Shown here piece after piece: positions 1-64,000 of a stretch of DNA of 64,000 nucleotides. A model generated the notes under the pieces. The model made no database searches. It saw nothing but the letters and a program-made list of their open reading frames with translations, and was not told the origin of the DNA. Source of the stretch: Chiridota heheva (lineage: Eukaryota; Echinodermata; Holothuroidea; Apodida; Chiridotidae); contig JAIGNY010003268.1 in assembly GCA_020152595.1 (NCBI GenBank), positions 305,501-369,500 on the forward strand, read 5' to 3'. The translations under genes and the position numbers were made by a program. How positions within the stretch are numbered: position 1 is the first letter of the stretch; each line of letters starts with the position of its first letter.

Positions 1-76
1 CAACTTTGCTTATTCTTGCATCTTCTTCGCGCTTTACCCTCATATTCCATAACCATGACAATTTATGCTAATGAAG

Positions 77-203
77 TCATAGGTCTTCTGAGTCACTATC
101 GCTGGTCAGGATATCATCCTCTAGGGGTAAGGACATGTCTGATTCATACAGAGTGAGTTCACCTTGACTAATGTGGCCCTTGCCGACAACAAAATTTGCA
201 AAT
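77..203 (-). CDS. NEMP1: NEMP1 exon 8: C-terminal tail and stop
   Basis: Acceptor TTTTTGACAG/ATTTGC completes the split Arg codon. Encodes FANFVVGKGHISQGELTLYE then SDMSLPLEDD and ILTSDSDSEDL, followed by TGA at 79-77. It matches the FADFV.G..H(L/I)...E...(Y/H)E block and acidic C-terminus of NEMP1. No AATAAA lies in the remaining 76 bases, so the 3' UTR continues off the window. Confidence 0.92.
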
Positions 204-3200
204 CTGTCAAAAATAGGAAAGAATAGAGGTCATTTGCTATCACTGAAAGTATGCAAATGAAATGTAGAAATGAACAATGTGAATAACCTGAAATTTTGAA
301 AGGAATATAGGCCATTCTTGCTGCTTGTGTTTTAAAATTGATATTTCAAATCATTCCATAGATATCTGTCATTCAGTAGGTACGACCATTCTCAATAGTT
401 TCTGGCAAATGTCATGTCAATGAACGAGTCTTTGAGCGATTAGCAATAATTGGACCAGAGAACATCCACTTATCTAAAATCTATCTGACAGATGAGAAGA
501 TGCCTTTCTACAGGGAGAGAACCTGAGGAATTTCTAACAGATGAGAACAAGTAGCCTTTATACAGGGAGAAGAACCTGATGAATTTCTAATATATGAGTA
601 GCATTTCTACAAGGAGAGAACCTGATGAATTTTTAACAGATGAGAACCAGAAGCCTTTATACAGGGAGAAGAACCTGATGAATTTCTAATATATGGGTAG
701 CATTTCTACAAGGAGAGAACCCGATGAATTTCTAACAGATGGGAACCAGTAGCCTTTTTACAGGGAGAGAACCTGATGAATTTCTAACATATGGGAAGCA
801 GTAGCCTTTCTACAGGGAGAGAACCTGATGAATTTCTAACAGATGGGAACCAGTAGCCTTTCTACAGGGAGAGAACCTGATGAATTTCTAAACAGATGAG
901 AACCAGTAGCCTTTCTACAGGGAGTGAACCTGATGAATTTCTAACAGATGAGAACCAGTAGCCTTTCTACAGGGAGAGAACCTGATGAATTTCTAACAGA
1001 TGGGAACCAGTAGCCTTTCTACAGGAAGAGAACCTGATGAATTTCTAACAGATGAGTACCAGAGGCCTTTCTACAGGGAGAGAACCTGATGAATTTCTAA
1101 AATATGAGAACAAGTAAACTTTTTACAGAGGGAGAACCTGATGAATTTTCAACATGTGAGAACCAGTAGCCTTTCCAATGGATAAGAATTAGTTCCCCAG
1201 ACCTGAAAAGAATGAACTGTTCCAGTGGTAATAATCGTGAGTATTCGCAGGAAGATTTTGTTATAATTTGTCATTAAAAAAATATAAATAATACATAAAT
1301 AATTTAATTTTTATATATAGATTTCTTGAGTTAGCAACAGTATGTGTGGTAACTATGCGCTCACAAAATGTCTCCCATGTAATTAAGCGATGATTAGCGC
1401 ATTAATTTGCAAGAGGGAAGCATATAAAGATGTATTTATTATTAATGCATTTTCTGTAACGATTTTTCATGGAAGAATTTTGACACCCTTATTCAGAACC
1501 ATGGGATATTTTATAATTAATTCAAACTCTGCAGTTCCCTCAATGGAGAATCAGTTCCCTTAACAGAGAAATGTTTATTGCATTGCTCCTTAGCATTTGG
1601 GGGCTTGTGGAGGTACATGTAATACCCCAAAGCTGAAAAGTATCACAATTCAGAAAATATCAATGGATGCACAAAAGAAAAGAATATGAAAAACGTCCAA
1701 AAACATGCAAGGCAAAAAAATACAAAATAAACAGAAGATCAAAAGCATAATTTGGTGGTAGATTCAAGTTTGCCAATTTCTGTTTCAAAATTGAAAGAAA
1801 ATCACTTAAAATTTTATAGGCAAATCATATTCTTTGCTCTCCAACAAAAATATTGGGCCTGTTTGCTTTTGATGGAAACTTCAAATACCCTTGGTACAAA
1901 TTTCTAGGAATGTTGTACTCAAAAGTTGGTAATTCTAAGTTATAGCTACTGCCTGATACCTTTTGGGTGAATCCATCTTGGATACCATTTGCCATGTATC
2001 CACCTTGGGACTTCTGCAATATTCCCTGAGCTCATTGAGAGCCTTCGTAGTCTCCTCACGACCCTGCTGTTCAAACTCCTCCAGGGTCAGTAGACGGAGT
2101 GGGGGATAAGATCCCCTGGGGAAACAGAAAATATGTTTCTTTTATTTTGAAAAAATAAATGATATTTGCAAAAGAGTAAATCTTTTAAACTTTTAAAGGT
2201 TCAATGGTCAAGAATCGTAGTTGGAAGATGACAATAAAAGGAACAACATATTGAAGACAGTTTTCAAATATCTTATTCCGTTAAAGAGATATTCATGTTT
2301 AGAGTTCTACTTGATTTGTGTAGAGTTGACTCAAATAAGACAAGTTGTGACATCACATCTTCACTTTCCTCAATGTGTTTGTATTTTATTTTCTGAGATA
2401 TTGTGACTTACAACCATTGGAAATAGCAGTGGAGTACTAATACAAAGTGTATTAGTCTGTGATTTATAATCTGCAGAAAGCGTGAAAAATTAGCAGAACA
2501 AGTTCAATTTATTCTTAGCACATTAACAATTGTGAAGAAAGGGGGGTGATGTTACTTTTAATGGTAGCCTTTATTACAACAGTCATTTTCATACAAACTG
2601 CTTATATATAACTTTAAAATTAGTATCTTCTGATATCACAATTGCTTTCATAGTTCTGTTCGTTTGTTGATTTTATGATACAAAAAGAAATATCTGATTA
2701 CTCAATCATGATTTCAATGTTTAACAGCATTTCAAAATACCACGCAACTTTTTTTTTTTTTGGCAAAGTGCATACAGTAAGTAAATGCCAAAACCATAAC
2801 CATTGCTGAATTTAGAAATAAGTAATACTGAACTTTCAAGATCTTCATTAAAGTCACTGTCTATTTTCTTTGTTTTTACTGAAACAATGAAGTAACTACC
2901 AACAAGGTTAACCTTGAAACACAAACCATTTTGAAAAATCTAATATTCTTAAAAATTTATAACCACTATTCAATCAATTCTTCAAACTTCAAATCGTAGA
3001 AAAACTAGAGTGCTAGTGATGATGTAGCTCGACCATTGTCAAATGAAGTTATGACAGTCAAGTGGTTTATGTTTGATAATAAGACAAAAAGATAATTAAA
3101 AATTCTCACCATCTCAAGAAGTAGAATGGATTCTTTTTTGGCAAATACTTGGCAGGAAAGAATGTCATGGTGAGTAGTGTGATGATGATCGCTATGCTCA

Positions 3201-6200
3201 CAGGCCGATACTGACAGCTGTTATATATACAGACAACACCAACAAACTGCAGCAGTCCTTGAATAAGGTTAATAGTTCTCTCATTAGTGACAGGACCATA
3301 CCAGTAGCATACAGCAAAGCTAATTACACCTGCTACAATAAAATATATAAGGATGTAATCCCTGTAATCGGAGTTGATGAAATTATCCGCAATCCACTTA
3401 AACAGGTATAAAACAAGAGCCCAACCTCCACATAAAAAGGCACCAGCACCAATTTTCTGTTGAAGAAAAATTACAGTCAGTCAGTAGAAAGCAGATGATA
3501 AGCTTTCAATCTTAAAATGTAAAAGCTCTCAAAAAGTACATGATTATTGATATCATTTCTTCAGTAATATGAATAGTAAATTATACAAAAATTTGCCATC
3601 TTAATAATCAAGATATTCATGAGGATATTGTACAGAAATAACTTACAGATGTAGATCTTTTTCAGTCAGTTACGTGTAAATTTTGGGATCATCGTCTGGT
3701 ATTTGTATGGCGTTGAACATCTTTGTCAGAAGCAAACCGACACGTCATGCAGTGTACAACAAACAAAATTTACTAGTTTTTATGTGAATATTTGCGGTTT
3801 TCATTTCTGATACATTTTCAAAGAATGTAGCTTTATTGTGTCTTCATGTGCCAGTAGTACATCAAAGTACCACAGTCCACAAAAAACAAAAAGACTTGCA
3901 CCATAATAAACCGACAACTGACCATATCATGCATTCTGCATCATGCATATGACTATTACTTTCACACTTGTGGCATAGTCAAACCTTGGAATATCGAGTC
4001 CCTAGTTTGACTTTTTTATACGAGTGCTCCACCCTGCCCCTCATTACCTCCACCCTGCCCCTTTTCACTAAGCACTCTACATTTTGTTCACATAAACATA
4101 CTTTTGACAACTATTTCTCATTCTTTTTATACTATTACAGCTCCCCAGTAAAACTTAACAAGATGCAGCTACACTACTTGTTGTATTGATTACTCCCTTA
4201 TTTACATTTCAAATGTCCTGACCCTGCCTTTAATGTACCCATAGTGCCTTATAAATGCTCCTTTTTGGTCAGCAACTGTGACACGCCACCCCTTTTCTGG
4301 ATCAAGCTAGGGTTTGATTATGGAGATGATTTATTTTGGGATGAAGTATCTTCCATTATATACAAAAGGATGCATGTCTTAGTACTCTTAGATTTACAGT
4401 AGAAAACCTAAAGTTTTTGTATTGGGATGGGGAAGGATCTAACCCCATTCTCCACACCCTCCCCCTGGGTACACCACTGTTTCTCAAACACACCTTGAAC
4501 TATGCTTATTACATCGATCAAAGAATAACAAAATAAAAAGACATATTTTAAAAGTTTTTTTACCTTTGGTATAAATCTGCTTAGTATGTACATAAGCACC
4601 AGAAGGGAAGCAAATACGCCGATGGTCATACCAGTAGAATAATGAAAGAATACACTCCTGAAAAGATAAATGGAAATATGGTCTGAGAAATAGAAACATG
4701 TTCTGATAAATAGAAACACGTTCTGATAAATGGAATAGAGTCTGATAAATGGAATTATGGTCTGATAAGTGGAATATGGTCTGATTAATGGAAATATGGT
4801 CTAATAAATAGAAACATGTTCTGATAAATGGAATATAGTCTGATAAATGGAATTATGGTCTGATAAGTGGAACATGATCTGATTAATGGAAATATGGTCT
4901 GATGAATAGAAAAGTGGTCTGATAAATGAAATATGGTCTGATAAATTGACACATGGTGTGATAAATTGACACATGGTGTAGTAAATGGAATATGTTGTGA
5001 TAAATGATATATGGTTTGATAAATGGAAATATGGTCTGATAAATGACAATGTGGTCTGAAAAATGGAATAACATAACAAAACAAGATTACGGGCGAAGAA
5101 AGGTTAGTCACCCAAATTCATAAGAGAGATTCCTTACTTCAGGAATAAGTCTTGTGGCTCTTTGCTGAACCTGCTCCAAAATGAACTTATCTTTCTCATA
5201 TAAGGGACTCCAAGCTTGAATAGCATACTCAATGTGAGGCCTGACTAACTGCTTATACAAATTAAGAACAACCTCTCTACGAAGAAAACAAAAATTTCTT
5301 CTAATCAAACCAAGCATCCTATTTGCCCTTGCAGCTGCTAAAGCACACTGTTTAGAAGGCGTCAGATTGCTAGTAATGACAACACCTAGATCCCTTTCTT
5401 GATCAACACATCCAAGATTTGAACCATTCATGCAGTAATCAAAAGCCAAATTGTTCTGACCAAAATGAATAACTTTGCATTGATCAACATTGAATGACAT
5501 CTGCCATGTTTGGGACCAAGAAACTAACTTATCCAGATCAGTTTGCAAAAGTGAAGAATCCCTACCATCATCAACAATCCTGTACAGCTTAGTGTCATCA
5601 GCAAATTTACAAATCCTGGAGCCAAAAGCACCATCAATATTATTAATGAAGATTAAGAAAAGAAGCGGGACCCAATACAGAACCCTGACGAAAACCACTT
5701 GTAACCTTCTTCCATGGAGATACTTCACCATTAACAAGAACTCTTTGTGACATGTCAACTAACTAAGAATATATCCAACTGGCACACTTTCCCTCCACAC
5801 CAAGTGCTCTCTTGTTTTCATCATGAGCCTGCCTAATGGAACCTTATCAAATGCTTTTTGGAAATCTAAATAGATAACATCCACATTGTGACCAGAATCA
5901 ACTAATTTAGTAACATCACCAAGAAACTCCAATAAATTAGAAAGACAAGACCTCTTAGTAAGAACCCATGATGGGACAAATTCAACAAACCATTGACCAG
6001 TAAATGATCTAGTACAACATCCTTAACAATTGACTCCATGAACTTGCACACAACACTAGTAAGACTCACTGGCCTATAGTTACAAGGTAAACTGTGGTCA
6101 CCCTTTTCAAAAATAGGAGTGACATTAGCAATTTTCCAATCACTAGAAACAACACCAACATCAAAGCACTTTGAAAAGATAATACTCAGGGGAACAGAAA

Positions 6201-9200
6201 AAACATCAGAACACTCACGTACGACAGCAGGAAGTATACCATCTGGACCGGGTGCCTTATTTGAAATCAAATAAAGACGGAGGATTGAGAGGGGAAAAAA
6301 AGGGGAAAATAGGGTGAATTTGTGAGAGAAAAAAATTGAGGTGAAAAGAAAGGGGTGTGTAAGGTTAGGTGTAGAAGGAAAGACAAAGAAAGATTAAATA
6401 TGGTGGATAAGGTTGTTGTTGCAGAGGAAGTTGATAATGTTGGAGGAAGGATTGTTTTTGAAGAGATCCAAGATTGAGGTGGGTGAGGAGAGAAAAGACC
6501 TGGAGTTCAGGTATAGGGGACAGGTTAAGAGGATATGCTTGATGGAGAGGTCGGTGTTGCAGAAAAGAAGAAAAATTCTTCCCTAAGGAGGAAAGAGCGT
6601 GAAGTTTGTTGAGGACTTGTGGAATGAGGGGGTTGGGCCAGAGCATGTTGAGGATGCCAGTGAGTACAGATTTAGAGTAAGAGAAGATGACGAAAAAGAT
6701 GGAAGGAAAGTTCTATGAAGTTTAAGGCCAGGAGGAGGGTCTTTGCTTCAGAAGAGTAGATAGAGGTTGCGTTGGGCAGCCTTGAGGAAAGGGTAAGGCT
6801 AGGACAGGTTGTGGCTGCAGGTTTGGTTTGTTGATGTTTAACGGCACCGCAATAGTCACAGTCAATTGTGCCAAGAGGGTGTAAATAAATTATTGATTAA
6901 GAGTTAGTTAGGATAGTGAGGAGATGGAAGGTTTGTCAGGGAGATAAGGGGGAAAAGCAGAATAAAAAAATTAAACAAACTTTTGGTGAAAAGAAAGGGT
7001 TATGTAAGGTTAGGTGTAAAAAGGGAGGGGAGGGGGGAGTTAAATGTGGTGGAAGAGGTTGTTGTTGCGGAGGAAGTTGATGATGTTTGAGGAAGAATTG
7101 TTTTCGAAAAAGTCAGAGATTGAGGATAGTGAGGAGAGAAGAGATCTGGAGTTCTGATATAGGGGACAGGTTACGCAGATATGCTTGATGGAGAGATCGG
7201 TGTTACAAGTGGGGCAGAGAGGGGCAGGGGAGCCAGCTAAGAGATGGGAATGAGTGAGAGAGGAGTGGCTGAGGCGGATGCGGAGGCAGAGGAGCATTCC
7301 CGTTTGGAGCCGTCGGTGAAGAGGAAAGAATAGTCATGGAAATGTCTACTGAGTTGGCAGTACTTGGAGCGGAAGAAGGCTGGGCTGAAAATGTTCAAAA
7401 TGCCTTCTCCAGCTTGAAATTGGTTGGGGGTAAGGTAGAGATCAAATCGTCTCTATCGGATTTATCTTCGCTTTTTCAAAGAGAATGGCAAAGGATTAAA
7501 AAACAATGGATTTACATAAGAAACCAGAGTCATACATCACACTAGTAACACATTTGTATATTCGCACACAAATCTGTAAAAAGCTGTAAAAGAACCAATT
7601 CTTTAACTGATTTTGATGGAATGTTTGCTTTCTTCATGTTTTTTAGTGGATATTAAATCAATTTAACTAATGTTACCTCTACGAGTCCATATAACTTTAA
7701 ATTTGAAATAAAAGTTTCAATTCATAATCATTGTACTTTAAATCTTGAAGGTTGCTCTTACCTGCTGAGTGTGTGGGCTGACAGGTAAAGTACAAGACCA
7801 CAAAGCAAAATGCCAAGGTACAAAATATCAACAGCTGGCAAAGACAAGAATGAAATATTCATATACAATAGATGGCACTATGGTAAAATCATAATACCTA
7901 CATTAAGTGTGCAAGCTCTTTCCTTTCAGTGCGCTATAATAGGGGCATTAATAATATGCTCAATGTGCATCAGATAGAGGTGTGTGCACGTGCAAACATC
8001 GATTTTGGCCAAAATCGGCGGTTGCAGTGCATACTAAACGGAAAGCGGAGGTACACGTCGTGTAGCACTCCCTGCTTTTACTATTACATGTATTTGAAAT
8101 AAGATGTACATTGGCACTATATGAATACCATCAGTCTATTTTTCTATGGTAAAATCATCATACCTAGTACTCCCTACTTTTACTATTATCTCTCTCTCTC
8201 TCTAGGTGCCGAGACTGGAACAGACATTATTATTATTATTATTATACCAAATATTATAGTGCTAAAATTCATGAAAATTAATGCTCATAAGCACTGTACA
8301 TGAAATATAATATAAATTAATATGATTAGAAGTTATAGTCCATATGCTAACTTAAATAGATGTGTTTTTGATAAAGATTTAAAAGTCTTTAATCTGAACA
8401 GTCTCGAACATCACTTAGAAGGTTATTCCAGAGTGCTGATGCTATTCTTCTAAGAGATTTGTCACCATAATTGACAGTTTTTGTTCGTGGTACCACGAGA
8501 CTTCAAGATCTACATGACCTGAGTGCACGCACTATATCACACAAACATGCCTCTAATCTGCAAATGTTGCTATTCTGGTCTGTAATACTTTTGGGGCTGA
8601 AAGACAAATATACCTGCGTATCATCAGCGTACATGTGATAGGCCAGCTTATGCTTATACTGATAAGGCTCCCCAGTGGCTTTGTGTACATAGTGTAAAAC
8701 TTGGGGCCTAAAACAGACCCTTGGGGTAGGCCAGAGTCTAAAACAGTTAGCCTAGAGGCATGACCGTTGATAATAACAGTCTGATGCCGATCACTGAGAT
8801 ATGATGATATCCACTTCAGGGCTGTTCCTTTGATACCATACATGTTTTCAAAACGTTGAATTAGTGCCTGGTGATCTATTGTATCGAACGCTGCTGACAA
8901 GTCCAACAACACCAGCAGCGCTAACTCAGACTGTATATCAGCCAGTACTTTCAAAAGTGCTGTTTCAGTTGAACAGAACTTTGTGGATGCACTCTGGAAA
9001 GGCTTACATTGGCGATCATGGCCCTCCAGTCATTTCTGTTTAGAGCTAAATGCATAAACTTATTGTTACTTAGGCTGTTGTTGGTTGCCCAGTTGTTTAA
9101 GCTTTGGACATATTTAACTCGCTGCCTTCCTCTGCTTCTTTTGCCCTCAATTTTCCCACATACTGCAAGCTGTTCCAACCCACCCTCCTGATAAACATGC

Positions 9201-12200
9201 TCGAAAAATTCCATCTGTCTCCTTCTTATGGCATTGAGGAGGGGCCTGTCCATGCCTGAAGCTATCAGGACATCATCTTTTGTTTTCCTTTCTGTCCGAG
9301 ATACTTTTAACATTCTCCTAATGAACCACATTTCTGTAGCTTCTAATCTTTTCTTGATGTCACTAGTAATTGTCCAGCATTCACAGCCATAGAGACGAGT
9401 AGACCATACATATGCCTTCAAGACACGGACTTTTGTGTCCATTCCATTATTTCTATTCTTCAGAATTGGATTCATTTTAGTAAACATGTCTTTGGCAATT
9501 GCAATGCGTTTTCTTACTTCGTTAATGCACCAACTATCTAATGTTATTGTGTAGCCCATGTACTTAAACTGTTGTACTTGTTTAATTATTTCACCTTGGC
9601 TTCGTATACTACATAATGGGTTTATGGCTTTTTTTTTAAACCACTATACAGTCTGTTTTCTTTACATTGAAAGACAGCCCTCTCTTTTCACTTTCCTCTA
9701 CAACTCTATCCAGCAGAGGCTGCGTTTTTCTTCTGACTCTGCTATACAGTAAGTACCATGTCATCTGCATAGTGTAGCTTATTCATATTATAGCCTCCAA
9801 CTTTCAGCCCCTCAAGACTGTCGATGTTACCAAGTATTGTTTTACTGTAAATGTTGAAAAGATCTGGTGACAAAACACACCCCTGCCTGAATCCTCTTCG
9901 AATTACCTTAAATTCACTGTAATCTCCTTCAAGTCTTATTGCTGCTTCCTGGTCCCAGTATAGGTTTCTTATAACTCTTAGGTCTTTTCCGTCAATGTTC
10001 AAATTACTGAGTATTTCAAAGAGATCTTCATGTTTGACTTTGTCAAAGGCTTTGGAGTAATCAATGAAAGATAAATATAAATCTTTCTGTACTTCTATGC
10101 ACCTTTCCATGATCATTGATAGTGTAAACATTGCATTCCTAGTGCCTTTGTGTACAACAAAACCAAATTGCGTTTCTGAAAATTTCTGGCCGGATACTAT
10201 TTCTCATCTTGGACATTAGAACACGAAGCAAGATCTTGGTGATATGGCTCATCAAATTAATGGTCCTGTGTAGTTCGCACTATTATATGTATCCAAAATA
10301 GATGCACATCAGCACTATATAAATACCATCAGTCCACTTTAATATGGTAAAATCATCATACTAGCACTCCCTGCTTTTACTATTATTTGTATTCAAAATA
10401 GATGCACATCGGCACTATATAAATACCATCAGTCCACTTTAATATGGTAAAATCATCATACTAGCACTCCCTGCTTTTACTATTATTTGTATTCAAAATA
10501 GATGCACATCGGCACTATATAAATACCATCAGTCCACTTTAATATGGTAAAATTATCATACCTAGTACTCCCTGCTTTTACTATTATATGTATTCAAAAT
10601 AGATGCACATCGGCACTATATAAATACCATCAGTCCACTTTAATATGGTAAAATCATCATACCTAGCACTCCCTGCTTTGACTTATATTTATTCAAAATA
10701 GATGCACATCAGCATTATATGAATACCATCAGTCCACTTTAATATAGTAAAATCATCATACCTAGTACTCCCTGCTTTTACTATTATTTGTATTCAAAAT
10801 AGATGCACATCGGCACTACAGTATAAGATTAGCCTCAGTTCATTTTTCTATGGTAAAATGATCATACTTAGTACTCCCTGCTTTTACTATTATATGTATT
10901 CAAAATAGATGCACATCGACACTATATGAATACCATCAGTCTACTTTAATATGGTAAAATTATCATACCTAGCACTCCCAGCTTTTATTATTACATGTAT
11001 TTAAAATAAATGTACATCGGCACTATATGATTACCATCAGTTTACTTTAATATGGTAAAATTATCATACCTAGCACTCCCAGCTTTTATTATTACATGTA
11101 TTTAAAATAGATGCACATCGACACTATATGAATACCATCAGTTTACTTTAATATGGTAAAATTATCATACCTAGCACTCCCAGCTTTTATTATTACATGT
11201 ATTTAAAATAGATGTACATCGGCACTATATGATTATCCTCAGTCCATTTATCTATGGTAAAATCATCATACCTAGTACTCCCTGCTTTTACTATTATATC
11301 TATTTAAAATAGATGCACATCGGCACTATATGAATACCTTAACCCTCAGTTCGAGAAGTTCATCTAAAATAGATGTATATCGGAACTACATTAATACCCT
11401 CAATTCCAGAAATTAATCTAAAACAGATGTACATCCACACTATAGTAATATCAGGCTTCCCAGTGACTCTTTTTTTAAATAAAGGTTTTTTTAAAGGTTG
11501 GAAAAGTTGAAATAAAGGTTTTTAAAGGTTTTGGATTTAAATGAAAAGGTTTATAAAGGTTAACTCATGGAATAAATTTTCATACAATGAGCATATTCTG
11601 GGGCAAAAGGCAGTTGGTGGCGCCAAAAGTCCATTACTTACATGAAGTTGGAAATTTTATTTTGGTCCTGCTACTTTTTAAATGTGTGTTGAGAACAGAT
11701 ATGCTATTAAATGGATGTTTATACTTACCAATGAAGCTAAAACCTTGGCACTCGAATCATTTACCTTACTTAACTTTGAAAATAAAGGTTTTTAAAGGTT
11801 TTAAAGGTTATTTTGAAAGGAATAAAGGTTCAAATTGTCAATAAAGGTTTTTAAATGTTTTAAAGGTTTTTAAAGGTTTACCGGGAGGCCTGTAATATCC
11901 TCAATCCACTCTTCTATGGTAAAATCATCATACCTCCCTGCTTTTTCTTTTACATGCATTACAGGATTCTAAGATATTCCAAAGTATTGTATTCAAGGAA
12001 CCCAACATAAATGTTTTTATTACATACAATTTGCCCCAATATGAAACATAAAACACATCTCAGTCATGGCAGACACAAAGCTTGTTTTGATTCAAAACAC
12101 CCACAGATATTCCTTTTGTACAGTATAAACATGTTCTATATGTTCCAGTGTGTTCTAATTCATTGGTTATGATATGAACACAACTATTCAATGGGAGTTT

Positions 12201-15200
12201 GTAAGTTTAAGCAGTACTGAACAAATCAATTCAATCCAAAGCTGGATATCAAATATATTAGCTATTTTACACTCTTATAAATGAATGCTGAATTTGACAC
12301 TGAACTCAAATACTTTTTCACAGGAACACGCTGAAGAGATACAATTCCATGAAAATACAAATAAAAGTATACTGCTATTTATAGCTGTGCCAACATACTT
12401 CTTTCTCTCGCTGTAAGTGTGAAGCCTTTAGATGTCTCAATACCAATGCATGAATTCTGAATTGCTGACAATCTAATGTCTGAGTTTTCCCAGGGTGTCA
12501 GAGTCCAGATATTGTGAAAAATTCCGGCATTGTTGAACTTTTTCTTCACTTCAGTAGCATTTCCTCCAATGAATATTGTTGGATTATCCTCTGGATCGTG
12601 GGGCTTAATGTTTACCTGTAAATGAAATTGGAGAATGCAATCTAATATCAGACAAATTAATCACAAACATGTTTCTTTTTTTTTGTTGAATTTAAAGGTT
12701 TATGGACACCTACAGATTAATGGTCTATGACAACGTTTCATAGTAGGCGGCCTGCGGGCTAAATCTCGCCCGCCAGACATTCTAATCTGGCCTGCAAACA
12801 ATAGCCGTAGCAGAAAAAATCCAAATGAGATCTGTAAAAATCCCAAAATACTCGTTTATTTTGGGGTTTTCCTAGGCAGATCAGCGCACTATGATATCAT
12901 GGCTGATCAGGCAAAATGTTATCTCTAGTTCCGCTATAAAAAGGGCAGACTCGCGGCGCATCAAAGAAAGGTTGGCAAGAGAAGCGCTGACATCTGGCAT
13001 ACATTCTTCTTATCGCACATGCTCTCAGCTTGTTTGTATTTAGGGATTGTTTTGAAGAGTTTTGTTTGTCACGTGACACTGGTTTTGCCACACGATTGGC
13101 CAGCGGACTGAGGCTGTTGTGAAATGAAGGATATTGGAAAAAAATAATTAAGAACCCATGGTCTATGAGAATGAGCTTTAAATTCTTATCTTGTTGTTTG
13201 TTCATGTTTAACAGCACTGCGACAGTCAGAGTAAAATGTGCCAAGAGGGTGTTAGAAATCTAAGGTGCAATAGTTAGGACAGTATGAATAATAAAGCAGC
13301 AAATAGAGGTAAGAAATGGAAAGAATAGGATGGTAGGATAGAAAAAGGGGGGAGCGTGGGTAAGTATTAGATCATGTGGAATAAGTTGCTATTGCGGAGG
13401 AAGGTGATGATGTTGGAGGAGGGATTGTTCATGAAAAGATCAGAAATGGAAGTGGAGGAGGAGAGGAGAGATCTTGAGTTCAGGTATAAGAGACAGGTTA
13501 TGCTGGATCAAGAGATCAGTGTTGCAAGTAGGGTAGAGAGGTGTAGGAGAGCCAGAAAGGAGGTATGACTGGGCAAGAAAGGAGTGACCGAGGCGGATGC
13601 GGGTGACAACAACGTCCTCTCTACAATTGTGACTGTGCAGAGGTGTTAGTCCCGTCTTTGGGATTGATAGTGTGAAGTTTGTTACTGGTTCTAGGAGTCT
13701 TACCAGGTCTTCCTGAAGTAGTTGGAAATGGTGAAGCAGAAGTCAAGAGTGCGGTTTAAGAATATGTGAAATGTGGTTCGACAGAGCGTTGTTGGCGGCA
13801 ATGTCAGCCCTCTCATTGCCAGGGATGCCGACGTGGCTGAGATCCAAAAAAAGATCATTTTCTTTCCTGAAGAAGAGAGAGCGTGAAGTTTGTTTAGGAT
13901 TTATAAGATTAGTGGATTAGACCAGAGCATGATGAGGATGCCAGTAAGAACTGATTTTGAGTCAGAGAAGATGACGAAGCAGGGGTGGGAGGAGAGTTCT
14001 GCAAAGTATAGAGCTAGGAGGATTGCTCCAGCAGAGTAGATGGAGGCTTCATCAGGTAACCCTGAAGAAAGGGTGAGGCCGGGACAGGCGACAGTGGCTG
14101 CTTAGGAGCCTTCCTGTGTGGAGCTGTCGGTGAAGAGGAAGGAGTAGTTGTGGAAGTGTCTACTGAGTTGGCAGTATTTGGAGCGAAAGAAGGCTGGGTT
14201 GTGAAGAGCTTTCATGTAGGAGGAAAGGCTTGAGGAGGAGGGATAACCCAGGTGGGAGTAGGAGGGATAGTTTGCCTGGCTATCGAAACAAATGTTGATT
14301 TTGGATATGGGGAAATGAGAATGCATCCAAATACCAAAAGGTGGGGGGTTACGTTTGTTGAGAGTGAAATGGTTGGTGAAGGAAGGAGAGTGGGTGGAAT
14401 GGAAACATAAGTTCCGTGGGTCAGAGGATGCGAAGGAGTTTGTTTGTTTGATGAGGGCTTAAGGGCACCACGACAGCGAGGGTCAAATTGTGCCTGACAG
14501 GTTAGATCCTTCCAGAGGTAGGAAGGAAAAAAAACAGGGGGAGAGTGAGAGAAACATGGGAACTAAAAGCCAGAAAGCTAGGATCGAGAGAGGAAGTGCA
14601 TAGGTGAAAAAAAGAAAGTAGAGAGAGGAGGGTGGAAGAGGAGGACTAAATATGGTTGTAGAGGGAAGCATGATGAAGGAAGGAGATCATTTTATCCGGA
14701 GGGTTTTTCTGGAAGAGCTCGGCTATTGAGCGAGGAAGGCTCTGGGAAGGTTGTACAGCGGGAGAGCAAGGAGGAGGTGATGGACTGTGAGGGTGCAATG
14801 GCAATTATTGCAGAGGGGTGGGGGAAGCCAATAAGGAAGTGGGGGAAGCCAATAAGGAGGTGGGAGTAAGTGAGGTGGGTGTGACCTATTCTAAGGTGGG
14901 TAATGTGAACATTGTCGACACGGGAGAGGTTGTGGATGGTGGGTTTGAACGGAATGGTGGGCTGGATGACGTGGAGTTTTTGTTATCAATTTGGGAGTCC
15001 CGTGAGGTTTGCCAGCGGTCACAAACAAGGGAAAGGATAAGCGGTTTGATGACAGAAAGGGTTTTGGGAAATGGGGTAGGGGGAGGTTGAGGGCAAGCCT
15101 AGCGGCTGCATCAGCTCTGTCATTGCCAGGGATGCCAACATGGCTGGATATCCAGAAGAATAGAATACTTTTCCTGCAAGGAGGGGGGGGGGAGAAGGGG

Positions 15201-18200
15201 AAAAAAAGGAGTTTACGGAGGAGGTGGGATTATCCCATTTAAGATTGAGTAAAGAAGTAAGGACAACCTTGGAGTCGGAGAAGAGGCTGAGACTCAATAA
15301 AGTTGAAGGTGAGTACTCAATAAAGTTGAGGGTGAGGAGAATGGCCTTGGGTTGTCTACTAACTGTGCTGTAGCGGTTATCATACATGTCTAATCTACAA
15401 ACCACGAGGCCCTGAGTTCAAGCCTGGGTTGGGTAGACATGCCAGTGCACCACAACTGGTTATCAAAGGCCGTGGACATTGACTTGGTTGTCAATGTTAT
15501 GTCTGTCCGTACGCCGTACCTGTGTTCTCGTTCGGGTCGTATTAAGCGTTTCGTGATAGCATTGTTACTATCATAACTGAATACGTAGGCGACGACCCCG
15601 TCATTGTAATTGTGTGTTCACTGGTCGTCGGCATCGGCGGATGGCCTTGACTGAAAAAAAGGATTAGTCGGCAAGCCTGCTACTGAGGGTGATGTCTTGG
15701 TTGATGGCAGCAGCAGCTGTCTTGTCGCCTTCCTTGGAGCCATCAGTATAGATGAAGGTGTAGTTCGGTTGAGTTGGTCTTTGATTTGGTTGTGGAGGTT
15801 GATGAAGAGGTTAGGGTGGGTTTGGCTTTTGTGATGAGTGGAGAGGCCCAGGTGGATAGAAGGGAAAGGGGTGGCCTAGGGAGGAAAAATGGGCCAGGAG
15901 AAGATGCCAAGAGTGGCGTGGTTAATGCCGAGATGGGAAGTCTGATTTGATGCATAAGCTGAAGGGAGGGGATAAGGTTTTAGTCCTATCAAAGAAGGTG
16001 GAGAAATTGGGGTACCTAATGAGGTTGTAAACAGGGTTCTGGGTGTTGGTGAGGACTCTAAAAGCATAGAAGAGGCTAAGTTTCCTACACCTTAGCAGAA
16101 AGGGAGGTTTGTTGGCTTCAACATCAAAGCTGGTGATGGGAGAGGTCCTGTAGGCACCCAGACAAAGCCAAAGAGCTTCATTTTGGATGGTGTTGATGTG
16201 GTTGAGGTAAGAGTTGTGAACGGCACAGTAGACAATATTGCCATAATCGATGCGGAGAGACCTGCCCTGGTACATACCGAAAAGTTTCTCTTTAAGCCTA
16301 CCCGCCACCTGAGTTAATCCTGAAAACTCAGTTTGGCAATTACCAACCTGACTTCCTGTTCAGTGTATTTTGTTTCCATTCAAAACAATGATTGTTTATC
16401 TGCCAACCCCATGCAAACCACAGTTAAGTTAGCCAAGGCTATTTGTGTGGTAAGATTACAGAAGCCAGTGAAGAGTAATCAGGGCACTTTTGTGATTGAA
16501 ATCACTCATCTGTGTTAAGTGTCTTAGTGGGAGAAATTTGTGATAAAAATAGTTGTGCCTGAAAAGATGTGTGCAATAACTGTGAATGATTGACAAACCA
16601 TTTCTCCTCAGGAAAGATATTGCTTCATGTACACCTAAGGTCAAGGGGGAGTTCATTGGCCTCTAAATGAAGACTGGTGATGGGGGTGGTGTGAATGGCG
16701 CCAAGGCACACTATCCCTCCCACTCACACCTGGGTTATCCCCAAGTTTTCCTTGGCCTTTCCTCCTACAGGAAAGCTCTCCACAACCCAGCCTTCTTTCG
16801 TTCCAAATACTGCCAACCCAGTTGTTTCATGGCTGTAAAAGAGGTATTTCTGTGGAAAAAATTAGGCCTTACACATTACACTATGAAAGTACCTATTATG
16901 CGAAAATGTCACAGCATTTCAAAAAAGCAGATGGACTGCACGGAAAGCTCTGTTTCTTTCCTCCTTTTCAGCCATCCCGGGGTGCAGAATTTTTTCTTTT
17001 GCTGAAATATCATGACAAATTGGACAATAATTAGATTTCTTGGAGTTTTTAGTTATGTGCAGTTTTGGTCAAAATCACGAAAAATTGTGTTTTCTCTCAT
17101 TGAACGTAACAATAAGTGCACCTATACAGTAGATTGAATTTCGGGTGAGCCCTATAGATTGGACAACAAAAAATATACAGTAAGCGCCAGAAAGATTAAA
17201 AGTATATCACACAGAACTAATGGTGCCATTAGCACAAATGATGCATGCATTGAAATATCTTTACAAAATACTATGAATTTATGCGCACCAATATCTAGTT
17301 TCTAAGTATATAATATGGAAAATGGATGTAGATCAAAATCTTTTTTTTTTCAAAAAAAGGTTTACTCAACATCAAATTTAATTTGGAAATCTTTTCATAC
17401 TGTTGAAGTTTAACAAAGAATACCAGGCAAGAAAGACAAACTTCTCAAAATGTAGATTAGAGGAATGCAAAATGGTGACTTCACCTGTACACTACTCAAA
17501 AATCGCAAGAACAGCAAACCATCTTTTGCAGCATAACAGTATGTGTGTAAACCTGATGCATTGCTGGTTGGTGATCCAGTTGTTGGCAAGTTATCGAATT
17601 TCCCTGCAAATGCAAAGAAACTATACAAGTTTTAGCAAATGATGACTCCAAATTACTGTAATGTAGTGCAAGGGAAAAACAAATCCTTCCCAGTAAATCC
17701 TATTGCATTTAATGTATATTCTATGTTTAACAGCTTTACTGCTGTACTATTTATATCATGAACAGCTATCAACAAAATTTCAAATCAGGAAATTTGGTGG
17801 CATGTAACAAAGCCCTATTTTTAATACTGTATAAGAGCACAAATGAAATGGATTGGACACACCTTACACAGAGACCACTCCAGCATGACCAGGCAGGTAT
17901 GCTCTTGATTGGAACCCATGGGACAAGCACAGAAGAGGTAGGCCAGCAATGACCTGGAGCCAGCGTAACTTGACTTTGAGCCCTAGGGGGGGGGAGGGGC
18001 CTGAGGGGGGTGTATTAGTCAATTTGCCAAACAAAAATGTACATTTGCCTGACTTATTAAAATACAATATACTGTACATATCTATATAATCACACATTAT
18101 AGAACAGTTGGGACCAGATCCCCCCAGATTTTGGCTTGTGGCACAGTACTAAAGTACCAAATGGGCACTGCATAGCACCGTGTGCCCATTTATAGGCCCC

Positions 18201-21200
18201 TGGCGAGGTCTATAGCAGGCAGAGAAAATTTTCCCTGCAAATCGAGAAAATTTGGGCAACTTTGTGAGGTTCATTGGTGGAGCCTTGGAAGGTGTCCAGG
18301 AGCACTGGGGCAAAGCCTTGGAAGAGGTCCAGGGTTCATTGGTGAAGCCTTGGAATTGGCTTGGGTCCCAGGGTGAAGCGTCAGAAGCTCTGAAGATTTC
18401 TTTCCAAAATGTAATTGATGAAAAGAAGACAATTTTATATTCTGTTTAAATCTACTCAATCAGTATTTGGGTTAACATTTTCAAAACAGACACAGGAAAA
18501 GTTTCCCCTGCAAATTGAAAAAATTCAGTCAATATTGTGGGATTCATTAGCAAAGCCTTGAAAGGGGTCCAGGGGCAAAGCCTTGAAAGGTTTCCATGGG
18601 CAAAGCCCTGGAAGTTCTAAAGATTTCTTGTTTTTGATGCCCAAAAATGAAAAATGTTCCAAAATGTAAGTAGGGACAATTTTAAATTTGAATGTTAAAA
18701 TCTACTCAAATAATTGGATTAGCATTTGGTTACCATTTCTAAACAGGCATAAGACAGTAGGAGAAATTTCTCCTAAAATTGAGAAAATTTAAGCAAAACT
18801 GTGGAGTTCATAGACGATGCCCTGGTCTAAAGATTTTTGGTTTGATTCATGAAAACCACTGAAAATTTCACTGCAAAGTTCCCAATTGTAAATCATGGGA
18901 AGAAGTCCTGAAAAGGGCCCCTTGGAAGGGGTCCAGGGGGCCAAGCCCTCAAAAGCTCTAAAAATTTATTGTCTTTGATGCCCCAAAATGTCTGAAAATC
19001 AACACAAACTGAGAAATTTAGGAAAATTTAAGTGATGATAAGAAGACAATTTTAAATTTTCATGTTGAAATTTACTCAGATAAACATATGGTTACCATTT
19101 CTAAACTGACAGAGGAAAAATTTCCCCGAAAAACTTATAAAAACAAATTTAGGCAAATTATGCGGTGGTTCATTTCTAAACTGGTCTAAAGATGCCCTCA
19201 AAAAATCTTCACAAACAGACATACATGTAGGGTAGGCCGTGTGGTTTTCGTCCACCTTCCCTGTTTTTGTCCAATTACGTATTTGACCTGTTCATGCATC
19301 CATTAGATTTAGACCAATAAATGTCTGTAAACTGCCAAAATATTTTCTTGAGTGTTGTCTATAATATAATTAATTGGATATAGAACACGAAAAGCTAATT
19401 TTATCAAATTTATATACTGCTGGCAAGCTCACTTTTTCACTTTTTTGAGAGGTCAGATAATAATTTTTCTACTCAGATCCTGTCTAAATAAAACTAGAAC
19501 GGTAAATACCGTCGTGGTTCGCATGCCCATGCAAATTGACACCCATATTATATGATCCAGCCAATTATAAAAATGGCATCTCACACAAAGTCCCACATGG
19601 CATCCCATGTACCACATGGCATCTCACCCCATGTCCCACATGGCATCCCATCCCATGTTTCATATGGCATTTCACCATATCTTCCACATGGCATCCCACC
19701 CCATGTCCCACATGACATCCCATGTGGCATTCCATCATATGTCCCACAGGGCATCCCATCCTATGACCCACATGGCATTCCACCCTATGTCCTACATCCC
19801 ATGTACCAAATGACATCCCACCTCATGTCCCACATGACATCCCATGCCTTGTCCCATATGGCATTCCACCATATCTCCCACATGGCAAACCACCATACAG
19901 TGTCTCACATGGCAATCCACCATATGTCCCAAATGGCATTCCACCATGTCCCACATGGCATCCCACGCTATGATCCACATGGATCCCATCCTACATGTAT
20001 ATCCCACATTAATCCAACCATATGTACCACATGACATCCCTCCTTATGTCCCACATGGCATTCCGCCCTGTGTCCCACATCAGTGGCTTCCCACCTGATG
20101 TTCCACATAGCATCCCACCATATGTTCCACATGGTATCCCTCCTAATGTCCGAATGACATCCTACTTTATGTCCCACATGGCATCACATCCCATGTCCCC
20201 ATACCCTATGTCCCACATAGCCTCCTACCCTATGTCACACATGGCATCATACCTTATGCTACACATGGCATCCTACCTTATGTCACACATGGCATTCCAA
20301 ACTATGTAACACTTTGTGTTACTTGTGGCATCCCACCATGTCCCACATGGCATTCTACCCTGTTCCACATGGCATCCCACCCCATGTCCCACATGGCATC
20401 CCATTCCATGACCCACATGGCATCCCACCCCATGTCCCACATGATATCCCACAGGCTCCATAAGAAGTCTCATCCTAGCTATCAGTCCCTGATTGAGCAT
20501 ACTATGTATGAAAGTGTCAGTTCATATAATAACTTATACGCAAATGACTTGTTGAAATGGGGTGGGATGCCATGTCCCACATGACATCCCATTTCATCCC
20601 ATGTCCAACATGACATTCCATCCCATGGCAATCCACCCTTGTCCTCATGGCCTTCCACCACATATTCTATGTGGCATTCCACCCTGTTCCACATGGCATC
20701 CCACCCCATGTCCCACATGGCATCCCACCCCATGTCCCACATGGCATCCCACCCTATGTCTCACATGACATCCCATAAGCTCCATAAGAAGTCTCATCCT
20801 AGCTAGCACAGTATCGATTGAGCATACTATGTATTGAAGTGTCAGTTCATATAATAGCTTATATGCAAATGAGTTGTTGAAATGGGGTGGGACGCCATGT
20901 CCCACATGACATCCCATATCATCTTAATCCACATGACATTCCTTCCCATGGCAATCCACCACATGTCCTGCATGGCATTCCACCATGTTCCACAGGGCAT
21001 CCCACCCCATGTTCACATGGCATTTCATCCCACCATGTCCCACATGGCATCCCACCCCATGACCCACATGGCATCCCACCCCATGTCCCACATGGCATCC
21101 CACCCCATGTCCATTATTATTATAATCATTATCATTAGCATCTTCTACAGCCCAAATGCTTTACAAAAGACAAAACATGAAAGACACAATAAAAACTTAA

Positions 21201-23496
21201 ATACAGTAAAACGATACAACATCCCTTAAAAAAATTTTTTTTAAATAAAAAATAAGCTCCATAAGAAGTCTCATCCTAGCTATCACAGTTTCTGATTGAG
21301 CATACTATGTATTAAAGTGTCAGTTGACATAATAACTTAAATGCAAATGAATTGTTGAATAGGAAAAAAAGTGGAGTCAAATAATTATGCCTGATATAGC
21401 CCTTGGTGTATACAACATGGTAAATATTAAATCATATGCCCTTCATGGCCCTCATCCATGTCCCACATGGCATCCCTCCCTATGTTGATATGCAATCACA
21501 TCCTGTCACACTCCCTGACTAAGCATAATAAATAGCATATTAAATAAAAAAAAGTCTGGTCAGGTCATAATACTGTAGCAACTTTAGGCAAATGAGCACA
21601 ATAATAAAGGTGGACTTTAAAAAATCATGCCTGATACAACTGTTGGTGCCCAAATATTTTAAAGAATTTTAAGGATTTTAAATCTCAAGTACTACCAGAG
21701 AGACTTGAAGATCTATGAAGAATATTGGAAACTTATATCATTTTAAGTTATCTTCTAAGAAAATATCAAATGTATTGTAGACTTTTAAAGGAAACTAGTC
21801 TTCAATCCTATCTTAAGTATCTTTGAAAAACTTTAACATTTTATAAAGAAATTCTGACCTTGCATAGGGATATCTAAAAAAACTTTAACTTTTTCTGAGA
21901 AAGTCTGAAGAAACTTTAACATTTTCTGAGGAATTCTCAAAAAACTTTAACATTTCTGAGGAATTCTCTGGACAAATCTATGGACGGCCGGACATACCGT
22001 ATTTTCTCTAATAAACGCCCCCCCCTCTAATAAACGCCCCCTCATCATTTTTCATACTTTCAGGATGTAACAACCTACGTTTAACTTTCTGAATGTGACT
22101 TGAAAAAACTGTAAGTCGAACATAACCAAGCAGAAAGTATGCAAAGAGTATATTCCATTAATAATCCAGGACAAATGCTGTAAAGAAACTAATACCATAG
22201 GCCTAAAAGGATCAACATTACACAGTTTTTGTAAGTTACATTTTTTTCTTCATACTTTACCCTCTAATACGCCCCCTCCTGTTTTCCAAAAACTATTAGA
22301 GAAAATGTAATCAAATTTGAGTTCAGATGCATCAAAAACTGAAATAAGTAAATTTGAGTTTAGATGCATCATAATGTATGTTCTTGAGTTGCTTATTTCA
22401 ATTGTCAAGGCCTATATTTAAGTTTATCCTTTAATTTAGTTGTGTGGTTGATTATTGACATGAACAAATTCAAATTCAAACTATTTGAAGTCTATGCTAG
22501 AATCTGTCCACTATATAGAAATTGCCTGAATTAAACATTATTTTGTTAAGATGACTGTGACTACATGAAATATTAAAAATCGTACACAAAACAAATGTCC
22601 CAGTAATAACATATGTGTATGTGGGTTGTGACAATAACTAGATAGGTAGGCCAAGGCCATTAGTTTATGGGTCAGGCAAGTCTATCTTGTATAAAAGAGG
22701 GCTTCAAAAGAAACAAAATGGTGAAGAAAGCATTCAAAAATCTTATTCTGTTAAGGAGATATTTAAGATTAAAGTTTGGTATCATTTGTGTAGAAACGCT
22801 GAAATCAGACTAGTTGTGATGTTATAACCTCAGATTCCTCAAAATCTTTATGTATTCTATCATAATTTGTCCTAAGATTTTGTGGCTTATAAAGACCATG
22901 GGACATGTCAAAAAAGTAGTAAAACTGAATCTAGGAAGGGTATTCCTAATATAGGCCTACTAGTACTACCTGAAGAAAGTTTGAGGAAAAATAATTTGAA
23001 GTGAAAAAATTAAATAAACTTTCTTTAAAATACATAAAGACAAGTTTTATAAATCTGAGGCTGTGACATCACAACTACTGTAGGCCTAATCCGATTTCAG
23101 TCGTTTCTGCAGAAATAATACCAAACTCTAAACTTGATGGAATAAGATTTTAAATGCTTTCTTTACCATTTTGTTTCTTTTGAAGTCCTCTTTATAGAAG
23201 ATGGACATGCTTGCCCACTGAACTAACCCTACTTACAGACTAAGTGTTAGTGTTGTAGCCTGGACGAGGGAGTATGTAAACCTAATGGAAGAACCAAATC
23301 CTAATGTAAGTTCAAACGTTGACGTTTGATACTCGCTAAGGCTACCGATCTGTAGCCTATCATAAGAAGACCTCTAATACCGTTTATTACGAATAAAAAG
23401 TATTGTATTTATATTACCATCACTGCCACCAGAAATGCACATGTCCACCAAGCTAATCAACATTATAACACAAATATTTTTCAAATATCGCGCCAT
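77..23496 (-). CDS. NEMP1: NEMP1/TMEM194-like nuclear envelope integral membrane protein, 8 exons
   Basis: NEMP-family proteins sit in the inner nuclear membrane and are implicated in nuclear-envelope stiffness and fertility. Coding exons on the minus strand: 23496-23418, 17621-17485, 12615-12399, 7834-7762, 4657-4564, 3456-3110, 2115-1960, 203-77. All introns are GT-AG, phases join perfectly, and the total is 1230 nt (409 aa plus stop). The protein has a signal peptide (1-23), a lumenal domain (27-145) with Cys residues, then about five hydrophobic segments: 146-165, 176-193, 202-220, 230-250 and 258-280. Next comes a nucleoplasmic tail with the family motifs RLLTLEEFEQQG, ALNELREYCRSP and SPKRFANFV, and an acidic end (DSDSEDL). 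Strong family matches include HYSTGMTIGVFASLL and ISFAVCYWYGP. The human protein is slightly longer. The poly(A) site lies beyond the window edge. It is divergent from TUT1, whose ATG is 368 bp away. Family call is firm; NEMP1 versus NEMP2 cannot be separated here. Confidence 0.95.
485..1180. repeat. 52-bp minisatellite in the last NEMP1 intron
   Basis: About 13 tandem copies of a 52-bp unit of the type CTGATGAATTTCTAACAGAT followed by GAGAACCAGTAGCC and TTTCTACAGGGAGAGAAC. Units drift at the edges and are nearly identical in the middle (about 830-1080). Some early copies carry extra AAGA or lose a few bases. It lies wholly inside the intron between NEMP1 exons 8 and 7 and has no coding potential of its own. 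Confidence 0.93.
1181..1959. other. Intron sequence, no feature seen
   Basis: Unique AT-rich intron sequence between the 52-bp minisatellite and NEMP1 exon 7. I see no ORF, RNA gene or repeat with clear ends here. Confidence 0.6.
1960..2115 (-). CDS. NEMP1: NEMP1 exon 7: nucleoplasmic tail
   Basis: 156 nt, acceptor TTCCCCAG/GGGATC, donor AAAAG/GTATCA. Encodes PPLRLLTLEEFEQQGREET, then TKALNELREYCRSP and VSKMDSPK-R, matching the LLTEEEY..QG...T.KALEELR.FC.SP...SPKR segment of vertebrate NEMP1. If the donor were not used, the frame would add only YQAVAIT and stop at 1935. Confidence 0.94.
2193..2450. mobile_element. Partial fold-back MITE (left arm)
   Basis: Begins with TTAA then AGGTTCAATGGTCAAG and contains the diagnostic blocks of the fold-back family seen intact at 53428-53980: CTTATTCCGTTAAAGAGATA, ATTTGTGTAGA and GACAAGTTGTGACATCAC. 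The opposite arm is not recognisable, so this is a truncated or badly decayed copy in NEMP1 intron 6. Confidence 0.65.
3110..3456 (-). CDS. NEMP1: NEMP1 exon 6: membrane helices 3-5
   Basis: 347 nt, acceptor TTCAACAG/AAAATT, donor AGATG/GTGAGA leaving a split Trp codon. Encodes GGWALVLYLFKWI, the YRDYILIYFIVAGVISFAVC helix, YGPVTNERTINLIQGLLQ and further hydrophobic sequence, then FFPAKYLPKKNPFYFLRW. The ISFAVCY..GP..(N/D)ER motif is diagnostic. Confidence 0.95.
3457..4400. other. NEMP1 intron, nothing recognisable
   Basis: Intron sequence between exons 6 and 5. A pyrimidine-rich stretch with repeated CACCCTGCCCC lies near 4030-4060. No ORF with family resemblance. Confidence 0.5.
4405..4482. 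mobile_element. Possible terminal fragment of a DNA transposon
   Basis: On the minus strand this begins CAGTGGTGTACCCAGGGGGA, the widespread CAGTGG(C/T)GTA(G/C)CCAGG type of terminus found on hAT-like MITEs in many animals. Similar starts occur near 60353 and 61330. Only one end is visible, so this is a fragment call. Confidence 0.45.
4564..4657 (-). CDS. NEMP1: NEMP1 exon 5: second membrane helix, signature block
   Basis: 94 nt, acceptor CTTTTCAG/GAGTGT, donor CCAAAG/GTAAAA. Encodes SVFFHYSTGMTIGVFASLL then VLMYILSRFIPK, the most recognisable NEMP block (F-x-Y-S-T-G-M ... S-K/R-F-I-P-K). A minisatellite begins only a few bases upstream of the acceptor. Confidence 0.95.
4663..5085. repeat. 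Minisatellite of about 18-21 bp abutting NEMP1 exon 5 acceptor
   Basis: About 20 degenerate copies of a unit like TATGGTCTGATAAATGGAA. The unit is variable (ATGGTCTGATAAGTGG, ACATGTTCTGATAAATAG). On the minus strand, each unit reads CCATTTATCAGACC and so carries a TTTATCAG 3'-splice-site look-alike. The array runs to within about six bases of the real acceptor of exon 5 at 4657. The long open frames across it are repeat artefacts. Confidence 0.9.
5100..6275 (-). pseudogene. Non-LTR retrotransposon reverse transcriptase remnant (CR1/Jockey-like)
   Basis: The minus-strand segment 6270-5902 reads NKAPGPDGILP then W(K)IANVTPIFEKGD and NYRPVSLTSV, the classic RT fingers. A frame change follows around 5900-5760, with DFQKAFDKVPLGRL readable. 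Then 5758-5108 reads SVLGPLLFLIFINNI across frames, the catalytic FADDTKLY box, and a C-terminal thumb (VRPHIEYAIQAWSPLYEKD, LEQVQQRATRLIPE). Several frameshifts disable it. It sits in NEMP1 intron 4, opposite in no sense to the host gene: both are on the minus strand. Clade assignment is by motif resemblance only. Confidence 0.85.
6276..6895 (-). pseudogene. 3' fragment of an RNase-H-type non-LTR element
   Basis: On the minus strand this gives SSFLQHRPLHQAYPLNLSP and neighbouring frames equal to the post-RNase-H C-terminal region, and ends with the family's 3' signature (GTTTAACGGCACCGCAATAG then TGTGCCAAGAGGGTG). The same signature recurs near 13200-13255 and 14455-14500, and inverted at 33480-33510. 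Internally deleted and frameshifted. Confidence 0.65.
6896..7330 (-). pseudogene. Second 3' fragment of the same RNase-H-type non-LTR family
   Basis: Minus frame 7297-7040 reads LRIRLSHSSLTHSHLLAGS then PLCPTCNTDLSIKHICVTCP and LYQNSRSLL. This is the C-terminal Zn-ribbon-like CPTC...H...CP motif typical of I/Jockey-type elements after their RNase H domain. It lies immediately beside a sister fragment, suggesting repeated insertion into the same intron. Confidence 0.75.
7762..7834 (-). CDS. NEMP1: NEMP1 exon 4: first membrane helix
   Basis: 73 nt, acceptor GCCAG/CTGTTG, donor AGCAG/GTAAGA. Encodes VDILYLGILLCGLVLYLSAH then TLS-R, matching the FLLGLMLFFCGDLLSRS-type helix of vertebrate NEMP1. 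The Arg codon is split with exon 5. Confidence 0.93.
8068..8195. repeat. 100-bp satellite, left outlier copies
   Basis: One full and one partial unit of the 100-bp satellite found at 10265-11444. Recognisable by GATGTACATTGGCACTATAT, TATGGTAAAATCATCATACC and TAGTACTCCCT. A weaker trace is at 7868-7905. The array appears to have been split by the retroelements at 8220-10235. Confidence 0.8.
8220..8980 (-). pseudogene. CR1/L2-like non-LTR retrotransposon remnant
   Basis: The minus strand reads STETALLKVLADIQ at about 8975, LLDLSAAFDTIDHQAL, a conserved PQGSVLGPKFYTMY box and, in a shifted frame, YHMYADDTQVYLSF at about 8630. After an internal deletion near 8565 come the C-terminal motif LVVPRTKTVNYGDKSL and 3' UTR down to an ATT-type tail at 8226-8246. 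Frameshifts and the deletion inactivate it. It interrupts the 100-bp satellite in NEMP1 intron 3. Confidence 0.82.
8985..10240 (-). pseudogene. RTE/BovB-like non-LTR reverse transcriptase remnant
   Basis: Minus frame 10131-9742 has DLYLSFIDYSKAFDKVKHED then NLYWDQEAAIR, GFRQGCVLSPDLFNIYS and the catalytic LHYADDMVLTV. After a frame break (9742-9560) the C-terminal part (9559-8985) reads YTITLDS.., VLKAYVWSTRLYGCECWTI, FIRRMLKVSRTERKTKDDV and GKRSRGRQR. The order matches intact elements of the kind often annotated as craniofacial-development-protein-2-like. Truncated at the 5' end near 10240, where the satellite resumes. Confidence 0.83.
10265..11444. repeat. 100-bp satellite array
   Basis: About 11-12 tandem units. 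The repeat interval is exactly 100 bp for TATTATTTGTATTCAAAATA at 10381 and 10481. Each unit holds GATGCACATCGGCACTATAT, CCATCAGTCCACTTTAATAT and GGTAAAATCATCATAC then AGCACTCCCTGCTTTTA. Units diverge toward the right, where ATTACATGTATTTAAAATA variants form a sub-block (10980-11210). It lies in NEMP1 intron 3 and continues beyond the inserted MITE at 11892-11965. Confidence 0.95.
11453..11891. mobile_element. hAT-like MITE inserted in the satellite
   Basis: A 439-bp insertion bounded by the 8-bp direct repeat GTAATATC (11445-11452 and 11892-11899) and short inverted termini: AGGCTTCCC at the left, and GGGAGGCCT at the right whose complement is AGGCCTCCC. Removing the element plus one duplication restores a continuous satellite unit. 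The interior is dominated by repeats of TTTTTAAAGGTT and has no coding capacity. An 8-bp duplication is the hallmark of hAT transposases, so it is likely a non-autonomous hAT passenger. Confidence 0.8.
11900..11965. repeat. 100-bp satellite, right remnant
   Basis: CTCAATCCACTCTTCTATGG then TAAAATCATCATACC continues the satellite unit interrupted by the MITE. Confidence 0.8.
12399..12615 (-). CDS. NEMP1: NEMP1 exon 3: lumenal beta-rich domain
   Basis: Acceptor TTTACAG/GTAAAC, donor AAGAA/GTATGT, phase 0 in and 1 out, 217 nt. Encodes VNIKPHDPEDNPTIFIGGNA, then FNNAGIFHNIWTLTPWENS and SCIGIETSKGFTLTARER. The W-x-L-x-P-W and C-x-G-I-E-T stretches fit the conserved part of the lumenal domain just before the first membrane helix. 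Confidence 0.93.
12690..12960. mobile_element. Possible hAT-type element fragment
   Basis: Contains GGCGGCCTGCGGGCTAAATC then TCGCCCGCCAG, closely resembling the GCGGCCCGCGGGCC...CGGCCCGCC segment near the ends of many hAT elements. No opposite terminus or target duplication was found, so only a fragment is claimed. Confidence 0.4.
13199..14450 (-). pseudogene. RNase-H-type non-LTR element, 3' copy A
   Basis: Starts (minus 3' end) with the family signature TTTAACAGCACTGCGACAGT and TGTGCCAAGAGGGTG. Upstream segments carry the C-terminal cysteine-motif region (near 13390-13620), RNase H catalytic-region traces (near 13780-13900) and the HSHLGYPSSSSLSSYMKALH then NPAFFRSKYCQLS segment (14326-14102). 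Many frameshifts. Lies in NEMP1 intron 2. Confidence 0.72.
14455..16325 (-). pseudogene. RNase-H-type non-LTR element, 3' copy B, split by a SINE
   Basis: The minus strand reads RT thumb sequence KLFGMYQGRSLRIDYGNIVY then CAVHNSYLNHINTIQNEALW (16308-15922), followed by the tether region and RNase H: FIYTDGSKEGDKTAAAAI (around 15765-15690) and AKAILLTLNFIEYSPS (around 15350-15300). DSKVVLTSLLNLKWDNP and an SSGYPAMLASLAMTEL histidine-region variant follow. The family 3' signature is at 14455-14500. A 291-bp SINE (15350-15640) interrupts the RNase H domain. Confidence 0.8.
15350..15640 (+). mobile_element. tRNA-derived SINE with 9-bp target duplication
   Basis: Flanked by ATGGCCTTG at 15341-15349 and 15641-15649. 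The head carries a tRNA-like A box (CTGTAGCGGTTATCATA) and B box (GAGTTCAAGCCTG) at spacing typical of RNA polymerase III promoters. A tRNA-unrelated body follows, ending in GTCGTCGGCATCGGCGG. Comparison with the uninterrupted RNase H region at 32700 (plus strand) shows the element breaks the GAGGCCAAGGCCTT coding segment. The body may hold a conserved central SINE domain; I cannot assign which. Confidence 0.8.
16690..16830 (+). pseudogene. Short plus-strand fragment of the RNase-H-type element
   Basis: Encodes HYPSHSHLGYPQVFLGLSSY then RKALHNPAFFRSKYCQPSC, nearly identical to the segment at 14326-14102 but in opposite orientation. No flanking duplication is visible; it is a small orphan piece in NEMP1 intron 2. 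Confidence 0.7.
17485..17621 (-). CDS. NEMP1: NEMP1 exon 2: start of lumenal domain
   Basis: Acceptor TATAG/TTTCTTT, donor GTACAG/GTGAAG, phase 1 in and 0 out. Encodes SLHLQGNSITCQQ and later LHTYCYAAKDGLLFLRF, including the conserved Cys and C-Y of the lumenal domain. A second AG 17 nt downstream (CAG/GGAAAT) would break the phase with exon 1, so the upstream AG was chosen. Confidence 0.88.
18190..19200. repeat. Degenerate tandem repeat, about 260-360 bp unit
   Basis: Four diverged units begin near 18219, 18490, 18748 and 19108, each with GAAAA(T/G)TT(T)CCCCTGCAAAT-like sequence. This is followed by GGGCAA, AAAGCCTTGGAAGGGGTCCA, GGAAGTTCTAAAGATTTC and a TAAATCTACTCA segment. Located in NEMP1 intron 1. 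Non-coding. Confidence 0.75.
19552..21118. repeat. 24-bp minisatellite with higher-order structure
   Basis: Dozens of copies of a 24-bp unit (ATGTCCCACATGGCATCC then CACCCC), diverged at 19.6-20.3 kb and almost exact at 20.37-20.45, 20.69-20.77 and 21.01-21.11 kb. A non-repeat spacer (AAGCTCCATAAGAAGTCTCA ... GAGCATACTATGTAT) separates the homogeneous blocks at about 20453 and 20775, a 322-bp higher-order period. It appears again at 21255 and a last unit trace is near 21455. Long open frames (MSHMASHPMSHMASHP and reverse HVGHGVGCHVGHG) follow from the unit length being a multiple of three and are unlikely to be genes. Confidence 0.93.
21640..21975. repeat. Degenerate short repeat region
   Basis: Recurrent AAAAAACTTTAACATTTTCT, GAGGAATTCT and related AAGTATCTTTGAAAAAC blocks, with imperfect 40-60 bp spacing. 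No coding or transposon termini. Confidence 0.45.
22000..22315. mobile_element. MITE with CTCTAATAAACGCCCC termini
   Basis: The left end is ACCGTATTTTCTCTAATAAA then CGCCCCCCCC, with a second internal CTCTAATAAACGCCCC. The right end (AATACGCCCCCTCC, then AACTATTAGAGAAAATGTAA) is its inverted, decayed counterpart. Related ends with TAATAAGCGCCC occur at 44010-44230 and 50320-50385. Non-coding. Confidence 0.65.
22655..23232. mobile_element. Fold-back MITE with long inverted arms
   Basis: The left arm (AGGGCTTCAAAAGAAACAAA, ATCTTATTCTGTTAAGGAG, CATTTGTGTAGAAACG, CAGACTAGTTGTGATG) is mirrored by the right arm, whose complement reads AGGACTTCAAAAGAAACAAA, AATCTTATTCCATC, CAGAAACGACTGAAATCGG and GTTGTGATGTCACAG. 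Arms of about 200 bp flank a centre near 22990. This is the same family as 53428-53980 and 61093-61822. Confidence 0.85.
23418..23496 (-). CDS. NEMP1: NEMP1 exon 1: start codon and signal peptide
   Basis: Reads MARYLKNICVIMLISLVDMC then ISGGSD. A short basic start followed by a hydrophobic core is a classic signal peptide. The donor GATG/GTAATA leaves phase 1. The next exon completes the codon to Val and gives D-V-S-L-H-L-Q, matching the DVN..MLQ stretch after the signal peptide of vertebrate NEMP1. Confidence 0.88.
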
Positions 23497-23864
23497 CTTC
23501 AAAACAAGTTGACAAGCCTTCCTAAAAATTGGCAAGCAAAATGGTCTTAAAAATACTATTATTTTTATTTAACTTTTATTTACAAAAAACCTATTTTTTT
23601 ATTTTTTAAATAAAATTTATATATATTTGTATTATTTAAATTGTAAATTTTTACATTTTTTTTTATACATTTTTGTAATTTTAGTTGTTTGTTATAACAA
23701 AATTATTAATTATTTTTAAGATGCATCGCAAAAGCTTAAGCAGTCCTGTTTTAAGGTAAAGTTAAAGAGGTCTAGCCCAGGACCTACACACAATCAGTGC
23801 CACCAGGTGACAAAGCCAAATCTAATGACAGAAACTTGTCAATTGTAGGCCCTATGCTTAACTG
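23497..23864. promoter_or_regulatory. Putative bidirectional promoter between NEMP1 and TUT1
   Basis: The two start codons face away from each other with 368 bp between, so both 5' UTRs and core promoters must lie here unless there are further non-coding first exons. It is strongly AT-rich (23540-23720), with an inverted CCAAT (ATTGG at 23529) on the NEMP1 side. No convincing TATA box can be singled out in so AT-rich a stretch. In-frame stop TAA at 23859-23861 precedes the TUT1 ATG. Confidence 0.7.
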
Positions 23865-23961
23865 ATGTCTACGAATGCAATGGAAGTTCTTGAAATATCT
23901 GCAATAAAGATCAAAGGAAAAGGATTTTACTGCGAACTTTGTGATACTAAATTAGCAACTG
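23865..23961 (+). CDS. TUT1: TUT1 exon 1: start and first half of zinc finger
   Basis: ATG follows an in-frame TAA two codons upstream. Encodes MSTNAMEVLEISAIKIKGKG then FYCELCDTKLAT. The donor ACTG/GTTTGT leaves one base that forms a Glu codon with exon 2. The joined finger has exactly the F-x-C-x2-C-x12-H-x5-H spacing of U1-type fingers at the N-terminus of TUT1. A rival exon at 30706-30799 gives a 23-residue loop and was not chosen. The next ATG, residue 6, is a possible alternative start. Confidence 0.85.
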
Positions 23962-26900
23962 GTTTGTATTCTTTTTGTATTTTGCCCACACTGAACTTGA
24001 AGTTGAATATACTATTACTAGCCTAGCCTAACGTTAGTTTCATACACATCCCTTAGTACGGGTTGACATAAATTTGGGATTGCCCGACAGACAAGTGAAT
24101 TTTTAAGTTTTTTTGTTAATTAAAGGGGTCATTATACTTAACAGGCTGCATAAGAAATTTATTTTGAAAATTGTGCATCCCTGGTCATTAAACTTATATA
24201 TTTGTAAATTGTTGAAAAACCTTCCTCAGCCTCAGGTCAGAGGTGTAAAATTGAAGTAACTTATCCTGATCATTAAACTTTTGTAAATTTTGAAAAACCT
24301 TCTCAGGTGCAAAATTGAACCCTGGTCATTAAACATATATTTGTAAATTGTTGAAAAACCTTCCTCATGTGCAAAATCGAGGAAAGTATGGAGCTATTTT
24401 AAATGCCATGTTAAATAGACTTAAATTAAAACAGCTGTGTGTTTGCAGCCTGTATCAAATCTATTGAAATAGGTAGGCCTAAATCATTTTTGGAAGGGTA
24501 TTTTTATCCTAAATTTCAGATTCGTTTATGATCAGATGTAAATAGTGGGATTTAACTTGATTTAAGTAATATAAAAAAATTACTTGATTTTTAAGGCCTC
24601 AATTAATTTCTCATATTTTCCCTGATTTTGCACCCAAGGAGAAACGTGTTTGAATTAAGCAATCCAAGTCGATGGTGCCGAGGTCTCTACTGCTCATTCA
24701 AAACCAGGTATGACACATAATGCCTCGGGCCCTCTGCCCTTCTGTGGACGTTGTACCTGATTTTGAATGATCAGTGAGACCAAGGCACCTTTGACTTTAT
24801 TCCGATTCATAAATACCAATTGAATTCAAACAAAAATGAAAGAAAAGTGTTGAATTAAAAATTGCATGTTGATCACACCTCTTAGTCTGGTGGTTGGTTG
24901 CGAGGATCCCCCGAAGTAGTCCGCACAAATGTTCTTTGCAGATTGTGCATGATTAGGGTGTCCTTATTCAGAATCTTAATAATGCCTTATTAGTGACCTT
25001 GGGAAATTGATACTTTCAAAATGGCTATCAAAATGGCCGCCAAAATAGAGTATCCCATTTTGAAGGTTGTGGTGAGGGTACAGTCATAATTAATCATTGT
25101 ATCCTTTCAAAGATTTTTAAGGTCAAAGAAGTGATTTCTAGCATTTGTTTGACATAGTCATATGAATTTAGTGTTAAAATTTACTTTTCATGCCCTTTGG
25201 AAATTTAAGTTTAAAATTTGTAAATGTTTAAATAACATTGAAAGGGATTTGCCTCTTGTTTTCCTAAGTTATTTTTCATGCAAATTTTAAAAGTATGTGA
25301 ATCTTACAAAGATGAGTGGACAAGACAATTGGGGATATGCATTATGGGAGCAGTTAGTGACCTGCATGCTGCGGATGCAAGATACCAAGTTTACACATCA
25401 TATGGTGGAACAAGTTTGTCACGAGGAAAACTAGTTAAGCAGATAACTGAGATTTTTGCTGAAGACATTTTGGTATTCTCATCACCTGGTCTAGCCAACA
25501 TGCTTTTGTTTTATATGGCAGCATCTTCCTTGCTGTGGATAGTGGATTTAGAGGAGGATAACAAATCCACTGAAGCCAGTGCTATACAGATTGTAAAATA
25601 ATGTAAGGAACTATGTATCAATAGTAGTGTATACAATACAAGGATTACATTACTTTCCTTACTGTCAAGCTTGTCAGATTAACTTCAATATTCACTTCCT
25701 ACTTTGCTTATTGGAAACTTGATTACTGGTATTCTCACCAATAGACCACAAATCTGCAGATTATATTGGGTGTACAAATGAGAGAAAGCAAAATTGAGAG
25801 TTTCCACAACTTCGGTGTGACTTGTTCATATGATAAAGTACTTAAATTCAAATCCTCTGCTGCTGCTCAAGACAACAGAAATTCACGACCTATAACAGAG
25901 TCTAAAGATGGATTAATTTGGGCAATACATGTAGATAATAATTTTAATGCAAACATTTCTGCCAAGAATGGTCTCAATCTACAACTGACACAAGAAAAGA
26001 AATATCTAAACAACACACAAAGTTGTAGAGTGACAATGTTGTATCATTAAAATGGGAAGAAATTCAAAAAGGCCAACTAGCTCCAAACCACAAAATGTAT
26101 CTAGATTCAAGATAACAACTGCTCCCACTGGTGTTACATGGTATTTTTAGTGACACACATCATTATTATGGTAACTGTAATCAAAGATTGTTTGCCTGGG
26201 GAAAGGTAAAATGAACTATTGAGCAAAACATGGTGTATTTTGGTCAATTTGTTCTTCAACATTTACAGTACCTTTACTAATGAAAAGGAAGAAATTAAAA
26301 GGCAACTAGCTCCCAATGTAGAGACAGGCAGTGGTGCATAGAAGAGCCAAGGACCTAGATTTTAAGTTTCTTAAAAAGGTAGTAAGTGTGCCCAAAACTC
26401 TAGAATTGATAGTGGTTTCAAGACCAAACTCACAAGGGAACAAGGTCAGAGTCCAAAACCTGGAACTGCAGCAATGTACACTCTTCTCATAGACATTGTT
26501 CTATCAGATCCAGATACTATGATGACTGCCATGTGTAAAGCTCACAGGTTAACTGTTAAGTGTGGACAGACATTCACTGTATTTACCGCTGATCAGCAAC
26601 TTGACCGCATCATGTTCAATGTTATTTGGGTGCATCCAAAGCAATTCTTTAACATTTTTTCCACGGCTGAGTGGTATGCACGTGCTGATGAGTTTTGTAG
26701 GATGTGTTGGTACATTGATGGCCAACAGTGGCTTAGAGGAAATATTGAAAGGTGCATTTTTTGGTGTACCTTGCGTGTTGACTGGAAAGAAGTTCCCCAA
26801 AATGTAAGAGCATTATGTATTTTGGGGGAAGAGGTAGTACAGGAACTTATCCCAGAAAGTAACAACTACGATGACTTCATTAAGAGTTTGGAGAGGAGAG

Positions 26901-29900
26901 CGAGTCAGAGTAGGGCAAACAAGCTTAGGCTTGATTGCCTTATCAAAACGGTATTGATCATGATGATGTTTGTTCGAGCAGAAAGAGAAGCTGAGTGGAC
27001 CTTACATTTGTTGTATGCTTGTCGCCTCCTTGATGCCTTCTTATATAAACTATGCAAGGTATGTATGGCTTGTATTACCTGAGGTCCATGGAAGCACTAT
27101 CAAAAAATGTACTGTACAAGCTTTATTCAGAAATGATGAATGTGTCATGCGGCACAATCCTGGTCTTTGGAATGCCATTTGGTCAGATATGTTTATTGGA
27201 AGCACTTTATGCGGTATGGCCATGGTCCAGGAGAGGACTGAATAATCCTCAATCGGTCTACTCTAAAATGTTGGGCTCTTAGTCTGCATACATGTACATG
27301 TAGTCGCCCCCTCAAAGATTTGGATGATATGAGAGATATCAGAGGTTCACCTTGCACAAAAGGAGGAGGCAGATGCAAGAATTCAATCAGTTGCTGCTGA
27401 CAGAAAGAAGATCCGTGAGAAGCTTGACACCTGCATCGATCCATTGAACCCAGAGGAGCATTCTGACACTATTCTCAATATTGTATCTGGAAGAATAAGC
27501 TCAACTTCAATCAATGTAGATGATGCTGTTAGCCTTGGAAAAACACAAATGTCTGCTTATGAATGATCCTGGATCTACTTACATGTAATGGGATTGGTGT
27601 CAAATCAAAATATCATACAGACCCCTAGCTTGATTTAAAAAGGGGCAGGGTACTAGACTTGTTGAGGGGCACATTAATGCGCACACGAAGCACCACGTCT
27701 TTTTGGCATGGAGTCCATGGGCCCCTTAAGGCTCAGACCCCTGGTGAAGAAGCTCGAAAGAGTGGACTTTGGAAAAAGCCAAGAGGAAGCTGACGCTACA
27801 TTTCCTCAGTAGTTTGTATTATGCTGTTTCACAGGGAGCCAAAACTGTGAAAGTGATTTGCGATGACACAGATGTGTTTGTTTTCTGATGCACTATTATG
27901 CACCTTAGGACTTAACCTGCTCTCTGTTGATGGAAAGAACAAGTGCTGAAGGAACAGTTATAGACATAGCAGCAACGTGCAAGAAACATGCAGCAATTGT
28001 CCCTCAGTTACTAGCGCTCATGCTCTGTCTGGATGTGATACTGTCGCTAAGCTTAGTGGCGTAGGAAAGGCAAGTCATAAACCAGCTTGTCAAAGGACAC
28101 AAATTAGAGACTTATGGTGCGATAAATGCTGATTTACGGATGTTATTCAAGAAGCCGTGTGTTTTGTTGCCACATGCTACGGAAGAAAAGGAAAAAGCAT
28201 GTCTTGATGTCAGATATGATGTGTGGTTAAGTAAGACAGGAAACAAAAAGCCAAAAAGACCCCTAAGCTGCAATCTTTGCCACCAACATCAAGAGTCATT
28301 CTCAAAGAATGTGAAAAGAGCTCACATTCAGGCATGCATATGGAAATAAGCAATAGAAGCACATCCACCTGGTCTTGATCCAACAAATTTTGGATGGAGC
28401 AAAGATAACATTTCCAAAATTCTTACTTTTGTGACAATTCCTACAGACAAACCACCAGCACCTTCAGGTGTCCTTCTGATGACTTGTTGTGGATGTGCAT
28501 CTGATCAGGTATGTGGAACAGCAAGATGTGGATATTATCTAGCTCAGCTCGCATGCACAGTGTTTTGCAAATGCTTCATCACAAACAACTGTCAAAATAG
28601 ATGGACAAAGGACTAAAGGAGGCGGCAGAAGTTAGTGATGAAAAGACAAATAGCACCACCAAAAATGAAGATGGGTGAACAGTTTTGGATAGATTACAGA
28701 GAAATCCTATAGTTTTATTACTGAAGTGACCATGACCAGCCAACATGGACAATCAAATTGTTTTGTGCAAAGGAAGTAAAACTCCCTATCATGCCTTGTA
28801 TATGTTACCAATACAAAGTATTTTCATGATTTGGTGAAATGGTGCTAATGTTGATTCCAAGAACAAGGTCCAGTGTTGAGTAATTTTGCTTTTTTTTTTT
28901 ACATGGAATTATACCAGGTAACAGTTGCAGTGATAAACTGTTTCTAACACAGTATAGCCCTATAATTTACATGACCAAAAATTTGTATGGCTTAAGTCAA
29001 AGAACATACTTCTGGCTCATTCATTATATAAAATATGGCAAATTTATGTTTTGGGTGGCCATCTTGGCTGCCCCTTGATTTTTTTTAATTGCTCAATAGT
29101 CCTTTTAAATATTAAGATGATTTCCTTGACCTCAATAATCTATATAAAGATATACAAAATATGTTTTATGAATATATAATGCAGAAGTTATGACATTTTT
29201 ATGTTTTGGCAACCATTTTGGATATTTCAAATTCCTCAAGGGTGACAGACTGGCATCATTCAGTTTTTGAGTAAGGGCATATAGTAGAACATTTTTATGC
29301 AAAAACATTTTGTGCTGACTTTTTTTGGTACAGCCAAAAACCTACATTTGGCAACCAAACTATCTATTTTCCTCACACACCTAAATTTGTTAAGTCAAAA
29401 TTAAAAAGACAACATTTTCACTGTACAATTCCTGCTGTTGAAAATCATATTTTGGATAGTAAAGCAATTGTTTCAGAATTTAATTTTGAGTCGTATGCAT
29501 TCAACCCGGTGAATTAAATTGTATTGTGAAACAATCAAACACTTGGAAACATTAAAGTTGAGGAAAATTCACTTAACAAAATAAGTTTGAGCTAAGAGAC
29601 TCGTCGTCGGTAAAACTTTAAAAAGGTTTTGACCTACTGACATGACCTACAGTTACCAGCTGTGTCACACAAATTAGTCATAACAAACATTTCTCTGTTT
29701 CTCGAGCATCTGAACTTTCAAAACGTTGTTAACATTAGTGCAAAAAGTGAAAGTTTTATCAACATGAACCAGGATGTTATTTTACTTTTGAAAGTACATA
29801 TTAACATTCCCGGAGAAATGACAATTAAAAATAGCAACCATAGAGTCACAGTTTTTGCGATTCACATTGTTTTAGTTGTTTTGACTAGCGTTAGGCCCCG

Positions 29901-32900
29901 CGTTAGGCTTACAAAGGCTTAGGCCTGTTGAAGTTAAACAGTGCTAGTAACGTTGGAAGTTGAACATGACGCTATTGAACCTGGTGCTTTTTGTGTCTGC
30001 TGTTTGTTCTCGGGTTAGATTTGTTATACTACAGGTAGGCTGTAGTGATGCACTTAGGTACTAAACATACTCCTTTTCTGACTTGTGCTGGAATCCCTGC
30101 AATATGATTTTACAGTATGCTGCCCTTCACAATGATGGCCACTCAATGTAGCAATTGTTGGTGAATCAAAGTCTGTTGTTTAGTGTGGTGATAGCTGTGG
30201 CTCGTGAGCAGTGGTTTGTGTATATCTCACTGCACTTTACCATTACAGAGATGGTTTTCATCATGTTTTTCCTAGTGGAACATTGTCACAGCACACTCCA
30301 TCTTCCTTCACAAAGCTTCGTGGTCGTTGAAAGAAGCGGTGACATTTTGGGTTCAGTTTTTTTGAAGGTATTTTGTAATGTTTGCACTGTCACCGTAAAC
30401 AAATCCTTTTTGGCTCAAATCCTTGGTGGAGGTTTCTTGGGTGATTATTGGTGCTTTTATTGTAATTCATCATGACATACTCCTTTCCAAGTTGTCAACT
30501 TCAAAAGGAAGAAGGTTTTGCTTCAATTCTGCTGGCCCTCCTGTCCAGGTCGACAAAAAAAATAAGTTATATAAAACCATACCAATCGCTGCAAGGATTG
30601 TGGGTTGTCAGTTGAGAGGACATTTGATTTCATGATCTGATCCATATCACCCTGTTTGCTACAGCATAGCAATAGAGGTAATGTCAAAATCATATATTTT
30701 ACCTTATGGGAAGTAGAAGTTATACTAAATGGCATTGTGAGATATGTGATTTGAATGTAATTTCATTAACTTATGGAGACAATGGTCAGAAGGACAGTGG
30801 TGAGTTTGTTTGTGCTGATTACCATGTAGAATTCTCCCAACATTTAGTTTTGAGGACGGTAGCTATGTCTCGATACTTCATTCAAACATGGGAAAATAAT
30901 GCTAATCAACCAATCAGAAACAAGGATTTTCAAAAGGTTCTATGAACACTTTTTACAGGAAATAGATAATTAAATATTTTATTTTGCAATTTTAAAGAGT
31001 TTCATGACCAGGATGCAAGAATTTTTCAAAAAGAATCAAAATGGAGAAAAAATTGAGATTTTTCCTATGCAGCCTAATACTAATCACCCCTATGGTTGCC
31101 GTTTCAAGTGTGGCCTATATTAAGAATGAATTCATGCTTGACAGTTAGACTTTAATATCATTGATGCTAATTCTTCTTCTTAGAACAATGTGTTAAGGAT
31201 CATGTCCAAGGAAAGAAACACCAAAGAATTATCAGCCTCAAGAGTACCAGAGAAGAACAAGCTGAGAAGAGCGTGTTTGTGGGTGGGTTGTGCAGACTTG
31301 TCTCAGAGCTAGAACTTACTGACTTCTTCTCAGAATTTGGTCCAATCTCTCAAGTGATCATAGACAAAGAAAAAGTAAGTTCTAATCATATCATGTATAT
31401 ACATGTACTTGCATGTAAATTTTCTTTTATCTTATAAAAACAAGAGTTACAGGTTCAGCTGTAGATCACACAAAAAAAGACATGATTCTTAAGGTGTCTT
31501 TAAATGAACCATATTTGAGAGCATCCAGTGGTTTGACTAAATGCATGCATTTTAAACAATAGGCATACTTAACCCTACAGTATATTAGGGAGTTTGAAAA
31601 ATGTGAGCCCAATTTTTGTAACTTTTTTCATATGCATTTTTGACAACTTTCCTTTCATTACAAGTTAGGTTTGGTTTGAATAAAAGCTAAGATATTGATC
31701 TTTTGAGTAAGTAATAAAAGCCAAATTAGGAAAAATGTGACAAAATATGCAAATTAAGCAATTTTTGTCTAAATTTGGCCAACAAATGGGTCAATCTTTG
31801 CACGAGTATAATTTCTTGTGAATATTGAAAACAGATTTGTGTTACATATTTAGATTCTTTATAAAATTTCCTTTCCAATGATGCTAATCTACAATATTTA
31901 GCAAGAAAAGAAAGATGAAAAAACACTAAAAATGATTTTAGTTGAATAAACTCTGAAAACTGCAGCAGAAAAATGATAGTGCACTAGTCTCAGCAGGATT
32001 CGAACCTGGTGTGCTCGCATGCTATTCACATTCACATCCACTACACTACGTAATCATTGAAAATGACGTGGTAAAATTGAATTTTTATAGCAGTGAATCT
32101 AAATAGAGGGGGTATGCCTTTATTTATATATCAAATAAAAGGAAATAGCAAACAGTTTTAATTGGCGGTTCATCAAAGCATGTGCGATGAACGGTTTTGG
32201 TACATTATTTTATTTTTTTAAATAGGGTCAAAAATGGCAAAAATTAATGAAATTTTGAATTGATTTCTCTAGAACAAAAGATTGCAGGTAGGGATTATAA
32301 AAATTAGATCAGAAATTATGCATGTTTGATTTTGAAGCAAAAATGTGATCTTGAAGTTATTGTAAGATTTAAAGGAAGAAGAAAAAAACTTATTTTTTTT
32401 GAATTATACCCATTTTCAAACTACTGTACTTTTTCTCAAAAATCTGTAATGCGACTTCTATGAAAAGTTCCCTGGGCCACCCCCCTCCATTCTATCCACC
32501 TGGGCCTCTCCACTCATCACAAAACCCAAACCAACCCTAAACTCTTCATCAACCTCCACAACCAAATCAAAGACCAACTCTCAAACTACACCTTCATCTA
32601 TATTTGATGGCTCCAAGGAAGGCGACAAGACAGCTGCTGCTGCCATCATCCAGACATCACCCTCATTAGAAGGCTTTCTGACCAACTCGCCCATCTTCTT
32701 GGCTGAGGCCAAGGCCTTCCTCCTCACCCTCAACTTTATTGCTCAGCCACTTTGCCATCTTCTTCGACTCCAAGGCTGTCCTCAACTTCTTATACTCAAT
32801 CTTAAATGGGATAACCCCACATCCCACCTTCTCCATAAACACCTTTTGCCCCCTCTCCCCTCTGCAGGAAAAGTATTCTTTTCTTCTGGATACCCAGCCA

Positions 32901-35900
32901 TGTTGGCATCCCTGGCAATGACAGGGCTGATGCAGCCGCTAAGTTTGCCCTCAACCTCCCCCCCACCTTATTTCCCAAAACCCTTCTGACATCAAACCGC
33001 TTATTGCTTCCCTTTTTCGTTACCGCTGGCAAACCCCATGGGACTTCCAAATTGATAACAAACCCCATGTCATCCAGCCCTCCATTCCGATCAAACCCAC
33101 CATCCACAACCTCTCTCGTGTCGACAACGTTTATATTTCACATCTTAGAATAGGTCACACTCACTCTCACCTCCTTATTAGCTCCCCCAACCTCTCTGCA
33201 ACAACCTCCAGTCCAGCTTCACCTTACTTGCCCCTGTACAACCTTCCCAGAGTTCTTCCAGAAAACCTCCAGATAAAATTATCTCCTTCCTTAATCATGC
33301 TTCCCTCTACAACCATATTTAGTCCTCCTCCCCACCCCCATCTCTCTTTTTTTTTTTTTTTCACCCATGCACCTCCTCTCTTGATCCCAGCTTTCTGACT
33401 TTTAGTTCTTGTATTTCTCTCAATCTCCCCCTGTTTTCTTTTCTTCCTACCTCTAGAATGATCTAACCTCTTAGAAACAATTTGACCCTCATTGTTGTGG
33501 TGCCGTTAAGCCCTCATCAAACAAACAAAAAGTTATATTTTGTGAAAGAAATGTTTAAGTACTTTCAAATGATACTTAAGATTACTCTTATAGGTCTTTG
33601 GTAAGGTGGTTTGAAAATGGCGATATTATTGCCGCGTAGTAGAGTAAGGTTAAAACATGTACATCTTTTGATAATGACATGTGAGTTCTTTTCTGCTTTC
33701 TTTCTTTTCTTTGTGTTTATTACTTTATTTGAAGAACTGATTCTTATTCTGGTGCTCTGCTCTCTTGTCAGATATTTTTATTTATATATTTTTTATTAAT
33801 TTTTTTTTATTTAAACACTAAATAAATTATCATTTCCATAATATTTAACAAAAAACTAGCTCACTGGTGATATAGTACTTGATGGAATTGTCAGAAATGT
33901 ATGTATTCTTGTACTGTATGTTAGAGAAAAATTTATGAATTTCTGTGCAAATGAGTAATGTAGAGAGTATATTGCAGAAGATGTTAAATTAATTGATTTG
34001 ATTAAAATTTGAGCTTTCCTTTTTTTTAAAGGTTTAGTTTATAATGAATTTAGCAAATACTGAATAGAAACAAGAGGTGTTGCTGTATAAAGAAATTTTC
34101 AAACTTGATTCTTAAAGGATAAGTTTAAAGGCGAAGCATGTTCCTTTTTGTCTCACCTACGAAGCAGGATGAGGGATCATTCTGTCGTCAATCATCCTGT
34201 CATCAGCGTCGGCGTCCACAAATGTTTAACATGAGCTTATAACTTTCAAATGATTGGTTAAACGTTTGAGCTTCTTTTTTTTTTTAAAGGTTTAGTTTAT
34301 AATAAATTTAGCAAATACTGAATAGAAACAAGAGGTGTTGCTGTGTAAAGAAATTTTCAAACTTGATTCTTAAAGGATAAGTTTAAAGGCGAAGCATGTT
34401 TTTTTTTGTCTCACCTACAAAGCAGGATGAGGGATCATTCTGTCGTCAATCATCCTGTCGTCAGCGCCGGCGTCCACAAATGTTTAACATGAGCTTATAA
34501 CTTTCAAATGATTGGTTAAACGTTTGAGCTTCTTCTTTTTTTAAAGGTTTAGTTTATAATAAATTTAGCAAATAATGAAAAGAAACAAGAGGTGTTGCTG
34601 TATAAGGAAACTTTCAAACTTGATTCGTAAAGGATAAGTTTGAAGGCGAAGCATGTTCCTTTTTGTCTCGCCTGCGAAGCAGGATGAGGGATCATTCAGT
34701 CGTCAATCATCCTGTTGTCAGCGTTGGCGTCCACAAATGTTAAACATGAGCTTATAACGTGAATTATGAATGGTTTACGTTCATGTAACATGGCACAGGG
34801 GTAGAGGACAATGTTTAAATGAGCATGATTGAGAGATTGTGTGTGTGTATACTAATTAGCTTATTTGCATAACAATGAAAATATTTATATTCATGCTCTT
34901 TTAAATTAAAGTGGGTGTGTTGATTTTGTTTTACACAAATGATTATATATGTGAAGAGCATTGCCTACACTTAATGGTGAAGTGTAGGTGCATATTAATT
35001 AGGTTATTTGCATAACAATAGACTTGTGTACAAAATGTTTTACCTGAGATCATAACTTAAGTTTTGAATGGTGTACATTCATGTAATTTGGTACAGTGGT
35101 AGAGGGCATTGCTACTGTACAGTTGAACATGATTGAGGGGATGTGTGTGAATACTAATTAGTTTATTTGCATAACATTGAACATATTTGTATCTATGATA
35201 TCTCTTAAATTAATGTGGGTGTGGTGATTTGCTTACACAAATGATCATTTATGTGAAGAACATATTAATGGTGTATAATTAGATTATTTGCATAGCAATA
35301 TACTTTTGTGCAATCAACTTGAATTATGAATAGTGTACATTCATGTAAAGTGGCAAAGGGGTAGAGGAAGGGGTAGAGGAATAAATGACCATGATTTTCT
35401 TTCTTTGGGGGTTGCATATTAATTAGCCTATTTGCATAAGAATGGAAATATATATTTTTCTGATATTTCTTAAATTAGGGTTAGTGTTGTGTTGTTATTT
35501 TCACAAATGATATGTGAAGACAATTGTCTACACTAAATGGTAAGGTGATGTTTGCATATTTAGCAGGTTATTTGCATAATAGATTCCATGCAGAATGTTA
35601 GACTTTTGCTCATTACTAAGTTAGGAATGCTCCACATGTATATTTACAAATCTTACTGCTGCAGGTATGGAAAGCATTGTTCATTTGGATGTGTATATTT
35701 GCATAACAATGTGAATACTTGTTTATACATCTCTCCTAAAGTAGTGAGGATGTGGTCAGATTATACTAAGGTAAATAAAATAAAGTGTTGTGTTCATGTT
35801 AATTTTGTTATTTGCATAACAATAGAGTTTTGTGGTTCCCAGGTTTAGCCAGGTCAGATATGTATGGTTGGGGCTTATTTTGCATTATTACTTACCTGGG

Positions 35901-38900
35901 TTGATATTTACAATTGCCAACCATGGCCATAAAAGTCTTAACACTTTTTTTCTAATCTATGTTACTTGTAAAAACATACATTGTTACTAATTGTAAAATG
36001 GGAAAATCAAAACTATATGCCAGGTGAGACTTACTAACTTCACATTTCAAGTTTAATTATTGTAGATGACAATTTAAGGAATAAACTGATGAAAAATAAT
36101 TAAAATTCCTTTTCCACTAAGCAAATAATATGTGTAGAAATGAATGGTATCAGTAAACAGAGCCTCACATTCCACAGAACTCCTGTGAGTATTTTATATG
36201 TGGCTTGCAATCATTGGTTGTTTTAGCATATGAGTAAAATAAGTCTTAAGACTTTAAAAGCAAAACAATATTTTCCATGCAAAAAATCAATTGATATTCA
36301 ATAAAATACATTAACAATTGGTAAGAATGTTAGCATGTGGCATAACCCTTCTCTAGAAGATTTCTTACACTAGACATTGAAAAGACATTTGTGAAATCTT
36401 TAAAACGGATTGTCTCTTGAATGGAACAAGATATTGAAGTAGCTATATTTAAAATGTTGTTTGTCTTTTTGATATTTGTGACTGATCAATATGTTAACCC
36501 TTTAACTGGGAACTTCATATTAAACCAATACTAATTTTATTTATCATATTCTCATTATCTTTTCAAACTTTTATATAAAAATAATTTCAAGAAAAATTTG
36601 TTTTGTTTCTATTTTTAGTCGAAATATGCCATTGTTGAGTTCACATCTCCAGAGGCAGCTACTAAAGCTGTGGAAAGTGAAAAGCAAACGATGAATGGCA
36701 GGAAAATTCTTGTGAGACCAAAAGAGAACAAGCCGTTTATGCCACGCAGGAGAGGAAACAAGAGAGGGGGTAACGTTGTTCTCAGCTCAGATGAGGTGGC
36801 GATGTTTAACAACCTGGCTGAGCTGAAAGATGTAAGTTTAGGTCTAAAGCAAGTACGCAAAAAGTTAAATCTATCCAAGCCATGAGGCCCATAAGACCGG
36901 TTCTTATCCCCGGTTTCCATTGCGCAGGCGGATGAGAGCATATGATTCCCCCTGGACGGAATGCCAGTCCATGCATGTTATTTTGTCAGCAATGCTGGCA
37001 CTCATTTTACAGCTGACTGGACTGGAGCATGCAGAGTGACGTATCATGCTCAAGGACAAAATGCAAGGCTCTCAGTAGGAGTCGAAACCGGTACTTTTCA
37101 CGCACAAGCATGACTCCTTAACCACTGTGCAACTGCTCCTCGACATGATTACATAAAGATTATTAGGGGAAACAGCAGTATTCCAAATTGCCAATTTATT
37201 GTCTTGCCTGCGAAGCAGGATGAAGAAACATAGGGATCACTCTGTCGTCGGTGTCCACAAATGTTTAACATGAGCTCATAACTTAAGTTATGAATGGTGT
37301 ACATTCATGTAACTTGGCACAGGGGTAGAGGACATGGGTACTGTTGAAATGAGCATGAATAGGGGGTTATGTGTGCATACTAATTAGCTTATTTGCATAG
37401 CAATGAAAATATTTCTATCTATCATATCTCTGAAATTAAAGTGGATGTGGGGATTTTGTTTGGACAAATGATCATATATGTGAAGAGCATTGTCTACACT
37501 AAATGTTGAGGTGTAGTGTACATATTAATTAGGTTATTTGCATAACAATAGACTTGTGTACAAAATGTTTAACCTGAGATCATAACTTAAGTTATGAATG
37601 GTGCACATTCATGTAACTTAGCACTGGGGTAGATGACATTAACACTGTTCAATTGAGCATGATTGGGGGGTTGTGTGTGAATACTAATTAGCTTATTAGC
37701 ATAACAATAAAAATATTTGTATCTATGATATCTCCAAAATTAAAGTGGGTGTGGGGATTTTGTTTGCACAAACGATCATATATGTGAAGGGCACAGTCTA
37801 CACTCAATGGTGAGGTGTAGTGTACATATTAATTAGGTTATTTGCATAAGAATGGACTTTCATACAAAATATTTACAACTGAGATAATAAAGTGGTAGAG
37901 GGCATTGGTACTGTTCAGTTGAGATTTGGGAGGGGGTGGATGTGTGTGCATTCTTATTAACATATTTGCATAACAATGAAAATATTTGTATCTATGATAT
38001 TTCTTAAATTAAAGTGGGTGTGGCATCACTTTTTTTCTAATCTATGTTACTTGTAAAAACATGCATTGATACTAATTGTAAAATGAGAAAATCAAAAATA
38101 TTTGGCAGGGGAGATTAACTTCACATTTCTAGTGAATAAATTTTGCAATTAAAACTTGATGACTTCAATACAGGACTTCTTCACAACATAATATTTCAAA
38201 GTTTGATTAGATTAGGCAAAACAAAATTTTGTTAAAAGATATTTCAAGTAAGTTAGAGGAAAACCCCCCAAAATAGTCACATTTAGGAGATTTTATTGTC
38301 TACCACTCCAGTCAGGTAGTTCAATGCCCAGGTTTTTTTTGTCATGGTAGCCTCGTTAAATAACTATTTCTTGGTCTCAACAGCATATCTCTCAAATAAA
38401 CGCACTGGTAACAGCTACATCATTATCATATGAAAGTGTGAAGCTCCGTTACCTCATCTGTGGTCTGCTAAAGGAGGTCTTCTGTGAATTTTCTTCGCAT
38501 TGCCATGTTTATCCCTACGGGTCATCAGTCAATGGGTTTGGAAGAGAAGGATGTGACCTGGATATTCATCTAAGTCTGTCTCATGCCGGAGAGGGATTTT
38601 CATACAAATTTGCCAAATTTGAAGATGATGATGATGATGAAGAAGAAGTTGCTGATCAGGTATGTTGTAGCCAAGGCTGAAATACAGTACAGATGAGTTG
38701 ACAAAGTTTTAAAAGTATTCTTGGAAAGAATTAACTTAAATTGATTGGATTTATAAAAAAAAAATGGAATTTATATTTATGGTATTCTAGTCACCTCAAA
38801 GGAATGTAAAATGTTATATTGATTTGCACTTTTTTTGTGAAAGTGACATCACGATATTTAGGTTGGGGTAGTTTTGCTTTCAGAGAAAAAAAAAGTAGTA

Positions 38901-41900
38901 CAATATTACAATACTCAGTATATCATGACAGCACTACTTTTTTTATAATGTAGTTAGGTCGGAAGAATTTCAACCAGCAACTGAAGTTGAAAACATATTT
39001 CACTGTAATGCCCTATTAAGATATGAATCTCCTTCTTGCTATTAAATGCTGAATACTTCAGCCACTTTGAAACTCTAAGAGCATTTTTGATATAGATTTT
39101 TAGCACAGGGTGTAATGCCAAGTTTAAGTGAAAGTGGGGTGAATCAAACAACAGCTTTTAACAGCTTGATGTCATTATCACATTTAATAAAGTGATTCCA
39201 ACAGTTGAATTCCTTCCATCATGATCTGAATCTAAAACAGCGCTTTCTGGAAAAAAGAAAAAGTAATATCACATGCCTGAAATTCATGTATCCATAATGG
39301 ACCAATCGCATACTGGGGGAATCTTAACGACCAATCAAATACTGGGAGATTCTTGGCCATCTACACAATTCATGCAGGGTATGGGACCAAGTGTGTAAAA
39401 AAAATGCTTTTAAAAACTAGGTTGTACATGAAGGTGATACACTTGCTCATTATTGTTTAGCTGCAGCTAATTTGTTCAGGTAATAAAGAAAAATTTTGTC
39501 AGCAGTTGATTGATCAAAGTAATGAAAGTAATCACATTCGGCTAAAATTGGTTTGAAAAGGTCTTTACCATAAAGTATTCTTGTCTTTAAAATTCACATG
39601 TGTTTGATTTACAGAGCTATACACCAGCCATCACAGAAACAGATGATGTAACAACAGATCTTGATTTTAATAGCGCAGGGGATGAGGAGGTTCTACAGTT
39701 TGTCTGTCAGGTTCTTCGTAAATGTGTCCCGAGCTGTCAGAACGTCAGAGTCATTCCATCGGCGAGGAAGCCTCTTGTTAAGTTTATTCACAAGGAGTCT
39801 AGCTTGCATTGTGATGTTGTGTTGAACAACAGGTAATAATTACTTTATTAAAACACTTGTCAGAAATACCAAAATCTTTGAGATATGTTCAGTTGGCAGC
39901 AATTGCCACAGCCTTTATTGGATAAAATTGCAAGAATTTACTGTAATCTTAAACAAATTTGAAAACTTCATGTTCGCAGAACTGCCACAATCGATATTAG
40001 ATAAACATGCAAAACTTTACAAAAGCTCTAAACAAAATACTTTTTTTTTTTTTTTTTTATTTATTTGATGTTTGCAAATGAACTTGGGGACTTTATACAA
40101 GTTTTTACACTTTCTAGAGTTTCCTCAACATTTTGATTTACATATGAGCTATTTTCTGTAATATACATAAATGAACTTGTATAAAATACTACAAAAAATG
40201 TACTAAATATAAACTGAGTTACTTGTAAATAAAAGTTTAAAAAAGCTATACAATTTTTTTTTTTTTCTTTATCCATTAGATTGTCCCTTAGAAATACAGA
40301 ACTTCTTCAACTCTACACCCAGCTGTGTTCTAATGTCCGACCTTTGATCTTTAACATCAGACAATGGGCAAAGTGTCGTCAACTAGCTGGCAATGTTGGT
40401 GCTGGACCACGCCTCACAAATTACGCACTCACATGGCTCGTCATATTCTTTTTACAAAAGAAAGGAGTAGTTCCCTCTGTGGAAACTTTAAGAAGATGCG
40501 ACGGTAGGACATTTTATGTGTCTTGAGTTTGAATTTTCCTCTTTTTGCATATATTTATAAATTTCTTGTAGATTAAAGTAAAATTAATTTTTACAAAAGA
40601 AAAAGAGATTATGAATATATTATTTAGTTTTTAATGAAGTAAGAACACCATGAAAATTGCTTACCTACACATGAAATTATAAAATGATTTATAAAAAAAT
40701 TCTTTCAAAGGAAACAATCTAGAAAGCAATACACAAAAATACATCTTCTCACAGAAATTTTCAACATTTTATTTGCTACTGTTGCTGTCAAAGTGATTCA
40801 GTTTATATTTAGAGCAGGTTCTACAGTAATGTCATGAGAAGTGTGTCAACAACAAATTTTTAGTGGTAGTTTAGCTGCTCAGGGCAGTACTATGACTAAA
40901 AATTGCTTTTGTAATCTAACAGATTGTTGTTATCTGTGTGAACTCTATTTTCTATGTACATGTAATCTGTGTTAGAAATCACTGTGTGAAGTGTCGAAAG
41001 AGGCTGGAAAACTGCTTTCCTGTTGTTAATATGGAGAATTTTGATTGGACTTATCTTTCACTTTCTAGACTTTTGCATCATTTACATTCATGATAGCCCT
41101 GTTGTTGAACTTTCGTTTGCCTTTCTTGACATGACAGGAACATATCACATATAAGGCATCAGCAAAAGCACTTCCACATTTGAGTCAATTCAATTTATTC
41201 ACCTGAAATGAAAACAAGATAGAGTGCTTAGTATTGACATTGAATTCATGTTATTTTAGTCAAAACATAAAATCTCTTCAACAATTTTGTAGCATTTCAC
41301 CTTATTTTGTCATCATATTCTCTCTTTTGAATAAAGATTCGGGCACAACCGTCACTATCGATAAATGGAACTGCAGTTTTCAGTCAGATGTGGAAAAAAT
41401 CCCCAAAGCTGCGACAGAGACCTCTGCAGGTAAAGAACAGCTTCAAAAATTATCCCCATGTTTTCTTCGTTTTGTACTTTAAAATATAATATTTTCAGGA
41501 CATATCCTGAAAATATCCATATAAACATATCCCATTTTATAAATGCTGTAGCATTAGTAGCGCTCCAAATGTTGTAGATAATTGGATTCATTTGAAAGGA
41601 ATTTTTGATATCTTCTTTACTTTGAAGAAATTTTGATATCTTTTATACTTAGGAAAATATAATTTTGTGTATATCGTATGTATCTTAGTACTTAATTAGG
41701 ACATGTCACAGTGCAGCATTGGGTCTTGATTCCTCTCATCAATGATGTGCTGTGTCCTTTAGCAAAATCCACTGTTCAAATGGTGCTAAATTTCTGCTGG
41801 GGGAATTTATCATCTTCTTGGCAGGTACTCTTTGTCTTAAAGGAATATTCCCATGAGCTTTTCATTTTCATATATATATGATAGAGGACTAAGAAAAAAA

Positions 41901-44900
41901 ATATTTTGTGTAAAAATCATGTTGTCTTTAGGAGTTACATGTTCTGTATTCGACATGATAAGCGAGTAGTAAGGGGAGCCTATACAGCTGACTACCAATC
42001 ATAAGCCAGCATTGCTATGACATCATGTCTCATTTGCATATACTCAACAATGCTTCTGACCAGTAGTGGGCTGTATAGACTTCCCTGTAATTTTATCATA
42101 CGACCTCTCCTTTTTTGGGAGATTGGTCTATATACGACCGTCTCCCTGTTTTTGATAGGTCGGTTGGTTGGTGGAGGAAATTATTTCATCGAGGAATAAG
42201 GTCACCTCCCAGTGTTTGTTAGGAGAATAATAATAATGATAATAAAGAATAAATAAATCAATGAAGAAAAAAAACACACATAACCTTGACGAACAAGTAT
42301 GGACGTTATAGATGAGAATGTTAAAGTGAATTTTTTTCTTTCTTGAATAGTTGGTGGCTCTCAAAAGAGTCTTTGGGTTCTATATCTGTATCACAGCATT
42401 CGATCAACTGTCCTCCCGTAGTCCACTGATGTTAAGCGTCTCCTTTGTTCTTTTCGGTATCTTTCTTTTTCTGTTTCTCTTATTTCCAAGGTGGATTAGT
42501 TATGCACTTCTCCCAATACGCGGCATGTAAAATAACTGGGCTGTAGACAGAATAAAACTACCAACTTTGACAATTTTCAATCATTCGATCAGTTATTTTT
42601 CAAATCCACCAACAGTAATGATGGCAATGCTTTACAGTAACTTCAACATTCTGGAGAGCTTTGAAGACGGTGACGGCTGGTTGGAGAACAGCGAGGACTG
42701 GGACTTCAACGAAAAGCCACCTTTCAAAGTAAAAGTGGACAATACTTTTGAAGAGGCAGAGGAGGAAGAGGACCAGGGCGTGACCAATGGCGAGTGGGCC
42801 AGAGTGTTATTAACACTTGACGAGGACTGGCTGATTGCCAACGAGTGGCCAGATACATACTTACCTTACCTAGCTGCTTCGTGCCAAGTGGCACATAAGG
42901 CCTCCACACAATGTTTCCACTCAGTCCTGCAGGCTGCAGCAATCATAATCTTGTTCCACGTTTTCCATCCTGCCTTGTTTCTTTCCTTTTAAATGGTTTT
43001 TCTCCAAGTCTCCTTCTTTTGCGTTTTCAGACAGGTGCCCATATTAGAGCTGTCATGCAGTTGTCGTTCTGTTGTGCCTTAATATGTGACCAATGAATTT
43101 CTGTTTCCTTAGTCTGATGTCATCGCTAAGGAGTTGGATATTAGCTCTTTGTAGTACTTTCTTATTTGAAATGATCTGTTGCCATCTTATGTTAAGGATT
43201 CTTCATAGGCATTTGTGTTGGAAGATGTCAATACGTTTTTCGTCACCATTTTCCATTTTCCAGGTTTCGCTTCTGTACAGAAACAAAAAGAAAGATCAAG
43301 CAAAGAAAAAAGAAATGCACCTTTGGGTGGAGAAATGGTACAGCGGTACCGGCAGAGAAATTAGAAAAGCAAAGGAAAAGATGGAGGTGGACGAGGTTGT
43401 AGAAACAGGGTGCAGCGTTGCGACCCAAACACAAGAACCAATGTGTGAATGCCCGTTCTGCCCCATTGCTTAAGGAGGCAAAAATAGAACCCAAAGGCTC
43501 TTTTAAGAGCCACCACAGGTATAAGAAAGAGAACGATTCTTTAAAACATTCTTATCGTTTTTTAAATATTTGTAAATATTTTTGTTTGTGTGTGACATTC
43601 TTATCATTTGTAACGTTCATACTTGTTCGTCAAGTGTTATATGTGTGTGTGTTTTTATATTTGTTTATGTATTATTTATTTTTTATTATTATTCCTCTAA
43701 CAAACCCTGGGGAAGACCTTATCCCTCGATGAAATAATTTTCCCATCAACCAGCCGACCAATCAAATGTAGCAAGACGATTGTATATAAACTAATCCTCC
43801 AAAAAGGGAGAAGGTCGTATGATAAAATTCCAGGAAAGCCTATACAGCCCACTACCAGTCAGAAATGTTGTTAAGTACATGCAAATGAGATATGATGTCA
43901 TAACAATGCTGGCTTCTGATTGGTAGTCAGCTCTTTAGACTTCCCTTACTACTTTAGTGCCTAGTGCACTAAAATAATAGAATAAGACCACTTTTTAGGC
44001 CTGAACTTTCTTCCTAATAAGCGCCCATGCTCCGGGGCTGTGTACAGTATGCTATTTAAATTGCATTGTGTAAACTGGTTCTATATTAGCTCCACAATAT
44101 CCACCACTAAAGCATTGCGAGCATCAGATGCAAAATAAGCAAAAACTTATTCAAATTAATCAAATGAATGATGTTATCAGTCAAAAAATGTTTGATGGGC
44201 GCTTATTAGAGCAGGGGATCTTAATACGTCAAACACGATAATACATTTCTTTAAAAAATAATTAATTAATTAATGTCCTCTTCCTAAATTACTGAAAGCA
44301 TTTTTTTTGTTTATTTTTGAGATAGGGTATAACATACATTTTATAAGAACGTGTTTTGCACATCAGTTCATGAACCTTACACTCTAAGTATAACATGTTT
44401 TTGTTTCATATGAATACATAAGAAATGTCATGGATCTGCCTTTATTACATCACATTTACACTGAGGTCACTTTTTAACACGCTCATGCAATATTTAAAAT
44501 GCAATAATCTCTAAAGCGGAAAAACAAATCAACATGATTTTTACACCAAATTGTTACTTTAATAGTCCTCTATCATATATTTGAAAATTTACAGGAATAT
44601 TCCTTTAAAGGAAGTTGTTGCTCTTTACCAATTACATCATAAACAAGCATTACATATTGGCCTGTATCGACTCAATGTTCAGCGGTCAGCTGCCCGAATC
44701 ATGAAACGTCAAAAAGTTTACCCAATATCATCTGAACTGGTCAACCTCCACTGGTTCCCTGTTAAACATCGCATTGATTTTAAAGTCCTCATTATGATCT
44801 TCAATGCTCTCCACAACCTCGCTCCCACCTACTTCTCAGATTTACTTACAATCCGACGGAGTCCCACACACCTCAGATCCTCAACATCTTCTACTTTACT

Positions 44901-46595
44901 TCATGTCCTCAAAACTCATCATGTTATATTTGCAGACAGATCTTTTTCTTGCAATGGCCCAAAACTTTTTGGAATAAACTACCATCCTTTATCAAGAATG
45001 CTACATCTATCACCTTTTTTAGAAAAGACCTACCTTTTCAAACAAGCTTACCAGAGATGACTACCTGTATTTCAAAGCGTCTTAGTGCAAACTTTTAGTT
45101 TTGGGCACTATGTAAATTTCATTGATTGATTGATTGATTGAACCTAATGGCCTAGATGACAATTCAACCCTGTCAGTTCATTACTTTGAATTGAATAGTG
45201 TCAGCTTCCTTTGGATTAAATTTTGTTCTTATGTATATTTGTAGTCCGGAATAAGGAATGTTGTATTGTTTTTGTTTTCTTCATACAGATACTTTGCTAA
45301 CAGAATTCTTTGAATTCTATTCCCTATTGGATTTTGCAACAACTATCATCAGTCCAATGCAAGGTGAAGTCACTCCAATTGGTCAGTTTTGTGAATCGAA
45401 TGAGGGCTTTAAAAGAGGACCAATGAACATCCAGGATCCTTTAGAGCTCACTCACAATGTCACCATGAATGTTAACGAGAGAGTAGCTTCGTCTTTCAAG
45501 CAGGAATGCAAGAAAGCAGCCTTGCTGTGTATCACAACAAGATTTAAGAAATACCCAGTTCGGACTAGCGAGGATGACCAACCAGCTCATTGGGGCGTGG
45601 TCTTGCTTTTTCAGCCTCCGCAACCAACTCAGAGTAAGAAAGAGAGTGACTGCTCTGAAAGTTTCAACATTTTGCTAAGCCTGAAAAGTCAACAGCTGAG
45701 TAAAGATTTTATTGCTCAGCATCAGGATTCGGACAGCTTGAAGTCTGCATGGCAGAGAGGAGTTCAGCAATTAGTGCTACATATTTTAAAAGATGCATTG
45801 TCAGTGAAGTGTTTTGAAATGGAAGATGAGATGGATAGTTGTGAAGCAGACGACAACTCTGTATCTGAATCAATTCCACATGGTGGGAAGAGTAGGGGTG
45901 TGGAGTCTATGAGAAGTAATGATGAGGCTCAGGGGGGTGGTGGTGGGGCTCAGGGAGGGGGTGATGCGACTCAGGGAGGGGAGGTTGGAGCGATGCAAAT
46001 TGGAGATATTTCAGCTAATAGCGAAATGCCCATACGTAAAGAGATTAAAGGGAAAAGAGGATATGGTGAGGATGATACAAATAAATTGACATCAAAAAGG
46101 CAGAAAACTGAAAGTAAAACCAAACTGACGGAAGCGTCAGATTTAAAAGATGTCACTGCGGACGGGAACTTCTCCAATGACAAAAGTCATAAAGAGCAAG
46201 AAAAGATTAAAATCAGGACAGAGTTGGCAGACGCTGATGAGGGAGACATTTCTGGTAGTTTACAAACGACCGAGGCGTACAGTTGCGAGATCTGCCATCA
46301 GGTTTGGATCGGAAGAAGAAAAGTTAGGAGACAGATTCAGCAAAGCGGCGATGCAAAAGAGGGGCTGGAGCTGGAGAAACAAGTCACAGAGAAAATCATA
46401 GAGCTTCAACGGAGTCCAGGATCTAAAAGAGAGGATGTTAAATGCCTTTCAAAATTTGTCATGAATTTAAAAACAGACGATGAAGGTAGCGTTGTAGTGG
46501 ATATGGCGCTAAGTGAAGGAGAGGGAGACTTTAAAGCTTTCTTTAATTTTCTTGAAGTATATTTGCCCAAATTGGTTAATCAGCAGACATTTTAG
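23865..46595 (+). CDS. TUT1: TUT1/Star-PAP-like terminal uridylyl/adenylyl transferase, 8 exons
   Basis: TUT1 adds uridines to U6 snRNA and, as Star-PAP, adenylates selected mRNAs in the nucleus. Coding exons: 23865-23961, 31184-31374, 36619-36831, 38384-38659, 39615-39832, 40280-40503, 41337-41429, 45289-46595. All introns are GT-AG, all phases agree, total 2619 nt (872 aa), very close to the human protein. Domain order: U1-type C2H2 zinc finger (C23, C26, H39, H45; spacing C-x2-C-x12-H-x5-H), RRM (about 62-135), and a nucleotidyltransferase core with YGSSVN (212-217) and catalytic D225, D227 and D326. Then come the PAP central domain (LTNYALTWLVIFFLQ), the PAP-associated motif GPMNIQDPLELTHNV (about 481-495), a low-complexity acidic/Gly insertion and a C-terminal block (CEICHQVWIGRRKVRRQIQ). 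Introns are large and repeat-filled. Gene identity is very secure; only the exon-1 choice is an inference. Confidence 0.95.
25278..28620 (+). pseudogene. Decayed intronless copy of a large multicopy invertebrate gene with PIN-like and CXC motifs
   Basis: Pieces in changing frames keep the order of a large protein family that I recognise from many marine invertebrate genomes. They are VSDLHAADARYQ (25350), SSPGLANMLLFYMAASS (25480), FHNFGVTCSYDKVLKFK (25800), SDPDTMMTAMCKAHRLTVKC (26500), LSGMHVLMSFVGCVGTLMAN (26660), NKLRLDCLIKTVLIMMMFVR (26930), MRHNPGLWNAIWSDMFI (27150), then VICDDTDVFVF (27860) and a GCDTVAKLSG-like site (28035). The last two resemble FEN/PIN nuclease acidic motifs. A C-terminal cysteine cluster follows (CGTARCGYYLAQLACTVFCK, 28510), like tesmin/TSO1 CXC repeats. 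Stops, frameshifts and a deletion around 27570-27800 show it is dead. It lies in TUT1 intron 1, same strand. Function of the family is unknown to me. Confidence 0.8.
28621..31183. other. Rest of TUT1 intron 1
   Basis: Unique AT-rich sequence. Small open frames at 29662-29922 and 30155-30475 resemble nothing I know. The frame at 30706 is discussed as a rejected alternative first exon. No transposon termini were seen. Confidence 0.5.
31184..31374 (+). CDS. TUT1: TUT1 exon 2: zinc finger completion and RRM first half
   Basis: Acceptor TTCTTCTTCTTAG/AACAAT, donor GAAAAA/GTAAGT. Encodes QCVKDHVQGKKHQR (zinc-binding His pair) then KSVFVGGLCRLVSELELTDF and FSEFGPISQVIIDKEK, with the RRM RNP2-like VFVGGL and the beta2-beta3 region that in human TUT1 reads VVMDKDKG. 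Ends in phase 0. Confidence 0.95.
31985..32062 (-). ncRNA. tRNA-like sequence with intact A and B boxes (SINE head or tRNA pseudogene)
   Basis: The minus strand reads TAGTGTAGTGGATG (matches the A box) and, about 35 nt on, GGTTCGAATCC (perfect B box) in CCAGG-TTCGAAT-CCTG, a near-complete T arm. The would-be acceptor stem halves do not pair (ATTACG versus GACTAG) and the anticodon arm is poor, so it is not a functional tRNA. It lies in TUT1 intron 2. Confidence 0.6.
32460..33515 (+). pseudogene. RNase-H-type non-LTR element, plus-strand 3' copy
   Basis: Reads through frames as DGSKEGDKTAAAAIIQTSPS (about 32610), FLAEAKAFLLTLNFI (32700), FSDSKAVLNFL, NLKWDNPTSHLLHKH, and WISSHVGIPGNDRADAAA-type sequence (32890-32940). 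These are the D-E-D-H elements of an RNase H domain. The 3' signature GGTGCCGTTAAGCCCTCATC at 33500 ends in a CAAACAAACAAA tail. Same family as the minus-strand copies at 13.2-16.3 kb. Frameshifted throughout. Confidence 0.82.
34013..34770. repeat. Three tandem copies of a 258-bp unit
   Basis: GGTTTAGTTTATAATGAATT-type starts occur at 34031, 34289 and 34546 (intervals 258 and 257). Each unit continues through ACAAGAGGTGTTGCTGTATA, TCACCTACGAAGCAGGATGA, GTCGGCGTCCACAAATG and TTAACATGAGCTTATAAC. Copies are about 95% alike by eye. TUT1 intron 2. Confidence 0.92.
34755..36060. repeat. Diverged tandem array rich in ATTTGCATAA motifs, intron 2 copy
   Basis: Units of roughly 290 bp (two half-units of about 120-160 bp) repeat AATTATGAATGGTGTACATT, CATGTAACTTGGCACAGGGG, TAGAGGACATTG, ACTAATTAGCTTATTTGCAT and AACAATGAAAATATT. 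ATTTGCATA(A/G) occurs near 34864, 35006, 35167, 35287, 35433, 35573, 35699 and 35813. The block ends with a CTAATCTATGTTACTTGTAA ... CAGGTGAGACTTACTAAC segment shared with the intron 3 copy. Confidence 0.82.
36619..36831 (+). CDS. TUT1: TUT1 exon 3: RRM second half
   Basis: Acceptor ATTTTTAG/TCGAAA, donor AAAGAT/GTAAGT, 71 codons, phase 0 both ends. Encodes SKYAIVEFTSPEAATKAVES (RNP1-like strand) and NGRKILVRPKENKPFMPRRR, then SSDEVAMFNNLAELKD leading into the catalytic domain. Confidence 0.95.
36895..37145 (-). mobile_element. tRNA-derived SINE, minus strand
   Basis: The minus strand starts at about 37143 with GAGGAGCAGTTGCACAGTGG then TTAAGG (A box GCACAGTGGTTAAG) and has GGTTTCGACTCC (B box) about 35 nt on. 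The tRNA-unrelated body reads GTCAGCTGTAAAATGAGTGC, CATGCATGGACTGGCATTCC and GTCCAGGGGGAATC, down to about 36895. It begins about 60 bp after the TUT1 exon 3 donor. No clean target duplication was found. Confidence 0.75.
37200..38135. repeat. Octamer-rich array, intron 3 copy
   Basis: Starts GTCTTGCCTGCGAAGCAGGA and repeats the same units as the intron 2 block (GAATGGTGTACATTCATGTA, ATTTGCAT near 37389, 37532, 37840 and 37963; ATTAGCAT at 37693). It ends with the shared CTAATCTATGTTACTTGTAA ... GGCAGGGGAGATTAAC segment. Shared start and end imply a mobile or duplicated unit. Confidence 0.82.
38384..38659 (+). CDS. TUT1: TUT1 exon 4: nucleotidyltransferase core with two catalytic Asp
   Basis: Acceptor CTCAACAG/CATATC, donor ATCAG/GTATGT, 92 codons. 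Encodes LRYLICGLLKEVFCEF then HVYPYGSSVNGFGREGCDLD and IHLSLSH. G-S-S/x-N and D225-x-D227 are the helix-N and metal-binding residues of the DNA polymerase beta-like fold. Ends in an acidic run (DDDDDEEEVADQ). Confidence 0.97.
39615..39832 (+). CDS. TUT1: TUT1 exon 5: third catalytic Asp
   Basis: Acceptor GATTTACAG/AGCTAT, donor AACAACAG/GTAATA, phase 2 out. Encodes EEVLQFVCQVLRKCVPSCQN then VRVIPSARKPLVKFIHKESS and LHCDVVLNN-R; D326 in H-C-D-V-V completes the catalytic triad. The acidic N-terminal part is shorter than the long linker in mammalian TUT1. Confidence 0.97.
40280..40503 (+). CDS. TUT1: TUT1 exon 6: PAP central domain
   Basis: Acceptor TTATCCATTAG/ATTGTC, donor GACG/GTAGGA. Encodes LRNTELLQLYTQLCSNVRPL, IFNIRQWAKCRQLAGN and GPRLTNYALTWLVIFFLQKK. 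R-P-L and N-Y-A-L-T are the conserved contacts of this family. Phase 1 out. Confidence 0.97.
41337..41429 (+). CDS. TUT1: TUT1 exon 7: short linker exon
   Basis: Acceptor TTGAATAAAG/ATTCGG, donor TGCAG/GTAAAG. Encodes SGTTVTIDKWNCSFQSDVEK then IPKAATETSA; W-x-C-S-F matches VDGWDCSFPRD of vertebrate TUT1. Phase 1 at both ends. Confidence 0.95.
42337..42376 (-). terminator. Histone-type 3' stem-loop and downstream element, left arm
   Basis: Minus strand 42376-42351: CCAAA, then GACTCT-TTTG-AGAGCC (one mismatch, A for G, in the 5' stem), then ACCAA. Ten bases after the stem comes CAAGAAAGA (42345-42337), the canonical sea-urchin purine-rich element that base-pairs with U7 snRNA. It lies 19 nt after the stop of the short minus-strand frame ending at 42391. 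Mirror counterpart of 43491-43531. Confidence 0.78.
42391..42489 (-). CDS. Short basic minus-strand ORF remnant in the transposon
   Basis: Minus frame reads STLEIRETEKERYRKEQRRR then LTSVDYGRTVDRML and TGA at 42393-42391, closed upstream by TAA. Too short to be a whole protein, so probably the C-terminal remnant of a second, divergently oriented element gene. Its stop lies 19 nt before a histone-type stem-loop. Unrecognised family. Confidence 0.4.
   Translation of the reverse strand: MEIRETEKERYRKEQRRRLTSVDYGRTVDRML
42567..42860 (+). CDS. Acidic transposon ORF, N-terminal part (interrupted)
   Basis: From ATG at 42567 (or the Met pair at 42618) the frame reads MMAMLYSNFNILESFEDGDG, WLENSEDWDFNEKPPFKVKV, FEEAEEEEDQGVTNGEWARV and LLTLDEDWLIANEWPDTYL. 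It then runs into a minus-strand retroelement fragment at about 42860. It probably once joined the frame at 43285-43473. Acidic and Trp-rich; I recognise no family and assign no function. Confidence 0.55.
42858..43285 (-). pseudogene. Non-LTR retrotransposon C-terminal fragment nested in the transposon
   Basis: The minus strand reads LYRSETWKMENGDEKRIDIF then QHKCL, RILNIRWQQIISNKKVLQRA, IQLLSDDIRLRKQKFIGHIL, GKKQGRMENVEQDYDC and EWKHCVEALCATWHEA in broken frames. This is the C-terminal end of an RTE-like element similar to 8985-9559. It splits the transposon's plus-strand ORF, so it inserted after the transposon gene was formed. Confidence 0.75.
43285..43473 (+). CDS. Lys-rich transposon ORF, C-terminal part, with histone-type mRNA end
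   Basis: Frame reads KKKDQAKKKEMHLWVEKWYS, GTGREIRKAKEKMEVDEVVE, TGCSVATQTQEPMCECPFCP and I-A, then TAA at 43471-43473. The C-x-C-x2-C ending could bind metal, but I recognise no domain. Likely continuous with 42567-42860 before the nested insertion. The perfect histone-type stem-loop begins 22 nt after the stop. Confidence 0.55.
   Translation, partial: KKKDQAKKKEMHLWVEKWYSGTGREIRKAKEKMEVDEVVETGCSVATQTQEPMCECPFCPIA
43491..43531 (+). terminator. Perfect histone-type 3' stem-loop with downstream element
   Basis: Five-base 5' flank CCAAA (43491-43495), stem GGCTCT (43496-43501), loop TTTA (43502-43505), stem AGAGCC (43506-43511), 3' flank ACCAC (43512-43516). Every consensus position of the replication-dependent histone stem-loop (CCAAA-GGYYYU-UYUN-ARRRCC-ACC) is met. 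AAGAAAGAG at 43523-43531 fits the histone downstream element, about 11 nt beyond the stem as in urchin histone genes. The gene it terminates is not a histone. Confidence 0.85.
43975..44235. mobile_element. MITE-like insertion with TAATAAGCGCCC ends, in right transposon arm
   Basis: TTCCTAATAAGCGCCCATGC at 44012 and TGATGGGCGCTTATTAGAGC at 44196 form inverted ends about 200 bp apart, related to the MITE at 22000. It interrupts the correspondence between the right and left arms of the TTAA transposon, which have no equivalent in the left arm. Confidence 0.6.
44612..45142 (+). pseudogene. CR1/L2-like retrotransposon 3' end
   Basis: Plus frame 44660-45058: LYRLNVQRSAARIMKRQK, SSELVNLHWFPVKHRIDFKV, LIMIFNALHNLAPTYFSDLL, ADRSFSCNGPKLFGINYHPL and LEKTYLFKQAYQR-stop. 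This is the classic C-terminal end of CR1/L2 reverse transcriptases. The 3' UTR ends in GGGCACTATGTAAATTTC and an (ATTG)n tail at 45119-45142. It begins right beside the TTAA transposon and is 5'-truncated. Confidence 0.88.
45289..46595 (+). CDS. TUT1: TUT1 exon 8: PAP-associated domain, acidic region and C-terminus
   Basis: Acceptor TTCATACAG/ATACTT; 434 residues plus TAG. Begins TLLTEFFEFYSLLDFATTII and has GPMNIQDPLELTHNVTMNVN and RVASSFKQECKKAALLC. Then a low-complexity section (AQGGGGGAQGGGDATQGGE) with KGKRGYGEDD and TSKRQKTES, a likely nuclear localisation region. The terminal conserved block is SCEICHQVWIGRRKVRRQIQ, ending FFNFLEVYLPKLVNQQTF, which mirrors the HHFLQVFLPQ ending of human TUT1. 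Confidence 0.97.
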
Positions 46596-47720
46596 AAAAT
46601 TGTTGCCATTTAATTTCTCTTGAAAATTTGCAGAAAGACATCACAGCAAAACATCAAGGAAGAGTTCTGAAAGACATTAAGTACTCTGCCTGTTTCTTTT
46701 CAATGTAGGAGCTTTCAGTTACTGAAATTTTATTTTATTTCATTGTAGGAAAGTTACAGCAGATCTTTTAATCATTTTGCTATTAAGTTTGAAACTCAAC
46801 AGCAATATCAGAAAAATCCCTGACGAGTTCTTTAAGACATTTAATAGCTTTACCTGTCTCTTTTCAATCGAGTAGCGTCCAGTTACTGTGTTGTATGAAA
46901 TTGCATTTTATTCAAGGATATTGGCTTAAATTTGTTAATAAGCAGAGGTTTTAATCATTTTTCCAGTTTTTTTTAACTTTTTTTTTCATTTAAGATTTTT
47001 AAGACAAATCATCTCAACAGAAATATTAAAGACATTAAATAATTTCGCCTTTTCATTGTCATTGTATGAGTTGTCAGTTCTGATAGTTATAAAGTTACTG
47101 GAATTAATGCACTATATCTATTGCCAGTGTTCAAATTGAATTGAAATCCTTATCCATATTTCTCTTTTGGGGATTAGAAAGCTTATTTGAACTTCTTCCT
47201 GACAAGAATTCATGACATAAGTTGCCTTCCATTGCTGTGCTAGAAGTAAACTAAGCACACAATCCATCGCCAAACGTTTATCTCTATACTATACACAGAC
47301 AGAACTTGAAAAGTTTGGGTATGTACTGCTACAAGAAGCTTACCCCACACAAGAGTGAAAAAAATACAGTATTAGGTTGTTCGACTGAGCCCTGTTGCCA
47401 ATTCAATTCAAACAATCAAATAGAAAAAGTGTAGTTATGTTATAAATAGTCTTAAATGTTATTTGCATGGATACGCCAAGCAAAAAGAACAAAAAACTTC
47501 CAAGAAATAGTAAATTACTTTGAATCCCTGTACGAAAGTTTCTAGTTCTAGTCTCTTTTTTTTTTTGGAGAAAGGGAGGGCGGGGGAGGGGGGGGGGCAT
47601 TAAGAGAGACATGAAGTCTGACATAATCCTTATTTCATACGATATGATTAAATATAACAGATCTTCATACCTCCCGAAACAGCACATTTTTTATAATCAA
47701 TAAAAACTTTAATGCTACTA
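46596..47720 (+). other. Probable TUT1 3' UTR with three diverged tandem copies
   Basis: Three related blocks begin near 46637, 46798 and 47013: (C/A)A(A)CAGCAA...ATCA, GA(G)TTCT..AAGACATTAA, TTT(C/T)...TTTTCAAT, GTCAGTTACTG. AATAAA hexamers occur at 47698 and 48385; which is used cannot be told. A T- and G-rich patch is at 47556-47600. Confidence 0.5.
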
Positions 47721-48289
47721 CTATGAGAGCTGGCATTTTGATTTTGAAACATGCAGAAAATGATATCATCAACCCAGCAAGGTTTCTAGCTGATAAAAAA
47801 TTTGTTTTCCTTTTTGTAAGGGTCAAGAATAGTTTTGAAATGCAGTATAATCCTTAAGTTTCTATTTGGAAAATAGTGTCATCATGCACAAGATTACAGT
47901 ACAAAATTGAGCAAAATGGCAGCCTACATGTGTCAACTTCAAACATGAATAACGTGAGATAGGAATGGTGGTTGGTTTTGATTTTATTGCTCTATCGTAT
48001 GGAACAAGAATTGTATCAAACTTAATGTCTCCCTTAATATTTTTTCAAATTACCACTAGAAGGGATTTTTTCTTTTATTGATAGCTTGTTTCGTAGAGGC
48101 ATTTTGTTGACTGGGTACATGCAAACATATACCAGCCACCATCACAAACCCAGACCAAGAAGTACTTGCACTGCGAAAGCAATATGTTTTGAGGAATAAG
48201 TTTAGCAAGTTCATCTTATATAAAAAAAATATATATACAAAATAGTGAAGAAATTACTTTAATATCTTGTGTTGTTTAAGCAGATATTG

Positions 48290-48960
48290 AAGTTTAAAGA
48301 TTTTTTTCTTATCTGTGTAGAAATGACTGGTGTAGTAAGTCTAATGTGGAAGGTTGGTGTCGTCATCTTCACATTCTTAACGAAGTAATAAAGTATTTTA
48401 TAGGTGGCGTTTGTGCATTGTGGTTGCCTCAAGGGGTTTCACGCATTCCATGAATGTAATTTCTTAGAATCTGAAGTATTGACAGTCACCAGAGGCAGAC
48501 AGGTTATGATCTGTTAAAACACCGCAACCTTATGCTGGCTTTGGCATAGTTCCACACACATAGATGTGAAGTATGATAATAGGCTTAGTTTAGTAGTCAA
48601 GCAAGTTGATCTCATATGACAAAGGAACTCCAAAGAAACAAAATGATGAACAAAGCATTTGAAATTCATATTCTGTTAAGGAGATATTTAAGTTTAAATT
48701 TCTGTATCATTTGTGTAGAAACGACTGAAATCAGGCTATAGTTGTGACATCACAACCTCAAGATTCCTCAATGTCTTTATGTATTCTCTTATATTTTTTG
48801 CTGTAAGTTTGTGGCCTTAAAAGCATTGGGTATATCAGGAAAGTAGTGAAACAGAATCTAGTAAGGATAAGTATAATATATTCACCACCTGAAGAAAGAG
48901 AGAGTTCAAATAGGTAAAAAAGTTGTGTGAAAGGTGGGTAACAAGATAAATACATAGATT
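48290..48960. mobile_element. Partial fold-back MITE copies
   Basis: 48295-48395 matches one arm (TGTGTAGAAATGACTGGTGT, AGTAAGTCTAATGTGGAAGG, TTCACATTCTT). 48575-48955 matches the other arm and centre (TTAGTTTAGTAGTCAAGCAA, GAAACAAAATGATGAACAAA, TGTTAAGGAGATATTTAAG, GACATCACAACCTCAAGATT). They are probably two truncated copies head to tail rather than one element. Confidence 0.65.
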
Positions 48961-49138
48961 GATAAACACATAGATAAACACAGATACTTTATGTGGTAAT
49001 TTCTGTAAATACCCAAAGGTTACATTAGCTGATTTATTATTCAAAACAATGTGAGGGTTGCGTAGCTGCTCAGCAATAGTCAAAACTTGCAATATTTTCA
49101 AGGTACTAGGTTTGATTCCAACCATGAGTATATGACTG

Positions 49139-49795
49139 GTGTGGTGTGTCCTTAAGAACAAACTGGTGTGTCCTTGAGAACGGACCGGTGTGTCCTTGAG
49201 AACGGACCGGTGTGTCCTTGAGAACGGACCGGTGTGTCCTTGAGAACGGACTGGTGTGTCCTTGAGAACGGACCGGTGTGTCCTTGAGAACGGACCGGTG
49301 TGTCCTTGAGAACGGACCGGTGTGTCCTTGAGAACGGACCGGTGTGTCCTTGAGAACGGACCGGTGTGTCCTTGAGAACGGACCGGTGTGTCCTTGAGAA
49401 CGGACCGGTGTGTCCTTGGACCGGTGTGTCCTTGGACCGGTGTGTCCTTGGACCGGTGTGTCCTTGGACCGGTGTGTCCTTGGACCGGTGTGTCCTTGGA
49501 CCGGTGTGTCCTTGGACCGGTGTGTCCTTGGACCGGTGTGTCCTTGGACCGGTGTGTCCTTGAGAACGGACCGATGTGTCCTTGAGAACGGACCGGTGTG
49601 TCCTTGAGGACGGACCGGTGTGTCCTTGAGAATGGACCGGTGTGTCCTTGAGAACGGACCGGTGTGTCCTTGAGAACGGACTGGTGGTGTCTTTGAAAAC
49701 GGACTGGTGTGTCCTTGAGAACGGACCGGTGTGTCCTTGAGAACGGACTGGTGGTGTCTTTGAAAACGGACTGGTGGTGTCCTTGAGAACGGCGT
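49139..49795. repeat. 22-bp minisatellite with a homogeneous 16-bp variant block
   Basis: About 20 copies of a 22-bp unit (GTGTGTCCTTGAGAACGG then ACCG) flank nine copies of a 16-bp version lacking AGAACG (GTGTGTCCTTGGACCG; 49413-49557). Edge copies vary (CTGGTGGTGTCTTTGAAAAC). The minus-strand 328-codon open frame across it (QGHTGPFSRTHRSVLKDTPV) arises because 22 is not a multiple of three, so all frames cycle without stops. I do not call it a gene. Confidence 0.95.
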
Positions 49796-50319
49796 TTATT
49801 ACTGTTTTCTCCTGCCAACAAGATGTTGCTAGCTTCTATGCAGGCTGGGGCTTAATTGTAGAAAGTGCCTGTAATTGACCAAAGTTTATTTTGATAGAAA
49901 GTCAAATTTGTAAAAATTGAAGAAAATCAGTGGATTTTCTGTAACTGGTCTTTTCTGAGTTTTGCACAATTTTCATATGCAAATTAGATCAATTGTAACT
50001 CTCTTTTACAGTAAATGATCGTTGATTTGTGTAAGAGGAAAGAGTCAGATGAAGATCAGTACTAAATTTTAGGAATTAGTTTAAAGGTATATGGTCTCAA
50101 TAGCCCTTGTAGTTTTTAAGTTGAAGCTTGTAAACTTGTTTCACCAATCACAAAAGTGATGATGTATGAACAAGAATACAGCAAAGAATGTAACAAAACT
50201 GGAGTATTTCCCGTCTTCAAATTATTTGTTTAAACAGCGATTCAGACTAGTTATGGAACATAAATTCTTACAAACGGCATTCATTATTTAATGATGTTTG
50301 GATATGTTATCAGTCAAAA

Positions 50320-50385
50320 AATATTGGGTGGGCGCTTATTAGAGCATCAGCACTTATTGATTATTGAGTACGGTACTTCTTTTTT
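50320..50385. mobile_element. Single end of the TAATAAGCGCCC MITE family
   Basis: GTGGGCGCTTATTAGAGCAT then CAGCACTTATTGATTATTGA and GTACGGTAC matches the termini at 22000 and 44200. The other end is not evident. Confidence 0.45.
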
Positions 50386-52850
50386 GATTAAGACAAATGT
50401 TTACCCAGAACTTGATGCTTATATAATTGTTAATTGAATTGAAATATCTGGAAGTTTTCCATAGATGTTAACAAGTGCTGGTCTACATGTATATCATTGT
50501 TGATATTCACTCAGAATTCCGACACCCCATGTATGAATTCTCAGTGTGTAATGTAGATAGGTTTATATACTTAATTGGTATATAGATACCTACAAGCTGT
50601 GAAATAAATATCTAGATTCCAAGTGGTGACTCACACCAGGGGAGTTGTCATTTAGATGACAATTCCCTTCTCACGCCAACATGGAAAGGGCTTTAGGCAT
50701 TTGACATTGAAACATTCTTGGTGTTAATGCTTGTGCTTTATGACATGGGACTACATATCTGTCTCAATTTTAAATAGACATATATGTTGATTACTTTGAA
50801 TTTCTCATGAGATTATCACATCTTCTCATGTGATTCATACATCTCATGAAATGCAATCAAGTTTGCATGAAAATTTGTCGTGAGAATCTCATGAGAAATG
50901 TTTTGTAAGGGTATCACACCTCTATTTGAAACTGGTTGAAACCTTGATAGTGACAAAATAAATGTTTCTGGGAAAGTTGCAAAAAGAGTGGAGCTTCAAT
51001 TATATTTTAAACTCTTTTTACCCTTCTACCCTTTTTCTGAGGATCTCACTTTAAATTTTTCAAGAGGGGTGTACCAGATATCCAGCTTCGACCTTAAGGG
51101 GGAGGGGGGGCGTTCTTTTTACTTCACCATGAAAATCGACCTTACCCTTTGACCTCACACCAAGAACACATTGAGCTGTTAAGATGATACTTTCAATTGG
51201 AGCACTATTTATTGGAGGAAGATGATTTGTTTATCGTGATGGTAGTCATGCAGTTTTAAATTGATGGGTGGTATTTAGCCAGTCAGTAATTCCCAAACAG
51301 TAACACCAAACAGTATCACCAAAGTACCTCCATATCAGCTTATAAATGTATATTGACGGCTAGAGGAAACATGATTAAAAAACCCACTAAAGCAACCAAT
51401 TTCATCAAAAGTGTTTAAAAATTGGCCATTTTAAAGATTTTGGGGCAAATATGCAATTGTTTGTGTTACTCTTGTGATGTATGATGGGACAGACTCTAAT
51501 TTCTTATGTAAATCTATTGTTTTTAACCCTCTGCCATTTCTCTTTAAATGGGAAGATAAGGTAATGAAGAGAATTTGATCTTTACAGTACCCTTTTAACT
51601 GTAGAAGGCATTTTCAAGGTCTGAAATTAAGGAAAGAAATGTTAAGAAAAGCAAAAGCATTTTGAGGTGTTTTCCTGTTCATACATCACATATTTTTCAA
51701 TATATTAAAAAAAAATCTCAGACTAAAAAACATAGAATTAATGGGGGTTTTTGGTGTGTGGAAGAACAGAAAACTTTTGTATCTGTCCATAGACCCTTAA
51801 AAACCATCAAAAGCAGAAAAGGATGGCTTTCACCATCCCCTATCAAAAGAATGTGTTTTTAAGTGTTGAAGTGCACCTGATTTAAAAAACTTATTTTGCT
51901 TAAATATGAAAATGATGATTTTATTGTTTACATTTGTGCTTTGTTGAAAATACCAGATAGAAATCAAAAATGTTTTAATTTGATTTTATATTTGAATGGA
52001 AAAACCTATGAAAGTTAAGAAATATGATCACTTTGAAAGATTTGGTTTTGTTTTTTATCAAAACAGATGAATGGAAGTGTAAATAGTGAAAAGTGGATTC
52101 AAAAGCTTTAAACTGAAGATTCTTATAGTATGGAGTGGTGCTATGATTTGCACTATGGGGTGGGGATGAGGGTGGTCAAGATTTTGTTTTGCAAATCTAA
52201 AGAGTTTGATTAAAAATGAACTGTTCTTCCTATTTTGTTGTCATAGAAAATATATGTGTTTCTAGGTACCTTAGCTATTGCCACAAAAGAAGTGCATTTG
52301 TGAACATTGAAATAAACGTAAATGTGAAAATTGCTTAATCTTGCAGTTTTAGTCATTTGACAGTAACATCCATCCCGAAAAGAATAATTTGTCAAAAGAT
52401 TAACCTGAAATGGCAACATTGTATTGTCCCTTAAAGAATGTGTTCATGTAAGCTTGTTTCTTATGTTGTTCCACGTCGCATGGTTCTGAATCATTGAAAA
52501 GTGTTGATACAGAGATATCAACATGGTTCTAAGCCCATGTAAACTGCAAATGTGGAAGTAACAATTTGTTTCTGTAAACAAGTATAACTTTTATTTGGAT
52601 TGATTTTCCAATCTTGTTCCTGTGTTTCTCAGCCGTCATGACTTGTAATAATCTGTCAACATCTGCCTGCAGTGGATATATGTAAAATGTCTGTTCTTTT
52701 TTCATACTCGTATTTATAAGCGAACATTACCAATGTATATTTTGGTAAAGGGCTTACGTGGCAATTAAAATTCCAGGTTGGAGCACAATGTAGGTGTGGG
52801 AATGTTAATTAACATCTTTCTCAATGTAAATTGGCAGAATGCTACATCCT
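50386..52850. other. Intergenic, nothing recognisable
   Basis: Unique AT-rich sequence with short poly-A/T and G-runs (51100). No ORF with family resemblance and no transposon ends. A segment around 51480-51740 recurs at 58500-58760 (TTCTTATGTAAATC(T/C)ATTGTT, AACCCTCTGCCATTTCT, AAGCATTTTGAGGTGTTTT), evidence of a diverged interspersed repeat. Confidence 0.5.
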
Positions 52851-52857
52851 AACAGTA

Positions 52858-52975
52858 GGGAGGGTCCGTGTGTCATGGTGTGTCATAAGAATTCATGTGT
52901 CATGAGGGCTCATGTGTCATGAGGGTCCGTGTGTCATGAGGGATCCTGTGTCATGAGGGTTTGTGTGTCATGCTC
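52858..52975. repeat. Short minisatellite, about 19 bp
   Basis: Six degenerate copies of GTGTGTCATGAGGGTCC, with variants GGGCTCAT and GGATCCTGT. Confidence 0.85.
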
Positions 52976-53427
52976 GCAACATCTTCAATCATCTACCGAA
53001 AACTGTCAGTAACAGAAAGTTTGATTTGTTTCCTATTGTATATTCCTTAGTGTAGTCAAATAATGGTATATGATGTAATGTCAAATATTTGAACCATGTT
53101 TAATATCTTCTTCCTACTTCAAAATGAATATTCCAACATTGAGAATGAAAAGTTTCACAGAAATGTCTGTCATTGTGTCAGATTAAAGACTTTTTTTTTC
53201 GTTTCACAGTTCGGAAGTTGTTTCTGCAACTAGAAAAATGTAAAATTGAATTGAATGATTTATCTATTCATCACATTTGCTCCTCAAATTCTATGAGTTA
53301 AAGACGTAAGCATGACTAAGATGCGGGGAAAAATCTTGGTGGAAAAATGAGGGCATTTTTTTGCTAATTTATGGAAATTTTTAAATTACAAAGTTCTGTT
53401 TCTTATTCAGGTTGAGAAATGAATTAA

Positions 53428-53980
53428 AGGGTTAGTTTAGGGGTCAAACAAGTCCATGTTTTATGAAGGAGAAGTTCAAAAGAAACAAAATGGTGGAAAA
53501 GCATTACAAAATCTCATTCTCTTAAAGAGATGTATCAAGTTTGGTATCATTTGTGTAGAAACAACTGGAATCAGACTAGTTGTGATATCACAGCCTCAGA
53601 TTCCTTAAAGTCTTTATATATTCTATCATTGTTTGTTCTGTGATTTTGTGGCTTAAAGACCATTGGATATGTCAAGAAAGTAGTAGAACAGAATCTAGAA
53701 GGAGTAATTATAATCTACCACCCGAAGAAAGTTTGAGGGAAAATAATTTAAATACTGAAAAAGTTGAATAAATTTTCTTCAATTTACATTAATAATTGTT
53801 AAGAATGTGAGGATGAGTGTACCAACCTTCTATAGTAGACTTACTACACCAGTGATTTCTACACAGATAAGACATAGCTTTAACTTTAAACATCTCCTTA
53901 ACGGAGTAAGATATTTGAATTGTTTCTTTTAAAGTCCTGTTTCATATAAGATGAACTTATTTGACCACTGAAGTAATCCT
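53428..53980. mobile_element. Intact fold-back MITE with TTAA target duplication
   Basis: A 553-bp element between TTAA at 53424-53427 and 53981-53984. Left end AGGGTTAGTTTAGGGGTCAA, complement of right end AGGATTACTTCAGTGGTCAA. Arms of about 180-200 bp pair over most of their length (TCAAAAGAAACAAA, TCATTCTCTTAAAGAG, TCATTTGTGTAGAAACAACT and their inverted partners). Non-coding. This is the best reference copy of the family in the window. Confidence 0.88.
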
Positions 53981-55179
53981 TTAAGAATGAATTAGAAATG
54001 ATTATGGTTAATTTGAACATTCATATCAATAGTTATTAGTACCATCAGGTACAGGAAATGTATATTCAAATATTTGAATAATATACCCACACATTTTGCT
54101 CGAGTGCTTGTTTTAATTGTACATCCATCTTGTCACAACAAATTTCTTGAAAGAAAGGAGAAATATAGAAAATGGAAAAAGGGAAATTGATTTATTTGGT
54201 GACATATTTGTTTGCAAGAAAATACAAGTGTTCAGTCTGTTTAATGTTTGTTTGTATGAGGGATTGATTTGAACCTTAAAGGACTATGGACATCTAGAGG
54301 CAACATGGGCTTAATTGGTTTAAGATATGATTTAAACCATTAAAACAGCAAAATATTCCATTAGAATTAGTTAAAAATTGTCCAATTTACAGCATTTTTA
54401 ATTTTTAATTGTTATTGTGCAATAGTGTGTGACATCAATGGGGAAGGATCCTTCATTACCTTTTGAATTAAACCTTTGTTTTTTGTCAATGTTGTCTGAA
54501 ATATGGAATTGGACTTTAGGCAAAATTTGATTGAACTTTGTCACACCCCAAATTATCATGTTTCTAAAAAAGACTTCTGAAATTTACAAGTAGCTGAATT
54601 TGAAGAAGAGAATTTAAAGATTTATATGAAGATTTTGAGATGTATTCCTCTTAGTATATCACAAATTCCGGACAAATTAACAAATCATGAGACTTTGCTT
54701 AGCTATAACTAGAAAACTAAATACGCTTTTTACAAATTTTCAAAAACTATTCTACTCTGAATTCCATGCTCATATCTACAATCTGCTAGATGTACATAGT
54801 CCTTTAATTACATTGATTTAAAAGCATGTTTTGGATGTAAAAAGCAGTAATATGTTTTAAGCAAAGATGAAATAGAATTTTAAAAATCTTATCATTGTAT
54901 GGAGTTTTGTCACAGAGAGATTGTCTCAAAAAGTGACTGTAAACCTCGAGATTGAACCAAAAAGGGGCAGAGCGCCATGGACAAAACGGGGCATGTACAA
55001 GCTAGCAAGGACCATGCGGCACAATTTTTGTGGCACTTCAAACATAGATTAGAGAGGAATAAATAAAGTAAGTTAGTGTATCTGTATCTTTTGCATTGGG
55101 GAACTGTAAACAGCATCAACATAAGGTAAAGCAATTATCAAAATACAGATTTTGTGCAAAAGATGTAAATGATTTGTGA

Positions 55180-55300
55180 ACAAGGAGCAGGGTGGGGAAG
55201 TTAGGACAGGTGGGGAAGTAAGGGTAGGTGGGAAAGTAAGGGCAGGTGGGGATACAAGCAGAGTGGAGGGAAATAGGAGTAGGGTGGAGCAACCCTCTGA
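55180..55300. repeat. G-rich short tandem repeat
   Basis: Four to five degenerate copies of about 15-20 bp: GTGGGGAAGTAAGGGTAG, GTGGGAAAGTAAGGGCAG and similar. Confidence 0.7.
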
Positions 55301-56814
55301 AAGTAAATGGGAGATGTAATACAGAGAATGAAAATGGAAAGTCTCTCATTCATGGGTGAACTTAGTTATATGATTACCAATATGTCTAACCTCATTCTCA
55401 CAGACCCAAACTGCATCCCACACTCTGGTTTAATGAAAGATTTACTACATATGATGCAATTTGCAACAGTGTATGTAAACCATGGCAAATATTTATTTAT
55501 GTTGCATTGAGTTAGCTGCATGGGTGATTTATTGTCTTTTTCTTTGGAGAAAGACAATTGGTTGATGAGATCTAAAGAGTCAGAAGATAACGATTGGGTG
55601 AATTATGATATCATGATTTGTTTAATGATGGAGAAAGCTGTAAATTTTCCCCTTATTTACATTCATTTTATGATGCCATTAAAAGCTAAGAAATATTTGG
55701 CAATGACAAGGTCTGATGACTTTTACTGGTAATTTGAGCTTAAATTAATTCAAAATATAGAATAGACCTTTAATACAGCAAAAACACCCATCAAAATCAT
55801 TTTTTTTTTTTTTTACTTGAGCAATGTTTTATTCGCTCAATGATGGCTACGTCGTTGAGGTTATAAAAGAAAGGGATCGAGTCTTGCCAAATACTTACAG
55901 TACCTGCTGTCATCTTGCTTTGTGTTCAGTGTAAGGGATTGGAGCAAGGCAATAATACAGGTTTGTGCTCTGTTTGTTGGCTGCCGCTTTAGAGCCAGGA
56001 AGTTTCCATTGTAAAGCTGAGCGCTTTGAGCATGTATTCTACATGGAAAAATACTATGTAAGAATTTTGTATTATTATTACAAAGAGTATGTATTTCTGA
56101 TTAGAACAGTTCTGAAATTTAACAAAAAAGTATGTTTAGTTTTTTTTTAGTTATGAGTGAACAAAGATTGAAATGGATATTTGACCTATGCAAATTTTAT
56201 GATGCACAAACAGGAATGCAGCTTAAATAATTGATATAATTCTATAATTTCGTTTTTAATTTCAATCTTTGAATGTCTTGTCCTCCTAGATGTTGATTGG
56301 GGCAATAGTTTATATTCATTCTCCTTCAAACATTTGTGGAACATGATTAACAGGAAAGCAATCCATGTGAGTTGCTGATCTCATCACCTTAAGCATACAG
56401 CATACTGGGGAAATAGCACTATAGCTCTGTGACTTTTAGCACAAGAATGTACAAATTAGTACATAATTACCCCAAGAATCACCAATTTGGCCTCTGATCC
56501 TTGAACCTAATCACTGAAACAACTTCTGAAATGTTTCTTATTTGTCGTACCCATACTGTATGACACCATTTATGCTCACGTTACACTTACCATTCCATAA
56601 GTATAGGGGGAAATAGTGAAAAATGGTCCATAGCTCTTTGACCTTTTGACCTTAGAGTCTACACAAATTCGTGTGTCATGGCACAATTATAGGGTTGACA
56701 TAGATCTTGTACTTTTCTAGTTTAAAATGCTGCAAAATTTTGCATAAAAAGCACTTATTTGATTTTTGACCCTTAATTATTGTCCAGTTTTGTTAGGATG
56801 TTAAACCCTACCCA

Positions 56815-57115
56815 CCTATGCAATTTGTAAAGATACCAAGTAATTTCTTCAAAAGAAACAGCCATCTCCAAAAACATTTGACTGTTTGACTGTTAAAAGT
56901 TCCGGGCCACCCTCCCACCTATACAATTTGTAAAGATACCAAGTAATTTCTTTAAAAGAAACAGCCATCTCCAAAAACATTTGACTGTTTGACTGTTAAA
57001 AGTTCCGGGCCACCCTCCCACCTATACAATTTGTAAAAATACCAAGTAATTTCTTTAAAAGAAACAGCCATCTCCCAAAACCTTTGACTTTGACTTAAAA
57101 GTTCCGGGCCAGGGG
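56815..57115. repeat. Three tandem copies of a 103-bp unit
   Basis: CAATTTGTAAAGATACCAAG at 56821, 56924 and 57027 (interval 103). Each copy continues AAAAGAAACAGCCATCTCCA, TTTGACTGTTTGACTG and TTAAAAGTTCCGGGCCACC. The third copy is degraded at its end. Confidence 0.93.
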
Positions 57116-57516
57116 TACGCGTCCACCAATTTTGGTTCATGTGTGTATTACAGTTTTTGAGTTATAAGCGACACAAAATTAATTGATGCATATGCACACA
57201 TGCACACCTCCCCTCCCCCTTCCTCCCTTCCTACACACACATGGACAGATGCAATGCAAAAATCACTAAATTTTGTCCCGTTTCAAAAACTGACCCTTAA
57301 CCCATAATATGAGATCATCATATGAGACCCTCTAGTGGGTCCTACCAACACCCCTAATATCAAGGGGGGTGGCCATGTAGTGTAGGAGGTATAGGCATTT
57401 ATTTGCCTATACAGCAAAGTGACTACACATCTTATACCCACCAGCCCACATATATGTAAGTGATGAGATAATAATAATTCCTACAAAAGATTTACATTAG
57501 AAATATCTGCCTGTTC

Positions 57517-57523
<7 letters not shown>

Positions 57524-57588
<65 letters not shown>
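57524..57588. repeat. (TA)n microsatellite
   Basis: About 30 uninterrupted TA dinucleotides after ATAATATATA. Confidence 0.97.
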
Positions 57589-57591
<3 letters not shown>

Positions 57592-57599
57592 GCTTGACA

Positions 57600-60500
57600 A
57601 GTCAAATATCTATTAAATAGCCATTTTTATAGCTATGAAATAACCACTTTTTAATAAATTTTGATGAAAGCTTTTAGCAATTAGTCTTTGTTTTGATTTT
57701 TTAAAATCTAAATGGAAAAATGTTCTTGAGGCAAATTGGACAATAATATAACCTTGTGTGAGGTACCATTGAAATCATACTATCAGATTTTTTTAATCCA
57801 TATATAGTTGGAATTACCTTAAATTTATGGGTGTAGGAGCTGGGGCGCAAATACCCCACTTTTCTGGAAAATGACAAAAGTTACCCTTTGAAAATGAAAA
57901 GTGCACCTCATTAAATGTCAAAAGGTCCAAGAACTGGTGGAATGTGTTGTTTTGCTTAAAGGGGAGAGGGGGAGGGGAAATTTTGTCTCATGGGGGGCAA
58001 AAACCTATAAATCTGACAAAATATGTCACTTTACAAAAACATTTAGGGGGGGGCAAAGTGATCTTGTGCGAGAAAATCCCTCTTCCCCCTCTCTCCGCCG
58101 TAGCAATGCCACTGGAAATGTGCACACACTTTTTTTAAATAGAAATATGACAAAAGTGCACCTTTTAAAATGAAGTGCTTCTTTTACTTTGTTGTTTTTG
58201 GGCTCACTATTTTTTTATCTACATACTGTGCAAGACATGTATATGACTTGGGAAGTGCCCCTAAGAGGTTCCCCACCCCTCCCTTTCTCTGATATGATGA
58301 ATAAGTTATTTACCTTGCAAAACTCGAGAAAAAAAACTCCCAGAAAGTCACTTTTTAGTTGAGGCATGAGGCATCCTTGCCCTGCTTGTGTTCAAGGAAT
58401 AGGTGTTTTGCAGGTGTGCAGCCCTGACTATTATGTATGTTGGTGGGGGTTGGTGAGGGTGGAGCAGTGATGGCACCAGACATGATTTGAGGGGACTCCT
58501 CCCCTGTTTTCTTATGTAAATCCATTGTTTTTTAACCCTCTGCCATTTCTTTTTGAAAAAGGGTAGATAATTGTAATGAAGAGGATTTGATCTTCACCAT
58601 ACCAACAACCAATTGACCTCAAGCTGGAAAAGACATGCATTTTGAACATTTACAAGGTCTGAAATTAAGGAAACAAATATAAAGAAAAACAAGCATTTTG
58701 AGGTGTTTTTTCTGTACATATATAACATTTTTTCAGTATTTAAAAAATGTTCAAATTTGATGTACTCATAACGTAAAAACTACACATGCTATCTTTAAAA
58801 TGCAAACTATTAAACTGGGATTTAGGTAATGCTTTTTTTGGGTACTTTTCAAAACATAAATCGTTTGTACCTGTCTATCTATCAATAGACCTTTAAAATT
58901 TAACCATACCAACAAACCAATAGATAGCAAATTTCTAATTCATGCTTTGAAATATGCGCAGAAATTGTTGATGTTGAGGACTAATATGTTGAAAACTGTT
59001 AATAATTCTGTTCATATTTCCATTTGTACCGTTGTTTTTCTGTACATTGTGCATGTGTTATTTTGAAAAAGGCCAGAGGCCTAATCAATCAAAGAAGTAA
59101 ATAAACTGTTTAACTTAATATTTAGCCGGAGAAAACCGTTGGATGATTTTTAGTGACAAAATTTTAAGAATTGCAATACAGAGTTTGAGCTGTCTTCTCT
59201 TCACAACTTTTCCATACATTAACAATTCTCTGCATGAACCTTTGATTAGCAATAACGAAAACGACAGGCACTTGTGTTGTAGTTTGAAGGAGAAATAAAG
59301 TCAAATATTCTAGCTTGATATATCACAGAGAATTAACAAATAAACCAACAACCAAAAACCTCATCATAAAATCTTCTTTAATTCTCAAGTTATCCAAGTT
59401 AGAAGTTGTAGCATGGACGCTGCCAATTTTGTGTTAAAATCATGCCAATGATGACATAATTTGACCTATGTCTATGAATAATGTATTTCTTTTGCATTAT
59501 TTTTGACATTTTTGTTCTAAAATGCTTTGACATGAAGTTCAAAAAACTTTAATCATGAATATCATATGGAAATAAAAGTTCATTTACCCATGCAAAAGGA
59601 AAATTATTTCTTAGGTTTTTTGGATATTAGAAAAATTGAAATAGATTTTAAAGAAATACATTAATACTCTAATCTGTACTGGGTATATGACGTCATTTTT
59701 CAGAGGGCTTATGATCAAAGTGACCGCTTTCATGTAAGTTTATATTGACAAAATAAATGTTTTAATTGTTTGATAGATTCGCGAAAATATATGCTAAATT
59801 GTTTTGTATAATATGAAATTTCTTCAGATGACTATGATTATTATTTCTATCATATTAAACAAAGTCAGACATTATGTCTCTAAAGACTATTGTGTTTAGA
59901 ATTTCAAGCTCTTTCTGAAAAATATAAAAACTACCTGTCAGTATACTATTTATTATATTATAAGTTCATAGTTGCATGTATTAGTTCGTGTTCTAAATTC
60001 AAATTCCTTTGGTCACTGAGTATTACAAAGAATAGGCGTTGATAACTTGTTGTATAGATTGCAATGTGAGACCCAAAATAACTATCTGATCCCATGTTGC
60101 CAATAAACAGCTTGACAGTAATTTATTATCGACCCAGTGTGATGTTGCTAATGCACAGTTGATGGAACTAGTCACTAATGGCTATAATTAGACTGACTGG
60201 TGATATTCTTGAACATGTCATCTGACATTTGACTGCTCCCTCGGTGGATGCAAAATGCAGTCTGTGTGGCTTGCTCGACCAATTAAAAATAAAAATTACC
60301 GTTAGTAGCCATTTTCAAGCTAATGTTTTGCTGAAACTTGGTGGCTGTATCATGGGTGTAACCAGGGGGTAGCAGGGTGTTTGACACTCCCCCCCCCCCC
60401 CTTTCCCCTCCAATAAGTAAAAAGGTCAGAAATTGTTCCCAAAAGTCCAGAATTTCTGGTTAAAGATGGAGATTGTGAAGAAATAATCTTTTTTGTACTC

Positions 60501-61085
60501 TTTTGTACCGTAATTTCGTGGGAGGAGGCCATGTCCCCTCATTTTTCGGGATGAGAATTACCGTGACGGCCCTGCTCTTCAGTACTTAATAAAGCACTAG
60601 CCATCCACCTTTAGTGAAGCTAAAAGTTTGAGGGGACGAAAAGATTGGGTCAAAGATACCTTTGGATTATCTTTAATTCAATATTCATAAATACTTTTGA
60701 AAAATCCTTGCTTCTGATTGGTGGATTAGCATTATTTGCCTATGCTCGAATGAAGTATCGCGACATAGCTCCCGTCCTCAAAACTGAATTTCTTAAATGA
60801 AAGAAAAAAGGGGACATCAACATTAAAATGAAAAAAAAAAACGTTTTATCCAATATTTTAAATTAAAAACTTCAAGTTAAAGAAATGTCTTTTATCAAAG
60901 CTATGCTAATGAGCCTTCTGCCTCACTGTAATTTCGCTCACTAAATCACTCAGTACACCAACACATAAGCGGCAATATTATTTTTTGAAGATATTTGAAT
61001 GAACATATGAATTGACATGTAGCAATCATAACAAATCTCCGTTAAACTGTAGAAATTAAAAATATTTTTTTTGTAAATCCATTGC
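57600..61085. other. Intergenic, mostly unique
   Basis: No convincing gene. A segment at 58500-58760 duplicates 51480-51740. TGGGTGTAACCAGGGGGTAG at 60354 followed by a poly-C run (60390-60401), and TGGGTGTAGGAGCTGGGGCG at 57829, resemble one end of GTAGCCAGG-type MITEs. Confidence 0.45.
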
Positions 61086-61092
61086 TTTTTAA

Positions 61093-61822
61093 AGAATCAG
61101 TTCAGTGGTCGACTTCAAAAGAAACAAAATGATGAAGAAAGCATTCAAAACTATTATTCTGTTAAGGAGATATTCAACTATAAAGTTAAGTATCCTTTGT
61201 GTAGAAAAGACTAAACTCTGACTAGCTGTGACGTCATAACCTCAAATTCCTCAGTCTTTAGGTATTCTATCATATTTCCCCACACTTTTGTAGTGTAAAG
61301 ACCATTAAATATGTCAGGAAAGTAGCAGGGATGTAGCCAGTCTTTCAGATTGGGGGAGGGGGTCGCCGAGGGAAATATTTGCACCTTTTGGCATACTTTC
61401 TGGACCTTTTTACTATTACTTACCATAAGTTACTCTTCTTTTTTTTTAGGGAGGAGGGGAGGGGGGGCGGGAATGTCGTACAACCATGTCAACCCCCTTC
61501 CCTATCTACACCCATGAAGTAATAAAACATAATCTAGTCTAAGGGTAATTATAATTTAGCACCTACAAATATTTCCAGGAAAAATTATACAAATTCTAAA
61601 GAAGTTAGAAACATTTTCTTTAAAATACATTAACAATTGTAAAGAATGTGAGGATGAGGGTGCCAACCTTCCACAGTAGACTTACTACACCAGTCATTTC
61701 TACACAGAGGAGACACGCTTTAAACTTGGGTAACTCCTTAACGGAATGATATATTGAAGTAGTTTCTTCAATATTTTGTCCTCTTTTATATAAGGTGAAC
61801 TGGTTTGTATACTGATAGCCCT
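61093..61822. mobile_element. Fold-back MITE with nested insertion
   Basis: TTAA at 61089-61092 and 61823-61826. The left arm AGAATCAGTTCAGTGGTCGA, AAAGAAACAAAATGATGAAG and TATTCTGTTAAGGAGATATT is mirrored by the right arm ending TATACTGATAGCCCT. A foreign segment at about 61330-61517 interrupts it. Confidence 0.8.
61330..61517. mobile_element. Small insertion with GTAGCC-type inverted ends, nested in the fold-back MITE
   Basis: Left end GGGATGTAGCCAGTCTTTCA; complement of right end CATGGGTGTAGATAGGGAAG. Flanking MITE sequence GAAAGTAG / AAGTAATAAAACATAATCTAG rejoins to the expected GAAAGTAGTAAAACAGAATC of intact relatives. The interior is G-rich with no ORF. Confidence 0.6.
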
Positions 61823-61829
61823 TTAATGC

Positions 61830-64000
61830 TCTGGCACAATCCGGAGCCACAATATACATAGAACTAGGCAAGAAAGAATTCCATATAAAGATTAAGATTA
61901 ATACAGATTTTTAACCATCATACAACATCAACTTTGATATTTAGACCTATATATCTTAAAGGTTTCATTGACCACAACTCGAAAATTAAAACGCCATTTT
62001 CAAAATCTGCCGATTGTTATGCTCAATAAAAAGCTCTTTGTCAAATATAATTTGTAGGCCTTAATGTGGAAATATCACAAAATGTTTCCCGACAAAATAT
62101 ATGGCAAGTCAACCTGTAAAAATTGAATAATTACGTTTTTTCATCAGTTTGGATTCAACCTGAATAGGTTTCTTTTAAGCCCATAAAGTCAATTTGCAAA
62201 TGCAATGATGAATAACCATTCAGCCGTTTGGCAATGAAACACTATATTCATTCATACGTATACGTACAGTATACACCTGGTATCCAGTCACACGTATAAG
62301 CCTACACTATCTGGTAACAAGTCACAGTCAGCATCTGCTATAGCTTGGCGTCAATTCTCCATAAAGGAGTCCTGCCGAGTTCCACCATGTAAACAAACAA
62401 ACACGTACACTATATGGTATCAGGAGTTCACACGTATACGCTATCTGGCATCCACTAACACTATCTGGTATCCAGTAACACCTATATACACCATTTGGTA
62501 TCCAGTCACACGTAAACTCTCTGGTATGATACCTGCATGCATAGCGACTTAAAACATATCATATAAAAGGAATCATCCACATTAGATGACCATAAAAGTG
62601 GAAATTTATACATTTAACTCGATTTATTTTTAACTTGCAATATAATCTCCAATGTAAATCATTCGGATTCTACTCAGGTGGCGGTTAACCAGTTTAGATT
62701 AATGCAACGCAGAAGTATAATTATAGTAATGATGTAATATTTGGATTCCCATTTTTCTGCTTGTGGTGAGATATCATATTCACCGCAAGATGTTCTTATC
62801 GGAACTCATTTTACATTGTGAGAATTTTCCCTTGATTTGTTCTATAACCCCAATTCCTAAAGCACTCACTGGCTGCCTGTTGTTATGGACTTCGAGAATG
62901 CGCACTAATCTATAAATAAACAGATAGAGCTTGCGCATACACCAATGAACAGGATTAACATTCCGTGCGCGGAAATATTACTGGCTGTACATTTGCTGAT
63001 ATATATATTTTTAGCCTACAAAATAGTGTTATAAATATACTTCTATATAAACAACTATTGGAGCTTTTCAGAGCATGCATAAATTGATCAAATTTGATTG
63101 ATGTCCATGCATAGAAAAGTCCTTCATGATTCGTAATATATATATAACAATTGTTTACATATTTCAAGCTTTTTAACTTTAATTTACATATTCTGTTATA
63201 CAGTCTACGTATGTACAGACATCTAATATGATTAGCAGTCTCACTGAAATGCAACCCTCTATACTTCATATACCGCATGCCTTCGCAAAAGCACGCCAGG
63301 AATTTCTTAGTGGAACAGACATACCAATGTACTAAGAATTGTACTACAGCCTAAGGGAGTGATTCATCTACGTTCTAAGAGATCTAGATCATTCTGATAA
63401 GCGGATTTTCAAATTCAATTGCGATGGCTGATTATATGTTTGACTTCGAAGCACTGCACACACTATGTTTTAGGCATTTAAATGAAAGCTTCTGTTAGTT
63501 TGCACATGAAAGTGAGGAATGACCGATGGTGCAACTTGGTCGACATTTTAGGTTTTTAAACAACTTTTACAAGTTAATAATAGATACAGTTATCATACAC
63601 ATTATTGCTAATTTTTTCGTCTCCGTGAAGCAAAATTTACAGCATTAGAGTAAATATTTACAACATTTTTTTTTAAGTTTGCTATTTTTATGTCCGTATT
63701 GCTTGTTATTCTATAACTTCAAAAATAAATTCATTGCAAGAATGCAAAAACATCTATCGTCTATATTTCCACGCCTACATTGTCGTTCGGGTATATTAGG
63801 TCTTTAAATTCATGCTTTAGACAGAGGAAACATTCATTTTAAAGCAAAGATCGGATAATCAAGCCAAAACCGTTCACTTAGCTGTAAAGTGTACTCCCCT
63901 CCCATACAACAGTAGTTGAAAGCAAGGAGCGATCAAGAATTTAACTGACGAAGAAGGATGCTGCTGAAATATTGAACAAGAAGCTAATCATTGAGAAATA
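61830..64000. other. Intergenic, nothing recognisable
   Basis: AT-rich unique sequence. A loose repeat of CACTATCTGGTATCCAGTAA-like units lies at 62270-62530 (about 40 bp spacing, with CACGTATA). No gene or RNA supported. Confidence 0.5.

What the first reader, a model, noticed from the sequence alone, without database searches (positions are those of the whole stretch)
42337..43531. A DNA transposon whose non-histone genes carry histone-type 3' ends
The plus-strand ORF in the TTAA element stops at 43473. Twenty-two bases later lies a stem-loop GGCTCT-TTTA-AGAGCC with CCAAA and ACCAC flanks, matching every position of the replication-dependent histone consensus, plus a purine-rich AAGAAAGAG at the right distance. 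In the opposite arm, on the other strand and 19 nt after another stop codon, sits a one-mismatch stem-loop with a canonical CAAGAAAGA. Finding stem-loop, downstream element, spacing from stop and spacing between elements twice, mirrored, is very unlikely by chance. The encoded peptides are not histones. The inference is a two-gene divergent transposon whose mRNAs end without poly(A) and are processed by U7 snRNP/SLBP. That would tie its expression to S phase, when host DNA is replicating. I know of no described transposon family built this way.
Basis: partly seen in the sequence, partly recalled or inferred. Interest (0 to 1): 0.88.

Follow-up and report, generated by a model that had tools for sequence, protein, structure and literature searches.

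The report
Maverick element with histone-type mRNA ends
A family of virus-like DNA transposons (Mavericks) in an animal genome ends its outermost genes with the stem-loop signal that animals otherwise use for histone messages, which suggests that the element ties part of its gene expression to the host's histone pathway.

Summary
Both stem-loops match Rfam Histone3 (36.5 and 27.7 bits). They lie inside the two arms of one terminal inverted repeat, so they are not independent. The element is no TTAA transposon: it is a 1,989-bp internally deleted relic (41965-43953) of a Maverick/Polinton family. Relatives carry protein-primed DNA polymerase B, an IVa2-like packaging ATPase, an integrase-type chromodomain, (AGT)2 ends and, in one copy, a 6-bp duplication.

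The 3'-end module (stem-loop, ACCA, purine-rich downstream element) is a family trait. Of 65 genomic sites of the exact 16-base stem-loop, 64 are in this family and one is a host H2B gene. Among 40 loci chosen by the downstream element alone, 37 are the family and all 37 have the stem-loop. It follows the stop codons of three small genes, mostly by 16-43 nt. Spacing to the downstream element is close to that of the host's own histone genes, but the flanks differ. No compensatory stem changes were seen. No RNA was examined: histone-type processing and S-phase timing are inferred. I found no printed description in the open-access library searched.

The parts
41965..42388 (.). Left terminal inverted repeat; begins (AGT)2; inner edge just past the stem-loop
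   Evidence: 83% identical over 357 aligned positions to 43953-43601, plus an inner 47-nt block at 83%; end motif read
43479..43953 (.). Right terminal inverted repeat; ends (ACT)2
41972..42086 (.). Imperfect terminal palindrome in the left repeat (mirror copy at 43832-43946)
   Evidence: inverted repeat I5; DNA folds z -2.34 and -3.11
43496..43511 (+). Histone-type stem-loop after the CPFC gene
   Evidence: RF00032 36.5 bits
43523..43531 (+). Histone downstream element AAGAAAGAG
   Evidence: 11 nt after the stem-loop, the commonest offset in the family
42356..42371 (-). Histone-type stem-loop in the left repeat, one pair broken
   Evidence: RF00032 27.7 bits, below gathering score
42336..42344 (-). 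Histone downstream element AAGAAAGAA
42540..42842 (+). First part of the CPFC gene (acidic accessory protein), interrupted
   Evidence: tblastn with the L021 relative
43285..43473 (+). Last part of the CPFC gene, ending CECPFCPIA-stop
42870..43285 (-). Antisense LINE-type fragment interrupting the gene (approximate limits)
   Evidence: minus-strand frame with LINE-like C-terminal text, recognised by eye; no profile hit made
42399..42478 (-). 3' stub of a terminal gene, frame broken
   Evidence: 78-86% identical to terminal-gene 3' ends in L028, L051, L044, L012, L065, L043
41959..41964 (.). Possible decayed 6-bp target duplication, TAAGCG versus TTAGTG at 43954-43959 (4 of 6)
   Evidence: read by eye; weak

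Best explanation
The feature is an old, internally deleted copy of a Maverick/Polinton family. In this family the two gene blocks point outward. The outermost genes run to the inner edge of the terminal inverted repeat, and the repeat supplies their 3'-end signal: stop codon, mostly 16-43 nt, SLBP-type stem-loop, ACCA, then about 11 nt from the stem a purine-rich element for U7 snRNP. Most likely the transcripts are cut after the ACCA by the host's histone machinery (SLBP, U7 snRNP, CPSF73; recalled) and carry no poly(A), so that these small accessory proteins, among them a pI-11 protein at the polymerase end, are made when histone mRNA is made (S phase, early embryo). Shown: anatomy, conservation, spacing, family identity. 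Inferred: processing, lack of poly(A), timing.
For: Rfam matches in the window and in relatives: 18 at or above gathering score in the 14 loci scanned, and 5 of 5 pieces scanned from the younger subfamily with loop TATA (37.5 bits; two of the five are the two ends of one copy). Reciprocal ascertainment: chosen by the stem-loop 16-mer alone, 46 of 63 sites have AAGAAAGAG with at most one mismatch just downstream, against 0 of 63 in each of three control stretches; chosen by the downstream 18-mer alone, 37 of 40 loci are the family and 37 of 37 have the stem-loop, 29 with a perfect 6-bp stem. The stem-loop follows stops of three different genes. Host H2A/H2B/H3/H4 genes have the same arrangement with similar spacing. 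Maverick genes and ends.
Against: No RNA evidence at all. The stem shows no compensatory change. The younger loop TATA is unlike the host's TTTC/TTTA and makes the 16-mer a perfect DNA palindrome. A GATAAA or AATAAA lies within 40 nt upstream of many stem-loops (GATAAA 53, AATAAA 17 of 100), so poly(A) formation is not excluded. The capsid-like, protease-like, PC4 and polymerase genes showed no such module of their own in the loci scanned. The host's U7 search did not complete, and SLBP was not searched for.
Confidence: 0.76

Rival explanations
1. The module acts as DNA, for example as a palindromic binding site in the terminal repeat for replication, transposition or packaging, and the likeness to histone 3' ends is a by-product.
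For: It lies in the terminal repeats; in the younger copies the 16-mer is a perfect palindrome; four of the 64 family sites read with loop TAAA on the coding strand; a further motif GACATTCTTATC downstream is largely conserved too.
Against: It is directional: CCAAA before, ACCA after, downstream element at about +11, in the sense of the gene that ends there. It also follows the CPFC gene some 700 nt inside the outer repeat in L009 and L010. Of 4,227 Rfam families it matches Histone3.
Confidence: 0.12
2. Ordinary polyadenylation makes the 3' ends, using GATAAA/AATAAA upstream of the stem-loop; the stem-loop only modulates stability or translation.
For: GATAAA within 40 nt upstream in 53 of 100 sites, AATAAA in 17 of 100; GT-rich sequence downstream in the younger copies; several penultimate-gene ends have AATAAA just after the stop.
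Against: In the younger set AATAAA is upstream in 2 of 37, and AATAAA or ATTAAA within 80 nt downstream in 0 of 37, whereas the stem-loop is in 37 of 37.
Confidence: 0.1
3. A histone gene end was captured once and carried along without function.
For: Host H2B gene copies share the same stem-loop letters.
Against: Flanks differ from the 12 host histone 3' ends seen; the module was kept across two subfamilies with different loops and after three genes.
Confidence: 0.04

Closest known systems
Mavericks/Polintons of vertebrates (PMC8097293; passages and section 7 seen)
   Same: Protein-primed polymerase B, packaging ATPase, integrase, (AGT)2//(ACT)2 ends, 6-bp duplications, terminal repeats of about 400 bp, 12.7-24.6 kb, accessory genes at the ends
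   Different: There both gene blocks generally point to the centre (cane toad: away from each other); here they point outward. The words 'histone' and 'polyadenyl' do not occur in that paper's held text.
Replication-dependent histone mRNA 3' ends of animals (Rfam RF00032; host cluster L067/L068)
   Same: 6-bp stem, 4-nt loop, AC.A or similar after it, purine-rich element at similar distance, short distance from the stop
   Different: Genes encode no histone; flank CCAAA instead of the host's AAAAC/ACAAC; loop TTTA or TATA where 9 of 12 host genes have TTTC (the 3 H2B copies have TTTA or a one-base deletion of it)
Adintoviruses (PMC11071296, passages seen; PMC8502044 not held)
   Same: Same polymerase, integrase and capsid lineage as Mavericks (recalled)
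   Different: No stem-loop 3' end in the passages found; the word 'stem-loop' does not occur in PMC11071296

Membership tests
[quoted passage not shown]
   PF03175 E 1.9e-36 in L130, 1.4e-7 in L010; absent from the window copy, which is deleted
Maverick/Polinton | Packaging ATPase | tested here: met
   PF02456 Adeno_IVa2 E 1.4e-7, 31.2 bits, above cut-off 21, L129 2-310 minus; seen in one locus, partial
Maverick/Polinton | Retroviral-type integrase with chromodomain | tested here: inconclusive
   Chromo PF00385 E 1.3e-8 in an ORF upstream of the capsid-like gene in L015; catalytic core not seen
Maverick/Polinton | Adenovirus-like protease | tested here: inconclusive
   Candidate L019 3748-4248 recognised by eye only; no Pfam or NCBIfam hit
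Maverick/Polinton | Jelly-roll capsid proteins | tested here: inconclusive
   Candidate L019 2754-3576 resembles F54H12.2-like proteins (recalled); no significant Pfam, NCBIfam or PDB hit for its pieces; model pLDDT 33.7
Maverick/Polinton | Terminal inverted repeats with (AGT)2 ends | tested here: met
   Window; C401 repeat 97.6% over 382 columns
Maverick/Polinton | 6-bp target duplication | tested here: met
   ATACAC at both flanks of C401, read by eye allowing 2 versus 4 AGT units (the script's own exact test did not list it). Only 2 of the 10 end pairs aligned out to their ends: C401 yes, C492 no. Window 4 of 6 bases
Maverick/Polinton | Length 12.7-24.6 kb | tested here: met
   Of 12 mirrored end pairs picked by eye from the first 100 sites, 8 are 17.9-22.3 kb apart and 4 are 3.3-7.4 kb; another pair, C124, about 26 kb, was not counted; window copy 2.0 kb
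Replication-dependent histone-type 3' end | SLBP-type stem-loop with flanks | tested here: met
   RF00032 above gathering score in window and relatives
Replication-dependent histone-type 3' end | Purine-rich downstream element at about the host's spacing | tested here: met
Replication-dependent histone-type 3' end | Downstream element pairs with the host's U7 | not tested
   U7 search did not complete
Replication-dependent histone-type 3' end | mRNA ends 4-5 nt after the stem without poly(A) | not testable with these tools
   no RNA data
TTAA (piggyBac-type) transposon | TTAA duplication at the ends | tested here: not met
   ends AGTAGT/ACTACT, no TTAA beside them

The most novel reading that the evidence does not exclude
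A lineage of animal virus-like DNA elements has put its terminal genes under the host's replication-dependent histone programme: its terminal repeats are portable histone-type 3' ends, giving non-polyadenylated mRNAs made and translated in S phase and early cleavage and degraded outside it, so that element proteins, including a strongly basic one that may pack its DNA, appear just when DNA is replicated.
Probability: 0.5. Interest if true: 0.92.

Novelty: new variant of a known kind. Interest (0 to 1): 0.8.

Why it matters
Stem-loop ends have been thought of as almost exclusive to histone mRNA (recalled). A mobile element that carries them as a family trait would show that the pathway can be hijacked, would explain how such an element times its expression to host DNA replication, and would give natural stem-loop and downstream-element variants (loops TTTA, TATA) to test SLBP and U7 rules. 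It also offers a simple marker, a Histone3 hit in a terminal repeat, to look for the same trick in other Mavericks and adintoviruses.

Tried and rejected
Parvovirus (terminal palindromes in a long inverted repeat): dropped after polymerase B, ATPase and AGT ends appeared. TTAA transposon: no TTAA at the ends. Independent double origin of the stem-loops: dropped, both are in the repeat. Covariation as proof: 0 compensatory changes in 37; the only double change noticed is the variant stem GACTCT/AGAGTC after penultimate genes, which Rfam does not recognise. Structure of the pI-11 protein: pLDDT 49.3, no use, no homologue in the protein database. Capsid candidate: pLDDT 33.7. Relatives in viral contigs: none for capsid candidate, polymerase, integrase or stem-loop pattern. 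Literature: the listings (open-access PMC only; titles and starts of abstracts seen, at most the top 20 of each) showed no paper on histone-type ends in Mavericks, other transposons or viruses; only PMC11071296, PMC11071308, PMC1924863 and PMC8097293 were opened, by passages (8097293 also section 7).

My automatic sorting of the 63 stem-loop sites by gene (27/15/7, 14 unsorted) is rough and at least one row (L057) looks wrong. One family site (L013) was left out of the 63 because its flanks equal those of L012, and the H2B site was left out too. Of the 64 family sites 4 (L040, L049, L050, L061) match the 16-mer on the other strand, so their coding-strand loop is TAAA. In the 40 loci chosen by the downstream element, 3 (L070, L072, L092) belong to another repeat and have no stem-loop.

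Full report
1. Observation. The plus-strand stem-loop at 43496-43511 is a Histone3 match with a perfect stem (36.5 bits, gathering score 34; the only Rfam hit at gathering score in the window). The minus-strand one at 42371-42356 has one broken pair and scores 27.7 bits, below the curated score, E 3.6e-5 in the 2.1-kb stretch. Both are followed at the same distance by AAGAAAGAG/A. The stop codon of the plus ORF is 22 nt before the stem.

2. The pair is one event. The left arm (41965-42388) and right arm (43479-43953) are inverted repeats of each other, 83% identical over 357 aligned positions, with the stem-loops near the inner edge. The same is so in L009, L010 and L011, where the repeat ends 14-46 nt past the stem-loop on the gene side. 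So 'found twice, mirrored' does not double the evidence.

3. What the window copy is. 1,989 bp, starting AGTAGT and ending ACTACT. Its plus gene (the 'CPFC' gene, acidic, ending CECPFCP..) is cut by a LINE-type fragment (recognised by eye). On the minus strand only an ~80-nt stub of a terminal gene is left, its frame broken. The rest of the family's genes are missing. It is a relic, not a working two-gene transposon.

4. The family. The window's genome is held (1.10 Gb, 3,744 contigs). Loci around the stem-loops encode, on one arm, DNA polymerase B (PF03175, E 1.9e-36), then a 261-aa acidic gene, then a 156-aa protein of pI 11.0 that is open in both L129 and L130. On the other arm, pointing the other way: an ORF with a chromodomain (PF00385), a capsid-like ORF, a protease-like ORF (both named from memory or by eye; no profile hit), a PC4 domain protein (PF02229, E 4.1e-22), the CPFC gene, and in L009, L010, L018 and L019 one more small gene. 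An IVa2-type packaging ATPase, seen in part, lies on the strand opposite to polymerase B in L129. Of 12 mirrored end pairs that I picked by eye from the first 100 sites, 8 are 17.9-22.3 kb apart and 4 are 3.3-7.4 kb; one pair about 26 kb apart (C124) was not counted. C401 has repeats 97.6% identical and, read by eye, a 6-bp duplication ATACAC; C492, the only other pair of 10 that aligned out to its ends, has none. (AGT)2//(ACT)2 ends, 6-bp duplications and these genes mark vertebrate Mavericks (PMC8097293, passages and section 7).

5. The 3' module is a family trait. Exact GGCTCTTTTAAGAGCC: 65 sites, reversed control 0. I looked at all 65 (25; 40): 64 are in this family by shared flanks or gene remnants (4 of them on the other strand, so with coding-strand loop TAAA), one is a host H2B gene. 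Of the 64 family sites 63 were scored (one dropped as a duplicate): 46 have AAGAAAGAG within one mismatch just downstream, 28 exactly, against 0 of 63 in each of three control stretches; among the 55 with at most two mismatches the offset is 11 nt in 51. The reverse test: the 18-mer TATAAGAAAGAGAAAATT, which contains no stem-loop letters, has 212 sites, reversed control 1. I fetched 40 of the first 42 listed: 3 are another repeat without a stem-loop, 37 are the family, and all 37 have the stem-loop, 29 with a perfect stem, 33 with loop TATA. Rfam recognises that loop variant as Histone3 too (5 of 5 pieces, 37.5 bits). The TATA form has 204 sites in the genome, reversed control 0, and 27 of the 50 distinct sites listed have the exact 18-mer in place; the remaining TATA sites were not looked at one by one.

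6. Three genes, one module. The stem-loop follows the CPFC gene, the terminal gene of the polymerase arm and the terminal gene of the capsid arm. Distances from stop to stem: 21-34 nt in 53 of the 56 terminal-gene sites (of 100) that a simple pattern could place, 57-94 nt in 3; and 16-43 nt in the 13 CPFC sites placed. Several penultimate-gene ends instead have AATAAA after the stop and, further on, a variant stem with a good downstream element, which Rfam does not recognise. No module was found after the capsid-like, protease-like, PC4 or polymerase genes in the loci scanned.

7. The host's own histone genes. Contig C3536 carries H2A, H2B, H3 and H4 genes, recognised by eye, with 12 Histone3 matches at E up to 0.1, 7 of them at or above gathering score. 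All 12 were read: 9 have loop TTTC; the 3 H2B copies have TTTA, two of them with a one-base deletion; 10 of 12 stems are identical to the element's. A purine run ending in GAG lies some 12-20 nt after the stem, close to the element's AAGAAAGAG at 12-20. The upstream flank (AAAAC, ACAAC) and the sequence outside the motifs differ from the element's, so the module does not look copied from these genes.

8. Most likely mechanism. Outward gene blocks read into the terminal repeat, and the repeat holds the 3'-end signal, so one sequence serves both outermost genes. Cleavage after ACCA by the histone machinery is the simplest reading of stem-loop, flank, downstream element and spacing together. Timing in S phase follows from the known behaviour of such mRNAs (recalled) and is not shown. 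The strongly basic terminal protein may bind DNA; this is a guess from its composition.

9. Results against. No compensatory changes (0 of 37). The young stem-loop is a perfect DNA palindrome, which suits a DNA-binding role. A GATAAA or AATAAA upstream is common (53 and 17 of 100). No RNA data; U7 search unanswered; SLBP not searched.

10. Novelty. The listings of eight library searches showed no paper that reports histone-type 3' ends in Mavericks, other transposons or viruses; the library holds only open-access PMC papers and I saw titles and starts of abstracts, so this is not proof of absence. The element belongs to a known kind; its 3' ends are, to my knowledge, new for that kind.

Noticed in passing
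L010 7849-7907, L015 7845-7903, L017 2396-2469, L019 6401-6459, L021 7500-7559, L024 2614-2666, L129 6224-6264, L130 805-845: A conserved 3' segment after penultimate genes on both arms: AATAAA nearby in several, then (best kept in L021 and L017) a GACTCT..AGAGTC-like stem and a CAAGAAAGAGA-like element; may be a relic or a mixed poly(A)/histone signal.
   Followed up: partly
L130 138-605, L129 6472-6939: Terminal gene of the polymerase arm: 156-aa protein, pI 11.0, open in both copies, no homologue found.
   Followed up: partly
41972-42086 and 43832-43946: Imperfect palindromes of about 115 nt at the element's ends, like terminal hairpins; in L009 the matches at both ends have the orientation opposite to the window's.
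   Followed up: no
L012 and L013 (C2236): Two ends with identical stem-loop flanks head to head 13.7 kb apart: inverted dimer or recombinant.
   Followed up: no
L111/L112 (C401): Left end has two, right end four AGT units, as slippage in protein-primed replication might give.
   Followed up: no
L067/L068 (C3536): Host histone gene repeats, several copies with broken frames; the three H2B copies have loop TTTA or a one-base deletion of it, the other nine genes TTTC.
   Followed up: yes
window 45255-46595: ORF with a PAP-associated domain (PF03828, E 3.9e-9), perhaps an exon of a terminal uridylyltransferase-like gene (name recalled).
   Followed up: no
window 8553-10203: Reverse-transcriptase relics (PF00078, E 8.6e-21 and 1.4e-12).
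   Followed up: no
window 484-1175, 4665-5070, 10279-11338, 20326-21103, 34008-34758, 49143-49792: Large tandem arrays, among them a 101-bp unit in 10.5 copies and a 22-bp unit in 32 copies.
   Followed up: no
L014 and L021: Stretches that read N; left alone.
   Followed up: no
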